Below are positions 1 to 64,000 of a DNA stretch of 64,000 bases, piece after piece. The notes below the pieces were generated by a model that saw only the letters and a list, made by a program, of their open reading frames with translations, had not been told where the DNA came from and did no database searches. Numbering within the stretch: the first letter of the stretch is position 1; the number at the start of each line of letters is the position of its first letter. The stretch lies in contig NZ_MIJB01000014.1 in assembly GCF_002174305.1 (NCBI RefSeq), positions 62,001 to 126,000 of the forward strand, read 5' to 3'. Source of the DNA: Aeromicrobium sp. PE09-221. Lineage in GTDB: Bacteria > Actinomycetota > Actinomycetes > Propionibacteriales > Nocardioidaceae. A program made the position numbers and the translations under genes.

Positions 1-1341
1 GCGGCGATGACCCCGCTGCAACCCCAGGTACAGCAGGCCCAGACCGATGAGGCCGACGACGCACGAGCCGTACATCGCGATGAAGTACGCTCCGCTGATG
101 TCGAAGACCAGGCCCCAGCCGGGCACCGAGATCGCCAGACCGCAGAAGTAACCGGTCAGGACGACACCGTAGATGGCTGGGAATCGCTGGCGGCCCGCAG
201 CCTCCACCACGATGAGCGGGAGGATCACGGTCGTGACTGCCATGGACAGTGCGGTCACCGCCAGGATCGGGAAGAGCAGACGGAGCTGAACGTAGCCCGC
301 CTGGAGAACCAGACCCATCAGCGGCAGACCGGCGATGAACAAGATGGTGAGCATGACGAAGAGCGCTCTGGTCCCTAGCCGATCGTGCATGAATCCGAGC
401 GCCGGTTTGGCGAGGATGCCGCACAGTGCGTTGAAGGACAAGGCATAGCCCGCCAACGTCGCATCCAGCCCCACCGATTCGTAGACCGCCGGCTGGACCG
501 AGTTGAACGCGCCTTCAGGTGCACAGAGCAGTGCGGCCATCGCGAGCAGGAAGGCGACGAGGCCGTAGCCCGCCAGCCCGGCACGGCTCCCGCCACGGTC
601 CGCCTCGGTCATGCCTGCCTCTTCGTCCTCGGCCGGCCGGCGGATCTCGTTCGGTGCCGCGTCCGTGATCGCCGGATCGTTGCACTCGCGCACGTTCACG
701 TCGATCGGTGCTGTCCCGTCGGTGAAGATGACCCGTCCGGCGGGCGGGTTCTTGGCCAGCAGGAAGCCCGGCAGAATCCCGAACAGGCAGAAGATGCCGC
801 CGATGGTGATGACGCCGCCTTGGAATCCCCAGGTCTGGATGATCGGCGGGAACACCAGACCCCAGGTCATCGCTCCCAGTCCGGTGCCGACGGCCGCGAT
901 CCCCAGCACCGTGCCACGACGCGGGTGGGTGTGCCATCCGGTGGCCAAGGTGTTGGCCGGCAGCAGGGTCGACCCTGCGACGGCCACGCCCAGCGGGACG
1001 GCGAGGAGGTAGATCACGTAGATGTTCGGCGCCAACGCCATCGCCAGCACCGATGCCGATCCGACCACGCCGCTGACCGTCATCAGCCTGCGCACTCCCA
1101 GGCGCACGATCCACGAGCCGACGAACGACATCGAGATGGCCGAGACCAGGATGAAGATCGAGTAGAAGAGCAGGAACTGTGCGGTGCTGACGCCGAAGTG
1201 TTTGGTACCCGGCACCACCACGAAACCGAAGGCGATCGACAACGAGGCGATGACGAACGCGGCGAACGCGGCAACCGTCGAGGTCGCGCGGTGACGCCGA
1301 TATCGGCGCTCCTCCATCACGACGACCAGAGCTTGCGACAT
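1..1341 (-). CDS. MFS transporter (3' end beyond window)
   Basis: The minus-strand frame from ATG 1341 stays open to base 1 (447 codons, no stop seen), so the C-terminal end lies outside the window. The product is strongly hydrophobic, with repeated membrane-spanning stretches from about residue 20. The loop after the second helix region, containing VRLGVRR, resembles the MFS signature, and an acidic hydrophilic loop in the middle separates two halves, as in 12-helix major facilitator proteins. At 447 residues it is already near full family length. The start lies 37 bases downstream of the acyl-CoA ligase stop on the same strand, so it is probably the last gene of the ALDH-ligase-transporter operon. 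The substrate is unknown; a carboxylate or hydrocarbon-derived acid would fit the neighbours (inference). Confidence 0.8.
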   Translation of the reverse strand, partial: MSQALVVVMEERRYRRHRATSTVAAFAAFVIASLSIAFGFVVVPGTKHFGVSTAQFLLFYSIFILVSAISMSFVGSWIVRLGVRRLMTVSGVVGSASVLAMALAPNIYVIYLLAVPLGVAVAGSTLLPANTLATGWHTHPRRGTVLGIAAVGTGLGAMTWGLVFPPIIQTWGFQGGVITIGGIFCLFGILPGFLLAKNPPAGRVIFTDGTAPIDVNVRECNDPAITDAAPNEIRRPAEDEEAGMTEADRGGSRAGLAGYGLVAFLLAMAALLCAPEGAFNSVQPAVYESVGLDATLAGYALSFNALCGILAKPALGFMHDRLGTRALFVMLTILFIAGLPLMGLVLQAGYVQLRLLFPILAVTALSMAVTTVILPLIVVEAAGRQRFPAIYGVVLTGYFCGLAISVPGWGLVFDISGAYFIAMYGSCVVGLIGLGLLYLGLQRGHRR

Positions 1342-1377
1342 GGTGACTTCCTTTCGAACGGTGTGGTCGATGCTGAA

Positions 1378-3084
1378 TCAGTCGGTCAGCACGTGCATCT
1401 CGCGGAGCCGGGTCTTGAGCACCTTTCCGGAGGGAGTGGTCGGGAGGCCCTCGATGAACTCGATCCCACGCAGGCGTGCGTAGGGGGCCACCCGCGCTGC
1501 CACGTGCTCGAGGAGTTCCGCAGCCAGGTCCGGCGACGGCTCATGGTCTCGGCGCACCATGACGTAGGCGACCGGAATCTCGCCGGCGTCGGAGTCCGGC
1601 ACACCGATGACGCTCGCCTGCGCGACGGCCGGATGGCTCGCCAGGTGGCCCTCGAGCATGGCCGGGTAGACGTTGTAACCCTTGTAGATGATCAGGTCCT
1701 TGGCCCGCCCGACGAGGTACAGCCAGCCGTCGGCGTCCATGCGACCCAGATCTCCCGTCCTCAGCCAGCCGCCGGGGAACTGCTCGGCGGTGCGCTCGGG
1801 GTGGTTCCAGTAGCCGTCGGCGATCTGTGGACCACGTGCCCACACCTCGCCCACCTCATCGCGTGCCAGCTCCTGACCGTTCGACGCATCACGGATGGAG
1901 ATCTCGGTGTCGAAGATCGGCGCACCGCAACTGCCTTCCGGCACCTCGTCTGGACCGACGAGCGGGTGCAGCGTCAACACCGTGGTGGCCTCGGTCAATC
2001 CGTACCCCTCGGTGATCAGTGCGTTGGGGAAGATCTCGGCAATCCGCGCCTGTGTCGCCGCATCGATCGGGGCCGCGCCGGTCAGGATGCTGCGCACGGA
2101 CCGCAGATCGGCTTCCTCGATGCCCGGGACGGCCAGGAGCGCATGGAACAGGGCCGGTGATCCACCCATCGAGGTGATGCCCCGCTCCTCGATGACCCGG
2201 GCCAGGCGAACCGAGTCGAAACGGCCGAACATCGTGGTCTGACCGCCGGCCAAGACACCTCCGACCTGTCCGGCCATACCCAGGGCGTGGTAGAGCGGGG
2301 CGATCGCCACCGAGGCCTCGTCACCACGACGGCCGGTGTAGGCAGTGGCTGCCTCGGCGATGGGCTCGACGCCGATTCCGCCCTCCTCATCGAGCACGGG
2401 TCGCGATCCGGTACGCCAGCACACGGTCTGCAGAGCATTGGCCACCACATTGCGATGGAGAAGCCGTACGGCCTTGGAGACGCCGGTCGTACCGCCGGTG
2501 AATGACAGGTGAGCCAGGTCGTCCGGACTGACCGCAGTGGCAGGCTCGGGTGGATGCGCCAGCAGGTCGCGCAGCGGCACATGGTCCTCCACCTCGGCAG
2601 GCATGTCACCGGGTGCGGCCTCGGTGGACTCGACGACGACGGTGAGCCGGAGCCCTGCAGGATCTGCGGCCCGCACGGTGGCGACCGTGCTGGGGTGGCT
2701 GATGACCGCAGCCGCGCCGACCTCCTCCAACTGCTCCTTGAGTGCCAGAGGCGGGAGCGTCGGATTGGTGGGCGTGACGACCCCTCCGGCAAGCAGCACC
2801 CCGAAGTAGGTCACGGTGAACCACGCCGAGTTCGGCTGGTGCAGCGAGACGACGTCACCCAGCCCGATTCCTCGCTCGCGCAGGCCAGCAGCCAGGCTCA
2901 GGGCCGCGTCGTACAGCTCGGTGTATGTCAGAGAGAGGTCGCCGTCTCGAATCGCGACGCGGTCACCGTAACGACGAGCCGACCCGGCGAGGACGTCCCC
3001 GATCACACCCTTTGGTGGGTACTCCAGGTGGAACCCGGGCTGGCCCGGCGGCAAGTAGGTGCGTGTCATCGCGGTCTTCTCCAT
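1378..3084 (-). CDS. AMP-dependent acyl-CoA synthetase / fatty acid-CoA ligase
   Basis: 568 residues of the ANL superfamily, which adenylates a carboxylic acid with ATP and transfers it to CoA. Visible motifs in order are the phosphate-binding loop LSFTGGTTGVSKAV (about residue 190), the adenylate motif GYGLTEATTVL in the middle, the hinge GRAKDLIIYKGYNVYP, and the C-terminal catalytic lysine region TPSGKVLKTRL. Length and motif order are normal. The second methionine, five codons in, is an equally possible start. It follows the aldehyde dehydrogenase gene by 58 bases on the same strand. With the P450 and ALDH it would complete alcohol or aldehyde oxidation to an acyl-CoA (inference). Chain-length preference cannot be read from the sequence. 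Confidence 0.9.
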   Translation of the reverse strand: MEKTAMTRTYLPPGQPGFHLEYPPKGVIGDVLAGSARRYGDRVAIRDGDLSLTYTELYDAALSLAAGLRERGIGLGDVVSLHQPNSAWFTVTYFGVLLAGGVVTPTNPTLPPLALKEQLEEVGAAAVISHPSTVATVRAADPAGLRLTVVVESTEAAPGDMPAEVEDHVPLRDLLAHPPEPATAVSPDDLAHLSFTGGTTGVSKAVRLLHRNVVANALQTVCWRTGSRPVLDEEGGIGVEPIAEAATAYTGRRGDEASVAIAPLYHALGMAGQVGGVLAGGQTTMFGRFDSVRLARVIEERGITSMGGSPALFHALLAVPGIEEADLRSVRSILTGAAPIDAATQARIAEIFPNALITEGYGLTEATTVLTLHPLVGPDEVPEGSCGAPIFDTEISIRDASNGQELARDEVGEVWARGPQIADGYWNHPERTAEQFPGGWLRTGDLGRMDADGWLYLVGRAKDLIIYKGYNVYPAMLEGHLASHPAVAQASVIGVPDSDAGEIPVAYVMVRRDHEPSPDLAAELLEHVAARVAPYARLRGIEFIEGLPTTPSGKVLKTRLREMHVLTD

Positions 3085-3142
3085 TCATTGATCGACTCCA
3101 GCGCTGGGTGCGCGTCACTCGTGCTCCACGCCGATGAGGGGT

Positions 3143-4576
3143 TCATCGCTGGATCGCCTTGACCTCCAAGAACTCCTCAAGGCCCAGGCGGCCGGCCTCG
3201 CGTCCGGTGCCGGACTGCTTGTAGCCGCCGAAAGGCGCCAGCGTGTTGAAGCCGCCGGAGTTGACTTGAACCTGGCCGGTGCGCAACCTCCGGGCCACGG
3301 CGAGGGCTCGCTCCTCGTCGGCTGACCACACGCCCCCGGACAGGCCGAAGTCGGTGCCGTTGGCGATGTCGATGGCCTCGTCGACGTCGCGATAGGCCAT
3401 GACCGACAGGACCGGGCCGAAGATCTCTTCCTTGGCGATGGTCATCTGCGGCGTGACGTCGCTGAAGATCGTGGGGCCGATGAAGTTGCCCACAGCCTGA
3501 TCGTGGGCGCGGCCATCGAGTGTCAGCGTCGCCGCTTCCTCGATGCCGGTCTCGATGTAGCGGGCCACCCGCTCACGCTGGCGAGCGCTTACCAGCGGGC
3601 CGAGGACGATGCCCGGTCTCTGCGGATCGCCAATCGTGAGCTCACCCGCGACCCGCGCGGCGACAGCCGCGTACTCGTCGATCCGGTCTTGCGGCACCAG
3701 CATGCGGGTCAACGCCGAGCAGGTCTGCCCAGAGTTCAGCATGCAGTTGTTCACCACCTGGGTGGCGGCGGTCTCCGTGTCGGCATCGGGCAGCACGACG
3801 GCAGCCGACTTGCCGCCGAGCTCCAACCCGACTTTCTTGACCGTTGTCGCGGCCAGCGCAGCGACACGTTTGCCCGCCACGTTCGATCCCGTAAAGGAGA
3901 CCATGTCCACATCGGGGTGCGAGGCAATGGCCTCGCCCACGACCGGCCCGACTCCGCTGACGAGATTGACCACGCCGTCCGGGAGGCCAATCTCATCGAA
4001 GATGTCGATCAGTTCGTAGCTGATCAGCGGGACGACCTCGCTGGGCTTGAGCACCACGGTGCAGCCCGCCGCGATCGCCGCCCCGACCTTGAGCACGACC
4101 TGGTGCAGAGGATAGTTCCACGGGGTGATGGCACCGACCACTCCCACGGGCTCACGAACGACCAGAGAGTTTCCGACCGTCTCACCGTCGAAGTCGTACT
4201 GCTCAGCGAGGTCGGCGAAGTTCGCCAGGTTGGCCGCCGGCAAACCGATCTGCACCAGTTGCGCCCAGTCGATCGGCATACCCAGGTCGCGTGAGACCAC
4301 GTGCCCCAGGTCCGCCATTCTCTGACGGAGGAGCTCGTGCGCCTTGCGCAGGTAGGCAGCTCGTTCGGGACCCGTGGTCTGCGACCAGTCCGCGAAGGCT
4401 GCACGCGCCGCGCGAACGGCGCGGTCGACGTCCTCGGCGGTGCCGTCCGCGACCATGCCAATGGACTCAGACGTTGCCGGATCGAGTACGTCGATCCGGC
4501 TGTCGGCGGTCGAGTCGATCCACTGCCCGCCTACATGGATCCGACTGCGATCCTTGAAGAGATTCAACGACGCCAC
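3143..4576 (-). CDS. NAD(P)-dependent aldehyde dehydrogenase
   Basis: 477 residues, the normal length for the ALDH superfamily, which oxidises aldehydes to carboxylic acids with NAD(P)+. Motifs seen are PWNYPLHQ, the cofactor stretch [15 protein letters not shown], the general-base glutamate in GLELGGKSA, and the catalytic cysteine in NSGQTCSAL. The C-terminal [10 protein letters not shown] and [13 protein letters not shown] motifs are intact. It is the first gene of a leftward operon with the acyl-CoA ligase and transporter, and is divergent from the ferredoxin-P450-reductase operon across a 172-base promoter region. Oxidising the aldehyde that follows P450-derived alcohols is the likely job (inference from context). 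Confidence 0.92.
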
Positions 4577-4632
4577 TCCTTGGCCTCCGGAACTCGAGCG
4601 GGCGGCCGTTGGTGAGCCTGCCCGACATTACA

Positions 4633-4646
4633 GTGACTCTTGTCAC
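4633..4646. promoter_or_regulatory. Candidate operator palindrome between ALDH and ferredoxin operons
   Basis: GTGAC-TCTT-GTCAC, perfect 5-base arms in the only non-coding gap between the divergent ALDH (start 4576) and ferredoxin (start 4749) operons. The stretch just to its right is AT-rich compared with the surroundings, as expected for a promoter. No cognate regulator gene is adjacent within the window. The assignment is by position and symmetry only. Confidence 0.3.
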
Positions 4647-4748
4647 AAATTAATTCTAGAGGTAGATTTTAGTAGTGGCAATGTTCTTCTTGAGATCCTT
4701 GACCGAAGGCAGCACACAAGACCCCGGAAACCAACCAAAGGTGCCGAA

Positions 4749-5060
4749 GTGAAAGTCACTTTCATCCTGCAGGATCAGACGGCGCGCGTGGTCGACGCCG
4801 AACCCGGCTGGAGCCTCATGGAAGTCGCCGTCAACAACTCCATCCCCGGCATCGACGCCGACTGCGGCGGTGCGGCCGCCTGCGCGACCTGCCACGTCTA
4901 CGTGGACTCGCAGTGGGACGAACAAACCGGAGAACGGACCCCGCTGGAGCAAGCCATGCTCGACAATAGCTTCGAGGTCCGAGACAACAGCAGGCTCTCC
5001 TGCCAGATCGACGTGACCGAGGATCTCGACGGCATGGTCGTCGAGGTCGCCGACAGCTGA
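4749..5060 (+). CDS. [2Fe-2S] ferredoxin, adrenodoxin/putidaredoxin type
   Basis: 103 residues from a GTG start preceded by an AAAGG ribosome-binding site; upstream in-frame codons overlap the divergent promoter, so this short start is preferred. Cysteines 39, 45 and 48 form the C-x5-C-x2-C cluster motif (CGGAAACATCHVYV) and Cys85 in RLSCQ is the fourth ligand. This matches vertebrate-type or bacterial class I P450 ferredoxins. It lies 61 bases before the P450 start and upstream of the FAD reductase, giving a complete three-component electron chain: NAD(P)H to reductase to ferredoxin to P450. Confidence 0.93.
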   Translation: MKVTFILQDQTARVVDAEPGWSLMEVAVNNSIPGIDADCGGAAACATCHVYVDSQWDEQTGERTPLEQAMLDNSFEVRDNSRLSCQIDVTEDLDGMVVEVADS

Positions 5061-5121
5061 AGACCCGGACCGCACCGCGGTGCCCCCGACCCGTGACCAA
5101 CTCCAAAGGAGAGGCCAGACC

Positions 5122-6477
5122 ATGACGATGACCACCCCCGAAACAGGAATCCGCACCCCCGAGGAACGCGAGCAGATGCGCCAGAAGGTTTACAACGCGC
5201 CGCTGGAGTCGCTCGACCCCGGCGACCCCGGCGGATTCGAATCTGGTGAGATGTGGCTGAAGTTCGAGCGGCTGCGCTCCGAGGACCCGGTACACTTCAC
5301 CCCTGGCGACCAGACCGTCTACGGACCGTACTGGTCGGTCACCCGGTGGGACGACATCGTCGCCATCGACTCCAACCACGAGGTGTTCTCCAACGAGGCC
5401 AGCATCATGCTTCGCCGGCCGCGCGGCGCCGACGAGGAAGTGAATCTGCCCTTCGCCGATGGCGGCAACTTGAGCGAGGAAGAGATCAAGCAGTACGAGG
5501 AGCGTGGTCTGCAGTCACTGCTGAGCATGGATCCGCCCGACCACGAGGTCCACCGCAACGCCGTGTCGATGGGGGTCTCGCCGGCTCGTCTCACGAGCAT
5601 CGAACCGCTGATCCGTGAACGTGCCGGCCAGATTCTCGACGGGCTCCCGATCGGTGAGGAGTTCGACTGGCACGACCAGGTCTCCATGGAGCTGACGGCG
5701 ATGACCCTGGCGACCCTGTTCGACTTCCCCCAGGCCGACCGCCGCAAGCTGACCTACTGGTCCGACGTCGCGGTCTGCACTCCCGGTCCGGGCCAGATCG
5801 TCCAGACCCGTGAGGAACAGATGGATGTTCTGCGTGAGTTCTTCACCTCCCTTGCAGGGATGTTCATGGAGCGCGCGGGCAAGGATCCCCAGCCGGACTT
5901 CCTGTCACTGATGGCGCACAGCCCCCATGCCAAGGAGTTCACTCCGGCTGAGCTGTTCGGTGACATCGCGGTGCTGTTGGTCGGCGGCAACGACACCACC
6001 CGCAACACCATCAGTGGCTCCGTCTACGCGCTCAACACCCGGCCCGAGGAGTACGACAAGCTGCGTGCCGACCACAGCCTCATCCCCTCAATGGTCTCCG
6101 AGACGATCCGCTGGCAGACCCCGTTGGCCCACATGATGCGCAAGACCACACGGGACGTCGAAGTCGCCGGAAAGCTCATCCCCGAAGGAGATCGGCTGGC
6201 GCTGTGGTACGTCTCCGGAAATCGCGACGAGACCAAGATCGACCGCCCCAACGACTACATCATCGACCGCAAGAACGCCCGTCGGCACATGTCCTTCGGT
6301 TTCGGGATCCACCGTTGCCTGGGCAACCGACTGGCCGAGATGCAGCTGAAGATCATCTGGGAGGAGATCCTGCAGCGCTTCCCCGACATCCAGGTGCTCA
6401 GGCCCCCCCGGCTCTCGTACAACAGCTTCGCCAAGGGGTACGAGGATCTGCACGTCATCATCCCGCGGCGTTCATGA
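5122..6477 (+). CDS. Cytochrome P450, CYP153-like (probable alkane terminal hydroxylase)
   Basis: 451 residues, a soluble bacterial P450. The I-helix oxygen-activation motif VGGNDTTRN is at about 288-295, the K-helix ExxR is E327-TI-R330, and the haem-ligand loop SFGFGIHRCLGNR has Cys399. The VGGNDTTRN, WYVSGNRDE and HMSFGFGIHRC blocks are those I associate with the CYP153 family of medium-chain alkane omega-hydroxylases; subfamily assignment needs an alignment. The start is chosen at ATG 5122, preceded by AAAGGAGAGG; an upstream ATG at 5080 lacks this. Ferredoxin upstream and ferredoxin reductase downstream, with ALDH and acyl-CoA ligase divergent, support hydrocarbon or fatty-chain oxidation. 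Confidence 0.88.
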   Translation: MTMTTPETGIRTPEEREQMRQKVYNAPLESLDPGDPGGFESGEMWLKFERLRSEDPVHFTPGDQTVYGPYWSVTRWDDIVAIDSNHEVFSNEASIMLRRPRGADEEVNLPFADGGNLSEEEIKQYEERGLQSLLSMDPPDHEVHRNAVSMGVSPARLTSIEPLIRERAGQILDGLPIGEEFDWHDQVSMELTAMTLATLFDFPQADRRKLTYWSDVAVCTPGPGQIVQTREEQMDVLREFFTSLAGMFMERAGKDPQPDFLSLMAHSPHAKEFTPAELFGDIAVLLVGGNDTTRNTISGSVYALNTRPEEYDKLRADHSLIPSMVSETIRWQTPLAHMMRKTTRDVEVAGKLIPEGDRLALWYVSGNRDETKIDRPNDYIIDRKNARRHMSFGFGIHRCLGNRLAEMQLKIIWEEILQRFPDIQVLRPPRLSYNSFAKGYEDLHVIIPRRS

Positions 6478-6564
6478 GGAACCCGATGCCCGACACCCAG
6501 CACGACGCCGGGCGCGATCCTCAGATGCGCAGCGGCACCGGCACGAGCACAGAGGGAGACTGAC

Positions 6565-7824
6565 ATGTCCGTCGAGACCGTGGTGATCGTGGGTGCCGGC
6601 CAAGCCGGCTACCAGACGGCAGCCTCACTGCGTCAGAAGGGATTCACCGGGACCATCACCCTCGTCAACGGCGAGGCTGGCCTGCCCTACCAGCGCCCAC
6701 CCCTGTCCAAGGCATACCTGCTGGGCAAGCTCGATGCCTCGAGGCTGCCTCTGCGCCAGGGGAGCTGGTACACCGACCAGCGCGTGGAACTGATCCATGA
6801 TGAAGCGGTTTCGGTCGACCGACACGACGGCGTCGTGGTGCTACGAAGCGGCACGCGCCTGAGATATGACCATCTCGTCCTGGCTACCGGAGCACGCAAT
6901 CGCACTCTCGAGATCCCCGGAAGTGACGTGCCCGAGGTGATCGGGATGCGTTCGCAGGCCGACGCCGATCGCCTCGCCCCGCTGGTGGTTCCCGGCACCC
7001 GCGTGGTGGTGGTCGGGGCGGGATTCATCGGCCTTGAGTTCGCCTCGGTGGCAGCCCACAGGGGGGCGTCGGTCCACGTGCTCGACCTCGCCGATCGGCC
7101 GATGGCCCGAGCGGTTTCCGAGCCCGTCTCCCGTTTCTTCCAGGACCGGCACCAAAGCTGGGGCGTGACCTTCGGTTTCGGCGAAGGCGTCACCCGGATC
7201 AAGGAGACCGAGGGTCATGTCACGGCAGTGGTCACCACGACCGGCCGCGTGCTGCCAGCCGATCTGGTGGTCTACGGCATCGGTGTGCTGCCCAACGCGG
7301 AGATCGCGCGAGAAGCCGGCCTACGGGTCGACAACGGCATCGTCGTCAACGCCGACCTGCTCACCAGCGATCCTGACATCTCGGCCATCGGCGACGCCGC
7401 CTGCTTCCCATGTGCGCAACTCGGCTACGCGCCAACCCGGCTCGAGTCGGTCCAGAACGCCGCGGACCAGGCGCGGCACGTCGCTGCCCGGCTCATCGGG
7501 GCCACAGCCGACGGGTACGGCGGCCTCGCGTGGTTCTGGTCCGACCAGGGTGATCTGAAACTGCAGATCGCCGGACTCGCCGACGGCTACGAGGACATCG
7601 TCGAACTGCCGGTCGCAGATGAGGACACACAGAAGTTCGTGCTGTGTTTCCGCGGTGATGAACTCGCGTCTGTCGAGACGGTCAACCTCCCGGGTGAACA
7701 CATGAGTGCTCGCCGCCTGTTGAGCGGAGCGTCCGCTTTGCCGACCCCCAGCGACGCCAGGTCTCCGGGATTCGACCTGACGGCGTGGGGGCGGGCGATC
7801 CGCGAGCCGGCCTCGACCGCCTGA
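6565..7824 (+). CDS. FAD-dependent ferredoxin reductase (rhodocoxin/putidaredoxin reductase type)
   Basis: 419 residues. The N-terminal FAD-binding Rossmann motif is VIVGAGQAGYQTA, a second NAD(P)-binding motif VVVVGAGFIGLEFA lies near residue 150, and the FAD motif ISAIGDAAC is near 275. It carries the YQRPPLSK block typical of P450-system reductases. The start ATG 6565 has the ribosome-binding site GAGGGAG. It is the third gene of the ferredoxin-P450-reductase operon, separated from the P450 by 87 bases. It should transfer NAD(P)H electrons to the ferredoxin encoded at 4749. The gene converges on mftF with only a 70-base gap. Confidence 0.92.
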   Translation: MSVETVVIVGAGQAGYQTAASLRQKGFTGTITLVNGEAGLPYQRPPLSKAYLLGKLDASRLPLRQGSWYTDQRVELIHDEAVSVDRHDGVVVLRSGTRLRYDHLVLATGARNRTLEIPGSDVPEVIGMRSQADADRLAPLVVPGTRVVVVGAGFIGLEFASVAAHRGASVHVLDLADRPMARAVSEPVSRFFQDRHQSWGVTFGFGEGVTRIKETEGHVTAVVTTTGRVLPADLVVYGIGVLPNAEIAREAGLRVDNGIVVNADLLTSDPDISAIGDAACFPCAQLGYAPTRLESVQNAADQARHVAARLIGATADGYGGLAWFWSDQGDLKLQIAGLADGYEDIVELPVADEDTQKFVLCFRGDELASVETVNLPGEHMSARRLLSGASALPTPSDARSPGFDLTAWGRAIREPASTA

Positions 7825-7894
7825 GGGCTCCGACGTCCCACGGCGGCGCGCCCGACGTCTCAGCTACCGTGCGTTCCCGGGGCCACAAGACACC

Positions 7895-9292
7895 TCAACG
7901 ACTTCGTCCGGTCATATGCCATCTGGGGATCAGCGGACGTAGCGTGCGAGCTCGCCAAGCACCGGTCCAGACGCCGAGTCCGTAGGCTGCGTCGTCGAGT
8001 CGGCGTGCCAGGGCGAATCGGACGGGGTCGAGGTCGGGTCGGTGTCGCTGGAAGGTGAGCGCAGCGTCGACGACGGTCATCATGGCGACCCACCTTCTCG
8101 CCGGTCGGCTGATGGTGCAGGCCAGAGCCGTCACGGGCCAGGCGTGGCGGATCGCGAGTTCCGACAGTTGGGCCGCGGTGGACAGCACGCCGAGCGCTGT
8201 GAGTTTCGATGCATGGCGTCGTCTCCGGGTGCCGGTCGGCAGGGACCGGTGGGTGCGGAGCCAGATGGTGGCAAGTGCGGCGATCGCCAGAAGGAAGGAC
8301 CATCGTCGTTGCACGGCGAGGGCGAGGATCGCGATCGTGGGTGCCGGTGTGAGCACGGCGGGGGCGACGAGGTCTCCGTGGCGCTGTGCCAGCGGGGCGG
8401 CGCCGGTCCCGTAGTAGGTCTTGCGTGCCAGCCAGGAGGTCAGCATCGCCCTGGCGTCGTGGGTGACCTGGATGGTCGGCTCGTAGCGGGCTCGCTTTCC
8501 CGCAGTGATCGTGCGCCAGACCAGGTCGACGTCCTCGGCGACTCTGAGGGCGGGATCGAATCCGTCACCGATGTCGTCCACGCGGGCCAGCAGACAGGCG
8601 CTGGGCAGCCAGGACAGCGCCGACCACGGCCTCACAGTGGACGGCTTGTCGGCGAGATCGAGCGACGACACGGCCTCCTCGTAGCTCTGGAACCAGGTTG
8701 GTGCCCCACCGGAGGTGATGCCGCGCACACGGGGGGCGATGAGTGCAAGCTGTGGGTCGGCGAAGTGGCGCGCGAGGTCACGCAGATCACCCGCCCGGGC
8801 GGTCACGTCGCTGTCGATGAAGGCCACGACGGGAGTTCGCACGCGTGCGAGGCCGATGTTGCGCGCTTGTGCCGGTCCGACGTTGTCGGGCAAGTGGATG
8901 ATCGATGCGCCGTGCCTGCGGGTCACCTCGCAGAGAGCAGCGGGGTCGTCGGAGGCGTCGTCGACAACGATGACGGGCAGCTCAGCCCCGAGGTTTCGCA
9001 GAAGGCGGTCGAGTGCCCGGACCCGTCCGCGGACGGGGATGACGACGGTGAGCTCCGGAGCTTCGGGCAGGGAACCGGTCAGGGGGTAGGCGAGGTTGAG
9101 GTCGATGAGCCGCTCGGCCAGGGCCCTGCTCGCTGGCGAGTCGACCAGGACCTCCCTACAGTGGAACATGGCCACAGCGCGCTGAGACAGCCGGGCGACT
9201 CGATGGGGCGAGCCCCCCGAGAGCAGACAGCCGTCGAGGGTCACGTCCTCGCGAAGTCGCACGCGTGCATCGTCCGGAAGGCCAAGGGTCAC
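7895..9292 (-). CDS. mftF: Mycofactocin glycosyltransferase MftF
   Basis: 465 residues from a GTG start overlapping the SDR stop (GTGA), matching the coupling seen through the operon; longer upstream reading is out-of-frame antisense to the SDR. The GT2 fold is visible: TVVIPVRGR and IVVDDASDD, then a DSD metal motif in VVAFIDSDVT, and a WxTITAGK-like acceptor region. Hydrophobic stretches near the C-terminus (ALAVQRRWSFLLAIAALATI) suggest membrane association. In characterised mycobacteria MftF adds the beta-1,4-linked glucose chain to premycofactocin. It is the last gene of the mft operon here; no mftG-like GMC oxidoreductase is seen downstream. Confidence 0.92.
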   Translation of the reverse strand: MTLGLPDDARVRLREDVTLDGCLLSGGSPHRVARLSQRAVAMFHCREVLVDSPASRALAERLIDLNLAYPLTGSLPEAPELTVVIPVRGRVRALDRLLRNLGAELPVIVVDDASDDPAALCEVTRRHGASIIHLPDNVGPAQARNIGLARVRTPVVAFIDSDVTARAGDLRDLARHFADPQLALIAPRVRGITSGGAPTWFQSYEEAVSSLDLADKPSTVRPWSALSWLPSACLLARVDDIGDGFDPALRVAEDVDLVWRTITAGKRARYEPTIQVTHDARAMLTSWLARKTYYGTGAAPLAQRHGDLVAPAVLTPAPTIAILALAVQRRWSFLLAIAALATIWLRTHRSLPTGTRRRRHASKLTALGVLSTAAQLSELAIRHAWPVTALACTISRPARRWVAMMTVVDAALTFQRHRPDLDPVRFALARRLDDAAYGLGVWTGAWRARTLRPLIPRWHMTGRSR

Positions 9293-10086
9293 GGGACGAA
9301 GCCGCCATCGGCGTGGACGGTGGTGCCGTTGAGGATGCCCCCGTCGAGCGAAGCGCAGTGCGCGATCGTGGCGGCGATCTCGCGGGGTGCGATCACGCGG
9401 CGGATCAGTCCATGCCGTCCGAGCTCCCCGGTGCCGCCTACATCGTCGTAGAGGGCGACGGTGGCCCGCAGCATCGCCGTATCGGTGGAGCCGGGTGAGA
9501 CAGCCACAGCGGTGACTCCGGTGCCGACCAGGTCCGCAGCCAGACCCTTGACCAAGCCGACGACTGCATGCTTGGCAGCGTTGTAGGCGGCGAGCCGGAA
9601 GAGCCCGTGTGTGCCCGCGGCTGAGGACACGGCGATGAACCGGCAGCCCGCCGGGTCGGGGCCTGCCAGCATGGCGGGTACGGCGGTGGCAGCGGTGTTC
9701 CACACTCCCTTGACGTCGACGTCCCAGAGCAGCTCGAGGTCCGTCGCGGGTGTCTGCCACAGAGGTCGGCCACCGGCGATCACGGCTGCGGCAGCGACGG
9801 CGACGTCGAGTCGTCCCCACCGTGCGATCGCGGCGTCCACGGCCTGCGCGATCCCGTGATGGTCACGGACGTCGGACTCGACCGTGATGATCCTGTCCTC
9901 TCGTCCGGCACGCAGGGTTGCCAACTCCTGCGGTGTCGCCAACGGGTAGCCGGGTCCGTCCGGGCCCGCGCACGAGTCGAGGGCGACGACCGCGTAGCCG
10001 CGTTCGTGGAGAGAGTCGACGGTGGCCGCGCCGATCCCGCGGGCCGCGCCGGTGACCAGAGCGACGCGCTCGACGACCTCGCTCAC
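9289..10086 (-). CDS. Mycofactocin-coupled SDR family oxidoreductase
   Basis: 265 residues from GTG 10086, which overlaps the mftE stop as GTGA. Nucleotide motif VTGAARGIG is at the N-terminus, NAG is replaced by AAA (VAVAAAAVIAG), the catalytic serine lies in AVSSAAGTHG and the YNAAK Tyr/Lys pair follows. The insertion between the first strand and the AAAA region, with VSDVRD-like acidic residues, is typical of SDRs that bind NAD(H) non-exchangeably and need mycofactocin as external electron acceptor (family knowledge). Sitting between mftE and mftF inside the biosynthetic operon, it is the likely client dehydrogenase. Its alcohol substrate is unknown; alcohols made by the nearby P450 are a plausible guess. 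Confidence 0.85.
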   Translation of the reverse strand: MSEVVERVALVTGAARGIGAATVDSLHERGYAVVALDSCAGPDGPGYPLATPQELATLRAGREDRIITVESDVRDHHGIAQAVDAAIARWGRLDVAVAAAAVIAGGRPLWQTPATDLELLWDVDVKGVWNTAATAVPAMLAGPDPAGCRFIAVSSAAGTHGLFRLAAYNAAKHAVVGLVKGLAADLVGTGVTAVAVSPGSTDTAMLRATVALYDDVGGTGELGRHGLIRRVIAPREIAATIAHCASLDGGILNGTTVHADGGFVP

Positions 10087-10802
10087 ACCCTGATTCCAGT
10101 ACGACTGCGGAGCATGCCGTGGTCGTCTCGCCGCCATTCGGAGACACGGGCGGTGACGTCGGCGACGATCGCATTGAACTCGGCCTCTCCGCGGCTCGCC
10201 GTGGAGCCGGTGGGATCGCCCAACACGCCGTTGGGCGACACTGCGCCGATGCCTCCCGCCATCATCAAGGGGAGTATCTCGCGCAGTGGCCGGGTCTCGC
10301 CCGGCTCGACCATGTCCGTTCTGACCGTACCCGGTCGGAGATGAAGCATGAGCGAGGTCTCGGTGATTCCAGCATGCAGGTCGGCACCCTCCGTCACGCA
10401 GGGTACCCAGGCCACCTCATGCCTCTCGTCGACCATGAGCGCCACGGCGGAACCGAGAGTGCTGCTGTTTCCGCCGTGGGCGTTGACGAAGACCGTCCGA
10501 CCGACCCAGGTGGCGATCGAGCGCACGAGCTCGACCACGACACCGTGAAGCGCCTTGCCGCCGATGGAACTCGTCCCGGGGAACGATTGGTGCTCGCCGC
10601 TGGACCCGTAGCTGATCGGCGGAGCCACGAGTACGACCTCGTCCATGGCCTCAGCCAAGGCGTCGGACACGGCTTGGGCGATCACGGTGTCGGTCTCCAA
10701 TGGCAGATGCGGTCCGTGTTGCTCGAGCGACCCGACTGGTACGACGACCGTGGGGCGTGCCGGGATCTCGGTCCACACTGCCTCAGCCAAACTGATTCTC
10801 AT
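10083..10802 (-). CDS. mftE: Mycofactocin precursor peptidase MftE (creatininase family)
   Basis: 239 residues. Creatininase-fold metal motifs are visible: LEQHGPHLPLETD near residue 26, NAHGGN near 109 and the HAGITETS segment near 142, which supply metal ligands. In the known pathway MftE releases the C-terminal cyclised Val-Tyr unit made by MftC from the MftA peptide. The ATG overlaps the mftD stop by four bases, and its own stop overlaps the following SDR start. Position D-E in the operon is the conserved order. Confidence 0.93.
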   Translation of the reverse strand: MRISLAEAVWTEIPARPTVVVPVGSLEQHGPHLPLETDTVIAQAVSDALAEAMDEVVLVAPPISYGSSGEHQSFPGTSSIGGKALHGVVVELVRSIATWVGRTVFVNAHGGNSSTLGSAVALMVDERHEVAWVPCVTEGADLHAGITETSLMLHLRPGTVRTDMVEPGETRPLREILPLMMAGGIGAVSPNGVLGDPTGSTASRGEAEFNAIVADVTARVSEWRRDDHGMLRSRTGIRV

Positions 10803-12010
10803 GACGTACCCGCCGGACCGAGTTCGCGCCTGAAGCCCGGGGCGACCACCACGTCAGTGGGCGAGAGCTCGTGGATCGACGAGCGCCCTAGGCCGAGGAG
10901 ACTCGAGTCGATGCCGCTGCGCAGGATGTCCAGCACGTTCTCGACACCGGCCTGGCCGTTGGCAGCCAATCCCCACAGGTAGGCACGTCCGATCATCACG
11001 GCCCTCGCCCCGAGCGCGAGCGCCTTGACGACGTCGCTGCCGCGACGGATGCCGCCGTCGAGGAGTACCTCGACCTGGTCTGCGACCGCGTTCGAGATCG
11101 ATGGGAGCACGCGGATCGGGGCAGGCGTCCCGTCGAGGTTGTTGCCGCCGTGGTTGGAGACCGACAATGCGTCGACGCCGCAGTCCACCGCTCGCCGGGC
11201 GTCGTCAACGCGGCAGACCCCCTTGAGCATGAACGGCTTGCCGCTCAGTTGGCTCCACTGATCACGCATCCACGCCACGTCGTCCCACGTCGGCGGAGGG
11301 GTGGTCATCCACTCGTAGTAGGCACCGAAGAAGGTCGGCCCCTTTGATTCACCCGGCGCAGCTAGGTTCGGTGCCGTGAGGTCGGGCAGATTGCGGGCAA
11401 ACGAGGTGAGCCAACGCGGCTTTCGCACAACCTGCGGCGCGAGCCTCACAGCTGTCCTGAAGTCGACCCTCTCCGGGATCTCCGGGCTCCCCCAATCGCG
11501 ACCCATCGAGAAGGACCAATCCAAGGTCGCGATGAGCCCCACCGAGCCAGCAGCGTATGCACGCTCCATTCGCTGAATCATCACATCGCGGTCACCTGTC
11601 CAGTACATCTGGAAGAAGGTCTGCGGGTTGGCGGCCACCACATCCTCGACCGACCGGCTGGCGAAGTTGCTCAACCCGATGACTGTGCCGCGTGCCGCCG
11701 CGGCGCGGGCCACCGCGACCTCGCCGTCGGGGTGAACCGCTTGGACGCCGGTCGGGGACATGACGACCGGGAAGGAGATCTGCTGGCCCATCACCGTGGT
11801 GGCCAGGTCGCGCTTGGCCTGGTGCCCGGCCACATGGGGAGCAAGTCCGAGCTCGGTGTAGGCGGCCTCATTGTCAGACATCGACTGGCCACGCTCGGAC
11901 CCGGCGACGAGCGCGTCGTAGACTGGACGCGGCAGTCGCCTGCGCGCTCGTCGCTGGGCGACGGCGACGGACTCGAACCACGGGTTCTGCTTCCAGGGGT
12001 TCAACTTCAT
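10799..12010 (-). CDS. mftD: Mycofactocin maturase MftD (FMN alpha-hydroxyacid dehydrogenase fold)
   Basis: 403 residues from ATG 12010, which overlaps the mftC stop; the longer open frame upstream is antisense coding inside mftC. It has the FMN-dependent (S)-2-hydroxy acid dehydrogenase fold: MSPTGVQAV near the N-terminus, FMLKGVCRVDDA lysine, active-site SVSNHGG histidine and LLDGGIRRGSDV. The residue after NHGG is Asn, where lactate oxidases have the substrate-carboxylate arginine (compare NHGGRQ in the paralogous enzyme at 30258-31421). This fits an altered substrate. Known MftD oxidatively deaminates the MftE product to premycofactocin. Confidence 0.93.
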   Translation of the reverse strand: MKLNPWKQNPWFESVAVAQRRARRRLPRPVYDALVAGSERGQSMSDNEAAYTELGLAPHVAGHQAKRDLATTVMGQQISFPVVMSPTGVQAVHPDGEVAVARAAAARGTVIGLSNFASRSVEDVVAANPQTFFQMYWTGDRDVMIQRMERAYAAGSVGLIATLDWSFSMGRDWGSPEIPERVDFRTAVRLAPQVVRKPRWLTSFARNLPDLTAPNLAAPGESKGPTFFGAYYEWMTTPPPTWDDVAWMRDQWSQLSGKPFMLKGVCRVDDARRAVDCGVDALSVSNHGGNNLDGTPAPIRVLPSISNAVADQVEVLLDGGIRRGSDVVKALALGARAVMIGRAYLWGLAANGQAGVENVLDILRSGIDSSLLGLGRSSIHELSPTDVVVAPGFRRELGPAGTS

Positions 12011-13272
12011 GACGTGATCCCCTCCAAGGGAGCGACGAACCCCGCCAGAGGGTTCTCCGCGCAAGCCGAGACCGGAGGCGTCGCCGCCGCGACGACCGCG
12101 TCCTCGCGGCGCTGCAGCGTGAGCATGACCGGCTCGTTGCGAGTTGGCATCCGCCGGGAGTGATCCTGGCTGGCCGCCGGGATCGAGCGGTCGTCTGCGA
12201 GCGCGGCCTCGCCGTAGCCCTGGACGCACTCCGGATCGGGTCCGTCCAGGGGCAGGCCGGTGAAGAACTTGGCTGCCATGCAGCCACCCCGGCAACTGTC
12301 GAAGAACGCGCAGGACGAGCACGCGCCGCCGGTCTGGGGGGATCGCAGCTCGGTAAACAGCGCCGAGCGCTGCCAGACCTGGCCGAACCCACCGTCGGCG
12401 AGCACGTTTCCGGCAAGGAACTCCTCATGTATCGCGAACGGACAGGCGTAGACGTCACCGATCGGATCGATCAGGCACACCACCCGTCCGGCGCCGCACA
12501 GGTTGAGTCCCGGCAGACTCTCACCGAACGCCGACAGATGGAAGAAGGAATCCCCGGTCAGCACGGACTCGCCGTTGGCCATGAGCCAGTCGTAGAGCTC
12601 GCGCTGCTGCTCTGGCAGCGGGTGCAACTCGTCCCACACGTCCGCTCCACGGCCCGAGGGTCGCAGCCTGGTGAGCCGCAGAGTCGCGCCGTAGCGGTCG
12701 GCGATCGCCTTGAACTCATCGAGCTGGCCGATGTTCTGCCGTGTGCAGACCACCGAGATCTTGGCGTCGGCGAAACCCGCGTCCTGCAGGTTGGCCAACG
12801 CCCGCAACGCAGTGTCGTAGGAACCCGGCCCCCGGACGTAGTCGTTCACCTCAGCAGTTGCGCCGTCGAGAGAAACCTGGACGTCGACGTAGTCGGTCGA
12901 GGCCAGCCACCGCGCGCGCTCGGGAGTGATCCGCACCCCGTTGGTGGAGAACTTGACGCCCACCTGGTGATCGACGGCGTACCCCAGCAGCTCCCAGAAG
13001 TCCGGGCGAATGGTGGGCTCGCCGCCGCCGATGTTGACGTAGAAGACCTGCATGCGCTGGAGCTCGTCGATCACTGCCTTGCACTGCTCGGTGCTCAACT
13101 CGCGCGGGTCGCGCCGCCCCGACGACGACAGGCAGTGCGCGCAGGCCAGGTTGCACGCGTAGGTCAACTCCCACGTCAGGCAGATCGGTGCATCCAATCC
13201 GTACTCGAACTGCTCGATGAGCGTCCCACCGGACGGTCGCAGAGCTTCCGGACGCGTCTGCAGGATGGTCAT
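12007..13272 (-). CDS. mftC: Mycofactocin radical SAM maturase MftC
   Basis: 421 residues. The radical-SAM cluster motif Cys40-x3-Cys44-x2-Cys47 occurs in LTYACNLACAHC, and a SPASM domain with further cysteines (CGAGRVVC, YACPF, CSSCAFFDSCRGGC) fills roughly residues 250-345. Known MftC performs oxidative decarboxylation and C-C cyclisation of the MftA C-terminal Val-Tyr. A C-terminal tail of about 60 residues after the SPASM domain is usual for the family. It starts in an ATGA overlap with mftB. Confidence 0.96.
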   Translation of the reverse strand: MTILQTRPEALRPSGGTLIEQFEYGLDAPICLTWELTYACNLACAHCLSSSGRRDPRELSTEQCKAVIDELQRMQVFYVNIGGGEPTIRPDFWELLGYAVDHQVGVKFSTNGVRITPERARWLASTDYVDVQVSLDGATAEVNDYVRGPGSYDTALRALANLQDAGFADAKISVVCTRQNIGQLDEFKAIADRYGATLRLTRLRPSGRGADVWDELHPLPEQQRELYDWLMANGESVLTGDSFFHLSAFGESLPGLNLCGAGRVVCLIDPIGDVYACPFAIHEEFLAGNVLADGGFGQVWQRSALFTELRSPQTGGACSSCAFFDSCRGGCMAAKFFTGLPLDGPDPECVQGYGEAALADDRSIPAASQDHSRRMPTRNEPVMLTLQRREDAVVAAATPPVSACAENPLAGFVAPLEGITS

Positions 13273-13550
13273 GCCGCCTCCTGGTCGCGACGTCGGATCA
13301 TGTCAGTCTCGGCCAGAGCCTGCAGTGCAGCGGCGTATGTCCCGTACTGACCCTCGGGGACGCCGGCAGCGTCCAGCGCGTCGCGCACGTCACGATGGTC
13401 TGAGAGCAGACGCACCACGGTCACCAACTCGGGACGCTTGAGGAAGGTCAGCTTGCGGTTTCCGAAGTGATAGGCCAATGCACCGAAAGGCTCCGGGCGC
13501 AGGGCGACCGATGGTGAGAGACTCCAGGCCTCGTCGAGGATCTCGGCCAT
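13269..13550 (-). CDS. mftB: Mycofactocin peptide chaperone MftB (RRE protein)
   Basis: 93 residues, matching the PqqD-like RiPP recognition element that delivers MftA to MftC. The start ATG 13550 lies 10 bases after the mftA stop, with an AGGAG ribosome-binding site overlapping that stop codon. Hydrophobic core segments such as FGALAYHFGNRKLTFLK are characteristic. Its stop overlaps the mftC start. Confidence 0.93.
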   Translation of the reverse strand: MAEILDEAWSLSPSVALRPEPFGALAYHFGNRKLTFLKRPELVTVVRLLSDHRDVRDALDAAGVPEGQYGTYAAALQALAETDMIRRRDQEAA

Positions 13551-13560
13551 CTCGATCTCC

Positions 13561-13668
13561 TCAGTAGACGCCGCACATGCCGTCGATGGAGACCTCCTCG
13601 ATCAAGGACTCCACCTCGACCTCGGTCGTGGTATCGGCGGCGTCGTGCTGCGTGGAAGTTGGCTCCAT
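13561..13668 (-). CDS. mftA: Mycofactocin precursor peptide MftA
   Basis: A 35-residue peptide ending in the invariant core IDGMCGVY directly before TGA. The C-terminal Val-Tyr is the pair converted to the redox cofactor. The leader is acidic (TEVEVESLIEEV) as expected for binding MftB. The ATG at 13668 is preceded by GGAGGAG (spacing about 3-8 bases). It is the first gene of the operon and divergent from mftR. Confidence 0.97.
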   Translation of the reverse strand: MEPTSTQHDAADTTTEVEVESLIEEVSIDGMCGVY

Positions 13669-13710
13669 GACTCCTCCATCGTGTGGATCGTGATGTGGCC
13701 CACACATTAA

Positions 13711-13725
13711 TGGCACTCAGCGCCA
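13711..13725. promoter_or_regulatory. Candidate MftR operator in the mftA-mftR divergent promoter
   Basis: TGGCACTCAGCGCCA is a near-perfect 15-base palindrome: arms match at all but one symmetric pair, with a one-base centre. It lies 43 bases upstream of the mftA start and 39 upstream of mftR, where a repressor could control both. AT-rich CATTAAT beside it may be the mftA -10 region. Assignment to MftR is inferred from position. Confidence 0.5.
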
Positions 13726-13763
13726 CAATGCAAGGGTCTGCAGCACATTGCTATCGTCCGGCC

Positions 13764-14363
13764 ATGACGCCGGAAAGCGCACCGCCGCGGACGACGGTCG
13801 GCCGCCCCGGCGCCACCTCACACGCTGAGATCGAGCAGGCCGCCTTCGACCTGTTCACCGATCGCGGCTTCGACCAGACCACCATGGGTGACATCGCAGA
13901 CGCAGTGGGGGTCGGCCGGCGCACACTGTTCCGCTACTTTCCGTCCAAGAACGACATCCCGTGGGGGCAGTTCGACCGAACACTCGAGGCATTCCGGCTC
14001 ATCCTGGACCAGGCGCCGCGCGACATCGCCCTGCACGAAGCAGTGCACCGCAGCGTGGTGACGTTTAACGCCTTCCCCGACGACGCGCGCCCGCCCCACC
14101 GCGACCGGATGAGACTCATCCTGTCCACCCCGTCGCTCCAAGCCCACTCGGTCTTGCGCTACGCCGACTGGCGACGAGTGATTGTCGAGTTCGTGGCACG
14201 AAGAACTGGCCAGGACCCGACCGACGCACTCCCACGTACCGTCGGCCACGTCAGCCTCGCGCTGGCTCTGTCGGCCTACGAATCCTGGCTCGAACAACAG
14301 AGCAGCAGCATCACGACCCTGCTCGACGAGGCCATGGCCGAGCTGCGGTGGTATCTGAAGTGA
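13764..14363 (+). CDS. mftR: Mycofactocin system TetR-family regulator MftR
   Basis: 199 residues. N-terminal helix-turn-helix: EQAAFDLFTDRGFDQTTMGDIADAVGVG followed by RTLFRYFPSKNDI (typed here in two parts). This is the usual TetR DNA-binding block, and RTLFRYFPSK is typical of MftR proteins. ATG 13764 is chosen since the frame upstream enters the operator region. Mycobacterial MftR represses mft genes and responds to long-chain acyl-CoAs (established for Mycolicibacterium). That would tie the operon to the nearby P450/ALDH/acyl-CoA ligase route. Confidence 0.9.
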   Translation: MTPESAPPRTTVGRPGATSHAEIEQAAFDLFTDRGFDQTTMGDIADAVGVGRRTLFRYFPSKNDIPWGQFDRTLEAFRLILDQAPRDIALHEAVHRSVVTFNAFPDDARPPHRDRMRLILSTPSLQAHSVLRYADWRRVIVEFVARRTGQDPTDALPRTVGHVSLALALSAYESWLEQQSSSITTLLDEAMAELRWYLK

Positions 14364-14383
14364 TGCGTAGGAGCGGTGACGGT

Positions 14384-14418
14384 TGGCCCCGTGGGACTCG
14401 AACCCACAACCCGCGGAT
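14384..14418 (-). other. tRNA 3'-end fragment, probable integration (att) site
   Basis: Read on the minus strand, this 35-base stretch has a 5-bp T-stem (GTGGG/CCCAC) closing the loop TTCGAGT, and ends GGGGCCA. That is the anticodon-stem-to-acceptor 3' part of a tRNA, most like tRNA-Lys. No D-arm or anticodon loop precedes it, so it is not a functional tRNA. A displaced tRNA 3' end next to a tyrosine integrase is the usual left-over of integration into a tRNA gene. The complete tRNA expected at the other end is not in this window. Confidence 0.7.
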
Positions 14419-14480
14419 CATGGAGATAACGTCTCTGACCTGCATGGACGTCGGCGGGTCGCGGTCGCGGAGCGTGCAGC

Positions 14481-14702
14481 ATGAGCGGCGCGCTGGTGGA
14501 GTACGACGAGGACGCTTTCTACGGGTACGCCCACGCCTCACCGTTGCTCGGTCGGGCATGTGAGGACTGTGGTGCGACGGCTGGCCTGCGGTGGGTGCGG
14601 CTGTTGACGGCTCCCGATTGCTGGTTGTGCGTGGATGCGGCCGGGTGCCGTGCCCGTCGCGCGCGTCGCCTTCGATCGACCGATCAGGTTGATATCCGAT
14701 GA
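14481..14702 (+). CDS. Small cysteine-rich hypothetical protein (prophage)
   Basis: 73 residues with four or more cysteines arranged as ACEDC, then CWLCVDAAGC, which suggests a small zinc-binding fold. It starts just inside the element and its stop overlaps the start of the next gene by four bases. No named family is recognised. Small Zn-finger-like proteins of this kind are common in actinophage early regions. Confidence 0.5.
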   Translation: MSGALVEYDEDAFYGYAHASPLLGRACEDCGATAGLRWVRLLTAPDCWLCVDAAGCRARRARRLRSTDQVDIR

Positions 14703-15097
14703 GTGCGTGGGACGAGATGCAGCAGCGAGAGCAGGACCGGACCGCCGCGATCCGAGACGCGATCGGCGATCAGATCGACGTAGTGGTCGCGGAGTACGAG
14801 TTCGGATCTGCTCCGGCTGTGAAGCGCGGTCGGAACCCGCAGTGGCCCTACGTGCCGATCCTGAAGTCGATCGACGAGCACGGGCGTGCCAGCACCCGGC
14901 AGGTGCAGGGTCTGGCCTACGCCACCCGGGAGGAGGCTGTCGATCGTGCCGAGCGGTACATCGCCGAGTGGCGCGAGAAGATGCGTGCCGACCTCGCGAA
15001 CCCGAGACACCGCGCTTGGCGTGAGCATTTGGGGCTACCACGGGACCCTCTATCGACCGACTCGGAGCATAGTGCAGACGGAGGGCGTGATGAGTGA
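14699..15097 (+). CDS. Hypothetical prophage protein
   Basis: 132 residues, hydrophilic, mixed charge, no membrane segment. It is coupled to the preceding gene (ATGA overlap) and overlaps the next start by eight bases, which supports real coding. No family is recognised. The middle segment (PYVPILKSIDEHGRAS) and a long helical C-terminus rich in Arg/Glu/Ala are the only clear features. Confidence 0.45.
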   Translation: MSAWDEMQQREQDRTAAIRDAIGDQIDVVVAEYEFGSAPAVKRGRNPQWPYVPILKSIDEHGRASTRQVQGLAYATREEAVDRAERYIAEWREKMRADLANPRHRAWREHLGLPRDPLSTDSEHSADGGRDE

Positions 15098-15296
15098 GTT
15101 CAGGTACGGCGTGAGCGCGCAGGGCGTCGTCCTCGTCCACCGGCGAGGGTGCCAGCGCTGGCCCCGCTTGACCTTCGACTGGTCCCCGCCCGAGAACCGT
15201 CGTACCGGCGACCGTGCATGCCGACTGTGCCTGCCCGACGGCCTTCCCACATCGACCGATCAGGGGGAGCTGCGAACACTCAGGGTGCAACTGTGA
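15090..15296 (+). CDS. Small hypothetical prophage protein
   Basis: 68 residues, with the start overlapping the previous gene's end. It contains HRRGCQRW and DRACRLCLPDG, cysteines that could bind a metal. Compact overlaps with neighbours argue for a real early-region phage gene. The function is unknown. Confidence 0.4.
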   Translation: MSEFRYGVSAQGVVLVHRRGCQRWPRLTFDWSPPENRRTGDRACRLCLPDGLPTSTDQGELRTLRVQL

Positions 15297-15362
15297 CACG
15301 GCTCTCCCTAGCATCCGGGATGGATACCTGGGAGAAAGACCATCGAGGACTGGACCACCTAC

Positions 15363-16121
15363 ATGACCGCCGCGGGCGCACCCGAGACCACCCGAAACCT
15401 GCGGACCTACCACCTACAGCGCCTCGCCGCCGACATGACCCGCGGACCGTGGACCGTCACGTTCGACTACCTCGTGCAGTGGCTCGCCGGTCAGGGTTGG
15501 GCTGCGAACACACGGAAGTCGTACCGGCAGTCGTTGCGGTCGTTCTGCTCGTGGGCGATGGCCACCGGCCGCGTCACGGAGTCGCCGGCCCATCTGCTGC
15601 CGCCGGTGCGGGTGCCGCGGGGGAACCCGCGCCCGGTGGACGAGGCGACGTACAGGGCGGCGCTCGCGTCTGCTGACGAGCGGGTACGGCTCGCTCTGCT
15701 GCTCGGTGGGGCGATGGGTCTCAGACGGTCGGAGATCGCGCGAGCACGCCGCGAGGATCTCGTGAGGGATCTCGTGGGCTGGTCGCTGCGGGTGACGGGG
15801 AAGGGTGGCCACGTGCGTGTCGTGCCCGCGCTGGCCGAGCTCGCCGAGGTCATCCGTGCCGGGCCGGCCGGATGGCTGTTCCCGTCAGCGCACGGTGGTC
15901 ACCTGACCGGCCACCATCTGGCCAAGCTGATGTCTGCTGAGCTCGGGGACTACTCGGCTCACGCGCTGCGTCACCGTTGCGGGTCGGTGGCGTACGGGGT
16001 GACTCGTGACCTTCGGGCAGTGCAGGAGCTGCTGGGGCATGCGAGGCCCGAGACGACGGCTGCGTACACGTTGGTGCCGGATGACGATGTGCGTGCGGCG
16101 ATGATGGCGGCTCCGGCGTGA
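15363..16121 (+). CDS. Tyrosine recombinase / phage integrase
   Basis: 252 residues. The full catalytic set of the lambda-integrase family is visible: Arg in MGLRRSEI (about 121), Lys147 in VTGKGGHVR, His200-x2-Arg203 in SAHALRHR, His226 in ELLGHA and the nucleophile Tyr235 in TAAYTLV. The N-terminal SAM-like core-binding domain (NTRKSYRQSLRSFCSWA) is present; the arm-binding domain of larger integrases is short or absent. ATG 15363 is chosen; the frame is open back to 15312 without another good start. It lies about 1 kb from the tRNA-fragment att site that it probably used. Confidence 0.9.
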   Translation: MTAAGAPETTRNLRTYHLQRLAADMTRGPWTVTFDYLVQWLAGQGWAANTRKSYRQSLRSFCSWAMATGRVTESPAHLLPPVRVPRGNPRPVDEATYRAALASADERVRLALLLGGAMGLRRSEIARARREDLVRDLVGWSLRVTGKGGHVRVVPALAELAEVIRAGPAGWLFPSAHGGHLTGHHLAKLMSAELGDYSAHALRHRCGSVAYGVTRDLRAVQELLGHARPETTAAYTLVPDDDVRAAMMAAPA

Positions 16122-16147
16122 GCCGCGGACATGAGAGGGTGCAGGCC

Positions 16148-16477
16148 ATGACGGATCAGGTCGAGTTCAGGTTGGTGCAGCTGGGGACGCGTCCAGTGGT
16201 GCGGGTGTCAGCGTTGCAGCTGACGTACGAGCGTCGGTACGCGAACTGGATCACGAAGCTGATCCTGATCTGCTCCTTCGGTATGGCGTTCCTTGCGTGG
16301 CCGTGGATCCGGTTCGGTCGGGAGACGGTGACGATCCCGCGGTCGCGGGTGAACTCGGTGAAGACCAAGTTCGGCCCCGCGCTGGCCGACCTGACGGTGG
16401 TCACGTCGAGCGACTCGGTGTCGTTCCGCACGGACCTGTCGACGCCCGACGCTGCTCGGGCTCTGCTGATCGACTGA
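16148..16477 (+). CDS. Small single-pass membrane protein (prophage)
   Basis: 109 residues from ATG 16148; an in-frame GTG at 16118 overlapping the integrase stop would add ten residues. One hydrophobic helix (ILICSFGMAFLAWPW) lies about one third into the protein. The C-terminal domain has a beta-rich pattern of alternating charge and valine. No family is recognised. It is followed immediately by a strong terminator. Confidence 0.5.
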   Translation: MTDQVEFRLVQLGTRPVVRVSALQLTYERRYANWITKLILICSFGMAFLAWPWIRFGRETVTIPRSRVNSVKTKFGPALADLTVVTSSDSVSFRTDLSTPDAARALLID

Positions 16478-16487
16478 CGCAGACGTG

Positions 16488-16520
16488 ACGAGGCCCCCAC
16501 CCCGATGGTGGGGGCCTCGT
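16488..16520. terminator. Bidirectional hairpin terminator
   Basis: Perfect 14-bp stem ACGAGGCCCCCACC / GGTGGGGGCCTCGT with a five-base loop, between the convergent membrane-protein gene and holin. No long T-tract on either side, as is common in actinobacteria. Confidence 0.85.
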
Positions 16521-16531
16521 GCTGTGCCGGG

Positions 16532-16774
16532 TCACTCGGTGTCGAGCTTCATCCGCTTCCCGTTCCCGGGCGCGATCGGCGTCACCTTCCGGCGTGCGTA
16601 GAGCACCGACCCGAGCACCGCCCCCGCGGAGACGAACCCGACGATCCCCGTGGCCTGCGCCTCGGTGACGTTGATCCCGAACGCGGTCAACAGCGCGACA
16701 CCGGCAATGACGACGCCGACGACCGCGCCGGACAGCGCGACTGGTTCGCGCTCGATGGTGTTCCTCACGTCCAT
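16532..16774 (-). CDS. Phage holin-like protein
   Basis: 80 residues with two predicted membrane helices (LSGAVVGVVIAGVALLTAFG and GIVGFVSAGAVLGSVLYA) and a basic C-terminal tail (RRK..GNGKRMK). This is the class II holin pattern. It sits directly downstream of the endolysin and overlaps its stop by ten bases, the usual lysis-cassette arrangement. The inferred role is membrane permeabilisation for lysin release; the prophage is otherwise degenerate. Confidence 0.75.
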   Translation of the reverse strand: MDVRNTIEREPVALSGAVVGVVIAGVALLTAFGINVTEAQATGIVGFVSAGAVLGSVLYARRKVTPIAPGNGKRMKLDTE

Positions 16775-17386
16775 GATTCACTTCCTCCCCTCTTGAGTCG
16801 ACGGACCGGGAGCCACCCGCCGTTGACGCCCTCGCGCCAGCCCGCGCCCTTCCGGTCACGCCCTGATCCCACGGCCGTGAACGTCGAGCCCTTCCGAGCT
16901 CGCTTCGGCCCGCCACCAGAACGGACGGCAGCGTGGTGTGCGCCGGGACCGGTGCGCACGATCGTGTCCTTCTTCACCGTGTACTGAGCGCCCGCATCCT
17001 TCGGGGCCCGGTACCGGCCCGGGTTCAGCAGGATGTACGGGTGGTCCTTGTGGTTGGCCGTGGAGTTACCCCGATCAGCCATCAGCCGCGCGACGCCGGG
17101 CCGGTTGGTCGTCAAGGTGATCCGCTGCCACCAGATGACGTGCTGTAGCCGGAGCCGGACGCGATGCCGCCACACGTGGGCGTTGATCCAGTCGCCAGCG
17201 GCCTTGTTGTGGACCATCAGGTCCAGGGCACGGCCGGTGCGATGCTCGCCGCATGGAGCCCATGCCCCACATGAACCAGATCTCGTGTCCGGGCTTGCGG
17301 GCTGCGTTGTAGATCTCCTTCGCGACCGAGCGGGTGGCGGGGTCGATGTTGCCGAGCTTGCTTGAGACGTGTCGCCAGTTACTCAT
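16765..17386 (-). pseudogene. Phage endolysin, frameshifted (peptidase-like plus SH3-like tail)
   Basis: The N-terminal frame from ATG 17386 (MSNWRHVSSKLGNIDPAT...) runs into GHEIWFMWGMG, then must shift frame near 17250 to continue as GEHRTGRALDLMVHN, AGDWINAHVW and HVIWWQRI. That second block is the VanY/ARB-07466-like peptidase core with its H..GRA.D metal motif. The C-terminal 60 residues (YTVKKDTIVRTGPG... WLPVRRL) look like a cell-wall-binding SH3-type domain. One extra base in the CCATGCGG region explains the break. Either the gene is dead or the assembly has an indel. Confidence 0.7.
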
Positions 17387-17471
17387 CGTCGGTCTCCTCG
17401 TCGTCGGCCAGCAGTGCTGGATCGTCGAAGCTTTCCGGCTCCTCCGGGCGTGTGGGGATTTCGGGGTTCAT
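17379..17471 (-). CDS. 30-residue acidic small protein (prophage)
   Basis: A short ORF beginning MNPEIPTRPEEPES and ending DDEETDDE. It starts three bases after the collagen-like gene stop, and its TAA stop overlaps the endolysin start region (ATGAGTAA). Such tight packing suggests translational coupling between tail-fibre and lysis genes. No homologue is recognised. Confidence 0.45.
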   Translation of the reverse strand: MNPEIPTRPEEPESFDDPALLADDEETDDE

Positions 17472-17474
17472 CTC

Positions 17475-17747
17475 TCACTCCTCTGTTGGTGGTTCTGGTG
17501 TTGGGATGCAGACGAGGCCGGGCACGGGCTGCGTCGTGCCGTCTGAGTAGGTGGCGGTCACGTCGCCGTCGATGCAGTCGCACCGCTCGACGCCGCGGCC
17601 GGTGGGGCCCTGCTCGCCGCGCGGTCCGGTCTCGCCTCGTGCGCCCTGGGGGCCGGCGGGGCCGGTTTGGCCGGTCGATCCGCCGGGCCCTTGAGCTCCG
17701 GGCTCCCCGTTGGCTCCGGGTTCTCCGGGCGGTCCGCGCTCGCCCAT
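17475..17747 (-). CDS. Collagen-like Gly-X-Y repeat protein, 5'-truncated
   Basis: 90 residues from the first ATG, but Gly-X-Y triplets continue in frame upstream to 17799, so the true N-terminus was lost when the IS481-like element entered at CTAG 17802. About 15 uninterrupted triplets (GPPGEPGAN...) are followed by a 40-residue non-collagen end with two Cys close together (RCDCID) and [13 protein letters not shown]. Collagen-like proteins in actinophages are tail-fibre or tail-tip components. Order tail-small protein-lysin-holin on the same strand fits a phage late region. Confidence 0.65.
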
Positions 17748-17805
17748 GACGCCGGGCTCGCCGGGTGCGCCGTCCTCCCCGTCCGTGCCGGCCGGACCAC
17801 GCTAG

Positions 17806-18899
17806 CTGTGGTGTCCGGGGACGTTGTTTCGGGTTGGGTGCTGGATAGGTGAAGGCCTCCGGGTGAGGGTGGAGCTGTCTAAGAACCGTTTCTCACCCAG
17901 GAGGCCTTCATGGTCCACGCTAACGCTGCGCTCACTCCCAAAGCTCGTCTTCGTCTTGCCAGGTTGATCGTTGATGACGGCTGGCCGGTCGTGGCGGCCG
18001 CAAAGATGTTCATGATCTCGACTGTCACTGCACGCAAGTGGGCGGCACGGTATCGGGCTGAGGGTATGGCCGCGATGACCGATCGGTCGAGCCGTCCGCA
18101 CTCGAGCCCGACCAAGACCTCGCTGGAACTGACGCGCCAGATCGTGCGGCGGCGGCTGCGGCACCGGCTGGGGCCGGTCCAGATCGGCCACGAACTCGCG
18201 CTGGCGCCCTCGACGGTCCACGCGGTGCTGGTGCGATGCCGGCTGAACCGGCTTACCTACCTGGATCGTTCCACCGGAGAGACGATCCGTCGCTACGAAC
18301 ACCCCTATCCGGGTTCGTTGATCCACGTCGACGTGACCAAATTCGGCAATATCCCTGACGGCGGCGGGCACCGGTTCGTGGGCGTCACCCAAGGCCGCGC
18401 CAACCGGATCGCCACCGCCGACGCGGGACGGAGCAAGAACTCCGAACCACGACTCGGGACCGGGTTCGTGCACACCGTCATCGACGACCACTCCCGGCTC
18501 GCCTACGCCGAGATCTGCGCCGATGAGAAAGCCGTCACCGCGATCGGGGTCCTGCAACGCGCGGTCACCTGGTTCGCCGAACGCGGCGTCACCGTCGAAA
18601 GGGTGCTCTCCGACAACGGCAGCGCCTACATCTCCCACGCATGTCGCGACGCCTGCACCGAACTGGACATCACGCCCAAACGAACCCGCCCCTACCGGCC
18701 CCAAACCAACGGCAAGATCGAAACGGTTCCACCGCACCCTGGCCGACGGCTGGGCCTACGCCCGTCTCTACTCCAGTGAAACCGAACGCCGAACCGCGCT
18801 ACCGCACTGGCTGCACTACTACAATCACCACCGAGCCCACTCCGCCATCGGCGGCCAACCACCAGCCAGCAGACTCAACAACCTGCCCGGACACCACAC
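17806..18899 (+). mobile_element. IS481-family-like insertion sequence
   Basis: About 1.09 kb. Ends carry inverted repeats TGTGGTGTCCGGG (left, starting 17807) and the same 13 bases inverted at the right end (to 18898). CTAG lies on both sides (17802-17805 and 18900-18903), consistent with a 4-base target duplication. One DDE transposase gene, frameshifted. Confidence 0.75.
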
Positions 18900-18903
18900 C
18901 TAG
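17910..18903 (+). pseudogene. IS481-type transposase, frameshifted
   Basis: The N-terminal helix-turn-helix (AAAKMFMISTVTARKW) and rve-type DDE core are visible: IHVDVTKFG (D), VLSDNGSAY (D), and the C-terminal NGKIERFHRTL (E). The frame breaks at about 18720: an extra A in TCGAAACGG turns NGKIE-RFH into NGKIE-TVP, and reading resumes in another frame to 18903. The stop codon TAG is supplied by the CTAG target duplication, not by the element itself. Single-ORF IS481 transposases normally need no frameshift, so this copy is inactive or the base is an error. Confidence 0.75.
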
Positions 18904-19876
18904 GGTGCGGCTCCTTATTCGCGTAGCCAGAGGGTGATGGCTCTCAGGACGACGCCTCCTCGGTAGACGCGGGCGAGTTTGTCGTAGCGGGTGGCGATGC
19001 CGCGCCACTGCTTGTGGTCGTTGAAGGAACGCTCGATGACATTGCGTCCGCGGTAGATCTCGGCATCGAGGGCCGGTGGTCTGCCGCCTGCTGATCCGCG
19101 GGCCCGGCGGTGGCGGATCTGGTCAGATGGCTGCGGAATCACCGCGGTGATGCGCCGCGACCGCAGGTCGGCACGGATCGCCCGCGAGGAGTAGGCCTTG
19201 TCCCCGACCAGCGCATCGGGTCTGGTCCTGGCCGGCCCGGGACCAAGGCGTTTGACCCGCAGGTGTGACAGCAGCGTCGCGAGCATCGGCGAGTCGCCGG
19301 CCTGGCCCGGCGTCACGGCGATCACCAATGGACGGCCACGACCGTCGACGAGCTGATGGATCTTCGTGCTCAGCCCGCCACGAGAACGCCCGAGGCCGTG
19401 ATCGGGTGGCTCGGCGCGCAGATTCGTGTGATTCGACTCAGCCCCCTGTGCGCCGTGCGGGTCGGCGGCCAGCCGGCTCCTCGAGGCGGCCCAAGGTTGC
19501 CGCGTGCTGGTGGGCACGGTTGATCGTCGAATCCACGCTGACGGTCCAGTCGACCTCCCCCGCGGCGTCGGCTTCAGCCACCAGCCGGGCATGGATCGCG
19601 TCCCACGTTCCGTCAGCACTGAACCGCCGATGACGCTTCGAAGCAGTCTGATGCGGACCGAACTGGGCCGGCAGATCACGCCACGCGATCCCCGTGCGGA
19701 GCCGATAGATGATCGCCTCGACCACCTGCCGATGATCCCGAAACGGCCGACCACGCTGCCCATCAGAAGACGGCATCACCGGCTCGATCCGAGCCCACTG
19801 AGCATCCGACAACACGGCAAGACGCGACATACGTCAACCATCCCCGCCCAACCCCGCTCGATTAAGGAGCCACGCC
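18904..19876 (-). mobile_element. IS5-family (IS427-like) insertion sequence
   Basis: 973 bases between two CTAG tetranucleotides (18900-18903 shared with the IS481-like element, and 19877-19880). Terminal inverted repeats GGTGCGGCTCCTTATTCG and GGCGTGGCTCCTTAATCG match except at four positions. CTAG target choice is typical for this IS group. Confidence 0.8.
18915..19830 (-). CDS. IS5-family transposase, two-frame (programmed -1 frameshift)
   Basis: OrfA (19830 to 19438) starts MSRLAVLSDAQWARIEPVMP and ends ...RRTGG; orfB overlaps and carries TKIHQLVDGRGRPLVIAVTPG, LVGDKAYSSRAIR and NVIERSFNDHKQWRGIATRYDK, the DDE core of the IS5/IS427 group. The frames join at a run of five G (19442-19446) just before the orfA stop. 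The same G5 slip occurs in the related element at 47294-48221, so this is programmed rather than damage. Confidence 0.8.
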
Positions 19877-19910
19877 CTAGCTGAACCGCCCCGGCGAGTC
19901 CGGAGAGTTT

Positions 19911-22900
19911 CTAGTTTGAGACTCCAGCGGGTGCTGGGGTCTGGTGGTGAGCGTAGTGTGCCCGTTCGGCTTCGACGGGTGTGAGGTCGTCGCAGTATTC
20001 GAACGGGCGTCGGTGGTTGAACCAGTCGACCCATTCGGCGGTCGCGATCTCGAGGTCGTCGAGCCCCTTCCAAGGACGACGGGCTCTGATCAGTTCGGTC
20101 TTGTAGAGCCCGATCACCGACTCGGCCAGGGCGTTGTCGTGCGACGATCCGACTGCTCCGGTCGAGGGTTTGATGCCAGCGGTGGCGAGGTGTTCTGTGT
20201 AGGCCACGGACAGGTACTGAACTCCGTGGTCGTGGTGGGCGATCAGCCCGGCCAGGTCGCGGCCGTCGCGGTGCCGGGTCCAGATCGCCTGGTCGACCGC
20301 ATCGACGACGAACTGGCTGGTCATCGTGGTCGAGACCGCCCAGCCCAGGATCCGGCGGGCGTAGGCGTCGATCACGAACGCGGTGTAGCACCAGCCCGAC
20401 CACGTTGAGCAGTAGGTGTAGGGGTCGGACAGGAGCGCCCTGTCAGCCTTTCGGCTGGTGGGTTTCTCCTGCCCGCCCTCCGAACCGGACGTGCGGCTTC
20501 CACCGCATCCGGCTCTCCACATGTTCATGCCGTGGCTGCTGGTCCCCATGGTGTGAGAATCTTCGTTCCTCGATACCGGTAGCGAGTTACTGGATGCTGC
20601 CAGCAGCGGTAGAACTCGATCCCTTCGGCGCGGATCTCCCATCCGGGAAGGTGACGCCTGATGAGGGTGCCCATGTTCAGTTTGGGGTGACGTTTCTTCA
20701 ACCAGCCCACGATCCGCCAGAAGGCGAAGTGATCGAGATAGTCAAAGACGCGTTTCGATACCCCGTGCTGAAAGTAGGTGCACCAGCCCCGCAGCACCGG
20801 GTTCAACCGGCGCAGCAGGTCTGCCAGCGTTCGATGTGATGCTCGCCGAGTCATGCGTCTGACCTTGTCCTTGATCGAAGCCAGCGAATTCTTCGATGGG
20901 TAGGTATAGACCGCAGTCTTCTCGGCCGAGTGTCCTCGAATATGCCGACGCTGGATGCGCCAGCCGAGGAAGTCGAACCCTTCGTCAATATGTGTCAGGC
21001 GGGTCTTCTCGGCCGACAGGCGCAAACCCATCGGTTCGAGCACCGCTGCTGTCTCACCCCACAGCGTTTCGGCATCGGCGCGGTTGCCGTGGACAAGAAC
21101 AACGAAGTCATCGGCATAGCGGATGAGTTTCATTGTCGCGCCTCCAGCACGCCGGTGCTTCGCGCGTGTCCATTCCGGACCGAGAGCATCCCACTTCGCA
21201 GCGAAGTGCTCGTCCAGAACGGACAGGGCGATGTTGGCCAGCAACGGTGACAGAATCCCTCCTTGCGGGGTGCCGGTGATGGTGTCCCTGCTCAGGCCAT
21301 CCTCGGAGAGGACACCTGCTCTCAAGAACCCGCGGACCAGCCGCAGCACACGTTTGTCCCCGATCCGATCTCGCACCCTGCCCATGAGGGCCGTGTGGTC
21401 GATCTCGTCGAAACACGCCTTGATATCGGCCTCGAACACCCATTCATAGTTCCGGGTGCCCGAGGCATAGAAATGAATCTCAGCGATCGCGTCCTGCGCT
21501 CTTCTTCTCGGCCGGAAACCATACGACGATGGTTCAAAGTCGGCTTCGAAGACCGGTTCCATCACCATCTTCAGGGACGCCTGCACGATCCGGTCCGTCA
21601 TCGTCGGTATCCCCAGCGAACGCGTCTTGCCATTCGCTTTGGGGATCTGCTTCTGCCGGACCCGCTCAGGCGTGAATGCTCCCGACTTCACGCTTTCACG
21701 TAAATCGGCGAGCATCGCGACCACACGGTCGGCCGGTATCGAACAAGGCACGACCCCGTCGACGCCGGCAGTGCGGCCGCCCTTGTTGCCCCGCACCCGA
21801 TCCCACGCTGCCATCAGGAACGCAGGATCATGGACGAGGGTGAACACATCATCGAAACGACGACCAGGATCGGCCGCCGCCCAACGGTGCAGTTTCGTTT
21901 GCATCCCAAGTACTCGCGCCCACGCCGACTGCGTGTCGACCGGCCACGAAACACCCGTATTCACCAGTGTGTCTCCTTGCCTGCATCCGCTACTGCGAAA
22001 CATGCTGGACCCCTTCGCCATGTGGTCGGCTTTCCCGACCCCGGACTACTACGAGTCCTCCGCCCCATCCCGGCCCGATCAACAGGCCATGCGTTCAGCC
22101 AAGTCGTCTGCCGCTGGCTGCGGCAGACGACCGGCAGAGCCGGGACAGTTCCCACGTTCCTTCTTGGACCATTCGACGGGATCGGCACCCAGTTATGCCC
22201 CTGCACCATCGCCACGACTACGCCGCAGGCATTCATCGTGGCCTCCGGACCGGCGACATCACCCACTCCCAGAGTTCCCCGCACGACCGAAGCCGCCCAG
22301 GTGCGCGATGCGACCCAGCCCATGTCCGCCAGGTTTTGGGCTGGTGGGTTGGATTGAGGGGCTTTCAGCCACTGGTTCCTCACGTATGCCTCTCCGTCTC
22401 GCTAGCCGAGCCCGCACCATCTGGCAGTACTGATACGACTCGTCGTTGTCGAGGACTGCTCCACCACCCGCCCACATGCCTGAGCAGACGACCGTCCTCC
22501 AGCTATCAGATGCCTGCTGCGACAGGCATCCAGCGGTGTCCTTTCACCACCACAAGGTCCAAGAACGCCTCGTGGCGCTCGAAGTCGGCCACCCAGAGCC
22601 GATCCGGCGCCAGCGGCGCGAAGTTCCGGTCGACCAAGTCCAGCGGCTTCGGGGCCTTCGGGTCGCTGATCGTGGTGCGTTTGACCTTCCCGCGGACCGC
22701 TCCGGCCAGCCCGAGTTCGCCCATCAGCCGCTCGACCGTGCACCGCGCGATCGGCGCCGCACCGGCGGGCCGTTGGCGGTTCAGCGTCAACCAGACCTTC
22801 CGCGCTCCGTAGACGCCGTAGTTGTCCGCATGCACCTGCTCGATCGCGGGCCTCAACTCGGCATCGCGCTGCTCACGAGCGGTCGGCCGGCGGCCGCGGT

Positions 22901-23024
22901 GTTCGTAGTAGGTCGCGGGGGCGATCTTGCAGCCCAGCTTGGTGAGCTGGTCGCAGATCGACTCGACACCCCATCGCAGACCGTCGCCGTCGCGGACACC
23001 GACGTGCTCGTCGATGTAACGCAC
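19911..23024 (-). CDS. IS3 transposase OrfB, split by group II intron (exons 22581-23024 and 19911-20417)
   Basis: Exon 1 from GTG 23024 (RYIDEHVGVRDGDG..., HTH_21-like region YGVYGARKVWLTLNR) runs to DRLWVADF. Exon 2 resumes TYCSTWSGWCYTAFVIDAYAR and contains the rve DDE residues: D in VADF, D in HHDHGVQYLS, E in NALAESVIGLYKTELI. Joining the exons at GACTTC^ACCTAC restores a perfect IS3-type WVADFTY motif. The protein is made only if the intron self-splices. Confidence 0.85.
20480..20515 (-). ncRNA. Group II intron domain V
   Basis: 36-base hairpin with the conserved GAGCCGGATG start, a GGAA-type terminal loop and CACGTCCGGTTCGG 3' strand. It is the most conserved catalytic element of group II introns and is located just upstream of the 3' splice site. 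Confidence 0.85.
20525..22021 (-). CDS. Group II intron reverse transcriptase/maturase (LtrA-like)
   Basis: 498 residues; internal methionines (for example at residue 40) are alternative starts. Reverse transcriptase blocks in order: QKQIPKANGKTRSLGIPT, SSYGFRPRRRAQDAI, DIKACFDEIDH, TGTPQGGILSPLLANI, and the catalytic LIRYADDFVV. The maturase X domain follows (LRGWCTYFQHGVSKRVFDYLDHF, split here for length). No HNH endonuclease domain is seen at the C-terminus. It promotes splicing and retrohoming of its own intron. Confidence 0.93.
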   Translation of the reverse strand: MAKGSSMFRSSGCRQGDTLVNTGVSWPVDTQSAWARVLGMQTKLHRWAAADPGRRFDDVFTLVHDPAFLMAAWDRVRGNKGGRTAGVDGVVPCSIPADRVVAMLADLRESVKSGAFTPERVRQKQIPKANGKTRSLGIPTMTDRIVQASLKMVMEPVFEADFEPSSYGFRPRRRAQDAIAEIHFYASGTRNYEWVFEADIKACFDEIDHTALMGRVRDRIGDKRVLRLVRGFLRAGVLSEDGLSRDTITGTPQGGILSPLLANIALSVLDEHFAAKWDALGPEWTRAKHRRAGGATMKLIRYADDFVVLVHGNRADAETLWGETAAVLEPMGLRLSAEKTRLTHIDEGFDFLGWRIQRRHIRGHSAEKTAVYTYPSKNSLASIKDKVRRMTRRASHRTLADLLRRLNPVLRGWCTYFQHGVSKRVFDYLDHFAFWRIVGWLKKRHPKLNMGTLIRRHLPGWEIRAEGIEFYRCWQHPVTRYRYRGTKILTPWGPAATA

Positions 23025-23026
23025 GA

Positions 23027-23351
23027 TCAGCGCTGTGGCCGGTCGAGTTCGGCCGCGAAGAAAGCCGACGCGCTCCGCAGGATCGCGTTGGCCCGCTTCA
23101 GCTCGGCGTTCTCCCGCTTCAACCGCTTCAACTCGGCCGACTCCTCGGACGTCATCCCCGACCGCCGACCAGCGTCAACCTCCGCCTGGCGACACCACTT
23201 GCGCACCGTCTCCGGCGTCCCGACGCCCAGCAACTCAGCGACCTTGGTCATCGCGGCCCACTCCGACTCGTGATCGGCGGATCTCGGTGACCATCCGGAC
23301 CGCCCGCTCACGCAACTCGACCGGGTACCTCGTAGACGTTCTCCCTGACAT
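23027..23351 (-). pseudogene. IS3 transposase OrfA, frameshifted
   Basis: ATG 23351 gives MSGRTSTRYPVELRERAVRM, but near 23280 the frame must change to reach DHESEWAAMTKVAELLGVG, VRKWCRQAEVDAG and the leucine-zipper-like LKRLKRENAELKRANAILR. Together this is a normal IS3 OrfA (HTH plus coiled coil) ending AAELDRPQR, directly before orfB. One extra C in CGCCGATC explains the break. Confidence 0.7.
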
Positions 23352-23402
23352 GACTCCATCCTTCCCAAGGGTCGAAGTCTCCGGACTCGCCGGGGCGGTT
23401 CA

Positions 23403-23531
23403 AGCCGGGCACAAGCCGGGTGAGCGGGTCGAGCAGGCCGGTCGTCTGCGGGCGGACGATGGGCTCCTCGCCGAGCTCCTCGACCTGCGCGGCCAGAGCC
23501 TCGGCGGTGAGCTGCTGGTCCCCGAGCTCTC
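23403..23531 (-). other. Unidentified minus-strand coding remnant
   Basis: An open minus-strand frame reads DQQLTAEALAAQVEELGEEP and TTGLLDPLTRLVPG, with good amphipathic and codon character, and would end at the TAG inside the CTAGC into which the IS elements inserted. It has no start and may be the C-terminus of a prophage structural gene whose remainder was lost at the junction near 23531. No family is recognised with confidence. Confidence 0.25.
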
Positions 23532-23753
23532 GGCCCCGTCAGCAGCATCACCTCGGCAGGCACGCATGATCTGCTTCGCGCCGGCCTGGCCACGATGGTG
23601 ACCAGTGCCCAGGACGTTCTCGAGGACCTCGGCGTGCTCTCGGCTGGGGAAGCCGAGGTCCGGACCGACAGTCGTGCTAGGCAACGCAGCCGGCTGCCTG
23701 AGCAGATGCCGTCGTGGGTTCACGCCCAGAGAGGCACCTCACCGCCGCGATGA
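23532..23753 (+). pseudogene. DprA/Smf C-terminal remnant
   Basis: Frame reads GPVSSITSAGTHDLLRAGLA then MVTSAQDVLEDLG, matching the end of the DprA Rossmann-like domain (family pattern GPVTS..S.G.H.LLR..A.LVT...VLE) and its C-terminal tail to TGA 23753. The N-terminal two thirds are absent; the sequence to the left is the unrelated remnant. It marks where the chromosome or another element was joined to the prophage/IS debris. DprA loads RecA on incoming single strands during transformation. Confidence 0.6.
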
Positions 23754-23841
23754 CAAAGAGGTGCGACGATGCTCGGGCGCCGATGGCGCAGACATGGCTA
23801 ACGCAGATTGAGGGACCGGGTGGCGCCGGCGAATTGTCGAA

Positions 23842-23882
23842 GGGCCGGTGGGAGTCATGGCGACTCCCACCGGCCCTCTTTT
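23842..23882 (+). terminator. Rho-independent terminator
   Basis: Perfect 15-bp stem GGGCCGGTGGGAGTC / GACTCCCACCGGCCC with a five-base loop, followed by TCTTTT. It points rightward, downstream of the dprA remnant. The 170 bases after it, to the higA-like gene, hold no convincing gene. Confidence 0.88.
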
Positions 23883-24056
23883 CGGCTGCTGCCGAGGACA
23901 GATTGAGGACTGACGACCTGCTCAGACAGTGTTTGTGCAGGTCAGAGGCGCTTTACGTCCTAGATGTCGTCATAGTGATCCACCCACCAAGGCTGACCTG
24001 GGCAAACACCGTCTGAGCTTGAGTTGGGGCCCCCACGGGGCCGCACGTTGACGAGT

Positions 24057-24311
24057 TCAGCTCGCCACCAAGGCAGTGACCTTACCGAGCTCGTCGGCGT
24101 GCAGATCGCGCTCGACCTCCACGTTGTAGTCGGTAAGGGCGGTGTCGGTGGTGATGGCGCGCTTGCCTCGGTCGATCTGGCTGATGCGGGTCTGGGGGAG
24201 ACCGGTGGCCTGGCTGAGGCGGTACTGGCTGATGCTCAGCGGCTTCAGGAACTCGGTCAGCAGGATCTCACCCGGGGTGATCGGGTCGTGTGCCTTCGTC
24301 GTGGTGGCCAT
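24057..24311 (-). pseudogene. HigA-like antitoxin with internal deletion
   Basis: 84 residues from ATG 24311 with ribosome-binding site GAGGAG. The XRE helix-turn-helix is intact (PGEILLTEFLKPLSISQYRL, ATGLPQTRISQIDRGKRAIT). Normal HigA continues into a FGTSPEFWLNLQ segment before the final helix; here TDTAL joins straight to TDYNVEVERD, so roughly 20 residues are missing. DNA binding may survive while folding is doubtful. It follows a decayed higB on the same strand. Confidence 0.65.
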
Positions 24312-24560
24312 GTTCGTCTCCTCTGGTGGTGCACGGTGGTAGTCGGTGATCTCGACGTCGTCTGGACCGGTGTCGGTCCAGGCGAAGCAGATCCGGTACC
24401 GATCGCTAATGCGTATGGGAGTGCTGGCCGGCGCGGTGACGTCCAACTTCTCTAGGCGGTCGCCGGGAGGCATCCGTGGCTGTCGAGTTCAGAGGCCGCG
24501 ATGAGGAGCCGAAGCGCCCTTCTGCGCGGCACGTTGTAGCGCGGGCTTCTTTTGGTCGAC
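24312..24560 (-). pseudogene. HigB-like toxin remnant
   Basis: Pieces of a RelE/HigB toxin occur in three frames: a LQRAAQKGAS helix segment, MPPGDRLEKL, an RAGQHS segment in another frame, then DRYRICFAWTDTGPDDVEIT and DYH in the frame that now runs straight into higA. At least two frameshifts and an in-frame stop show that the toxin is dead. From here to 24750 no gene is seen. Confidence 0.6.
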
Positions 24561-24752
24561 AGGACTGGCGGGTCGGGCAGTCCCGCCGAGTAGGTGTGCC
24601 CGGCCGATTGCTGTGACCGCGTGCCGGCAGCACGAACGTCAGGTTCTTGCTAGCCAACTCGTCGTTCGATTACGCCGTGCTTCTACCCGAGCTGGCGCCA
24701 CGGTGGACGCGCTGGCGAAACGTCGAGGCCTGGAGAATCTGACTCATAGACT

Positions 24753-24786
24753 TTTACCTACTCCGTAGGTAAACTACGCTGTAGGT
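24753..24786. promoter_or_regulatory. Paired TetR-type operators upstream of the BVMO gene
   Basis: Site 1 (24753-24773) is a perfect palindrome TTTACCTAC-TCC-GTAGGTAAA. Site 2 (24772-24786) is AACTAC-GCT-GTAGGT, centre 16 bases downstream. The same ACCTAC-N3-GTAGGT-type pairs occur at 28756-28805 and 33772-33820. The BVMO start is 24 bases beyond site 2. Confidence 0.8.
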
Positions 24787-24809
24787 ATTTCCGAACGCGT
24801 GGAGGAGAC

Positions 24810-26300
24810 ATGGGCGACACAACGCTCAACGTGGAAGTCGACGAACTGGACTTCATCATCGTCGGAGCCGGCCTATCTGGAATCGGCATCGCAGCGACGC
24901 TGCAACGAGAGAGGCCGGGCACACGCTTCGTCATGTTGGAGGCCCGCGACGCCATCGGAGGAACCTGGGACCTGTTCAAGTACCCCGGGATCCGGTCCGA
25001 CTCCGACCTCTACACCTTCGCCTACGACTTCAAGCCGTGGACCGACAAACGAGCCATCGCACCCGCTTCGGCCATTCTCAGTTACCTGCGCGAAACCGTG
25101 GCCGAGTACGACCTCGCTCCCACGATCCGGTACAACCACAAGGTCATCCGCGCGGTATGGACAAGTGAGGACGGCTGTTGGGAGGTAACCGCTCAACATG
25201 GCGAAGAGACGGTGCTCCTGCGAACCAAGTGGCTGTTTTGCGCCAGCGGCTACTACAACTACGACGCAGGGTATTCACCGGAGTTCCCGGGAGCGGCGTC
25301 GTTCAACGGGCAGATCATCCATCCCCAAGCGTGGCCGGACGACCTGCAGTATGCAGGCAAGCGCGTTGTGGTCATCGGTAGCGGCGCGACCGCCGTCACC
25401 CTCGTGCCTGCGATGGCGCCCCTCGCTGGTCACGTCACGATGTTGCAGCGGACTCCGAGCTACATCCTTCCGGTTCCGGGCGGTGACCCCATCGCCAATG
25501 GCCTGCGAAGGGTGCTCGGACCCAAGCGCGGCCACGCCATTGCCCGGCAGAAGAATGTCGCCCAAGCGCGAGGCATCTTCAACGTCTCCCAGCGTCACCC
25601 GTCGATAGTTCGCAAGGCCATCCGCAAGCTGACTGAGTCGAAGCTGCCGAAGGGCTATCCCGTCGACGCGCACTTCAACCCGCCGTACAACCCTTGGGAC
25701 CAACGGCTCTGCCTGGTGCCAGACGGAGATCTCTTCACGGCCATCTCTGAAGGCAGCGCCTCCATCGTCACCGACCGAATCAAGACCTTCACCGCCGACG
25801 GCCTTCTCCTTGAATCGGGTGAGGAGCTTCCGGCCGACATCGTGGTCACGGCTACGGGCTTGGATCTGCTCGCACTGGGGGGCATGGACCTCGTCATCGA
25901 CGGTGAACCGCTGGTCCTCACCGAGGCGGTCGCCTTCAAGGGGATGCTGATGAGTGGTGCTCCCAACTTCGCATTCGCCATCGGCTACACCAACATCTCG
26001 TGGACCCTGAAGGTCGGGCTCGTCGCCGAGCATCTCGTTCGCATCCTCGACTACATGGACGTTCACGGCTATGACGTTGTGGCGCCAGAGCTCCCTGGTG
26101 GCGAGTTCGCGACTCGCCCTTTGATGGACTTCGACGCGGGCTACGTCCAGCGCGCGATCGATCGACTTCCCCGCCAGGGGGCTGACGCTCCGTGGGTCAT
26201 GCCGCAGGACTACCGCAAGGACACGAAACTGTTACGCCACGGACCTGTGACCGATCCTCAACTGCACTACCGCCGCGTTCCCGTGAAGGTTGCTCCCTGA
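24810..26300 (+). CDS. Baeyer-Villiger monooxygenase, EthA-like flavoprotein
   Basis: 496 residues. FAD motif GAGLSG at 19-24, the Baeyer-Villiger fingerprint FNGQIIHPQAWP (F-x-G-x3-H-x3-W-P) at 165-176, and the NADPH motif GSGATA at 190. The GGTWDLFKYPGIRSDSDL block after residue 50 is that of EthA-type BVMOs. The enzyme inserts oxygen next to a ketone (or oxidises S/N) using NADPH and O2. It is transcribed from a promoter with the shared operator pair and converges on the CMD-MDR-VOC-SCP2 operon across a strong terminator. An ester or lactone product would suit the esterase encoded at 29263-30261 (inference). Confidence 0.9.
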   Translation: MGDTTLNVEVDELDFIIVGAGLSGIGIAATLQRERPGTRFVMLEARDAIGGTWDLFKYPGIRSDSDLYTFAYDFKPWTDKRAIAPASAILSYLRETVAEYDLAPTIRYNHKVIRAVWTSEDGCWEVTAQHGEETVLLRTKWLFCASGYYNYDAGYSPEFPGAASFNGQIIHPQAWPDDLQYAGKRVVVIGSGATAVTLVPAMAPLAGHVTMLQRTPSYILPVPGGDPIANGLRRVLGPKRGHAIARQKNVAQARGIFNVSQRHPSIVRKAIRKLTESKLPKGYPVDAHFNPPYNPWDQRLCLVPDGDLFTAISEGSASIVTDRIKTFTADGLLLESGEELPADIVVTATGLDLLALGGMDLVIDGEPLVLTEAVAFKGMLMSGAPNFAFAIGYTNISWTLKVGLVAEHLVRILDYMDVHGYDVVAPELPGGEFATRPLMDFDAGYVQRAIDRLPRQGADAPWVMPQDYRKDTKLLRHGPVTDPQLHYRRVPVKVAP

Positions 26301-26322
26301 CGGGAGGGAAACAGGCGGGAAC

Positions 26323-26364
26323 GCGAAGAGGGCCTGGCGGAAGTGCTCGCCAGGCCCTCTTCGC
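26323..26364. terminator. Bidirectional terminator between BVMO and CMD genes
   Basis: Perfect 17-bp stem GCGAAGAGGGCCTGGCG / CGCCAGGCCCTCTTCGC with an eight-base loop, midway between two convergent stop codons. Confidence 0.9.
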
Positions 26365-26375
26365 ATTCAGATGCG

Positions 26376-26903
26376 CTAGAGAATCGCACTGTCCTCAAGT
26401 GGCACCCGCGCCGACTCCAGGAACCGACTCACGAGGTTGAAATAGCTGACGCACAGGACCAGCTCGGTGGTCTGCACGCGGCCGTAGCGATCGAGTAGCG
26501 CCTCCAGCAGGTCATCGCGCAGTCGGATGTTGAGTGTGATGTCCTCAGCGGCGTCGAGGACCAACTGCGTCTCCTCGTCGAACCCACGCACGGGTCCGTC
26601 AACGCTCACTCGTGCGATCTCGTCGTCGCTCAGACCGACGATCCTGCCAATCCGCTCGTGCTGGACCCATTCATACTTCGAGCTGGTGATGGTCGCGATC
26701 CTCAGGATCGCGAGCTCACGCAGGCGTCGGTCGAACTTGCTCTGCAACAGGATCGAGCCGGCGAACTCAAGGAACGGCTTCAAGCTCGCAGTCGTGTTGG
26801 CGACAGCCCGGAAGATGTTGGCATCGGGAATGCCCTTGAGCAGCTTGAACTCCTTCTCGGAAAGCTCCTCGTCGGTCGGCAGAGGAATGAATGGTTTGGT
26901 CAC
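26376..26903 (-). CDS. Carboxymuconolactone decarboxylase (CMD/AhpD-like) family protein
   Basis: 175 residues. The CMD core is visible (KFDRRLRELAILRIATITSS..EWVQHERIGRIVGLSDDEI, in parts). The AhpD catalytic Cys-x-x-Cys is absent; the corresponding stretch is TITSSKYEW, so peroxidase chemistry is unlikely. It is the last gene of the operon SCP2-VOC-MDR-CMD and overlaps the MDR stop by four bases. The paralogue at 32317-32844 is closely similar. A role as a decarboxylase or isomerase-like small enzyme on a pathway intermediate is inferred; family annotation alone does not prove the reaction. Confidence 0.82.
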   Translation of the reverse strand: MTKPFIPLPTDEELSEKEFKLLKGIPDANIFRAVANTTASLKPFLEFAGSILLQSKFDRRLRELAILRIATITSSKYEWVQHERIGRIVGLSDDEIARVSVDGPVRGFDEETQLVLDAAEDITLNIRLRDDLLEALLDRYGRVQTTELVLCVSYFNLVSRFLESARVPLEDSAIL

Positions 26904-27886
26904 GCGAGGTCCTCCAGGTTGATGATGATCTTGCCGAGATGTTCATTTGCTGCCATACGGGCGAACGCAGCCTCGTACTCGGTTGCCTTGAGGACATGGT
27001 CGACCGGCATCCGCAAGCTCCCGTCGGCGATACCCGGCAGCAGCGCCTCGCGGGCGCTGGCGATGACCTCGTCGATCTCGCCGAGGGTTCGACTGCGGAA
27101 CGTGGTCCCGAAGTACTGGATGCGGCGCGCCGAGTGCTCTTCGAGGTCGATCTCCACCTTGTTGCCGCCCATGCGCCCGATGTTGATCAGCCGTCCAGCC
27201 ACGCGGGTGGCTTGGATCGTCTGGTTGACCAGTCGTCCCGCAACGAGGTCGACGGAGAGGTCGACGCCCTTGCGCTTGGTCGAGCGCAGGACGCCGCGGA
27301 CCCATTCGGGGTCCGTGGGGTCCAGGGCAAGGTCGGCCCCGAACTCCGTGAGTCGTTCCCGTCTCGCCGCTGTGGTGGAGGTGCCGATGACCGTGGCCGC
27401 ACCGAAGCGCTTGGCGACCTGCAGACCCATGAGACCCATCGCCGAGCTGGCACCTTGGATCAGCACCGACTCGCCCGCGACGAGGCCGCCGAGCGTGACC
27501 ACGGCGTCATGCATCGTCTGCATCGAGACCGGAAGCCCGGCCGCCTCCTCGTAGGAGAGGGTGGCGGGGATCGGGTGGAGCCACTCGGGCTTGGTGACCA
27601 GATACTCCGAGAATGCACGTGGCCCGGCCGACATGACCCGGTCGCCAACCGAGGCAGAGGTGACGCCGTCTCCGAGCTCGACTACCTCTCCGGACCATTC
27701 GAGGCCGAGCGGCTGTCCGACACCCCCCATGAGGCCGTGGCTGTCCCCAGTGAGCATCGACAGATCAGCCCGGTTGAGTGCAGCAGCGCGGAGCTTGATG
27801 AGGACGAATCCCGGGCCAGGCGAGGGTTTGTCGAACTCGCCGATCGCCGGACCATTGGTTCCGGCAATGATGGCACGCATGGTCAC
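26900..27886 (-). CDS. Zinc-independent medium-chain dehydrogenase/reductase (quinone oxidoreductase-like)
   Basis: 328 residues, a GroES-like N-terminal domain followed by a Rossmann domain with AGESVLIQGASSAMGLMGLQ (AxGxxG-type motif). It lacks the zinc-ligand cysteine pattern, which places it with quinone oxidoreductase/enoyl reductase MDRs using NADPH. Starts MTMRAIIAG and is coupled to the VOC gene by an ATGA overlap. A paralogue beginning VTTMRALLG stands in the same order behind a VOC gene at 51263-52264. Confidence 0.88.
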   Translation of the reverse strand: MTMRAIIAGTNGPAIGEFDKPSPGPGFVLIKLRAAALNRADLSMLTGDSHGLMGGVGQPLGLEWSGEVVELGDGVTSASVGDRVMSAGPRAFSEYLVTKPEWLHPIPATLSYEEAAGLPVSMQTMHDAVVTLGGLVAGESVLIQGASSAMGLMGLQVAKRFGAATVIGTSTTAARRERLTEFGADLALDPTDPEWVRGVLRSTKRKGVDLSVDLVAGRLVNQTIQATRVAGRLINIGRMGGNKVEIDLEEHSARRIQYFGTTFRSRTLGEIDEVIASAREALLPGIADGSLRMPVDHVLKATEYEAAFARMAANEHLGKIIINLEDLA

Positions 27887-28416
27887 TTGCCTCCCATCGG
27901 GCGGATCGGCTTGGACCCGTCCCAGCCGATCGACGACTTCCGGATGAAGTCGAACACCGCCCGTTTGGGGCCGCTGACGTCAGAGATCTCCACGACGGTG
28001 CCGGGATGTCCCTGAGTCTCGAAGTAGGCGAATCGCCCGTGCTCGCCCCCGATCTTTCCCTCCTGCCCAACCACGTAGCCGAGATCAATTGCGTTGTCGT
28101 AGAGATCCTGATACTCGGTGGTCCAGTAACACATGTGCTGGAGGCCTTCGTGGCCGGCGGCGAGGAAGTCGCGGTACATCGACGGGGCGTCGTTGCTGGG
28201 CTGAATCAGCTCGATCTGCAGATCGCCGGAGTTGGCCAGAGCCACGCTGATCCGGGCGTCAGATGGCTCGCCGCGGTACCGGAAGTCCTCGACCTGGACG
28301 TCCTCGAAGTAGAACCACGGGCCAACTCCAAGGGCATCGACCCAGTGCTTGATCGCGGAGTCCAGATCGCGCACCACGTAGCCGTTCTGGGTCACCGCAC
28401 CGAAGATCCGGCTCAT
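27883..28416 (-). CDS. VOC-superfamily (glyoxalase-like) protein
   Basis: 177 residues starting MSRIFGAVTQNGYVVRDL. Two beta-alpha-beta-beta-beta modules are visible. Likely metal ligands are Glu in LQIELIQ, His in GLQHMCYW and Glu in VVEIS. Related proteins include methylmalonyl-CoA epimerase and glyoxalases, so an isomerase, lyase or dioxygenase step is possible; the reaction cannot be stated. Coupled between SCP2 and MDR by ATGA overlaps. It is roughly two thirds identical to the VOC at 32892-33419. Confidence 0.85.
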   Translation of the reverse strand: MSRIFGAVTQNGYVVRDLDSAIKHWVDALGVGPWFYFEDVQVEDFRYRGEPSDARISVALANSGDLQIELIQPSNDAPSMYRDFLAAGHEGLQHMCYWTTEYQDLYDNAIDLGYVVGQEGKIGGEHGRFAYFETQGHPGTVVEISDVSGPKRAVFDFIRKSSIGWDGSKPIRPMGGK

Positions 28417-28730
28417 GCGAGCTGGTCCTTGTTGAAGAAGGTGGGGATGTCCTTGGCGAGTTGGAGGTCGCCTTCGACCTGGAGTTTGCCGGCGAGGAAG
28501 GCCTCGACGCCGTCGAGGTCGCCGCGGAGGACGGAGATGAGGTCCTCGTCGGAGGCGATGAGCGTGACGTCGGGGTCGGCGGCGGTGCCGTCGTGGACGG
28601 TCAGGCCGTCGCTGGTGAGGACGACGTAGGCGGGGGTGGAGACGTTGAGCTGGACGGTTCCCTCGGCGCCGTCGGCGGCCTCGGCGTCGTAGGCGGGGGG
28701 CAGCATGTTGAGAAACTCGGAGGCGGACAT
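28413..28730 (-). CDS. SCP2 sterol-binding-domain-like protein (copy 2)
   Basis: 105 residues: MSASEFLNMLPPAYDAEAAD..., with the SCP2-type pattern VTLIASDEDLISVLRGDLDG, FLAGKLQVEGDL and a C-terminal KDIPTFF. SCP2 domains bind hydrophobic acyl or sterol-like ligands. It is the first gene of the second operon, right below an operator pair. The DNA is nearly identical to the copy at 33416-33733 (about eight differences by eye in 318 bases), far closer than the adjoining VOC genes. Confidence 0.85.
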   Translation of the reverse strand: MSASEFLNMLPPAYDAEAADGAEGTVQLNVSTPAYVVLTSDGLTVHDGTAADPDVTLIASDEDLISVLRGDLDGVEAFLAGKLQVEGDLQLAKDIPTFFNKDQLA

Positions 28731-28755
28731 CGGGGTGGGACCTTTCAGTTCAAGA

Positions 28756-28805
28756 ACCTACGGCGTAGGTAATGCACATCACACCATAAACATACGGCGT
28801 AGATA
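28756..28805. promoter_or_regulatory. Paired TetR-type operators upstream of the second SCP2 operon
   Basis: Site 1 (28756-28770) is ACCTAC-GGC-GTAGGT, perfect; site 2 (28791-28805) is CATAC-GGC-GTAGAT, imperfect, 34 bases centre to centre. It lies between the SRPBCC stop and the SCP2 start, giving this operon its own regulated promoter. Confidence 0.8.
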
Positions 28806-28825
28806 TTTCAACCCGGGAGAGCTGC

Positions 28826-29266
28826 TCAGGTGGCAAGTTCCTGCTCTGCCGCGTCGAGAATTCCGCTGAGTAGGCGCTGCGCGGATCGCTGGACGAGGTA
28901 CCCGGCCGGCCCGTGAGCCCAGCCGGGCAGAGCGAGCTCGATGTGCGACGACCAGACTACCCTGGTGCCCTGTGCGTCATCGAGCAGACGGACATGGCCT
29001 GAGCCGCGGACGGGAGGGAAGGCCGCTCGAATGACGTAGCCGATCGAGTCGCCGGGAACGTAGCTGGTGATCTCTTCTCGGAACCATCCAGTCGAGCTGA
29101 TGAGGCTGCGTACTGCATGGACACCGAAGGGGAACCGGGCGCCAGCGGCTAGCCATCGGGCGCGCAGCACCGTGCTGGAAGACGAGTAGCGTCCAGCGTC
29201 GGAGAGCCAGGTGAACACCAGTGGACGCGGGGCGGAGATGACTCGGTCGACGATCGTGCGTGTCAT
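28826..29266 (-). CDS. SRPBCC (polyketide cyclase/START-like) family protein
   Basis: 146 residues with the SRPBCC opening TRTIVDRVISAPRPLVFTWL, central beta strands (VWSSHIELALPG) and the long C-terminal helix (LSGILDAAEQELAT). These helix-grip proteins bind hydrophobic ligands in a deep pocket. Its start overlaps the esterase stop, making it the last gene of the seven-gene operon headed by SCP2 copy 1. A binding or cyclase role is inferred only from the fold. Confidence 0.75.
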   Translation of the reverse strand: MTRTIVDRVISAPRPLVFTWLSDAGRYSSSSTVLRARWLAAGARFPFGVHAVRSLISSTGWFREEITSYVPGDSIGYVIRAAFPPVRGSGHVRLLDDAQGTRVVWSSHIELALPGWAHGPAGYLVQRSAQRLLSGILDAAEQELAT

Positions 29267-30261
29267 GAGGGCCGCGTCACCTCACCCTCGTGCCCCACGG
29301 CCTCCCGCAGGGTCCTGGCCATGGTCTCCCAGAGCGCGGTCATCGTCGGCGGCTGTGGACGCACCATCACATCCGCGGCGTGGTACATGCCTGGAACGGT
29401 GTGGACCTCGCAGGGCACGCCGGCTCGTCGCAGTCGTGCGCCGTACAGATGCACCTCGTCGTAGAAAAGGTCGAGATCCCCGACTCCGATCCAAGCAGGC
29501 GCAAGTCCGCGAAGGTCCTCTCGCCTGGCGGCTGAGCCTTCGAGGGTTTGCGCGTCCTGCAGGTACTGCGCCCAGGCAAAGCGGTTGGATGCCGCCGTCC
29601 AGATCAATCGCCCTCGTCCACCGCGGGATGCGCGGGTGCGGTCATCAAGCATCGGGTAGAGCAGCATCTGCAACGAGACCGGTATCCCTTCGTCCTGCGC
29701 CCGCTGGGCAACTTCGGCCGCAAGGCCTCCGCCGGCAGAGTCCCCACCGACTGCGATGCGCTCAGGATCGACCCCGAGGGCCGCGGCGTTGGCGCGCAAC
29801 CAGCGCAGCGCGGCCATGCAGTCGTCGACTGCGCAGGGAAAGGGGTCCTCAGGCGCGGTCCGATACTGCGGCAGCGCGACCAGGACGCCCGCCTTGACGG
29901 CAAGGAAGCTGCCCTTCTCGTACTCTGATCTGGGCGAACCAAAGAGCCGTCCTCCTCCGTGGATCCACAGGAGAGCGCCCGTGACACCGCTCCTGTCCTC
30001 TGCGTCGACCAGGTGGATGGCGCGACCCTCGGGCAGGTCGTTGAGTCGCCGTGCGCGCGTGGACCCGATCAGCGGCGTCGGTCGGCCCATGACCCGTCGT
30101 GCCATCTGCAACGAGGCCGTCGATCGCACGCTCGTCGGCAACCACAGCAGCACGTTTCTTCGTAGTTCAGGTGCTGCTCGTCGCACCTGTCGCGCGCGTA
30201 CGACGAGCGCTCCGAGGAGACCGAGGCCGGTCAGGACGAGCCAGACCCGGGTCCTCGTCAT
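29263..30261 (-). CDS. Alpha/beta hydrolase, hormone-sensitive-lipase (HSL) family esterase
   Basis: 332 residues from ATG 30261, coupled to the FMN-enzyme stop. A hydrophobic N-terminal helix (VWLVLTGLGLLGALVV) suggests membrane anchoring or export. The oxyanion motif HGGG is at 101-104, nucleophile Ser175 in GGDSAGGG, acid in the GVGDLDLFYDE region and His in PGMYHAAD. HSL esterases cleave short to medium esters and lactones. In this regulon it could open the ester or lactone made by the BVMO (inference). Confidence 0.88.
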   Translation of the reverse strand: MTRTRVWLVLTGLGLLGALVVRARQVRRAAPELRRNVLLWLPTSVRSTASLQMARRVMGRPTPLIGSTRARRLNDLPEGRAIHLVDAEDRSGVTGALLWIHGGGRLFGSPRSEYEKGSFLAVKAGVLVALPQYRTAPEDPFPCAVDDCMAALRWLRANAAALGVDPERIAVGGDSAGGGLAAEVAQRAQDEGIPVSLQMLLYPMLDDRTRASRGGRGRLIWTAASNRFAWAQYLQDAQTLEGSAARREDLRGLAPAWIGVGDLDLFYDEVHLYGARLRRAGVPCEVHTVPGMYHAADVMVRPQPPTMTALWETMARTLREAVGHEGEVTRPS

Positions 30262-31421
30262 GGCACTGGAAGCAGGATGTCGGGGTGGAGTTCCGTGATG
30301 CTCGCGTACCCATTCAGTGCCATGGTCAGGTCCATCTCCGCGAGGAGACTCTTGAGGACGTGGACGATGCCATCGGTGGCGCCCAGCGCTGCTCCGTAGC
30401 CGTACGGACGACCGATTCCGACGGCGGTCGCGCCGAGGGCGAGTGCCTTCACGATGTCGACTCCGCTGCGCACGCCTGAGTCGAAGAGCACGGGCAAGTC
30501 GCCCGCAGCCGCGACGACCTCGGGCAGGAACGTCAGTGCCGGCGCGCTCGCGGCTTGACGACCCCCGTGGTTGGAGCAATAGATGCCGTCAACGCCAGCG
30601 TCACGTGCCTGGCGAACATCTTCGGCCGCGCAGATGCCCTTGAGGATGAGGGGAAGGCTGGTGCTGCCGCGCAACCAGTCCAGATCGGCCCAACTGAGGG
30701 TGGGATTGCCGAAGACTCCCGCCCACTGCTCGACCGCCGCGGCCGGATCGTCGCGGCGCTCGGCGGGCAGGCGTCTGAGGAAGACCTCGTCGCTGGTGTA
30801 GTTGGCCAGCCCGGCTCCACCCAGTTGGGGGAACGTGCCGTGCCGCAGATCCCGCGGCCTGTAACCCAGCGTCCAGGTGTCGAGGGTGACGACGAGCGCT
30901 CGATAGCCGGCCGACTCGGCCCGCGAGATGAGGCTCACGGCGAGTTCTCGATCATTGGGGGTGTAGAGCTGGAACATGCCAGGCGTCTGTCCCAAGTTGG
31001 CCGCAACCTCTTCGAGTGGATCCTGCATCAGGGTTGAACCCACCAGCGGAACACCGGTCGCCGCAGCTGCCTTGGCGGCCGCTATGTCGCCGTGCCCGTC
31101 GCTGCTCAAGACACCGAGAACACCAATCGGTGCCATGAACACCGGTGAGGGCAGGGACATGCCGAACAGGTCGACTGATTGGTCACGCTGTCCAGCCCCG
31201 ACCAGCATGCGCGGCCGGATGCCGAGCCGCTCGAATGCTGCGACGTTGCCCTGCTGAGTGTGCTCGTCACCCGCGCCTCCGGCCACGTAGTCCCACAGGT
31301 CCGGGACAACGGCTTCTTGGGCCTGCGCCTCCAGCTCTGAGAACGTGAACGGCATGGTCGGCGCCTGCCCCAAGATTCCTTCGAGATAGACACCGAGCTG
31401 GAAGTCAGAGAAGTTGCTCAT
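30258..31421 (-). CDS. FMN-dependent alpha-hydroxy acid dehydrogenase/lactate 2-monooxygenase-like
   Basis: 387 residues. FMN-binding and catalytic motifs: MAPIGVLGVL near 96, QLYTPND near 151, Lys261 in LILKGI, catalytic His285 and Arg288 in SNHGGRQ, and LFDSGVRSGVDIVKALALGA. The start of the protein and the long interdomain region resemble mycobacterial lactate 2-monooxygenase. It should oxidise a 2-hydroxy acid, possibly with oxidative decarboxylation. It overlaps the SDR upstream and the esterase downstream by four bases each. Confidence 0.88.
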   Translation of the reverse strand: MSNFSDFQLGVYLEGILGQAPTMPFTFSELEAQAQEAVVPDLWDYVAGGAGDEHTQQGNVAAFERLGIRPRMLVGAGQRDQSVDLFGMSLPSPVFMAPIGVLGVLSSDGHGDIAAAKAAAATGVPLVGSTLMQDPLEEVAANLGQTPGMFQLYTPNDRELAVSLISRAESAGYRALVVTLDTWTLGYRPRDLRHGTFPQLGGAGLANYTSDEVFLRRLPAERRDDPAAAVEQWAGVFGNPTLSWADLDWLRGSTSLPLILKGICAAEDVRQARDAGVDGIYCSNHGGRQAASAPALTFLPEVVAAAGDLPVLFDSGVRSGVDIVKALALGATAVGIGRPYGYGAALGATDGIVHVLKSLLAEMDLTMALNGYASITELHPDILLPVP

Positions 31422-32320
31422 GGCTTCGTCTCGACCACGTCGGCCGTCGAAGTCGCGTGATCAACAAGATCCCATAGGTGCGCGGCAAGGCGAGGGTCTG
31501 ATGCCTCCTTGGTGCGCCCTACCGGCTTCGGGTGCCCACGGAATTCGTAGAGGCGATCAGGGCCGATGTAGCTGTTGTTCGGCAGCACCTCGGTAGCGGC
31601 GTAGAGGGTGGTGAGGGCTCCCTTCGTCGGCGGCTGTCCGAGCATGGCGACGCCGACGTCGAAGAGGCGGTTGAGTGCCTTGCTCGGTGTCGGGTTCGTC
31701 AGGCTCGTTGCAGCCCAGCCGGGGTGCGAGAGTTGGACGTCGACACCCGGCCGCAGGGCGTGGATGCGCCTGGACAGCTCGGCGCCCCAGATCATGTCGC
31801 CCAGCTTGGACTGACCGTAGGCTGCAGGCTTGGTCCACTTCCTGCGCTCGAAGTGCGGGTCGTCAAGGTCGAAGGTGGCCTGCTTGTGGGCCATCGAGCC
31901 CACGACGACGACGCGACGCTTGACTCGGGGCAGCACCAGGTTGGTGAAGCGGAACGGCCCGAACAGGTTGACCGCAAGGTTCATCTCGAAGCCGTCCTCG
32001 CTCACCTGGCGGGAGTTCGTTGCGGCGCCGGCGTTGTTGATGAGCACGTCCACCTGCTCAGTGACCTGGTTGGCTGCGGACTGGACGCTCGCCTGTGAGG
32101 AGAAGTCAACCCTCAGCACATCGGCGTCGCCGAGTTGGCTGGCAACCTTCTGCCCCAAGGCCTCGTTGCGTACCGCCAGGATGATCCGCGCGCCGCGGCT
32201 CGACGCGACCCGCACAGTCTCCAAGCCGAGGCCGTTGGTGCTGCCGGTGACGAGCCACGTCTGGCCGGTAAGGTCGGGCATGTCGTCGAGGTCCCATCGG
32301 GGGGTGGCAGGTGCACTCAC
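31418..32320 (-). CDS. SDR family oxidoreductase (retinol dehydrogenase-like)
   Basis: 300 residues. Cofactor motif VTGSTNGLG, NNAG in VLINNAGAAT, and the catalytic YGQSK pair; the substrate loop HPGWAATSL follows. The arrangement with GSMAHKQATFDLDDPHF matches the light-dependent-protochlorophyllide/retinol dehydrogenase-like SDR group. A close homologue is encoded at 38696-39571. It oxidises or reduces an alcohol/ketone, and the substrate is unknown. Coupled to CMD upstream and the FMN enzyme downstream. Confidence 0.88.
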   Translation of the reverse strand: MSAPATPRWDLDDMPDLTGQTWLVTGSTNGLGLETVRVASSRGARIILAVRNEALGQKVASQLGDADVLRVDFSSQASVQSAANQVTEQVDVLINNAGAATNSRQVSEDGFEMNLAVNLFGPFRFTNLVLPRVKRRVVVVGSMAHKQATFDLDDPHFERRKWTKPAAYGQSKLGDMIWGAELSRRIHALRPGVDVQLSHPGWAATSLTNPTPSKALNRLFDVGVAMLGQPPTKGALTTLYAATEVLPNNSYIGPDRLYEFRGHPKPVGRTKEASDPRLAAHLWDLVDHATSTADVVETKP

Positions 32321-32844
32321 AGCAGGGCCTCGCTCTCCAGCGGCACCCGCGCGGACTCGAGGAAGCGCGGAATGAGGTTGTAGAAGCTGATCGCCAGCAC
32401 GAACTCAGTGGTCTGCTCGCGCCCGTAGCGCTCCAGCAGGCGCTCGAGCAGGTCGGAACGAAGCTTGATGTTCCGAGTGATGTCCTCGGCGGCCTCGAGG
32501 ACGAGCAGCGTCTCCTCGTCCAGCCCCTCGGTCGAGCCCGGAGTGTTCGCGGTGACGATGTCTTGCTCCGGCACACCGACCACCTTGGAGATGCGCTCAT
32601 GCTGGACCCGTGCGTACTCAGAGCCCAAGATCGCAATCACGCGCAAGATCGCCAGCTGGCGCAGGCGCCGGTCGAACTTGTTCTGGAGCAGCACGGAACC
32701 CGCGAAGTCCAAGAACGGCTTGAGGCTTGCCGAGGTGTTCGCAACCATCCGGAACACGTTGGCCTCCGGAAGGCCCTTGAGCAGCTTGAGCTCTCGCTCG
32801 GTCAGTTGCTCGTTGGTGGGGAGTGGGATGTGGGCGTCGGTCAT
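32317..32844 (-). CDS. Carboxymuconolactone decarboxylase (CMD/AhpD-like) family protein
   Basis: 175 residues from ATG 32844 (the longer open frame upstream is out of context). Same architecture as the CMD at 26376-26903: LKLLKGLPEANVFRMVAN, FDRRLRQLAILRVIAILGSE. Again the AhpD Cys-x-x-Cys is missing (AILGSEYA). It lies between VOC (47-base gap) and SDR (ATGA overlap). The two CMDs are clear paralogues, so the operons carry parallel enzymes. Confidence 0.82.
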   Translation of the reverse strand: MTDAHIPLPTNEQLTERELKLLKGLPEANVFRMVANTSASLKPFLDFAGSVLLQNKFDRRLRQLAILRVIAILGSEYARVQHERISKVVGVPEQDIVTANTPGSTEGLDEETLLVLEAAEDITRNIKLRSDLLERLLERYGREQTTEFVLAISFYNLIPRFLESARVPLESEALL

Positions 32845-32891
32845 GTGGCGCTCGATTTCTGGTAGTCGTGGGTTGATGTCGGTGCCGCTGC

Positions 32892-33419
32892 TCAGTTCAT
32901 GTGGCGGATGGGTCTGGAGCCGTCCCAGGTGGCAGCCGTCTTGCGCATGAAGTCGAAGATGGCCTTCTTGGGGCCGCCGTGGTCGGACAGCTCGAGCACG
33001 GTGCCGGGATGGGTCTGGGTGTCGAAGTAGGCGAAGCGACCTTGCTCGCCGCCCACACAGCCCTCCTGGCCGACCACGTAGCCGAGTTCGAGTGCCTTGT
33101 CGTAGTCGGCTTGGAAGTTGCTGGTCCCGTAGCAGATGTGCTGCAGGCCTTCGTGGCCTGCGGCGAGGAAGTCGCGGTACATCGACGGAGCGTCGTTGGT
33201 CGGCTCGATGAGCTCGATCTGCAGGTCGCCGGCGTAGGCGATGCCCACGCTCATCCGGGCATCGGAGGGAACGCCACGGTAGCGAAAGTTCATGATCGGG
33301 ATGTCGTGCACATAGAACCACGGGCCGACATGCAGGTTCTCGGCCCAGTGCTGCATCGCAGTCTGGATGTCTCGCACGACGTAGCCGTTCTGGGTCACCG
33401 CACCGAAGATCCGGCTCAT
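32892..33419 (-). CDS. VOC-superfamily (glyoxalase-like) protein
   Basis: 175 residues, paralogue of 27883-28416 with the same opening MSRIFGAVTQNGYVVRD and block SMYRDFLAAGHEGLQH. Probable metal ligands Glu (IELIE), His (GLQHICYG) and Glu (VLELS) are conserved. Its start overlaps the SCP2 stop. Differences are concentrated around the substrate-facing segments (HDIPIMNFRYRG versus EDVQVEDFRYRG), suggesting related but distinct substrates. Confidence 0.85.
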   Translation of the reverse strand: MSRIFGAVTQNGYVVRDIQTAMQHWAENLHVGPWFYVHDIPIMNFRYRGVPSDARMSVGIAYAGDLQIELIEPTNDAPSMYRDFLAAGHEGLQHICYGTSNFQADYDKALELGYVVGQEGCVGGEQGRFAYFDTQTHPGTVLELSDHGGPKKAIFDFMRKTAATWDGSRPIRHMN

Positions 33420-33733
33420 GCGAGCTGGTCTTGGTTGAAGAAGGTGGGGATGTCCTTGGCGAGTTGGAGGTCGCCTTCGACCTGGAGTTTGCCGGCGAGG
33501 AAGGCCTCGACGCCGTCGAGGTCGCCGCGGAGGACGGAGATGAGGTCCTCGTCGGAGGCGATGAGCGTGACGTCGGGGTCGGCGGCGGTGCCGTCGTGGA
33601 CGGTCAGGCCGTCGCTGGTGAGGACGACGTAGGCGGGGGTGGAGACGTTGAGCTGGACGGTTCCCTCGGCGCCGTCTGCGGCGTCGGCGTCGTAGGCGGC
33701 GGGGAGCTTGTTGAGAAACTCGGAGGCGGACAT
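33416..33733 (-). CDS. SCP2 sterol-binding-domain-like protein (copy 1)
   Basis: 105 residues from ATG 33733; the open frame continues far upstream through the operator and antisense to the TetR gene, which is not plausible coding. Differs from copy 2 (28413-28730) at only a handful of residues (NKLPAAYDADAAD versus NMLPPAYDAEAAD, and the end FFNQDQLA versus FFNKDQLA). First gene of the operon SCP2-VOC-CMD-SDR-FMN enzyme-esterase-SRPBCC. Confidence 0.85.
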   Translation of the reverse strand: MSASEFLNKLPAAYDADAADGAEGTVQLNVSTPAYVVLTSDGLTVHDGTAADPDVTLIASDEDLISVLRGDLDGVEAFLAGKLQVEGDLQLAKDIPTFFNQDQLA

Positions 33734-33771
33734 CGGGTGGAACTTCCTCTCAGGCATGGAATGAAACGAAA

Positions 33772-33820
33772 ACCTACGCTGTAGGTGACACACGCCACAG
33801 ACTAAACCTACGTTGTAGGA
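33772..33820. promoter_or_regulatory. Paired TetR-type operators between SCP2 operon and its TetR
   Basis: Site 1 (33772-33786) ACCTAC-GCT-GTAGGT and site 2 (33806-33820) ACCTAC-GTT-GTAGGA, 34 bases centre to centre, the same spacing as at 28756-28805. They occupy the divergent promoter of SCP2 copy 1 and the TetR gene, so the regulator probably controls itself and the whole regulon. Confidence 0.85.
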
Positions 33821-33847
33821 ATAGCAACGGTGGGGCATGATGGACCA

Positions 33848-34543
33848 ATGAGCAGCGTCAAAGCCAAGCCCGCTCGACGAGGACGCCCGCCGCGGGGGAG
33901 CGAGCTCCTGTCCCGCCAGCGGGTGCTGGAGGCCGCCCTCGCGCTCGTTGACGAGGAGGGCCTCGATGCGATCAGCATGCGCAAGCTGGCGTTGCGCCTC
34001 GATGTCGATCCGATGAGTTTCTACAATCACGTCGACGGTAAGGACGCACTGCTCGACGGCATCGCCGAGATGATGTTGTCCTCCATCGGCTTTCCCGAGA
34101 CCGTTGGTGACAGCGAGCACAAGGGGCTGCGGGAGAGCATGGAGGTCATGGCGCGGAAGTTCCGGCAGGCCATGCTGGACCATCCGCGAGCGGCACCTGT
34201 GGTGCTGACCCGACAGCTTCCGTCGATCGTCGCGCTGGCTCCCATCGAAGCCGTGATAGGTCCGCTGCTTGCCGCCGGCTATCCATCGGACAAGGCGGTT
34301 CATGCTCTGCGCTCCGTCCTCGCCTTCCTGATTGGAGCGTTGATGAGGGAAGTTGGGGCAGCGCCGACTTTCAGTGCCAGCGACTCTGAAGCGAGCCGGC
34401 AGCGGGAAGCCGATCTGCGAGCTTCGGGACTGCCTGCAGTGATGGCCACTGCCGCGCACCTGGCTGTGATCGACCACGAGACGGAGTTCGAGTTCGGTCT
34501 CGCGCTCCTGCTTGACTCGCTGGATAATCAGCTTCGTCCTTAG
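33848..34543 (+). CDS. TetR-family regulator of the BVMO/SCP2 regulon
   Basis: 231 residues. DNA-binding helices: RQRVLEAALALVDEEGLDAI, SMRKLALRLDVDPMSFYNHV. The N-terminus is basic (KAKPARRGRPPRG) and a larger C-terminal domain of the TetR_C (tetracycline-repressor-like) type follows. It is divergent from SCP2 copy 1 with the operator pair between. The ligand is presumably a pathway substrate or intermediate. The 146 bases after its stop hold no gene. Confidence 0.88.
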   Translation: MSSVKAKPARRGRPPRGSELLSRQRVLEAALALVDEEGLDAISMRKLALRLDVDPMSFYNHVDGKDALLDGIAEMMLSSIGFPETVGDSEHKGLRESMEVMARKFRQAMLDHPRAAPVVLTRQLPSIVALAPIEAVIGPLLAAGYPSDKAVHALRSVLAFLIGALMREVGAAPTFSASDSEASRQREADLRASGLPAVMATAAHLAVIDHETEFEFGLALLLDSLDNQLRP

Positions 34544-34690
34544 CTTTTTACGCCGTGCGACGAGTGACCGGCGTTAGGCCACGGTGATCCTTGGCGGACG
34601 ATGGCACTCGAAAGCCAAACGATAGGCACATGAAGTGCTCCACGGACAGTTACGGCGTGCCCAATTCCCGCCGCCACCGGAATGGAACCG

Positions 34691-36022
34691 CTACTCATGG
34701 CGGAGTGCGTCGATGGGGTCCTTGCTGGCGGCGCGGATGGCGGGGAGTGTGCCTGCGGTGAAGGCGATGCCGATGATGACGGCAGCCACCGCAGCGATCA
34801 GGGTTGGTGTGAAGGAGATCAGTTGGAGTCCTGGGAGGTCTGCGAGGGGGCCTTCGGCGAGGACTTGGTTCACCCATGGTGCGAGGGCGACGGGGGTGGT
34901 GATGCCGATGGTGGCGGAGAGGACGCCGATGGTGACCGCCTCGAGGCTGAACAGGGTGAACACGCGTCGGGAGGTGAGGCCGAGGGCTTTGAGGAGTCCG
35001 ATCTCGCGGGTGCGTTCCTGGACGCTCATCAGGAGGGTGTTGATGATGCCGAGGCTGCCGGCCAGCAGCGTGATCGCGGCGAAGCCGATGAGCATGAGCA
35101 GGATCGCGTCGAAGAAGGCGCGGAACTGGCCGAGGATGTCGTCGATGGTGCGGCCCTGGAACCCGGTCTCGTCGAGTCTTTCCTGGACGGCGGCGACCGA
35201 GTCCGCGACAGGGGTCCCTTGTTCGGTGGTGACGGTCACGGCTGCGAGGGCCCACCGGTTCTTCTGCTCGTCGGGCAGTCCGCGGGCCTGAATGTCGTAG
35301 ATCGCTTCGGCGAGTGCGACGCTGGGCGTCGCGGCGGGTGTGCTGAAGGTCAGCACCGGGTCGGTGACGCCGACGACGGTGGCGGTGAGGGTCTCTTGTG
35401 TTCCGGTCGGGTCGGTGACGCCGAGGAGGAGGGTACGGCCGGCGAGGTCGTCGGCGCTGTCGAGTCCGAGGATCTTCACGTAGTCGCGTGGCAGGAGGAT
35501 CTGCGGTTCGTCACTGTCGAGGTCGGGTTGCGTGCCGGCGGCGAGGGGGAATCGGACGCCGGGGATGCCGGGGCTGAGGGAGAGTTTCCATCGGTCGGCT
35601 TCGGGCGCGTCTTCGAGCTGCAGGTAGTCGACGCGGACGGGACGGACGGTGTGGACGCGCTCGACGCCGTCGAGGGAACGCAGGGTGTCGAGGTCGTCGG
35701 TGGTGAGGAGTTCGGTCTGCCCGGAGGATGCGCCCAGGAGCACCGATCCGGAGCTGCCGATCCCGCCGACGGTCGGGGCGTCGGGGTCGTAGCGGACGAT
35801 GTCCCCTTCGACCTCGCCTGCGGGTTTGGTGACGGTGAGGGTGTCTTCGGAGCCGACGGTGGCGACGGTGTCGTCGATGTAGCTGTTCAGCCCGTTGTTG
35901 ACTGCCAGCGTGAGGGCGAGGGTGAACGCGCCGATCACGATCGCCAGCGCGGTCAGGGAGGTGCGCAGCCGGTTGCGGAAGGTGCCGGCGACGGCGGTGC
36001 GGACGAGGTCACGGGTCTTCAT
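34691..36022 (-). CDS. ABC transporter permease, MacB/FtsX type
   Basis: 443 residues. One N-terminal membrane helix ([20 protein letters not shown]), a large extracytoplasmic MacB-like domain of about 250 residues, then three C-terminal helices ([20 protein letters not shown] etc.) with the FtsX signature [20 protein letters not shown]. It ends [12 protein letters not shown], characteristic of the family. It is coupled to the ATPase gene by an ATGA overlap. Such MacB-type pairs export peptides, lipids or antibiotics; the substrate is unknown. Confidence 0.9.
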
Positions 36023-36717
36023 GCCGCCCTCCTCTCGTCGGCGACGACACGGCCGTCAGCGATCGTGACCGCGCGGTCGCAGTGGGCGGCGAGGTCGGGG
36101 TCGTGGGTGACGATGACGAGGGTGATGCCCTGTTCCCGGTTGAGGGTGAACAAGGTGTCCTCGACGGCCTGCCCGGTGGCGGTGTCGAGGTTGCCGGTGG
36201 GTTCGTCGGCGAAGATCACCTCGGGGTCGTTGATCAGCGCGCGGGCGATCACGACCCGCTGCTTCTGCCCGCCGGACAGATCGGTGGCGCGGTTCCGCGC
36301 CTTGTCGGCCATGTCCAGGCGCTCGAGCGCCGCCAGCGCCTTGCGCTCGCGTTCCTTGCGGGAGACGCCGGCGATGCTCAGCGGGAGGGCGACGTTGTCG
36401 AGGACCGATGCGCCGGCGATGAGGAAGAACTGCTGGAACACGAACCCGAAGGTGTCGTTGCGGGTGCGGGCCACCCGTGACGCGGAGAGTCTGGTGGTGT
36501 CGGTGCCGTCCAGCGTGATGGTCCCCGTGCTGGGAGTGTCCAGCAACGCCATGACGTGCATGAGGGTGGACTTGCCCGATCCACTCTTACCGACGATAGC
36601 CAGCGACTCCCCACGGGCAATGCTCAGATCGACTCCCCGCAGCGCGGTGAAGGCAGACGAGCCTTCCCCGTAGGTCTTGGTTACGTTCGAGACGGTGATC
36701 AGATCAGCGGACGTCAT
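36019..36717 (-). CDS. ABC transporter ATP-binding protein (MacB/LolD type)
   Basis: 232 residues from ATG 36717. Walker [10 protein letters not shown] at about 43-51, Q-loop FVFQQFF, signature LSGGQKQR at about 147, Walker [14 protein letters not shown]-loop VTHD. The [12 protein letters not shown] sequence is typical for lipoprotein-releasing/MacB ATPases. It partners with the permease just downstream. Confidence 0.95.
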
Positions 36718-37382
36718 CCGGTCGTGCCCTGTTCTGCCGTCGCACGTGCTTTCGGCCGGTCGATCCACCACCCCACCGCCAGCACGATCAGGTTGAGCGT
36801 GAGGGTGGTGGCGGCGAGCAGCTTGACGTTCTCCGGCGGGGTGGCCAGTTGGGAGAGGAGTTGGATGCCGATCAGGAGGGTGAAGATTCCGACGGCGGAG
36901 CGGGTACTCATGCCCATGCGTGAGCGGAACACGGCCCAGACGATGACCGCCGCGCCCAGCAGCCCGATCTCCAGGGTCGCCGCCGGGACGGGGATGTCCC
37001 ACATGCCCAAGCCCACCCTGGGCCCGCCGAACCACAGGTCGAGGTCGGGGCGGTGCACGATCAGGTCGAGGATCCAGTGCGAGAACACCACGGCGCCGAG
37101 CACGATCGATGGTCGCCACGGAAGTTTGAACAGTCTCGCCAGGCCGATCACCAGCGCGGTCCAGAGGACTGCGGCAGGCAGGCTGTGCGTGAAGGGCATG
37201 TAGTCGAGGTGGATCGGGGATCCTGGGAGGTCGGCGTCGACGCGGGCGACCTCGACACCGGCGATGATCAGCGGCGCCCAGGCCAGATCCAGCGTCTGGG
37301 AGGCGGAGAGGTAACTCCACAGCGGGGCACGGCTGTCGACCGCCTTGCCGGCGAAGCCGGCGGCGAAGTGTCCGACCAGCAT
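36714..37382 (-). CDS. Multi-pass membrane protein (metal-dependent-hydrolase-like)
   Basis: 222 residues from ATG 37382, which shares a base with the preceding stop. Five or so hydrophobic helices. Conserved His/Asp positions include MLVGHFAAGF, THSLPAAVLWTA, FSHWILDLIVHRPD, a pattern seen in membrane proteins annotated as metal-dependent hydrolases. It is coupled to the ABC ATPase. Function unproven. Confidence 0.65.
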   Translation of the reverse strand: MLVGHFAAGFAGKAVDSRAPLWSYLSASQTLDLAWAPLIIAGVEVARVDADLPGSPIHLDYMPFTHSLPAAVLWTALVIGLARLFKLPWRPSIVLGAVVFSHWILDLIVHRPDLDLWFGGPRVGLGMWDIPVPAATLEIGLLGAAVIVWAVFRSRMGMSTRSAVGIFTLLIGIQLLSQLATPPENVKLLAATTLTLNLIVLAVGWWIDRPKARATAEQGTTG

Positions 37383-38047
37383 CAGCGGCCGCCCCCGGTA
37401 GCGGGCATCCACCCGGTCGGGGTGGTGATCAGCAGCCGCTGCCCTGCGGTCTTCGGGTCGGTGACGACATCGAGGAGCGCCTCGGCGGCGTTGTCCATCG
37501 GGAGGGTCGGCAGGCCCGGGACCTTCCCGACCTGATCGAGCCGCTTGACGGCCGCCTTCTCCGTGAGGGCAGTCGTGTCCCTGAGGTTGACCGGGTACAC
37601 GATCGTCCACTCCAGCCCGGAGGCCTGCAGTATCTTGTCGGCGGCAGCCTTGTCGTGAAGGAACTTGCCCAGCGCGGTCCTGTAGACGAGCTTGGCGAGC
37701 CCCGACGCCTTCTCGGCGGTGTCGCCGGCGCCGAAGACCGACACAAGCACCAGGCGGGTGACGCCGGCCTGCTTGACCGCGTCGATGACCCTCGGGAGGC
37801 GCTGCTGCATGAACGTTCCATCGCTGGTCTTGCCGGTGATCGACACCACCACCACATCGGCGCCCTTCGCAGCGCTAGCGAGGGGAGCGGTGTCCTCGGC
37901 TGATCCCTGGACGATCGTGACGCCCTTGCTCCTCGGCACAGCATCGGGGCGGCGCGCGAACGCGACCACCTCATGTGCTGCTGCGGTTGCTTGTGTGGTG
38001 AAACGCGATCCGACATTGCCGGTCGCTCCCAGTACGACGATTCTCAT
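37382..38047 (-). CDS. NAD(P)-binding protein, NmrA-like atypical SDR
   Basis: 221 residues with N-terminal GATGNVGS nucleotide loop, then HEVVAFARRPD and ADVVVVSITG strands. It has no YxxxK active-site pair in the classical place, consistent with the atypical NmrA/YwnB-like group that senses or reduces with NAD(P)H. Coupled to the TetR gene upstream (ATGA) and the membrane protein downstream. Confidence 0.8.
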   Translation of the reverse strand: MRIVVLGATGNVGSRFTTQATAAAHEVVAFARRPDAVPRSKGVTIVQGSAEDTAPLASAAKGADVVVVSITGKTSDGTFMQQRLPRVIDAVKQAGVTRLVLVSVFGAGDTAEKASGLAKLVYRTALGKFLHDKAAADKILQASGLEWTIVYPVNLRDTTALTEKAAVKRLDQVGKVPGLPTLPMDNAAEALLDVVTDPKTAGQRLLITTPTGWMPATGGGR

Positions 38048-38643
38048 AGCGACTCCTTCTGCATAACGTTGATAGCGGTGTGCTCCGGGACGTCAAAGGA
38101 CGTCTCCAGGGCTCCCTCCAAGGTCGTGATACACAAATCGATGACCTGCTCACGGACGAGGCCGCCGGCCTCGACGGACTGGCGGGCGGTGAACTCGACG
38201 AACGCGAGCCACCCTCCGAGCGCCAGCCGGGTACGCGGGGTGTCCGGCTGACCGGCGTGCTCCAGCAGCCAACGCATGTGCAGTTGGTGATTGGCCTGCG
38301 ACAACTCCTGCACCGTCGGCACCGCCGCAGCCGCCGTGTACAACTCCCGCACGGCGCCGCCACTGGCTGCGAAGAAGTTCAGGTAGGCGCCCAAGGCCCG
38401 CTGCAGGTTTTCCCGAGCGCTGAGTGCCGGATCCGGTCTGGTCGCCTCCAGCAACCGATCCGATTCCGCATGAAGCACCGCCTCCAGCAGCGCCTCCTTG
38501 CCCGAGAAGTAGTGATACACCAGCGCACGAGTCACCCCGGCGTCCTTCGCGATCGCACTCATCGACGCGCCCGCGACACCATCTCGAGTGAAGTGCTCAG
38601 CGGCGACCCGGACGATCTGCTCGGAACGATCCTCAGCCCGCAT
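38044..38643 (-). CDS. TetR-family regulator
   Basis: 199 residues from ATG 38643; a GTG at 38667 would add eight residues but lies inside the operator. HTH region: EQIVRVAAEHFTRDGVAGAS, MSAIAKDAGVTRALVYHYFS, GKEALLEAVL. It is the first gene of the operon TetR-NmrA-membrane protein-ABC ATPase-permease and is divergent from the SDR at 38696. It probably represses both directions through the 42-base palindrome between them. Confidence 0.88.
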   Translation of the reverse strand: MRAEDRSEQIVRVAAEHFTRDGVAGASMSAIAKDAGVTRALVYHYFSGKEALLEAVLHAESDRLLEATRPDPALSARENLQRALGAYLNFFAASGGAVRELYTAAAAVPTVQELSQANHQLHMRWLLEHAGQPDTPRTRLALGGWLAFVEFTARQSVEAGGLVREQVIDLCITTLEGALETSFDVPEHTAINVMQKESL

Positions 38644-38660
38644 GCGCCCACGACTTGGAT

Positions 38661-38702
38661 TTGACACGTGTCTAATTATACGTCATATTAGTCATGTGTC
38701 AA
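38661..38702. promoter_or_regulatory. Large operator palindrome, divergent TetR/SDR promoter
   Basis: Left arm TTGACACGTGTCTAAT (38661-38676) and right arm ATTAGTCATGTGTCAA (38687-38702) pair at 14 of 16 positions around a ten-base AT-rich spacer. The right arm contains the GTG start of the SDR and the left arm overlaps the longer TetR start, implying very short or leaderless transcripts. Confidence 0.7.
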
Positions 38703-39571
38703 ACAATGAATCGAGCACCCCGCAGAAGTGGACCGCCACCGACCTGCCCGATCTGACCGGACAGCGGTGGCTGATCACCGGCGCCAGCAACGGACTCGGT
38801 CTGGCCACCGCACGGGCCGCCGCCGAACACGGCGCACAAGTCATCCTCGCGGTGCGCAACCCCGACAAAGGCGAACAGATCGCCCGCACCCTGCCGAGCG
38901 CCACTGTCCTCCCGCTCGACCTGTCCTCCCTAGAGGCCGTGCGCACAGCCGCAGCGCGGACCGGCGAGGTGGACGTGCTGATCAACAACGCCGGCACGCA
39001 GACCGTGCAGCGCGAAGAGACCATTGACGGATTCGAGGCGAACCTGGGCGTGAACCTCCTCGGCCCCTTCTTGTTCACCCACCTCGTGCTTCCCCAGGTG
39101 CGGCGCCGGGTGGTGATCCTCGGGTCGATGGCGCACAAGCGGGCCCGCTTCGACTTCGACGACCCGCACTTCCGCCACCGCCCCTGGAAAGCCGGGACCG
39201 CCTACGCACAGTCCAAACTCGGCGACATGCTCTGGGGATACGAGCTGAACCGCCGCCTCCTCGCAGACGGCACCAGTGTGGACATGCAACTCGCGCACCC
39301 CGGCTGGTCACCCACCGCCGTCGCCAACCCCACCGGCAACCCGGTCATCGGATGGGCTGCCGGTGTCATCGGCCAGCCACCCGCGATGGGCGCCCTGCCC
39401 ACCCTCTACGCCGCCACCCAACACCTCACGCCCGGCAGCTACATCGGCCCCGGCGGCCCCTTCGAACTGCGCGGCTACCCCAAAACCGTCGAACGCGCCG
39501 CCGCAGCAAGCGACCCGGACGCCGCCCGCCGGGTATGGGAGTTCGCCTCCCACGAAGTCGGCACCGCCTGA
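38696..39571 (+). CDS. SDR family oxidoreductase
   Basis: 291 residues from GTG 38696 (no in-frame ATG before the cofactor motif; longer upstream frame runs antisense through the TetR gene). Motifs ITGASNGLG, VLINNAGTQT, YAQSK and HPGWSPTAV. It is a close homologue of the SDR at 31418-32320, sharing GSMAHK, FDDPHF and GQPP..GAL.TLYAAT blocks. Controlled by the adjacent TetR/operator. Substrate unknown. Confidence 0.85.
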   Translation: MSNNESSTPQKWTATDLPDLTGQRWLITGASNGLGLATARAAAEHGAQVILAVRNPDKGEQIARTLPSATVLPLDLSSLEAVRTAAARTGEVDVLINNAGTQTVQREETIDGFEANLGVNLLGPFLFTHLVLPQVRRRVVILGSMAHKRARFDFDDPHFRHRPWKAGTAYAQSKLGDMLWGYELNRRLLADGTSVDMQLAHPGWSPTAVANPTGNPVIGWAAGVIGQPPAMGALPTLYAATQHLTPGSYIGPGGPFELRGYPKTVERAAAASDPDAARRVWEFASHEVGTA

Positions 39572-39747
39572 CTTTGTTTCAGGGTCGACTGTTTGTCGAC
39601 GACGAAGAGTGATCACATTGGAGGACTATCGCGGCGTCGTTCAGATCACGACGCCAGTCCGCATCCCCTCGGGTCAGCTACTGTGTCGCTGTCGCGCGTC
39701 AAGATTTTGGCAGGGTCGTTATGTAGGTCCTGAAGGAGAATTTGAAG

Positions 39748-40305
39748 ATGGGAAGACACCCGCAGATTCCGGTGGAGCAGAAGACCCGGATCGTGCTCAG
39801 CGTGATCGCTGGCGAGTTGTCGATCGCTGATGCTGCTCGTCGCGAGAAAGTCAGCGAGTAGTCGATAAGTCGCTGGAAGGCTGAGTTCCTCGATGCCGGC
39901 AAGACCGCGCTGGCGGCTGGTCGTAGTGCGCCGTCGAGCCGAGAAGAACAGCTCGAGGCTGAGGTGGTCGAGCTGACGCAGGCCCTCGGTGAGGCGGCCG
40001 TGGAGATCCGGGTCTGGAAGAAGAGCGCCGAGGGCCGCTTGGGACCTCGAGGTGATCAGGCGCGAGTTTGGGATGTCGACCGCGAGGTGGTGCAGGAAAT
40101 TTGACATCCCGGAACGGAACGGGCGACGTTGGCAGGCCAAAGCCAGCCGTGACGTTCCAGCGCGTGGTCCGTGGCCGTAGCCAGCCTGGGACGCCGCACG
40201 AGATCGGGTCCTGGCGCACGCGTCTGCTCACCCGGTGCCGGGTCATCGCAAGACCTGGGCGCTGGTCCGTCGCGACGGTCACGTCGTGTCAGAGGTGACA
40301 GTGCG
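39748..40305 (+). pseudogene. IS3-family transposase remnant (orfA with stop, orfB fragment)
   Basis: ATG 39748 opens an OrfA (MGRHPQIPVEQKTRIVLSVI..) with an in-frame TAG after KVSE, continuing SISRWKAEFLDAGKTAL and ending about 40104. In another frame an OrfB start follows: REFGMSTARWCRKFDIPERN, then VPGHRKTWALVRRDGHVVSE before homology stops near 40305. No inverted repeats are recognisable and the rest of orfB is missing. The 176 bases before it and 180 after hold no gene. Confidence 0.75.
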
Positions 40306-40487
40306 CCAACCAGTTTGCGAATTCGGCGATCCATAAAGCTGATGCCTACGAGGCATGAGCAATGTGTGCCATGAACCAATACCGCGTCCTTGATTGACGA
40401 TATGTCAAGATTGTGTCTAGCATCACACCAGTGATCGCTGTGAATCCCGTACAGCGGCTCTCGTCATGGGAATGAGAAGGAATTCTG

Positions 40488-41486
40488 ATGAAGCGTGCGT
40501 TGAAGAAGGCAGCCATTCTGGTCGCGGCGATGAGTACGATCATGGCTGCGGGGGCATGTGGGAGCGGTGAGTCTGGGCAAGGGAATGCTGACGACCTGAC
40601 AGTTCTTCGTGTTGCGGTGAACTCTGGAATCTCCTCGCTCCCAGTCAAAATTGCGATGGAGAATGGCATCTTCGAGGAGAATGGCCTCGCAATCGAGTTG
40701 ACTGAGGGGTCCGATGTTCCCGCGTGGCAGGCCGCGGTCGGCAAGCAATTTGACATCGTGGTGACTTCGCCGGCGAACTATGGGCCGTCGGTCGCCAAGG
40801 GTCTGGATAACACGGTCTTGTACAACATGACGCAGTCGGGTGAGGGATACCTGTCAATCCCGATCGTGTCGCGCGATCCGATCACCAAGTTCGCTGATCT
40901 TGAAGGCAAGACGATCGGCGCCACTGCTTTGACCGGAACGTCGCCGGATGGACTCAAGTACCTGCTTTCGGAGGCGGGGCTTTCTCCTGACTCCATCAAG
41001 CTCATCCAACTTCCATACAGCGCACACCCAGATAACTTGAAGGCCGGCAACGTCGATGCGGTGCTGTCGGCTAATCCGTACTTCCCGGGCCTTGCAGAGG
41101 ACGGGTTCCACGTCTTCCCTGAAGATGTTCCGGCTGCTGCGATGGCCGCGGTCACGAACGGAAAGTCAAAGACCGCGTCCCCGCTGATGTTTTGCGCGAA
41201 CACCGTGTGGGTGGAAAAGAACGCTGATGTGGTCAACGCATGGGTCAAGTCCGTGCAGGAAGCTGCGAAATTCTCGAATGAGAACAAGGAAGAGGCGCGC
41301 GCGATCCTCACTCAGTGGTTGAACTTCTCTGACGACCTCGCGGCGCAGGTGATCATTCCCGACTTTGAGGAGGAGGTCGACGCCGAGCTCATCGAGACCC
41401 ACATGCTCGGGACGTGGGACATCCTCAAGAACAACGGTGGTGTTCAAGGTGAGTTCCCGCTCGACAAGTTGAAGATCCATAAGTGA
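40488..41486 (+). CDS. ABC transporter substrate-binding lipoprotein (NMT1/SsuA type)
   Basis: 332 residues. Lipoprotein signal: KRALKKAAILVAAM.. with lipobox AAGAC, mature Cys about 25. The NMT1/THI5-like fold is suggested by LRVAVNSGISSLPVKIAMENG and the SDVPAWQAAVGKQFDIV region. This family binds sulfonates, pyrimidines, taurine or aromatic acids. Ribosome-binding site GAAGGA. Followed by an ATPase and two permeases, giving a complete importer. Confidence 0.88.
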   Translation: MKRALKKAAILVAAMSTIMAAGACGSGESGQGNADDLTVLRVAVNSGISSLPVKIAMENGIFEENGLAIELTEGSDVPAWQAAVGKQFDIVVTSPANYGPSVAKGLDNTVLYNMTQSGEGYLSIPIVSRDPITKFADLEGKTIGATALTGTSPDGLKYLLSEAGLSPDSIKLIQLPYSAHPDNLKAGNVDAVLSANPYFPGLAEDGFHVFPEDVPAAAMAAVTNGKSKTASPLMFCANTVWVEKNADVVNAWVKSVQEAAKFSNENKEEARAILTQWLNFSDDLAAQVIIPDFEEEVDAELIETHMLGTWDILKNNGGVQGEFPLDKLKIHK

Positions 41487-41517
41487 GAGCGCTGGGAATG
41501 AAGGCAGGGAGCCGCAC

Positions 41518-42363
41518 ATGAGGCGTTCCACCATGGCTGGTGATGCACAGACGAATGACGAGCCGGAGGAGTCGGCGTCCTCGCCCGTGTATGAGTTGAA
41601 GGAGGTGGCGGTTGATCTGACGGGCGTGCTTGGCACTCGTCGGATCTTGTCGGACATCTCGCTAACGGTCCACCAGCGAGAGATCGTGGGAATCGTCGGT
41701 CGCTCTGGAACGGGTAAAACCACGTTGATGCGTGCTCTCGGGGGACTGACGGCACCCGCGGCGGGGGAACTCCTCCTGAACGGGGAGCCGATCTCGGGTA
41801 CTCCCGAGGGCGTCGTCACGATCTTTCAGGATTATGGCAACGCGCTGCTCCCTTGGCGCACTGTTGCCAAGAATGTCGCACTTCCTCTCGAAGGTCGGAT
41901 GCGGCGCTCTGAGATTCGTGAGCGCGTTGACCGGGCGATTGATTCTGTGCAGCTCCGGGGTCGCGAGAATGACTACCTGAACAGCCTGTCGGGAGGCATG
42001 CAACAGCGGGTACAGATTGCCAGGGCGTTGGCCGTCAACCCTGCTGTACTTCTGATGGATGAGCCATTTGGGGCCTTGGATGCTTTGACCAAGGCGTCCC
42101 TTCAAGACGTCTTGCTCGACCTACATAGTCACAACGACGCGACGATCATCTTCATCACACACGACTTGGATGAGGCGATCTATCTGAGCGACCGTACCTT
42201 CGTTATTTCTGGCGATGTGAGTGCAGGAGATCCCGGTCATCTCTCACTCGAACTTGATGTGGAGCTGCCTCGACCACGACACCAAGTTCGCACGCGAGAG
42301 TCGCCGGACTATCTTTTCTTGCGACATACGTTAGGCGATGCGATCGACTTGGCGAGAGGTTGA
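41518..42363 (+). CDS. ABC transporter ATP-binding protein (SsuB/TauB type)
   Basis: 281 residues; a second ATG six codons in is an alternative start. Walker A GRSGTGKTT, Q-loop TIFQDYGNALLPW, signature SLSGGMQQR, Walker B VLLMDEPFGALDALT, switch FITHDLDEAI. The LPW after the Q-loop and DEPFGALD are the nitrate/sulfonate/taurine-importer type. It follows the substrate-binding gene by 31 bases. Confidence 0.94.
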   Translation: MRRSTMAGDAQTNDEPEESASSPVYELKEVAVDLTGVLGTRRILSDISLTVHQREIVGIVGRSGTGKTTLMRALGGLTAPAAGELLLNGEPISGTPEGVVTIFQDYGNALLPWRTVAKNVALPLEGRMRRSEIRERVDRAIDSVQLRGRENDYLNSLSGGMQQRVQIARALAVNPAVLLMDEPFGALDALTKASLQDVLLDLHSHNDATIIFITHDLDEAIYLSDRTFVISGDVSAGDPGHLSLELDVELPRPRHQVRTRESPDYLFLRHTLGDAIDLARG

Positions 42364-42366
42364 GGC

Positions 42367-43119
42367 GTGAGAAATCTCAACCTTCTTGGGACCGCGGTCA
42401 TCGGCTTGGTGATCGGATTGTGGGAAGTGGCCGCCAGGTGGGGACCTCTCGCGGATCTGGACGCACTTCCGAGCCCAGGTGAGATCGTCGCGGCATTCGG
42501 AGAGTTGCTCTCCGATGGCTCGCTCATTCCGGCGGTCGTGCATACGCTCTGGATTGCACTGCTCGCCGCGGTCGTCGCTATCTCAGCAGGAACCGTGCTG
42601 GGACTCCTTCTCGGGGCTTCGTCGGCCTTTCGGCTGGTGACCCAAAGCAGTTTCGACGTGCTGCGTACGATCCCAGCGGTTTCGATCATGCCTGTCCTAC
42701 TGCTCTTGCTAGGCCCGGAGCCGCGCACGGAGATCATTGCCGGATCCATTGCCGCGACCTGGCCGATGCTGGTGAATGCCGCCGACGGAGTCCGCTCGGT
42801 CCATCCGCGCCTCGCTGAGGTCGGCCAGGTGTTCGGGTTCAGCAGGACGCGAGTAGCAGTAAGACTGACGCTGCCTGCGGTCGTCCCAAACCTGCTCGTC
42901 GGTGCGAGGTTGGCCGTTGTTACTGCCTTATTGGCGACGCTCCTCGCTGAAATGATCATTGTTCCGACCGGGCTCGGCTGGGCGTTGATCAGTGCACAGA
43001 ATGCGATTCAGATGGCCCAGATGTGGGTGGTCGTCGTGGTCTGTGGGTGGATCGGATGGCTTCTCAGCATCGCACTCACCCAGATCGCCCGAAATCTTCA
43101 GCCCGGAGGAGCCCGATGA
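42367..43119 (+). CDS. ABC transporter permease (SsuC type)
   Basis: 250 residues from a GTG three bases after the ATPase stop. About six helices. The EAA loop is RLAEVGQVFGFSRTRVAVRLTLPAVVPNLL (in part), typical of BPD_transp_1 permeases. It overlaps the next permease start by four bases; two different permeases suggest a heterodimeric channel. Confidence 0.9.
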   Translation: MRNLNLLGTAVIGLVIGLWEVAARWGPLADLDALPSPGEIVAAFGELLSDGSLIPAVVHTLWIALLAAVVAISAGTVLGLLLGASSAFRLVTQSSFDVLRTIPAVSIMPVLLLLLGPEPRTEIIAGSIAATWPMLVNAADGVRSVHPRLAEVGQVFGFSRTRVAVRLTLPAVVPNLLVGARLAVVTALLATLLAEMIIVPTGLGWALISAQNAIQMAQMWVVVVVCGWIGWLLSIALTQIARNLQPGGAR

Positions 43120-43949
43120 GTACGCAAGTGGATTCGACTTTGGCGCTGGCGACCAGCCCGCGCAAAGGACGCCGGCTCAAGGTGAAGCGACGCAATACTC
43201 GGGGAGCCGGCCGTATGCTCGTCGGGCTCCTGCCGTTGGTTCTCGGCCTGGCCCTGTGGGAGGCACTGGGCACCGATCAGTCCTTCTCCTTTCCCCGCCC
43301 GTCCAGCTGGTGGGCCGCTGCGAGCGACATGTGGCAGGCAGGCGAGCTGGCTCCCGCGCTTCGGCGTACGGTGCTCACGTTCGTCCTCGGGCTGTCGGCT
43401 TCCATCGTGGTGGGTTCAGCACTTGGTTGGCTGATCGGCGCGTCGACTCGCTTCCATCAGGCTCTCAATCCGATCCTGGAGTTCATCCGATCGACTCCCT
43501 CCGTGGCGATTGTCCCCGTGGCCACAGTCCTGTTCGGTGTGAGTATGCGGATGAGCATCGTGGTCATGCTGACGGCTATTATCTGGCCGGTATTGCTCTC
43601 CACCACGACTGCCCGCAGGACGATCACGCCGGTGCGACTGGAGATGGGCCATGTTGTGGGGTTGAGTCGTTCTGATCAGATGCGCAAGGTGGTCTTCCCT
43701 TCGCTACTGCCGGCGATCATGACCGGAACGCGTGTCTCGGCGTCCCAGGGCCTGATCATCGCGCTGATCATCGACATCATCGGTTCCGGAGAGGGAATCG
43801 GGCGCGTGCTGGTCGAGAAGCAGCAGTTGTACGAAGCGGCTTCAGTTTGGGCGTTGATGGTCATTATCGGTCTGCTGGGACTGGTCGCGAATGGACTTGT
43901 CGGAGCCGTCGACTCCTACGTTCAGCGTGGCTGGAGGACCGAGAGTTGA
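43116..43949 (+). CDS. ABC transporter permease (SsuC type)
   Basis: 277 residues from ATG 43116 (ATGA overlap with the previous gene). A basic cytoplasmic N-terminus precedes six helices. EAA loop: EMGHVVGLSRSDQMRKVVFP SLLPAIMTG. Second membrane subunit of the importer. The LysR gene begins 74 bases later. Confidence 0.9.
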   Translation: MSTQVDSTLALATSPRKGRRLKVKRRNTRGAGRMLVGLLPLVLGLALWEALGTDQSFSFPRPSSWWAAASDMWQAGELAPALRRTVLTFVLGLSASIVVGSALGWLIGASTRFHQALNPILEFIRSTPSVAIVPVATVLFGVSMRMSIVVMLTAIIWPVLLSTTTARRTITPVRLEMGHVVGLSRSDQMRKVVFPSLLPAIMTGTRVSASQGLIIALIIDIIGSGEGIGRVLVEKQQLYEAASVWALMVIIGLLGLVANGLVGAVDSYVQRGWRTES

Positions 43950-44022
43950 CTGGATCGGGTATCGGTTCGCGCCGGCGTAGGAGCGCGCGTGGCCAAAGCG
44001 TCGCAGGTCTTGGCCGTTCCGG

Positions 44023-44952
44023 ATGCTAGATCTCAGGGTCCTGCGGTACTTGGTGGCCGTTGCCGACGAAGGAAGCCTCACTGCGGCTTCGGAATTGGTT
44101 CTAGTCGCGCAACCGTCCTTGTCGCGTCAGTTGCGGAAGCTCGAGTACTCACTGGGCTTCCCCCTGTTCGACCGATCATCGAATTGCTTGTCGCTGACCA
44201 GCGCTGGCTATGTTTTCGCACAGGAGTCCCGCAGCCTCATCAGTCACGCGGAATCGGTCGAGAGAATTGCGAGGCGGTTCGCCGATGGTCTCACTGAGCG
44301 AGTTGTCGTACATGCGCCGCCCACGATCGTCGACGATCTGGTGTCACCCTTTATTGCGACAGAGTTGCGGGCAAGTGATCCCATGATCGATGTGACTCCG
44401 GTCCCGACTACAGCGCGCTTCACACCCCTCGAGGAAGGGGCGGATATCGCCATCGCGTTCGCGCCTGCTCCGTCGCGATATATCTCAAGAATACTGGGGA
44501 CAATACCCCTGTTCGCGCAGATGCCGAGTGGGCATCGTCTCGCATGCCAAGACTCGATCGATATGACGGAGCTTTCGAGCGAGACGGTCATTGCTCTGGA
44601 GGGAGCCAGTCGGACCCGGCAGCTGCTAGTGCGCGGACGAAATCGCGTATCGCAGAGGGGAGACGAGATTCTCAGCTCTCCGAATCCGCTGGCTGCGCAG
44701 GCCTTGGCTGCGGCAGGTCGAGGCGTCGCAGTATCGACGAGTATGCCCAGATTTGGGCTCCGCGCGGTTCCGCTTCGCACGAAGGGTGATGTCGTCGAAG
44801 TCCAGGCATGGTGCGCCTGGCGTTCGGGGCACCATGCTGCGCCGGTCATCGAGGACCTGGCGGAACGTCTCGCTTCGCGATACGTGCGGCTTATACGCAG
44901 CTTGTCCCGTCAGGACCATAGCGACACGAAGGTGATCACCTCGGCGACCTGA
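44023..44952 (+). CDS. LysR-family transcriptional regulator
   Basis: 309 residues. N-terminal winged HTH: LRVLRYLVAVADEGSLTAAS, then ELVLVAQPSLSRQLRKLEYS and LGFPLFDRS. Effector-binding domain follows from about residue 90. It is in the same direction as the importer and just upstream of the acyl-CoA dehydrogenase, so it may regulate either. No clear T-N11-A operator was identified. Confidence 0.9.
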   Translation: MLDLRVLRYLVAVADEGSLTAASELVLVAQPSLSRQLRKLEYSLGFPLFDRSSNCLSLTSAGYVFAQESRSLISHAESVERIARRFADGLTERVVVHAPPTIVDDLVSPFIATELRASDPMIDVTPVPTTARFTPLEEGADIAIAFAPAPSRYISRILGTIPLFAQMPSGHRLACQDSIDMTELSSETVIALEGASRTRQLLVRGRNRVSQRGDEILSSPNPLAAQALAAAGRGVAVSTSMPRFGLRAVPLRTKGDVVEVQAWCAWRSGHHAAPVIEDLAERLASRYVRLIRSLSRQDHSDTKVITSAT

Positions 44953-45054
44953 TCGCTCTCGCCCCTCCCCGTTCGCCCTGCTCCTCAGCTTCAGCCGAAT
45001 GCCTGAGTACCCGCCACTGTACAAATCGATCACTTCGCGAGGAAAGTAGGAGTA

Positions 45055-46277
45055 ATGCAGTTTCAGCTTGATGACCGGACCCTCGACCTGCAACGCCGGA
45101 TCCGTACGTTCATGGATGAGTTCGTCTATCCGGCGGAAGAGCAGTTCGCACTCGAACTGGATGCGCGTGATGACCGTGGCTGGCGCCTCCTGTGATCGAC
45201 CGGCTGAGAGGCGAAGCCCGAGCACAGGGGCTGTGGAATCTTTTCATGCCCGGTGAGGAGCACGGCGCTGGCTTGACGAACCTTCAGTACGCGAGCCTGG
45301 CTGAGGAGATGGGTCGGAGCCTCGCGCTGGCTCCGGCGGCGTTCAATTGTGCCGCGCCGGATACCGGGAACATGGAGGTTCTGGCCCGTTTCGGCACTGA
45401 GTCTCAGAAGGAGCAATGGCTGCGCCCACTCCTCGAGGCTGAGATTCGATCAAGTTTCGCCATGACAGAGCCGCAGGTCGCGTCTTCCGACGCGACAAAC
45501 ATCGAAACGTCGATCGTCCGCGATGGAGCCGACTATGTCATCAACGGCCGGAAATGGTGGATCACTGGCGCCATGAGCAAGGATGCGAAGATCTTCATCG
45601 TCATGGGCAAGACAGATCCCGCCGCGGCACGGCATCGCCAGCAGTCCATGCTCCTGGTGCCGCGTGACACGCCGGGCATCACCATTGTGCGTGGCATGAC
45701 GATCTTCGGATATGACGACAGCGACCACGGGGGTCACGCCGAGATTCACTTCGATGAGGTTCGTTTGCCGGCCGCGAACATTCTTGTAGGCGAAGGGGAG
45801 GGCTTCGCGATTGCTCAAGCGCGGCTCGGCCCAGGTCGAATTCACCACTGCATGCGGCTGATCGGCATCGCGGAACGTGCGCTTGACCTCATGTGCTCAC
45901 GCGCGCTGGAGCGGAGTGCTTTCGGCTCGACTCTCGCCGACAAGGGAGTCGTGCAGGATTGGGTGGCGGAATCACTCGTGCGGATTGAGCAGTTGCGACT
46001 CCTAGTGTTCAAAACAGCTTGGTTGATGGATACCGTGGGCAACAGGGGCGCCCATCGTGAGATTCAGGCGATCAAGATCGCTACCCCCCGCACGGTTGAA
46101 TGGATCGTTGATAAGGCGATCCAGGTGCACGGTGCGGGAGGGCTCAGCCAGGACTTCCCACTTGCAGAAGCCTTCGCTCAGGTTCGTACGCTCCGCTTCG
46201 CTGATGGCCCCGACGAGGTTCACAAGTCGTCGATGGCCCGCGCGGAGTTCCGCCGCCGCGCAACTGGTCAACAGTAG
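45055..46277 (+). pseudogene. Acyl-CoA dehydrogenase, single-base frameshift near 45182
   Basis: From ATG 45055 the frame gives about 43 normal N-terminal residues (FQLDDRTLDLQRRIRTFMDE, EFVYPAEEQF) then hits TGA. The continuation VIDRLRGEARAQGLWNLFMP is one frame over. A missing G in TGGCGCC (expected TGGGCGCC, Trp-Ala-Pro) accounts for it. Downstream is intact: FAMTEPQVASSDATNIETSI, FVMG-like flavin region, PGRIHHCMRLIGIAERAL and QVHGAGGLSQDFPLA. The family oxidises acyl-CoA at C2-C3 with FAD. It could be a true pseudogene or an assembly error; translation from GTG 45192 would lack the N-terminal helix. Confidence 0.75.
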
Positions 46278-46615
46278 GCTTGATGGAGCGGCGGCGTCGG
46301 ACCGGTTCGATTGGACCGAACTGTCGACCCTGTTCATGCCGGACCTAGAATCGATCAGTCCTCGCCTCCGACAGATCGTTAGCGGAGATCGTTACGCGGG
46401 GCAAGTAGTCGGTGCACGGAGGAGTCTGGTGCTGTCGCCATTGTGCGTGCGGCCAATCATCTATGATTTGGATGAGCGAAATTCGGAATGGGATTAGACG
46501 TACATGAGGTGGCCATGCTCTTGTCAAAGCGTCAGTCAAGTAGGTCCAAGTGTCTGGTGCTCGGACCTACCGAAGCCTCGGTGCGACTGCAGCTTTCGGC
46601 CATCGATTTACTTCC

Positions 46616-47293
46616 ATGGGAGAAGCGGGGTTGGCGGTCGTGAACCGGCGCAAGGCAGTCAGGCAGGAAGAGACTGCCGAGGTCAGACTTGAGCGGGCGG
46701 CCCTCCGCATCCTTGAGCGTGATGGGGTACTCGCCGGTCTCAACTTGCGCGAAGTGGCTGACGAGGCCAAGGTTACACGCGGGTTGGTGTATCACCACTT
46801 TGGAGACCGACGGTCATTTCTCCGTTCGGCCATCGAACGATCCACCCGTCGCCGCCGATCCACAGTTCTTCGCCGCGAAAAGCTTCCGGCGCGGGCACGA
46901 CTCGAGTCCTACTTCGCCTCCACGATGTCGGACCCTTCGACGGTCCGCCTCATCACTCTCTTGCTTCTCGATGGAGATGAGGGATTCAACGCATTGCCCT
47001 ACGCGCAGATCACTCGCAAGGCCGATCAACGCGATGTCGAGGCGGGTCTTCTAGCGGACGATCTCAGTGTGGATTCGTTGCAGGCCGGACTCCTGGCTGC
47101 GCTCTATGGATGGGCCCTGTTTCGTGAGTCGTTCGCAGCGTCATTGGGGCGCACGCCAGATGAACTGGACGACGGCGTCCTGGAGATGCTGCACCGGATG
47201 TGGGAACCCGAAGCCGATCGGGGGGAGCCTTCCAAGTCGGGTGGGGAGCCTGAGCGGCCCGGTGGAGACGTGGAAGGTCAGGCAACTACCTAG
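46616..47293 (+). CDS. TetR-family regulator
   Basis: 225 residues from ATG 46616; GTG 46640 is an alternative and there is no gene in 46278-46615. HTH: RAALRILERDGVLAGLNLRE, VADEAKVTRGLVYHHFGDRR. It is a clear paralogue of the TetR at 50529-51209 (shared LERDGVLAGLNLREVAD and DGxExFxALPYA blocks). The last 25 or so residues (GGEPERPGGDVEG..) are low-complexity, and the stop TAG lies inside the CTAG at the left edge of the following IS, so the end may have been altered by the insertion. Confidence 0.82.
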   Translation: MGEAGLAVVNRRKAVRQEETAEVRLERAALRILERDGVLAGLNLREVADEAKVTRGLVYHHFGDRRSFLRSAIERSTRRRRSTVLRREKLPARARLESYFASTMSDPSTVRLITLLLLDGDEGFNALPYAQITRKADQRDVEAGLLADDLSVDSLQAGLLAALYGWALFRESFAASLGRTPDELDDGVLEMLHRMWEPEADRGEPSKSGGEPERPGGDVEGQATT

Positions 47294-48173
47294 GAAGGTG
47301 GTGTCGGTCCAGTGGAGTGTCGCGGCGAGGCAGAGTCCGGCGTGGTAACTGCTGGCGGTCTTGTCTGATCGCATCGCGATGCCGCGCCATTGCTTGAGCT
47401 TGTTGAAGCAGCGTTCGACGACGTTGCGGCCCTTGTAGCGGTCCTGCTGCTGATCTCCGAAGTCGATCGGTCGGCCGGGGCGTTTGCGGCGATGCGCGAT
47501 CTGGTCGTCGCGTTCGGGAATCGGGGCGGCGATGCCGCGCTCGCGCAGCCAGGCCCGGTTCGTCTTGGACGGGTAGCCCTTGTCCGCGATCAGCCGGTCC
47601 GGCCGCAACCGCGGACGGCCACGTGCCTGGCCAGGAACCCGGATCTGGTCCACGGTCGCTGCGAGCATGGTCGTGTCGGCGACCTGCCCACCGGTCAGGA
47701 TGAACGCGAGCGCGCGTCCCTTGCCGTCGCAGACCAAATGGCTCTTGGTGGTCAGGCCACCACGGGACCGGCCGATCGCGTGATCGGCCGGTTCAAGCCC
47801 GAACTTCCTGTAATTCGATCCCGCCCCCTGTGTCCCTGGGCAGAGTCGCGCCGTGCTGATGGACCCGCACGATCGTCGAGTCGATCGACGCGACCCAGTC
47901 CAGATCGCCACGGGCGTAGGCCCTCGACTGGACCTGCTCGAGCACCCGCGCCCAGACACCGTCGGCAGCCCACCGATTGAAGTTCTTGTAGATCGTGTTC
48001 CAGTTCCCGGACCGCTCCGGCAGATCCCGCCACGGCGCACCGGTGCGGAAACGCCACGCCGTCGCCTCCACCACGATCCGCCGATCCACCGGCGGACGCC
48101 CCGTCGACCTCGACGCGGGAAACAACGGACCGATCACACTCCACGCCTCATCAGAGACGACATCACGCGACAC
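47141..48173 (-). CDS. IS5-family transposase, two-frame (programmed -1 frameshift)
   Basis: OrfA from GTG 48173 (SRDVVSDEAWSVIGPLFPAS...) ends at 47793; orfB contains GRSRGGLTTKSHLVCDGKGR, LIADKGYPSKTNR and RNVVERCFNKLKQWRGIAMR. The junction is at ACAGGGGGC, the same G-run slip as in the element at 18904. OrfB has no stop inside the IS: it reads through CTAG into host DNA and ends at 47141. An earlier start at 48218 is possible. Confidence 0.7.
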
Positions 48174-48221
48174 GCTCCAAGCCTCGCCGATCAGCCACCC
48201 AAAACGGTTTAGCAACACGGC
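47294..48221 (-). mobile_element. IS5-family (IS427-like) insertion sequence
   Basis: 928 bases between CTAG at 47290-47293 and CTAG at 48222-48225. Terminal inverted repeats are weak by eye. It carries one two-frame transposase related to, but distinct from, that at 18904-19876. It inserted between the convergent TetR and acyl-CoA ligase genes and supplies the last few codons of the ligase. Confidence 0.75.
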
Positions 48222-49714
48222 CTAGCTGTCTTCAGCGTCTTCCTGAGCTCCCGCTTTAGAATCTTCTGGCTGGGACCCATCGGCATCTCTTCTTGGACGA
48301 CAATTCGCCGCGGATACTTCTGCCCTCCCAGCCTCTCCTTCGACCATGACTGCAAGTCGTGGGGATCGATGGAGGAGCCGCTCTTCGGCACGACAACTGC
48401 ACACACCTCCTCTCCGAGTATCGGGTCGTCAATGCCGATGACGGCCACGTGCAGCACGGCGGGGTGCCTGGCGAGTTCTTCCTCGATTTCGCGCGGGTAG
48501 ACGTTGTATCCGCCACGGATGATCAAGTCCTTCTTGCGATCGACGATGAAGATGAAGCCGTCGGCGTCTTTGACGCCGATGTCGCCTGTCCGGAACCAGC
48601 CCTCTTGGACTACGGCACCGGTTGCTTCGGGGTCACCCACGTACTCGGAGAAAACGTTGTGCCCGCGCACCACGACCTCACCATGTTCACCGGCTTCCAC
48701 CAGTTCAATCCGCTCCTCGACAGTTGAGTTCGCGATCTCGACGTCGACGCCCCATATCGCGTGTCCAACCGATCCGGCACGCAAACCAAACTCGGGCTGA
48801 TTGACCGTGGCGGTGGGCGACGTCTCCGACAAGCCGTAGCCCTCAAGGATCGGCACGGAGAACGCGCGCTCGAACTGCTCCAGCACTGCAACAGGAAGGG
48901 CGGCCCCGCCGGCCGTAGCTAGGCGTAAGGGCGGTCGGTCATCGACTTGCTTCGCTGCTTCCAAGATGCGGATATACATCGTCGGAACCCCGGAAAAAAC
49001 AGTGACCCCATTATCGATCATCAACCTCAAGGTCTCCATTTCGCTGAACCTGGCCTGGGTGAGCATCGTCGCCCCCGCGCGGAAGGTCGCGTTCATGCTG
49101 ACGGTCTGGCCATAGGTGTGGAACAACGGCAGCACAGCCAGCACGATGTCTTCGGGGGTGTAACGGTTCAAGTCGAATGCGTTCACGGTTGCATTCATAA
49201 CCAGGTTGAGATGGCTCAGTACGGCGCCTTTGGGCCTTCCCATGGTGCCGCTGGTGAAGAACACCACTGCAGCTGACTCCGCCTCGGTCATAACGATGGT
49301 GCTTTGGGGCTCTTGGTCGGCCCGGAACGAAATCTGCAGGGCACGGTCGGCGCCGAGCGCACATGCTTGAGCGATCCGCGCATGGGCAGAGTCGTAAAGC
49401 AGTCGACTGGCATTCGCCGTGTTGGTGATGTGATCCATCTCGGCTGGCCTCAACATGGTTGGCATGGGCGCAACCGTCGCGCCCATGGCCAAGATTCCAA
49501 AGTACCCCGCAACGAAATCGCGGCCGTTACCCGCCAGAAGCGCCACCACGTCCCCAGATGCGACGCCGTCGGCACGAAGATCCTCAGCGACGTTCAGGGC
49601 GGCGCGCCACACTTCGGCGTACGTATGCTCCTGATCGTCGTCGATGAGTGCCGTCGAAAACGGGTGGCGCATCGCGGATTCCCGCAACACCGAAGCCAAG
49701 GACAACGTTGTCAC
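48209..49714 (-). CDS. AMP-dependent acyl-CoA synthetase
   Basis: 501 residues. Motifs: VVFFTSGTMGRPKGAVLSH near residue 150, GYGLSETSPTATVN near 293, the hinge VDRKKDLIIRGGYNVYPREI near 405, and SQKILKRELR with catalytic lysine near the end. The last four residues (RPCC) and stop come from the inserted IS; without the IS the frame would stop one codon after the CTAG, so activity is probably unaffected. It is divergent from the CMD at 49960. Probably activates an acid taken up or produced by this island. Confidence 0.9.
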   Translation of the reverse strand: MTTLSLASVLRESAMRHPFSTALIDDDQEHTYAEVWRAALNVAEDLRADGVASGDVVALLAGNGRDFVAGYFGILAMGATVAPMPTMLRPAEMDHITNTANASRLLYDSAHARIAQACALGADRALQISFRADQEPQSTIVMTEAESAAVVFFTSGTMGRPKGAVLSHLNLVMNATVNAFDLNRYTPEDIVLAVLPLFHTYGQTVSMNATFRAGATMLTQARFSEMETLRLMIDNGVTVFSGVPTMYIRILEAAKQVDDRPPLRLATAGGAALPVAVLEQFERAFSVPILEGYGLSETSPTATVNQPEFGLRAGSVGHAIWGVDVEIANSTVEERIELVEAGEHGEVVVRGHNVFSEYVGDPEATGAVVQEGWFRTGDIGVKDADGFIFIVDRKKDLIIRGGYNVYPREIEEELARHPAVLHVAVIGIDDPILGEEVCAVVVPKSGSSIDPHDLQSWSKERLGGQKYPRRIVVQEEMPMGPSQKILKRELRKTLKTARPCC

Positions 49715-49959
49715 TCTGTGATCCCTTCGTTCAACCAGGCTGGCATAGCGTCAATCATGAATGGCCTTCGCGTATGGATCGAGGGTGGTTCAGAACGGTA
49801 AAGAATAACCTCGTGCGGTCAGGCGCAGTTGACAGAACGTTAGTAGATTTCTAGTCTCAGGACAAGCATCTTATGACTGCAGCCGATGTGCTTAACCGCT
49901 CGCATGATGTACGAACTTAGCGGTGGCATGCGGAAGCCTTCCGGACGAAGAGAGACGAC

Positions 49960-50532
49960 GTGACCGTTGAAGCACCGAACATGAACGTGGCCCCCCTTGA
50001 ACGGGCTGAGCTGACTGCGACCCAGAGCCTTATGCTCAGGGAAGCCTTGGGCGGGCGCGAGATCGAGGTCCACATCTATTCGACCCTTGTGCGTGTGCCG
50101 GAGATGTTCGAGGCCTGGGTTGCTCTTGCAAAGGAGTTCCTTGCCGGCGACGCGCTTCCCCGGCGGGCGAGCGAGATCGCGATTCTTCGCCTCGCGACGC
50201 GGACTGAGTGCGAGTACGAATGGGTCCACCACGTCGGTCGCGCCAGGGCTGCGGGAGTCGATGAGGAGACGCTCGCGGCGATCAGGGAAGGAAGCGGGGA
50301 CCCGCACTGGGACGGTTTCGAGGCGGCGTTGGTCCGCGCTGCCGACGAGATTGTGGATGACCGTCAGATCTCCGCTACGACATGGGGCGTGCTTTCTGGC
50401 ACGTTTGATGTGGATCAACTCGTGGCCTTCACCGTGATGCTTGGCTTCTACTCCGGTACGATGATGTCGTTGCGAACCTTCGGCACGCCATTAGAGTGGC
50501 GTTATCGGCAGACCGCCTGTGAGTGCTCATGA
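49960..50532 (+). CDS. Carboxymuconolactone decarboxylase (CMD/AhpD-like) family protein
   Basis: 190 residues from GTG 49960. Core: LPRRASEIAILRLATRTECE, YEWVHHVGRARAAGVDEETL. A single Cys occurs in TECEYEW; there is no Cys-x-x-Cys. Its stop overlaps the TetR start (ATGA). It resembles the CMD at 52980-53567 more than those at 26376 and 32317 (shared EVxIYSTxVRxPxxFE block). Confidence 0.8.
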   Translation: MTVEAPNMNVAPLERAELTATQSLMLREALGGREIEVHIYSTLVRVPEMFEAWVALAKEFLAGDALPRRASEIAILRLATRTECEYEWVHHVGRARAAGVDEETLAAIREGSGDPHWDGFEAALVRAADEIVDDRQISATTWGVLSGTFDVDQLVAFTVMLGFYSGTMMSLRTFGTPLEWRYRQTACECS

Positions 50533-51209
50533 GTAAGCGGCATGCGCGGCCAGAAACCAATACGCGCGGGCTTACGTCGTCGCGTTACGATGGTCCGTGG
50601 AACTCGGAGTTCTCTGAAAGGTACGGGCAGGTGACACCAGCGGAAGTTGACGGTTCACCTATCGCTAAACTTGAGATGGCAGCGCTCGAACTCCTTGAAC
50701 GCGATGGTGTTTTAGCCGGGTTGAACCTGCGCGAGGTGGCCGATGTCGCGGGCGTCACCCGTGGTCTGGTCTACCACCACTTCGGCACGCGTCAGTCGCT
50801 GCTGAGATCCGCGCTTGAGCGGTTCGCGCGAAACCGACGTGCGACCGTGATTCGGCGTGGAGAGATTCCCGGCCCCGAGCGTATTCGGACCTTTGTCCCT
50901 GGGCTCGTCGATGACCCCGTGAGCGTTCGCATCCTTGCGCTCTTGATCTTGGACGGTGCCGAGGAGTTTGTAGCCTTGCCCTACGCAAAAGAGACGCGAG
51001 CGAACCTCGAGCGCGATGTCGACGCGGGGATCTTGACCGGTGACGTAGATCCGGATGCACTTCAGGCAGGGGTTCTAGCAGCCGCCTATGGATGGGCGTT
51101 GTACCGCAAGGCCTTCGCCTCATCCCTGGGCCGTGAGGCGTCTGAGCTCGATGCAGATGTCCTGGAGATGATCGAGCGCATGTGGCAGACACGTCATTCG
51201 TCGAAATGA
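50529..51209 (+). CDS. TetR-family regulator
   Basis: 226 residues from ATG 50529, overlapping the CMD stop; a GTG at 50523 is possible. HTH: ALELLERDGVLAGLNLREVA, GVTRGLVYHHFGTRQSLL. Paralogue of 46616-47293. The N-terminal 40 residues are extra and unstructured. It is co-transcribed with CMD and followed by a strong terminator. Confidence 0.85.
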   Translation: MSKRHARPETNTRGLTSSRYDGPWNSEFSERYGQVTPAEVDGSPIAKLEMAALELLERDGVLAGLNLREVADVAGVTRGLVYHHFGTRQSLLRSALERFARNRRATVIRRGEIPGPERIRTFVPGLVDDPVSVRILALLILDGAEEFVALPYAKETRANLERDVDAGILTGDVDPDALQAGVLAAAYGWALYRKAFASSLGREASELDADVLEMIERMWQTRHSSK

Positions 51210-51212
51210 GAC

Positions 51213-51254
51213 TTCACGTGGGCCCGTCGCAAGTGAATGCTGGGCCCACGTGAA
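51213..51254. terminator. Bidirectional hairpin terminator
   Basis: Perfect 13-bp stem TTCACGTGGGCCC / GGGCCCACGTGAA around a 16-base loop, between convergent TetR (stop 51209) and MDR (stop 51263). Confidence 0.85.
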
Positions 51255-51262
51255 CGCTCGCA

Positions 51263-52264
51263 CTAGTCGACCGAGCTGACCTTCACGACGAGCTTTCCAG
51301 CGTTACGGTTCGTGCGTAGTATCTCCAGTGCTTGGGGCGCATTCTCCCATGCGATCACCTGGTCAATCTTGGCCCTGATCAGTCCCTTTTCGATCAAGGG
51401 AACGACGTTATCGCGCACGGCCGCGTACACAGCCGCTCGTTCTTCGGGAGTGCGCACGCTGAAGGTTGTTCCGATGAGATGGATGCGCCGAAACGACAGT
51501 TGGTCCAGATTGATCGTCGTATCAGGACCCGCGAGGCGACCGATGTTGATGACGGTGCCTCCGATTCTGGTCAGCCCGAAGAGTTGACTGAACCCAGGGC
51601 CTCCGACGTGATCCACGACGATGTCCACGCCCCGGCCCTCAGTCTCATCCAGAACAGTCTGAGTGAGATCCTGCGTAGTGGTGTCCACGACAACGTCCGC
51701 CCCAACCGTAGTCGGTAGTCCCATCTTCGTCGCCGATGTCGTGGTCGCGATCACCTTGCCCGCCCCGAATGCCTTTGCAATCTGGATCCCCGCAAGGCCG
51801 ACGCCCGAGGTTCCTCCGACGAACAGCACCGAGTCACCCTGTGACAATCCGGCTTGGCTGACGACCGCATCGTGCTCCGTGCCCATGCCGATCGGCAGGG
51901 CAGCTGCTTCCTCCCACGAGATGCCCAGCGGCACCGGCAGGAGGTTCCTGTGATCGGCGAGAGCGTACTCCGCCATTCCGCCGAGACTCGAGACCATGAC
52001 GCGATCGCCCTCGGACCACCCCGTGACCCCGGTCCCCAAGGCGTCGATGATTCCGGCATATTCCAAGCCCGGTACGAACGTCGCTGCATTGCCGGACTTG
52101 GTCGCTGGCGTGTAGCTTCCGTCCATCATGTAGATGTCTGAGCGGTTCAGGCCCGCTGCTCTGACCGCGACCCTCACCTGGCCGGCTCCGGGCTCAGGGA
52201 TCTCAACTTCACGAGGCACCCATGCGGGACCGTCTCCACCGAGGAGTGCGCGCATGGTGGTCAC
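51263..52264 (-). CDS. Zinc-independent medium-chain dehydrogenase/reductase (quinone oxidoreductase-like)
   Basis: 333 residues from GTG 52264, overlapping the VOC stop (GTGA); ATG 52255 is an alternative. GroES-like domain, then GDSVLFVGGTSGVGLAGIQI cofactor motif; no catalytic zinc ligands. It aligns by eye over its length with the MDR at 26900-27886, including the FRRIHLIGTTFSVRTPEE block against RRIQYFGTTFRSRTLGE. Same VOC-MDR order as in the first regulon. Confidence 0.87.
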   Translation of the reverse strand: MTTMRALLGGDGPAWVPREVEIPEPGAGQVRVAVRAAGLNRSDIYMMDGSYTPATKSGNAATFVPGLEYAGIIDALGTGVTGWSEGDRVMVSSLGGMAEYALADHRNLLPVPLGISWEEAAALPIGMGTEHDAVVSQAGLSQGDSVLFVGGTSGVGLAGIQIAKAFGAGKVIATTTSATKMGLPTTVGADVVVDTTTQDLTQTVLDETEGRGVDIVVDHVGGPGFSQLFGLTRIGGTVINIGRLAGPDTTINLDQLSFRRIHLIGTTFSVRTPEERAAVYAAVRDNVVPLIEKGLIRAKIDQVIAWENAPQALEILRTNRNAGKLVVKVSSVD

Positions 52265-52800
52265 CGGCTGCCACCCGCCACGCGGATCGGGTCCGAGCCG
52301 TCCCATGTCCGCGCTGCCTCTGCGACCGAGGCGAAGTACTCGGCCTTGCCTCCGGTCTGCTCTGAAATCTCGATGAAGTTGCCAGGATCTTGGGGATGCT
52401 CGAAGTACGCATACCTGCCCTTCGTCCCCATTCGGCCATCCATCGCATTGACATACCCGCGATCCGTGAGGTGCCGGCACTTCTCGTCGAACTCGGTCGT
52501 CCAATAGGCGGTGTGCTGAACACCGCCGGGGGAATGCTCCAAGAACGCGTTGTAAACCGTGGGCACGTCGTCGTGTTGCTGGATGAGCTCGATTTGCATC
52601 TCGCCTGAGTTGGCGATGCCGAAGGACAGGTTCGGAAAAGTGTCAACTGGGATCCCGTAGTACCTCATCTCCACGACTTCCGCGCGCTCGCGATAGAAGA
52701 ACGGACCAACGTCTAGCTTCTCGATCCAATGGTTCATCGCCAACTCGATGTCTTTCACGATGTAGGCGATCTGGCGCGGAGTGCCGAAAACTCTGCTCAC
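52261..52800 (-). CDS. VOC-superfamily (glyoxalase-like) protein
   Basis: 179 residues, MSRVFGTPRQIAYIVKDIEL opening like the VOCs at 27883 and 32892. Possible metal ligands Glu (QIELIQ), His (GVQHTAYW) and Glu (FIEISE) are kept. It precedes the MDR gene with an overlap and is divergent from the CMD at 52980. No SCP2 gene accompanies this copy. Confidence 0.83.
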   Translation of the reverse strand: MSRVFGTPRQIAYIVKDIELAMNHWIEKLDVGPFFYRERAEVVEMRYYGIPVDTFPNLSFGIANSGEMQIELIQQHDDVPTVYNAFLEHSPGGVQHTAYWTTEFDEKCRHLTDRGYVNAMDGRMGTKGRYAYFEHPQDPGNFIEISEQTGGKAEYFASVAEAARTWDGSDPIRVAGGSR

Positions 52801-52979
52801 GGTATGGACCCTCCTCAGGGATCAGGCATTTATGCGTGCGGTGCGAGTAAGCGATTCCGATCTCACTAGAAATTTGGCATAATGTCAATATCTAGGGTTA
52901 CGCGTCTGCCTTAGAGACTGAAATGCCAGTACTACTAACCTGACGCTACGTTAGAAATATGAGTCGCTAGGAGACATGC

Positions 52980-53567
52980 ATGCAGGGATACGAAACAGCG
53001 GTCGAGCCGCGGATCTTGCCCCTGGCACCCGCCGAATGGACCCCGCGGGTCGTGAGGGAGTTATTGGTTGCGACGAGAGCCAACCCGGCTAAAGCCGAGG
53101 CGGAGACTCCAGTGGAGGTGAACATCTACTCCACATTTGTCAGGCATCCGCGGTTGTTCGAGCCTTGGCGATCGGTTGCGCATGCTCTGCTGTTCGACGG
53201 GCAACTTCCGCCGCGCGAGCGGGAGCTCGCGATCTTGCGGACTGCCTGGAGGGCAGACTGCGACTACATGTGGGCTCAACACCGCCGCCATGCCGCTAAT
53301 GCGGGCATTTCCGAAGAAGAGGTGGAGGCCGTAGCGGTAGAGGATGTGTCGGCGTGGTCGGACGACGACCGTCTCGTTCTTGTCGCATCGGACGAACTCA
53401 CTCGCGATGCAGACCTCTCGACCGAGACCTGGAGCGCTCTTCGTCGGCGTTGGTCGGAGGAAGATGTGATGGAGTTCGTCGTCCTGGTAGGCGGCTATCG
53501 CCTTACGGCTTCGATGCTCAACTCCTTCAGGGTTCCGCTCGATGAAGGCACGGCCGGCTTCTCCTGA
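52980..53567 (+). CDS. Carboxymuconolactone decarboxylase (CMD/AhpD-like) family protein
   Basis: 195 residues. Core: LPPRERELAILRTAWRADCD, YMWAQHRRHAANAGISEEEV; one Cys, no Cys-x-x-Cys. Preceded by TAGGAG. It is divergent from the VOC-MDR operon across a 179-base AT-richer gap that contains ACTAGAAAT and ACGTTAGAAAT, partly matching sequence near 49838 upstream of the other CMD. Confidence 0.8.
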   Translation: MQGYETAVEPRILPLAPAEWTPRVVRELLVATRANPAKAEAETPVEVNIYSTFVRHPRLFEPWRSVAHALLFDGQLPPRERELAILRTAWRADCDYMWAQHRRHAANAGISEEEVEAVAVEDVSAWSDDDRLVLVASDELTRDADLSTETWSALRRRWSEEDVMEFVVLVGGYRLTASMLNSFRVPLDEGTAGFS

Positions 53568-53621
53568 GCTGTTGGTTCGGCCAAGCGGGGCCGCTCATCG
53601 AACGACCCGACGACCCGGCTC

Positions 53622-55018
53622 GGTGACGTCCCGCTGTGTGGTGGAGTTTCTCGACACCGTGCGGTCAGTGGCTTGAGTCTATGCCGCGTCGATCGCGGCG
53701 ATGGCCACCTCCTCGGGATCAGCGGTCAGGAGCTTCATAGAGCCCTCACTGAAGTAGCGGCGATCAGCTGAGTCCCACTCGTCGTGCTGCTCGATCAGCA
53801 CGTGCCCAGCCAGGCGCAGCAGCGCAGCTGGGTTTGGGAAGACCCCGACGACGTTGGTGCGGCGTTTGATCTCCTTGTTCAACCGTTCCAGCGGGTTGGT
53901 CGACCAGATCTGCTGCCAGTGAGCGGGCGGGAACTCCGCGAACGCAAGGAGGTCTTCTCGGGCGTCGTCGAGCATGTCCGCAACATGAGGGTGGGAGCGG
54001 GTCAGCATGGTGACGACTTCGTCGAACTGTGCGCGGACCAGGTCGCGTTTGCCGCGGGGCACGAAGATCGTGCGGATAATCGCGGCGACCATGGGGCCGG
54101 CGACCTTGGGTACCTTCGCGAGGACGTTGCGCATGAAGTGAACCCGGCAGCGTTGCCAGGCGGCACCGGCGAAGCAGGTGCCGATCGCGGCGACCAGGCC
54201 CGTGTGGGCGTCGGAGACGATCAGCTGGACTCCGGACAGTCCGCTGGCCTTCAGGGAGCGGAAGAAGTCGGTCCAGAACGGTTCGGACTCGGTGTCACCG
54301 ACGTTGAATCCCAGGACTTCTCGCCGTCCGTCGGCGGCGACCCCGACCGCGATCACGATCGCCTGGGACACGACCCGACGACCGACTCTGGCTTTGCAGT
54401 AGGTCGCATCGACGAACACATACGGATAGGCCGTGGCATCGAGTGGCCGCTGCCGGAACTCGGCGACATCCTCGTCCAAGTTCTGGCAGATCCGGGAGAC
54501 CTCGGACTTGCTGATGCCCGTGTCTGCACCGAGTGCACGGACCAGGTCGTCTACCTTCCTGGTCGAGACGCCGTGAACATAAGCCTCCATCACCACCGCG
54601 AACAACGCTTGGTCGACCCGGCGTCGGCGCTCCAGGAGCGAGGGGAAGAACGACCTCGTCCGCCGTTTCGGGATCCGCAGATCCAACTGGCCGGCGGTCG
54701 TGGTGACCGTCTTGGGCCGAGTGCCGTTGCGGTGAACGGTCCGATCCGCAGAGCGTTCGAACGGCGCCGCGACGATCGCCGCAGCAGCCTCGGCATCGAT
54801 CAGCTCCTGATAGAGCTTCTCAGTCGCGACGCGGACCCGGTCGGTGACATCAGTTGAGTGGAGTTCCCCGAGCAGCTCGAGGAGGGCAGACTGGTCAAGA
54901 GCCATCGTGCGTTGTGTCCTATCCGTGAGTTCCTTGGTCGGTTCTCACTGACCATCGCACGATGGCTCACCTCATCAAGGACAAGCAGCGGAACTACACC
55001 ACCAGCCGGGACGTCACC
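53622..55018 (-). mobile_element. IS256-family insertion sequence
   Basis: 1397 bases. Inverted repeats start GGTGACGTCCCG at both ends and continue imperfectly through GTGGTG. Flanked by 9-base repeats ACCCGGCTC (53613-53621) and ACCCCGCTC (55019-55027), one mismatch. Single transposase gene. Confidence 0.82.
53679..54905 (-). CDS. IS256-family transposase
   Basis: 408 residues, full length for mutator-type transposases. N-terminal region with VHRNGTRPKTVTTTAGQLDL; DDE region with YVFVDATYCKARVG (D), LIVSDAHTGLVAAI (D) and WQRCRVHFMRNVL, then STNPLERLNKEIKRRTNVVG (E), all in the usual order. The reading frame is intact, so this copy may be mobile. Confidence 0.93.
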   Translation of the reverse strand: MALDQSALLELLGELHSTDVTDRVRVATEKLYQELIDAEAAAAIVAAPFERSADRTVHRNGTRPKTVTTTAGQLDLRIPKRRTRSFFPSLLERRRRVDQALFAVVMEAYVHGVSTRKVDDLVRALGADTGISKSEVSRICQNLDEDVAEFRQRPLDATAYPYVFVDATYCKARVGRRVVSQAIVIAVGVAADGRREVLGFNVGDTESEPFWTDFFRSLKASGLSGVQLIVSDAHTGLVAAIGTCFAGAAWQRCRVHFMRNVLAKVPKVAGPMVAAIIRTIFVPRGKRDLVRAQFDEVVTMLTRSHPHVADMLDDAREDLLAFAEFPPAHWQQIWSTNPLERLNKEIKRRTNVVGVFPNPAALLRLAGHVLIEQHDEWDSADRRYFSEGSMKLLTADPEEVAIAAIDAA

Positions 55019-55328
55019 ACCCCGCTCGGCTGAAACGAGATTAGAAGGGATCCGATCTGTGCCTTCTCGCACTCGGCGGCGCGTTGAGCGCCCAGCCGCA
55101 ACCGAATGACTCGACTGGCTCGCCGACTCCCCCCGACCTAGCGCGACTGCGAAAGAGCTGGCCCGGCTATGTAGTAACTGCCTTATCACGGTCGCCGAAG
55201 GCTGCCAGCTAGCCTTCGGAGATCGTGTAGCAAACTCTTCCTCCGACTCGTCCGTCCCACTCCGAACGAACGTCGATCATTTTGGCGGGGCCTGCCCCCC
55301 GGGATGTCCGGAGGCCCTGCTTGGTGGC
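55019..55328. other. Non-coding spacer
   Basis: 310 bases between IS256 and IS3 debris. A small hairpin (CGAAGGCTGCCAGCTAGCCTTCG) occurs near 55196. No credible gene, RNA or full IS end is seen; the last part (TTGGCGGGGCCTGCCCC) may be an old IS terminus. Confidence 0.3.
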
Positions 55329-55694
55329 TCAGCCGGTCCGCGTGAGACGGTTTCTTGCCGTGTAGTGAACCCGCTTGGCCTGGACCGGTGTCAGGTCGTC
55401 GATGGCCTTGTGGGTGCGCTCGCTGTCGAACCAGTCGACCAGTTCAGGGTTTCGAGCTCGGCGTGCTCGCCCCCGGGGACCAGGGGCACTCGGGGGGATG
55501 AGCTCGGTCTTGAGCAGACCGATCTGGGACTCGGCCAGGGCGTAAGCGTCGCCGACTGACCCGACCGGCGGGTCGACGCTGGCCTCGACTTGGTCAACAT
55601 GCGTATGGGTGACGCCAATGGTCCGCAGCTTGCATCCATCGCGGAGGCGTTCGGCGCACTGGTCGAGTTGCAGCAGGAGGGCTCGATCCGTCAC
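55329..55694 (-). pseudogene. IS3-family transposase OrfB C-terminal remnant
   Basis: The open frame includes SVGDAYALAESQIGLLKTEL, ELVDWFDSERTHKAIDDLTP and VQAKRVHYTARN, the end of an rve-type IS3 transposase around the catalytic Glu (ALAES). The expected DNALAES has lost residues (YALAES) and the N-terminal two thirds are missing. Confidence 0.65.
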
Positions 55695-55699
55695 CTCGG

Positions 55700-56290
55700 G
55701 GGGTTAGCAACGTCACGCCTGCGCAGGTCTATGAGGCACGCGGCGTCGGCGAGATCGTGTGTGTAAAGAAGATGTACAACCACCGGCGGAAGCTGGCGGC
55801 TGGCGGGCTGCCGGGACTACTGGTCCAAATACGAGCACCCGTTCCACGTGTCACCGCCGGCGAACCAGCTCGACGCGATCGATGCCGTCGAGCTCGCGCT
55901 GGCCGACTACGAGGCAATGTTCGGCCACCGGCTGGTTGAGGAATGCCAGGTCGATGTCGAGACCGGCGAAGTGCTGCCGGTCGTGACCATCGTGGCTGAC
56001 AACGGCGGCCCGTTCCGGTTATTCCGGTTGAGAATTTCCTCTTCGACCATCCCGAGCTGCACCACGTGAGGACTCGAGTGAGGTCCCCGGGTCAAACGGG
56101 TCACGCGAACGCGGCTTCGGCGCGCTGAAGTACGAGCGGCTCTTCATTGACGAGTTCGACGACGCCGTCATGCTCGCCAAGCACGCCGAGGAGTACCCGA
56201 TCGAGTACAACCAGGTCCGGCCGCACGAGGCGATTGCCTGGAACCGACCGAAGGAGGTGCACCTCGGCCTGGCCGACCCCAAACACCGTT
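55700..56290 (+). pseudogene. Transposase/integrase remnant with frameshifts
   Basis: Pieces in two frames: EHPFHVSPPANQLDAIDAVE, LALADYEAMFGHRLVEECQV, TIVADNGGPFR (DDE Asp), then after a shift FGALKYERLFIDEFDDAVML and EYNQVRPHEAIAWNRPKEVH. Together they are the rve core and C-terminal end of an IS3/IS481-like transposase. No intact frame covers it. Confidence 0.65.
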
Positions 56291-56313
56291 TATCGGACAT
56301 ACCCGGGGTCCCG

Positions 56314-56844
56314 TCATCGCGTTTGTTGGGGTCGGCGGCGGAGGGTGCCAGCCAGGGCTGCGAGGGAAGCGGCAACGTGGAGTGCTGCCCGAGCACGACT
56401 CGCCGATTCCCAGGCGGTGCGGAGTTGGAGCGGGTCGAGTTCCTGATGGGCTTTCTCGGTGGGTGCGACACCGAATCGCGGTGCGGACCCGAGTGGGCGC
56501 AGGCGGCGGAATTTGCGGTTCAACGGCTCGTTGGTGGTGGCTGTGATCAGCAGTGAGGAGCCGAAAGCCCCTGCTGCCGTCGCGAACAGTGCGGTGGCGC
56601 GTCCATCACGCGCGGCATAGGCGCGTCTGGCCTCGCGTAGCACGAGGGCGACTCCGGCGGCATGGACCCCATTGCCGACGATGGACGCGTAGGGGTCGAT
56701 GCGGTGGAAGTTCTCCAGCCACGCGTCGATCTCGCGTGGTGCCGACCCGCGGCCTCTGATGTCTCCCAGGGTCAGGCCGGTGATCGTGACGGTGGTCAGG
56801 ACCGAGGCTGCTCGTGAACGTTTCATGTGCTTGTTCTCTTTCAT
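56314..56844 (-). CDS. Small membrane protein (DUF1772-like)
   Basis: 176 residues with several moderately hydrophobic segments (ALFATAAGAFGSSLLITA) and the block NEPLNRKFRRL, reminiscent of the DUF1772/anthrone-oxygenase-like family. The start is one base after the TetR stop, so both are probably co-transcribed. An internal ATG six codons in is an alternative start. The family assignment is tentative. Confidence 0.55.
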   Translation of the reverse strand: MKENKHMKRSRAASVLTTVTITGLTLGDIRGRGSAPREIDAWLENFHRIDPYASIVGNGVHAAGVALVLREARRAYAARDGRATALFATAAGAFGSSLLITATTNEPLNRKFRRLRPLGSAPRFGVAPTEKAHQELDPLQLRTAWESASRARAALHVAASLAALAGTLRRRPQQTR

Positions 56845-56845
56845 C

Positions 56846-57400
56846 TCAGGAACCCGGCCCGGCGGGCGGTTCGATCAGTTCTCGGATCCGGGCGAGTACG
56901 GCGTCGAGCACCTCGGCCGGAAGCGACTGCCCGGTCAGGGCGGCGAAGACCCAGAGGCCGTCGGAGGCCAGTCGTGCCACGAGGGCGTCGAGTTCGTCTC
57001 GAGTGGTGGGTGGCGTCATCAGGTCCGGGGCCCATCGATTGGCGACTTGCAGTGCAGCGGATCCGTCCTCGGCGTCTGCGGAGGCCTCCATAACCAGCGA
57101 CAGGTCCCGGGGGGTGACCGGATCGATCGATGCCTGCAGGTAGGCGTGGAGTCGGTCGGCCGGCGTCGAGTCCTCCACGTCTCGGTCCAGCAGGGCGATC
57201 AGCTGCGACTCCCAAGCGGCGGCGCTGTGCGCATGCATCTGCTCCAGCAGAGCGTCCTTGGTGTCGAAGTGATACATGACGCCACCGCGGCTCAGGCCTG
57301 ATTCGCGCGCCACCGAGTCGAACGTGACCGCGCTCAACCCGTCGCGCCTCGCGACACGCAACGCGGCGTCGAGGACCGCGTCCCTCGAACTCGGTCTCAT
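56846..57400 (-). CDS. TetR-family regulator
   Basis: 184 residues from ATG 57400, which has a strong AGGAGGA site just upstream; the open frame extends 14 codons further. HTH: DAALRVARRDGLSAVTFDSV, ARESGLSRGGVMYHFDTKDA. It likely controls the adjoining small membrane protein. Divergent from the TetR-MFS pair at 57557. Confidence 0.87.
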   Translation of the reverse strand: MRPSSRDAVLDAALRVARRDGLSAVTFDSVARESGLSRGGVMYHFDTKDALLEQMHAHSAAAWESQLIALLDRDVEDSTPADRLHAYLQASIDPVTPRDLSLVMEASADAEDGSAALQVANRWAPDLMTPPTTRDELDALVARLASDGLWVFAALTGQSLPAEVLDAVLARIRELIEPPAGPGS

Positions 57401-57525
57401 GTTCCTCCTCCGTCGCGCGTCGCCGATAACTATACCGGACATCCAGTTCAGTTACTGCCTATCGGCCCGGGAGCATCGGTCGGCGAGATGGATCGAGACC
57501 ACCAGCGAGGCAGCCACCCGCTAAT

Positions 57526-57557
57526 CGTGTACAAACGTACATGTACTCTTGTGCACA
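57526..57557. promoter_or_regulatory. Candidate TetR operator overlapping the start of the pump regulator
   Basis: Near-palindrome CGTGTACAAACGTACA / TGTACTCTTGTGCACA (12 of 16 pairs), with a perfect GTACATGTAC at the centre (57537-57546). The last base is the A of the TetR ATG. Autoregulation of the TetR-MFS operon is the simplest reading. Confidence 0.6.
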
Positions 57558-58117
57558 TGGGTGTTGGGAAGCGGACGACGCGGGATCCCGAGGGACGTCG
57601 GCGGATGATCATCGAAGCTGCGGCGGAGTTGATCGTAGAGGATGGCGTGGGTGGGTTGACGCATCGCAAGATCGCGGCCCGGGCCGGGGTGCCGCTGGGT
57701 TCAACGACCCACTACTTCGAGTCGCTGACCGATCTGCGGGACGCGGCACTGGAGTTCTTGGCGGCGATGATGGACTCCGGCCTGGCCGAGCTGGGCCGAG
57801 AACTGGCTGGGGATCAGTCCGTTGCGCGGGTGCTGGCTCGGGTGTTCCACCAGTATCTGAGTGATCCGGTCCGAGTCCGAGCCGACGCGGCCTTCTATGT
57901 GGTCGCGACCCAGGATCCGGGGCTGCGTCCCTTGGCGACACGCTGGTTCGACGGCCTGGTCGACATCCTGTCCGGGATCACCGACCAGCAGACGGCCGTG
58001 GCGGTCGCGGTGTACGGCGACGGGGCGATGCTGCACGCCATGCTGCACGACACTGCGCTGAGCGAGGAGGAGTTGGAGATGACGATTGAACGACTGATGG
58101 AGAACACGAATGCGTAG
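57557..58117 (+). CDS. TetR-family regulator of an MFS pump
   Basis: 186 residues from ATG 57557. HTH: RRRMIIEAAAELIVEDGVGG, LTHRKIAARAGVPLGSTTHY. Its end overlaps the MFS gene start by eight bases, the common arrangement of a repressor and the drug pump it controls. Confidence 0.88.
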   Translation: MGVGKRTTRDPEGRRRMIIEAAAELIVEDGVGGLTHRKIAARAGVPLGSTTHYFESLTDLRDAALEFLAAMMDSGLAELGRELAGDQSVARVLARVFHQYLSDPVRVRADAAFYVVATQDPGLRPLATRWFDGLVDILSGITDQQTAVAVAVYGDGAMLHAMLHDTALSEEELEMTIERLMENTNA

Positions 58118-59666
58118 CCTGCTGACCTCTCGGACGGCCGAGTCGATGACCACGCGGCAGCGCTGGGCCGCGTTGCTCATGCTGGCCGGAAGCCTGCTGG
58201 TGGTCATGATGGACATGACGATCCTGATCATGGCACTGCCGGCCCTGGTCGAGGATCTGGGACCGAGCAGTGCTCAGCAGTTGTGGATCATCGACATCTA
58301 CTCGCTGATCCTGGCTGGGTTGCTGATCCCGATGAGCGCTCTGGCCGATCGCTGGGGCCGCAAGAAGGTTCTGTTGACTGGGTTCGCGATTTTCGGTGTG
58401 GTCTCGGTGCTGGTGCTGTTCGCCACGAGCGCGGTGCACGTGATCGTGCTGCGCGCCCTGCTGGGCGCAGGCGGGGCGATGATCATGCCGACCACCTTGT
58501 CGATGATCCGCACCATCTTCACCAACCCCAAAGAACGAGCGACGGCACTGGCGGTGTGGTCGGTGGTCTCCGGCGTCGGAGCGATCATTGGCCCGCTGGT
58601 CGGCGGAACTTTGCTGGAGTTCTTCGACTGGCATGCCGCCTTCCTGATCAACGTGCCGTTCGTGGCGGTGGCGATCGTCGCCGGCCTGATCCTCCTGCCG
58701 GAAGCACGGGACCCGAACCCGCCACGCTGGGACCTGCCGGCGACCGTGCTGTCCATCGCCGGAATGTCCGCGCTGGTGTGGTCGATCAAGCAGCTGGCCA
58801 AGCACGGCTGGGGCGATATCGGCTCGTGGGCGGCGATCGCGGCCTCGCTGGCGTTGATGACCTGGTTCGTGCTGCGCTGCCTGCGCCGGTCGGACCCGCT
58901 GCTGGACGTGCGGCTCTTCAAGAGCAAGCCCTTCACCGCCGGCACCCTCGCAGCCATGGCATCGATGTTCGGGATGGCCGCCCTCATCCTGCTGGTCGCC
59001 CAATGGCTACAGGCCGTCGAAGGCCTCTCACCCGTCGTGGCGGGCGTGGCGCTGCTGCCGATGGTCCTGGGGTCGCTGGTCTTCGCGCCATTCGCGCCCA
59101 CACTCGCGATCCGGATCGGCGCCCGTAACGTCCTGGCCGGCGGTCTGGCGATCGCCGGGCTCGGAATGCTGCTGCTGTTCGGCATCGGCAGCACCTTCAC
59201 CTACTGGCAGCTCGCACCCGCGATGGCCCTGGTCGGCGCCGGTCTGGGATCGCTCGCGATCGCCTCGGCCATCATCATGGGCAGCACCCCCACCGAGAAG
59301 GCGGGAAACGCCGCCGCGATCGAGGAGTCCATGTACGACCTGGGCAACGTCCTGGGCATCGCGGTACTCGGCAGCATCGCCGCCGCGATCTACCGCACCC
59401 AACTGGCCATCGGCGACTTCGCCGATCAAGGCATCACCGGGACACTGGCCCACGACTCACGCGAGTCCATCGTCGGAGCCCTAGCCGTGGCCGAGCAGAC
59501 CGACACCCCCGCCCTCGCCACCACCGCGATCGACGCATTCACCCAGTCCATCGTGCAGACCTCGCTGGTCGGCGGACTCATCATGCTCGCCGCCGCCATC
59601 GTGGTCCACCGCCTCGTCCCCAAGTCCTTCGACATCGCCACCCACGAAACCCCCTCCGTACAGTAA
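58110..59666 (+). CDS. MFS drug-efflux transporter, DHA2 (EmrB/QacA) family
   Basis: 518 residues, 14 predicted helices. The DHA2 motif at the first helix is VVMMDMTILIMALPAL; motif A-like ALADRWGRKKVLL; motif C region VWSVVSGVGAIIGPLVGGTL. A hydrophilic loop near residue 445 precedes the last helix. Export of toxic cationic or hydrophobic compounds is the family role; the specific substrate is unknown. ATG 58110 overlaps the TetR stop; an ATG 12 codons later is also possible. Confidence 0.92.
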   Translation: MRSLLTSRTAESMTTRQRWAALLMLAGSLLVVMMDMTILIMALPALVEDLGPSSAQQLWIIDIYSLILAGLLIPMSALADRWGRKKVLLTGFAIFGVVSVLVLFATSAVHVIVLRALLGAGGAMIMPTTLSMIRTIFTNPKERATALAVWSVVSGVGAIIGPLVGGTLLEFFDWHAAFLINVPFVAVAIVAGLILLPEARDPNPPRWDLPATVLSIAGMSALVWSIKQLAKHGWGDIGSWAAIAASLALMTWFVLRCLRRSDPLLDVRLFKSKPFTAGTLAAMASMFGMAALILLVAQWLQAVEGLSPVVAGVALLPMVLGSLVFAPFAPTLAIRIGARNVLAGGLAIAGLGMLLLFGIGSTFTYWQLAPAMALVGAGLGSLAIASAIIMGSTPTEKAGNAAAIEESMYDLGNVLGIAVLGSIAAAIYRTQLAIGDFADQGITGTLAHDSRESIVGALAVAEQTDTPALATTAIDAFTQSIVQTSLVGGLIMLAAAIVVHRLVPKSFDIATHETPSVQ

Positions 59667-59970
59667 GGACGTGCGCCAATAGGCGCGGTTGAGGATGCGT
59701 GGCGATGGCAGGCTCTCGTAGACATGTGAGTGAAACGATGAGGGGTGGGCCACGCTCAAAGTGCCCTTCGCGAACCGACAGGCATCGGTGAGTACGACGA
59801 AGGCGATTGCGTTGATCCACGAGTCTGTTCCCTGCACGTCACTGATGGTGGCTCGCAAGGGTCTTTGTGGCCCTCGTCGAGACATCGCGACTAGGGCTCA
59901 ACGGATGATCCGGGTGGTGGTGCAGGCGGTCGGCGGCGCAGCGCATCGTGGCGGCGGTGGACTCGAGCAA
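59667..59970. other. Intergenic region without recognised gene
   Basis: 304 bases between convergent MFS and ABC-permease genes. Open frames here are shadows extending from neighbours. No hairpin terminator as clear as those elsewhere in the window was found. Confidence 0.4.
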
Positions 59971-60762
59971 CTATGCCTGCCGGGCGCGGACGCGCACTGC
60001 GGTGTATCCGGCCAGCAGGGTCAGGCCGAGCGCCCAGCCGAGGGTGGCCAAGACGTGGAGTCCGGCGGGTTCGCCGCCGTGGGCGAAGGTTCGCATCGCC
60101 TCGATGACATGGGTGATGGGATTGGCCTCGGCGACAGGCTGGGCCCAGCCGGGCAGATCGCCGATCGTGACGAATCCGGTGGACAGGAACGACAGCACCA
60201 GCAACACGGCGTTGAGCACGGCGACCGCGGACTCCGCGGACGCGGCCGACAACGCTATGGCAACCATGAACCACGCCAGGCCGAAGCCGTAGATCAGCGG
60301 GACGACCAGGTAGCCGATGACTCCGGTGATGCCTTCGGTGAACCGGAACCCCAAGCCGATTCCCACGACCGTGACGACGAGCAGGGTGGCCAGATTGCGG
60401 ATGGTGTCGGCAATGATCCGACCCGCCAGCGGTGCGATCGGTGAGATCGGCAGAGTGCGCAGTCGGTCGTCGAAGCCGGTGGTTCGATCGGTGTGGGCAG
60501 CGATGGCCGTGGACAAGGTGGCGAAGGTGATGCCCATCGTGGCGAACAGCGGCACGGTGTAGTCGATGTAGTGGGCATAGGACGCGTCTGGCATGACGAC
60601 CTTGGCGAACGAGACCGACAGCAAGCACAGCAGGATCACCGGGAATGCCGCGGCCATCAGCAGGGTCGTGGGGGAACGGGCCATGAGCAGGGCGCTGCGT
60701 GCGGCCAGGACGGCCGTGTCCGTCCAGAGCGAGGGGTGCGGAGCTGTGTCATGGTTTCTCAT
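59971..60762 (-). CDS. ABC-2 type transporter permease (DrrB/DrrC-like)
   Basis: 263 residues from ATG 60762 (ATGA overlap with the preceding permease). About six helices; cytosolic GFDDRLRTLPISPIAPLAGR between helices 2 and 3 is the conserved ABC-2 loop, and DLPGWAQPVAEANPITHVIEAMR near the C-terminal is the family block (quoted in part as GWAQPVAEANPITHVIEA). Second membrane subunit of the DrrA-type exporter. Confidence 0.9.
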   Translation of the reverse strand: MRNHDTAPHPSLWTDTAVLAARSALLMARSPTTLLMAAAFPVILLCLLSVSFAKVVMPDASYAHYIDYTVPLFATMGITFATLSTAIAAHTDRTTGFDDRLRTLPISPIAPLAGRIIADTIRNLATLLVVTVVGIGLGFRFTEGITGVIGYLVVPLIYGFGLAWFMVAIALSAASAESAVAVLNAVLLVLSFLSTGFVTIGDLPGWAQPVAEANPITHVIEAMRTFAHGGEPAGLHVLATLGWALGLTLLAGYTAVRVRARQA

Positions 60763-61550
60763 CGGACCCTCCCGAAAGCGCGTGGTGCCAAGAACGTGAA
60801 CGCCGTCAGCAGTCCGGCGATCCAGAGCACGGCGATGAGTATGGTGCGCCCCAGGTCCTCGTGACCGAGAGTCGACACGGCGCGTAGTGCGTCGGCGATC
60901 CGCGAGACCGGCTGATTCTCGACCAGGGGTTGCAGCCAGCCGGGAAAGGCTTCGGCGGGAACGAACAGGTTGGACACCAGGAGCAGCGGGTAGTAAAGCA
61001 GTCCGCCGATGGCTTGGACCTGCTCGACCTTGGCGATCGCGAAGCCGAGCACGATGTAGCCGGCGCACGCGGCTGCGGCGCAACCGATCGCCAGCGCCAC
61101 GAAGAGCAGCACGTATCCGGCCCCGCGCTCGAACCGGAATCCGAAACCGTAGCCGGCGATCACCAGCACGACGAGGCTGAGCAGCGCGCGTACCAGTTCG
61201 CCGACCAGGAGTGAGAGCACGGGCGCGGTCCGCGAGATCGGCATCGACCGCAGTCGCGCGGACATGCCCCCCGAGGCGTCCTCGGCCGCCCATACCGATG
61301 CCGATATTGCGCTGAAGAACATCGCCTGGAGCACGACCGCGGGTATCACGTACTGCGCATAGTCGACTCCCGCCCGCTCCATGACCCCGTTCAGGACGGT
61401 GAAGAACAGGAACGCGAACACCAGCGGCAGGACGATCGCGCCGATGATGGACGAGGGTCGGCGCGACATCAGTCGCAGGTGGCGACCGGCCAACTGGGCC
61501 GTGTCGCTCACGAACGACGGCTGCGGCGTCGGTATGAGGGTCGGGCTCAT
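60759..61550 (-). CDS. ABC-2 type transporter permease (DrrB-like)
   Basis: 263 residues from ATG 61550 (ATGA overlap with the ATPase stop). Helices plus the ARLRSMPISRTAPVLSLLVG loop and PGWLQPLVENQPVSRIADAL block. Paralogue of the following permease; together they would form the heterodimeric channel. Confidence 0.9.
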   Translation of the reverse strand: MSPTLIPTPQPSFVSDTAQLAGRHLRLMSRRPSSIIGAIVLPLVFAFLFFTVLNGVMERAGVDYAQYVIPAVVLQAMFFSAISASVWAAEDASGGMSARLRSMPISRTAPVLSLLVGELVRALLSLVVLVIAGYGFGFRFERGAGYVLLFVALAIGCAAAACAGYIVLGFAIAKVEQVQAIGGLLYYPLLLVSNLFVPAEAFPGWLQPLVENQPVSRIADALRAVSTLGHEDLGRTILIAVLWIAGLLTAFTFLAPRAFGRVR

Positions 61551-62512
61551 GGCGCGGTCGCCCCGGCGGGCGTCTCGGTGGCGGGGGTCGCTGGGTTCGA
61601 GGCTCGTCCGGTGAGGGCGAGGAACACGTCGTCCAACGTCGGCTGCCGAAGTCCCACTTCGGTCGGGGCCACGTCGTGCTCGTCGAGGAGTCGCAACACC
61701 TCGACGAGGGTCTGCGGCCCCGCGGCGGGGATGGTGAGCAGCAACTCGTCGCGGCTGACCTCCCACCGTTCAGCCAGGACTCGCTGTGCCCGGTCGACCG
61801 TTGACTCGGCCACGCCGACCTGACAGGTCGAGCCGCCGGTGCGCTGTTTGAGTTCATGCGCCGTGCCGTCCGCGATCACCTTGCCGTGGTCGATCACCAC
61901 GATCCGGTCTGCCAGCTCGTCGGCCTCGGCCAGGTACTGCGTGGTCAGCACGATCGTCGTGCCCTCGGCGCGCAGCGACCGCACGGCCTCCCACAGCGCG
62001 TTGCGGCTGTGCGGATCCAAGCCGGTCGTCGGTTCGTCGAGGAACAACACCCGAGGGCGGCCGATCATCGAGGCCGCCAGATCGAGTCGGCGGCGCATCC
62101 CGCCGGAGAACGTGCCCGTGCGGCGGTGGGCCACCTCGGCCAGCCCGAACTCGGTGAGCAGTTCGTCGGCCCGTGCCCAGGCACCGGCCGAACCCAGCTT
62201 CAGCAGTCGGCCGAACAGCACGAGGTTCTCCCGGGCTGTCAGGCCGTCGTCGAGGGCCGCGAACTGGCCGGTCAGTCCGATCCGACCGCGTGCGGCGGCC
62301 GGGTCGGCGATCACGTCGATCCCGTCGACCCGTGCGGTCCCCGCGTCAGGACGAATCAGGGTCGTCAGGACGTTGATCGTCGTTGTCTTGCCCGCGCCGT
62401 TCGGTCCGAGCAGCCCCAGGATCTCTCCTTCGGACACTTGCAGGTCCACCCCGCGTAGGGCCTCGACCTCGCCGAATCGCTTGTGCAGCCCTTCGGCCTC
62501 CACCACCAGCAT
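61547..62512 (-). CDS. ABC transporter ATP-binding protein, DrrA type
   Basis: 321 residues. Walker A GPNGAGKTT, Q-loop GLTGQFAALDDGLT, signature FSGGMRRRLDLA, Walker B VLFLDEPTTGLD, switch TTQYLAEADELAD. The C-terminal extension with LRQPTLDDVFLALTG is the DrrA-type regulatory domain. First gene of the three-gene exporter; an IdeR-like box sits 13 bases upstream of the ATG, so iron-dependent repression is likely. Siderophore or related metabolite export is inferred. Confidence 0.93.
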   Translation of the reverse strand: MLVVEAEGLHKRFGEVEALRGVDLQVSEGEILGLLGPNGAGKTTTINVLTTLIRPDAGTARVDGIDVIADPAAARGRIGLTGQFAALDDGLTARENLVLFGRLLKLGSAGAWARADELLTEFGLAEVAHRRTGTFSGGMRRRLDLAASMIGRPRVLFLDEPTTGLDPHSRNALWEAVRSLRAEGTTIVLTTQYLAEADELADRIVVIDHGKVIADGTAHELKQRTGGSTCQVGVAESTVDRAQRVLAERWEVSRDELLLTIPAAGPQTLVEVLRLLDEHDVAPTEVGLRQPTLDDVFLALTGRASNPATPATETPAGATAP

Positions 62513-62524
62513 AGTGCTCCCCTC

Positions 62525-62543
62525 TTAGGTAATCCTCACCTTA
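62525..62543. promoter_or_regulatory. IdeR/DtxR iron-box
   Basis: TTAGGTAATCCTCACCTTA matches the 19-base mycobacterial/corynebacterial iron box TTAGGTTAGSCTAACCTAA at 15 positions, with near two-fold symmetry. Placed immediately upstream of the DrrA-type ATPase, between it and the siderophore-interacting protein gene. No gene occupies 62544-62653. Confidence 0.82.
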
Positions 62544-62653
62544 GTTCGGCCAGCATCGATGCGCGACGGTCGCGGCGCAGGTCGTCCTCTGGGTGTGTTG
62601 AGGCAGCCGCTCAGGACAGTCGCGGTCGTGATTCGGCCCGGGCAGGCCAGGGC

Positions 62654-64000
62654 TCAGCCCTGCGACGGCCCGAGGTTCCACAGGCGCATGTCCCAGCCGA
62701 GTTCCCTCGGCTCGCCGGGGGTGAGCCCCGCGGCACGAGCCAGGGCCTCGATCCCGGCGGGGGTCCGCAGCCCCGAGCCGTAGGCGACGCGCAGCCTCAG
62801 GTCCAGTTCGGCGTCGTGGTCGTGCACCTCGTCGCCGGTCTCGGTCACGCGCTCGGCCAGCAGCACCGGTACTCGTGCCCCGCCGAGCTTGCGCAGCATG
62901 GCGACGGCGGTCTCGTCAGTGAGGCGTTCGAGCAGCCAGGTCGCGACGATCACATCCGCTCCGCCGGTCGCCGCGGCAGTGGGATCATCGGCAAGCGTCA
63001 CCGTCAGGGCGGGGTGCGCGTCGCGCAGGGCGTCCCGCAGCGCCGACGATCCGGCGCCCACGAGACGTGCCGCGGCGTAGGACGTCCACTCGTGATGGTG
63101 CACGATCGACGGAGCGGCCCAGCGCGAATCCTGGTGGTCGCGTTCGGTCATCGCGTGGGCGAGTTCCTTGTCGCTGTCGTCGGTCGGAGCGGACAGGACA
63201 TCTGCCAGGTAACGGCCGTCGCCGTGGGGGCCGCCGCTCCCGTGCGAAGCGTCGCCACGAGTCGTTCCGGAGTCATGTCGAGAGCGTCGAGTGCCGGATC
63301 GCCCAGCTCGTCCAGCGCAGTGGCGATGAGCTCGCCCGTTGCCCCGAGCCGAAGTGAACCGTCGCCGACCAGCGCCGGGTCGGCGGGATCCAGGGCAACC
63401 ACGTCGAGAGTCGCGAGGTAGCGCAGCAAGCCCCGCAGTGCGGGTGCGTCGAGGTTCAGTTCACGCGCCAGCGCGGGAACGGAAGCCGGTGCCCGTTCCA
63501 GGCGCGCCAGCACGCCCGTCGCGACGGCGGCGCGCAGGACCACCGGCCGGGTCATGTCGAACGCCTCCTCCACGGCGGCCTCCTCGGCCGCGTCCAGATC
63601 GACGGCGTCGGCCGGACGGCTCGACTCGTCAGGCGTGGTGGCGGTCCGACGCCAGTAACCGGTGATGTCGAGGCAGTCGCGTGGGACCTCACGCTCGACC
63701 TTGAGGAAGGTGCGCAACGGTTTGAGTCGCATCGCTTCTCCGGCGAGCCAGCAGAACACCACTCCCGGCCACCAGGGGGCGGAGGTGATCGCGCGCTCGA
63801 GGACATCGCTGGTGCCCGGGGCGGCACCGTCGCGTGGCAGCCAGGTGACGTCGACGCCCTCGGGCGAGGCGACGTCGAGGCGGTGGGTGTCGTCGGCGAT
63901 CTCGATGAACACTTGGCCGCGCACGCCGGCGGGCCACTCCTCGAGCAGCCGCGCGATCGCGGGAAGCGCCGTCTCGTCACCGCCGGCGAGGATCCATTCG
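62654..64000 (-). pseudogene. Siderophore-interacting FAD reductase fused to methyltransferase; frameshifted, 5' end outside window
   Basis: The frame entering at 64000 reads EWILAGGDETALPAIARLLE and GQVFIEIADD, PWWPGVVFCWLAGEAMRLKP and CLDITGYWRR: the NAD-binding half of a siderophore-interacting protein (SIP). After a short linker it continues with FDMTRPVVLRAAVATGVLAR and a winged-helix dimerisation domain like O-methyltransferases. Near 63241 one G is missing in a G-run; the continuation GGPHGDGRYLADVLSAPTDD, IVATWLLERL and PVLLAERVTE (SAM-binding domain) is one frame over, ending at 62654. SIPs release iron from ferric siderophores; the fused methyltransferase is unusual. Confidence 0.7.

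Follow-up and report, generated by a model that had tools for sequence, protein, structure and literature searches.

A candidate TetR-repressed gene cluster with paired operator palindromes in Aeromicrobium sp. PE09-221

Twelve genes for enzymes or binding proteins and one for a TetR-family repressor lie next to each other in Aeromicrobium sp. PE09-221, which raises the question of whether they are controlled as one unit and what such a unit would do. The window analysed here is the whole stretch of 64,000 nucleotides (64 kb) that contains them, and all thirteen genes are present, in the families that a preliminary description had named. The Baeyer-Villiger monooxygenase (BVMO) gene (24810..26300, plus strand; 496 residues, with an FMO-like Pfam match and type I fingerprints) lies beside two minus-strand operons. 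Operon 1 begins with SCP2a, a stand-alone SCP2 lipid-binding protein (28413..28730; PF02036), and continues with VOCa, an epimerase-like VOC protein (27883..28416; PF13669), MDR, a reductase closest to the PIG3 quinone oxidoreductase family (26900..27886), and CMDa, an AhpD-fold CMD-family protein without CxxC (26376..26903; PF02627). Operon 2 begins with SCP2b (33416..33733; its DNA 97.8% identical to that of SCP2a), followed by VOCb (32892..33419; 70% identical to VOCa), CMDb (32317..32844; 65% identical to CMDa), an SDR oxidoreductase (31418..32320), an FMN enzyme resembling lactate 2-monooxygenase (30258..31421), a hormone-sensitive-lipase-type esterase (29263..30261) and, last, an SRPBCC (Polyketide_cyc2) ligand-binding-fold protein (28826..29266; PF10604). 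The tight coupling reported for these genes holds, in that eight of the nine junctions in the two operons overlap by exactly 4 bases, the exception being a 47-base gap between VOCb and CMDb. The tetR gene (33830..34543, plus strand) has an in-frame ATG at 33848 as an alternative start. Beyond it, on the opposite strand, are genes for an FtsX/MacB-type permease and an ABC ATPase (34691-37320).

Paired palindromes of the form ACCTAC-N3-GTAGGT had been proposed for three promoters (BVMO, SCP2a and SCP2b/tetR), and all six palindromes are found there; as a single motif the sequence fares less well, being matched exactly in only three of the six. At the BVMO promoter, BVMO-1 (24756..24770, ACCTACTCCGTAGGT) is exact and BVMO-2 (24772..24786, AACTACGCTGTAGGT) has one mismatch. 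The SCP2a promoter holds SCP2a-1 (28756..28770, ACCTACGGCGTAGGT, exact) and SCP2a-2 (28790..28804, ACATACGGCGTAGAT, two mismatches), the latter within the 17-base spacer between TTGAAA and TATGGT, and the SCP2b/tetR promoter region holds SCP2b/tetR-1 (33772..33786, ACCTACGCTGTAGGT, exact) and SCP2b/tetR-2 (33806..33820, ACCTACGTTGTAGGA, one mismatch). The start-to-start spacing within pairs is 16 bases at BVMO and 34 at both SCP2 promoters, where it is kept though the two promoters are 53% identical. A palindrome occupies the 17-base spacer between promoter-like hexamers at the two SCP2 promoters and, in a shifted position, at BVMO; the hexamers at SCP2b and BVMO were picked by eye, the SCP2a pair alone passing a promoter scan that showed no excess over shuffles (one found, mean 1.0).

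Could such palindromes arise by chance? The window contains five with one mismatch or none, against 0.01 expected, and none of 100 shuffles reached five; with at most three mismatches the excess is weak (18 against a shuffle mean of 11.07, with 1 of 100 shuffles reaching 18). A scan of the whole genome (3,999,456 bases in 111 contigs) found three exact palindromes, all in the cluster, and seven sites with at most one mismatch, five in the cluster and two forming one pair on another contig, C61; at two mismatches or fewer there was no excess (54 sites, against 80 for a reversed-pattern control).

The candidate for binding these sites is the local TetR, whose domains score above the Pfam cut-offs (TetR_N 30.9 against 24 bits, TetR_C_1 61.4 against 21 bits). 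Its nearest solved relatives are the uncharacterised protein 3bqy, tetracycline repressors and ActR. Paired palindromes between divergent genes are the layout of tetO, with a different half-site, and the cluster resembles Tn10-type TetR/tetO in this layout and in the TetR_N and TetR_C_1 architecture of its repressor; unlike the Tn10-type protein, the local TetR falls well short of the tetracycline repressor equivalog (NF010319; 87.8 bits, cut-off 265). Tandem CTAC-N3-GTAG pairs adjoin a relative of this TetR in six of nine other genomes and in 1 of 86 control loci (Fisher p 6.6e-7), while across 396 genomes as such they are no more frequent than a reversed-pattern control (10 against 11 genomes). 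The recognition-helix region VDPM is common to the local TetR and five of the six other pair-adjoining TetRs, the sixth (L185) having VDAM. In genome G760, which encodes a TetR 47.5% identical to the local one, three palindromes of a variant form, ACCCAC-N3-GTGGGT, are found with at most one mismatch against 0.03 expected, two of them before an MDR-VOC-lactonase-like operon and one at the start of tetR. Sequence comparison thus bears out the proposal that the three promoters share one family of operators and that the local TetR is their likely regulator; the control circuit formed by TetR and palindromes is well supported on these grounds, and the thirteen neighbouring genes are probably switched on together through this one repressor.

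The regulon had also been called complete, which is not supported, given the similar operator pair and lactonase-like genes on C61. There the pair lies before genes for an MFS transporter and an SDR, beside C61's own, different TetR, whose recognition-helix region reads VTAP, yet whose CCTAC half-site is the same as in the cluster; because this different TetR has a similar pair, the motif is not unique to the local one. Two C61 proteins of the metallo-beta-lactamase fold, lactonase-like, are 56.7% and 62.5% identical to the one that accompanies MDR and VOC in G760; taken with the similar operator pair, this means that parts of the pathway may lie at two loci, the cluster and C61.

What the enzymes might do is suggested by their families. 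Type I BVMOs are defined by a Rossmann motif, BVMO1, BVMO2 and a second Rossmann motif in that order (definition as given in the available part of PMC9044951), and the cluster protein has GAGLSG at 19, GGTWDLFKYPGIRSD at 50, FNGQIIHPQAWP at 165 and GSGATA at 190. On these fingerprints it is a type I BVMO, predicted to insert oxygen into a ketone with NADPH. Esterases of the hormone-sensitive-lipase type are marked by an HGGG oxyanion motif and a GDSAG nucleophile motif, which the cluster esterase carries at 101 and 173, respectively. The alignment of the FMN enzyme with lactate 2-monooxygenase 6dvh runs end to end (residues 1-385 against 1-392, 457 bits, E 4e-136) and retains the SNHGGRQ motif; the FMN enzyme is a homologue of 6dvh, predicted to decarboxylate a 2-hydroxy acid oxidatively, and differs from it in sharing an operon with an esterase and an SDR. 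The remaining enzymes are less easily named. The CMDa model (pLDDT 91.3) matches AhpD-like folds, although both CMD proteins lack the CxxC redox motif that marks AhpD peroxidase (one Cys in CMDa, none in CMDb). The top fold matches of the VOCa model (pLDDT 92.0) are methylmalonyl-CoA epimerases, whose equivalog cut-off it does not reach (TIGR03081; 31.4 bits, cut-off 114.95), and MDR likewise scores below the PIG3 subfamily cut-off (TIGR02824; 218.1 bits, cut-off 296.8).

A moderately likely reading, and the one we prefer, is a substrate-inducible, TetR-repressed catabolic regulon of BVMO, esterase, dehydrogenases and a lactate-monooxygenase-like enzyme together with lipid-binding proteins. 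TetR would bind the palindrome pairs of the BVMO promoter, of the two operons led by SCP2 and of its own promoter, each palindrome 15 bases long, and keep all of these units off until it is released by a ligand that is probably either the pathway's substrate or one of its early intermediates. The two SCP2 proteins and the SRPBCC protein would hold a hydrophobic substrate, a ketone that the BVMO would convert to an ester or lactone, which the esterase would open; the SDR and MDR oxidoreductases could act on the alcohol or carbonyl, the epimerase-like VOC proteins could shift a proton adjacent to a carbonyl, the lactate-2-monooxygenase-like enzyme would decarboxylate a 2-hydroxy acid oxidatively, and the CxxC-less AhpD-fold protein would be made along with them. 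Sequence supports the gene families, the operon structure, the palindromes and their link to this family of TetR; the regulation itself, every reaction, the step order and the substrate class are what we infer. The substrate may be an alicyclic or long-chain ketone, terpenoid or steroid-like; the genes look suited to breaking down a greasy, ketone-type molecule, though which molecule and by what chemistry is a guess.

The same genes could instead serve detoxification or a drug response, with TetR sensing a polyketide or quinone-like toxin that MDR, VOC, BVMO and esterase inactivate and the binding proteins sequester, with no gain of carbon. The solved relatives of the TetR, the similarity of MDR to PIG3-type quinone oxidoreductases, the ABC genes just past tetR and the MFS transporter behind the C61 operator pair all point this way. 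However, none of the 13 cluster genes encodes a transporter, the ABC genes are not preceded by an operator pair of the strong type, the C61 transporter is closest to metabolite:H+ symporters (albeit at 336.7 bits, below the family cut-off of 443.45), and the lactate-monooxygenase-like enzyme and SDR would be better suited to catabolism; we consider this explanation unlikely.

Whether the cluster is a single inherited unit was addressed by its recurrence elsewhere. Lack of co-inheritance in related genomes, which the preliminary description had named as one outcome that would refute it, gave a mixed picture: a DNA search of 48 other genomes of the genus did not find the twelve-gene set in any of them, turning up only scattered fragments, mostly BVMO and esterase, while parts of the set recur together in other phyla. 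Among 80 proteobacterial VOC loci (42 of them Bradyrhizobium by title), recurrence of the core is sparse: VOC-MDR-CMD-SDR with a TetR occurs in three, SCP2-VOC-MDR in one (its contig ends inside MDR), a CMD gene no more than 3 kb from VOC in 32 and VOC alone in 38; esterase, FMN enzyme and SRPBCC were found near VOC in none, nor was the operator palindrome found in the 1.47 Mb that these loci cover. The TetR_C_1 domain was not found in the TetR of locus L175. VOC and CMD were together in only 2 of 20 opened VOC or CMD neighbourhoods (G251 and G568), flanking a lactonase-like gene in G251 (58% and 37% identity, respectively), and in a second set of 15 VOC neighbourhoods MDR or TetR was found in that of G760 only. 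SCP2 of the cluster type is present in 1 of 246 genomes of the organism's own class (its own) and, in the class to which the gammaproteobacterial genome belongs, in 6 of 274; near the SCP2 genes of the five other genomes there, no VOC, MDR or CMD was found, one contig being only 5 kb long. All four of SCP2, VOC, MDR and CMD are together, among the loci examined, in this window only. Of the relatives searched, those closest to VOC and SCP2 are proteobacterial, and the BVMO and esterase are of kinds found in the host's genus; the gene set looks like a mosaic, a core of SCP2-VOC-MDR-CMD, here partly duplicated, joined to BVMO and esterase.

The cluster could also comprise two unrelated units that share a family of regulator but do not act in one pathway: a duplicated SCP2-VOC-(MDR)-CMD module acting on a substrate of its own, and a BVMO with a separately acquired operator. 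The BVMO pair is spaced by 16 bases and not 34, BVMO-like DNA is scattered through the genus where the module was not found apart from VOC in G157, and only 2 of the 80 proteobacterial loci have a BVMO near VOC (30-31% identical over 217 residues). Yet one of the genome's three exact palindromes is at the BVMO promoter, and BVMO, VOC and CMD are together in two Bradyrhizobium loci, and separate units seem improbable to us. It is very improbable that another TetR, such as that of C61, mainly binds the palindromes and leaves the local one to regulate itself only: the C61 protein, whose own promoter bears a similar pair and which has a different recognition-helix region beside the same half-site, means that the motif alone does not name its binder, but tetR adjoins one pair here and a variant-type palindrome in G760, and VDPM, or VDAM in L185, goes with the other pair-adjoining TetRs.

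How far the catabolic regulon is new can be judged from known systems. The mymA operon of M. tuberculosis includes the LipR esterase and an SDR, and has as its regulator VirS, an AraC-type protein, where the cluster has a TetR; to our knowledge it has no SCP2, VOC or CMD. Gordonia acmAB is an example of subterminal ketone oxidation. The cluster BVMO we take to be EthA-like in sequence and length. In M. tuberculosis a TetR-family repressor, EthR, regulates the BVMO gene ethA (PMC9480834), as is proposed here; in the available text of that article EthR has this one regulated gene and, by a reference title, octamerizes on its operator, whereas here one TetR would serve three promoters, and with them 12 genes for enzymes or binding proteins, through paired 15-base palindromes. 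Seven genes are transcribed from the promoter of mymA, itself a BVMO gene, with adhD fourth (PMC13234193, in part). Thalassolituus oleivorans growing on n-C28 uses alcohol dehydrogenase, BVMO and esterase (PMC6304351), the same step order from ketone to ester to alcohol and acid, and the accessible part of that report mentions no SCP2-VOC-MDR-CMD set, lactate-monooxygenase-like step or common TetR operator. The pathway had been called undescribed, which holds in part: TetR control of a BVMO and a BVMO-esterase-dehydrogenase route are published, whereas for the SCP2-VOC-MDR-CMD composition a literature search found no precedent.

More tentatively, SCP2-VOC-MDR-CMD might be an undescribed, horizontally moved module in which SCP2 presents a hydrophobic carbonyl compound to the epimerase-like VOC, a reductase related to PIG3 and a CxxC-less AhpD-fold enzyme of new activity, feeding a BVMO-esterase-lactate-monooxygenase branch under one TetR and paired operators, with lactonase-like genes under related control on C61. 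If the regulon reading is true, the operator and TetR would be a testable pair by which a family of regulons could be recognised throughout the phylum, the uncharacterised VOC, CxxC-less AhpD-fold and stand-alone SCP2 proteins would have a likely common substrate, and the inducer of the TetR would directly indicate what that substrate is.

Along the 24.7-34.5 kb region, BVMO on the plus strand is followed by two operons on the minus strand and then by tetR (33830-34543), again on the plus strand. Operon 1 reads SCP2a-VOCa-MDR-CMDa and operon 2 SCP2b-VOCb-CMDb-SDR-FMN enzyme-esterase-SRPBCC (the suffix gives the operon of each copy), with 4-base overlaps at eight of the nine within-operon junctions; the exception is a 47-base gap between VOCb and CMDb. 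The family of every cluster gene is backed by Pfam, and no equivalog scored above cut-off for the 10 of 13 cluster proteins run against NCBIfam. BVMO carries all type I fingerprints as defined in the accessible part of PMC9044951, the esterase contains HGGG and GDSAG motifs, and an end-to-end alignment with lactate 2-monooxygenase (457 bits) is obtained for the FMN enzyme. Two proteins, VOCa and CMDa, were modelled structurally. The best matches of the VOCa model (pLDDT 92.0) are methylmalonyl-CoA epimerases, although a score under the family cut-off rules out a true methylmalonyl-CoA epimerase, and the CMDa model (pLDDT 91.3) matches AhpD-like proteins. Both CMD proteins lack CxxC, which rules them out as CxxC peroxidases, and a peroxidase role is therefore unlikely.

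The preliminary description placed paired ACCTAC-N3-GTAGGT palindromes at three promoters around the cluster, and this is confirmed: six palindromes form three pairs, whose members start 16 (BVMO), 34 (SCP2a) and 34 bases (SCP2b/tetR) apart. With at most one mismatch, five sites occur in the window, where 100 shuffles give 0.01 on average, whilst at up to three mismatches the excess is weak (18 vs 11.07). The genome has three exact sites, all in the cluster, as are five of its seven sites with at most one mismatch; the other two form a pair on contig C61 of the same genome, between a different TetR gene and an MFS transporter gene, ruling out a motif exclusive to the window TetR. At up to two mismatches the 54 genome-wide matches are outnumbered by the 80 of a reversed-pattern control, which leaves the strong sites alone as meaningful. 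At both SCP2 promoters a palindrome sits inside the 17-base spacer of promoter-like hexamers, and at BVMO the arrangement is similar but offset by a few bases; the choice of hexamers at SCP2b and BVMO was made by eye and a consensus promoter scan was passed by the SCP2a pair only, with shuffles giving as many, so this framing is weak evidence.

The SCP2 genes are 97.8% identical at the DNA level (311/318), including an identical central 243 bases, and identity between the other copies is 76.7% for the VOC genes, 70.6% for the CMD genes and 53.2% for the upstream regions. This pattern would fit an old duplication of the module combined with recent gene conversion in SCP2. Although the upstream regions have diverged, each retains its two palindromes, spaced 34 bases apart.

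Elsewhere in the window, a second cluster of catabolic appearance and lower G+C (60.8%) at 40488-53567 encodes an NMT1-type ABC transporter, LysR, acyl-CoA dehydrogenase, CoA ligase, two CMD, MDR, VOC and a TetR together with its 61% identical paralogue (over 163 residues); it includes a third MDR-VOC-CMD set, and transposase genes lie inside and beside it. An SDR gene at 38588-39571, whose product is 54% identical to the cluster SDR, adjoins another TetR gene (38044-38667), and at 20418-22021 a group II intron match (RF00029) and a reverse transcriptase/maturase gene lie among transposase genes.

The proposed link between TetR and operator finds support beyond this genome. A tandem CTAC-N3-GTAG pattern, searched in 396 genomes of the phylum, was found in 10 (own included) and its reversed control in 11, so the raw count is uninformative. 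With the own genome left out, a TetR relative whose match starts within ~125 bases of the pair is present in six of nine genomes, compared with 1 of 86 similarly sized control loci (Fisher p 6.6e-7), these being loci fetched for VOC or CMD (L009-L037, L042-L070, L197-L224) and not random genome stretches; no TetR relative was found near the tandem pair in the other three (L188, L189, L190). The recognition-helix region reads VDPM, as in the window TetR, in five of the six pair-associated outside TetRs, and VDAM in that of locus L185. In a few cases the half-site (CCTAC or CCCAC) co-varies with the helix residues (VDPM/VDAM or VDPK/VDAK), but the contig C61 TetR, C61a, has VTAP with CCTAC, so the relation is no simple code.

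VOC relatives at E 1e-30 or better occur in 25 of 394 genomes of the class, own included, and 15 neighbourhoods from these were examined. In one genome, G760, a TetR 47.5% identical to the window TetR lies near an operon with MDR (47% identical to that of the window's third set), VOC (57% to VOCa) and a lactonase-like protein. The variant motif ACCCAC-N3-GTGGGT gives three palindromes there, one mismatch each, against 0.03 expected: two before the operon, 38 bases apart, and one at the tetR start. Neither MDR nor a related TetR was found nearby in the remaining 14 neighbourhoods, several of which contain CoA ligases. Two contig C61 proteins are 62.5% and 56.7% identical to the G760 lactonase-like protein, and another TetR on that contig is preceded by one variant site and one looser site. 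In NCBIfam these lactonase-like proteins are nearest to AHL lactonases and 4-pyridoxolactonase, well under cut-offs; a lactone-opening step near the cluster chemistry therefore seems plausible. Positions 8882-16010 of C61 (locus L005) hold a TetR, an MFS symporter, an SDR, an NAD(P)H-binding protein, two lactonase-like genes and operator-like pairs, and could possibly represent the other half of the pathway. The same contig bears two frames judged by eye, a large relaxase-like one and a transposase-like one.

Co-inheritance of the gene set holds for part of it only. A DNA-level search of 49 genomes of the genus (37 with completeness of 90% or more and contamination of 5% or less) recovered the whole cluster from the own genome alone (17,658 bits vs 254 for the next best, by the top score of each genome) and from none of the other 48, which rules out its inheritance throughout the genus. 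Some match occurs in 45 of the 49, own included, the fragments among the matches listed being 64-84% identical and mainly BVMO and esterase. At E 0.001, 30 of 197 family genomes (own included) have a VOC relative, for the most part a distant one, and G157 is the one other genome of the genus with such a relative (50%). VOC and CMD occur together in 2 of 20 VOC or CMD neighbourhoods examined in the family and phylum, at 58% and 37% identity with a lactonase-like gene in between (G251) and at 27% and 30%, ~9 kb apart (G568).

The part that recurs is seen in the best 80 of 345 VOC relatives from a scan of named genomes, which are 63-72% identical and all proteobacterial by title (42 Bradyrhizobium). 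Within 3 kb of VOC these 80 loci show CMD (32), TetR (16), SDR (12), MDR (4), BVMO (2) and SCP2 (1), with 38 having none of the other sought proteins, and three share the order TetR-VOC-MDR-CMD-SDR; the TetR of L175, the one tested of the three, matched TetR_N and not TetR_C_1. The CTAC-N3-GTAG palindrome is absent from the 80 loci (0 in 1.47 Mb). In two Phenylobacterium loci (L100 and L128, just before position 10001) ACGAAC/GTTCGT palindromes lie upstream of VOC-MDR-CMD-SDR genes, possibly as the operator for a different TetR. In two Bradyrhizobium loci (L132, L143; Pfam run on L143 genes) VOC, CMD and a DOPA-dioxygenase-like gene are immediately preceded by a BVMO-like gene. SCP2-VOC-MDR occurs on one gammaproteobacterial contig, which ends inside MDR. 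Among 246 genomes of the own class, the own genome alone has SCP2 of the cluster type; such SCP2 is also present in one of four tested proteobacterial genomes with the module and in six of the 274 from the gammaproteobacterium's class, that genome counted; VOC, MDR and CMD were not found near SCP2 in the other five.

Plasmid relatives of VOC (83 records) are at most 55% identical. Eight were examined: one is unannotated, and the genes seen in the others are of TRAP transporter, RuBisCO-like, Rieske dioxygenase or acyl-CoA type. The most similar in kind is a Rhodococcus opacus plasmid with zinc-binding dehydrogenase, SDR, VOC (39.5%), TetR and MFS within ~10 kb. A plasmid search with SCP2b gave no match and one with CMDa six weak matches, of which the one examined has TetR and acyl-CoA dehydrogenases, and no annotated VOC or SCP2; one of 2746 MDR records, also examined, has SDR, CoA ligase and thiolase, and no annotated VOC, CMD or SCP2.

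The conventional half of the proposed pathway has precedents, so "undescribed" applies in part. In the accessible parts of the respective sources, the BVMO gene ethA is under EthR control (PMC9480834), the seven-gene mymA operon is read from a BVMO promoter (PMC13234193), a joint role in subterminal alkane oxidation is proposed for alcohol dehydrogenase, BVMO and esterase (PMC6304351), a BVMO acts on progesterone in Caenibius tardaugens (PMC12239570) and ketone-to-lactone oxidation is read from SAR202 genomes (PMC5395668). The SCP2-VOC-MDR-CMD set was not found in those parts, and the composition was not recognised, by title and abstract start, in the open-licence papers that literature searches gave, PMC13101518 among them.

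The main alternative is a role in detoxification, as genes for an FtsX/MacB-type permease and ABC ATPase lie just past tetR on the minus strand (34691-37320), but no strong operator pair is present at this transporter. The claim that the regulon or pathway is complete is unsupported. The case for a regulon appears strong for one made from sequence only, and a pathway read from enzyme families is plausible, in which a ketone would be converted to an ester or lactone and hydrolysed, after which the alcohol would be oxidised and a 2-hydroxy acid oxidatively decarboxylated. The cluster is most likely a TetR-repressed regulon for the breakdown of a hydrophobic ketone or a ketone-yielding compound.
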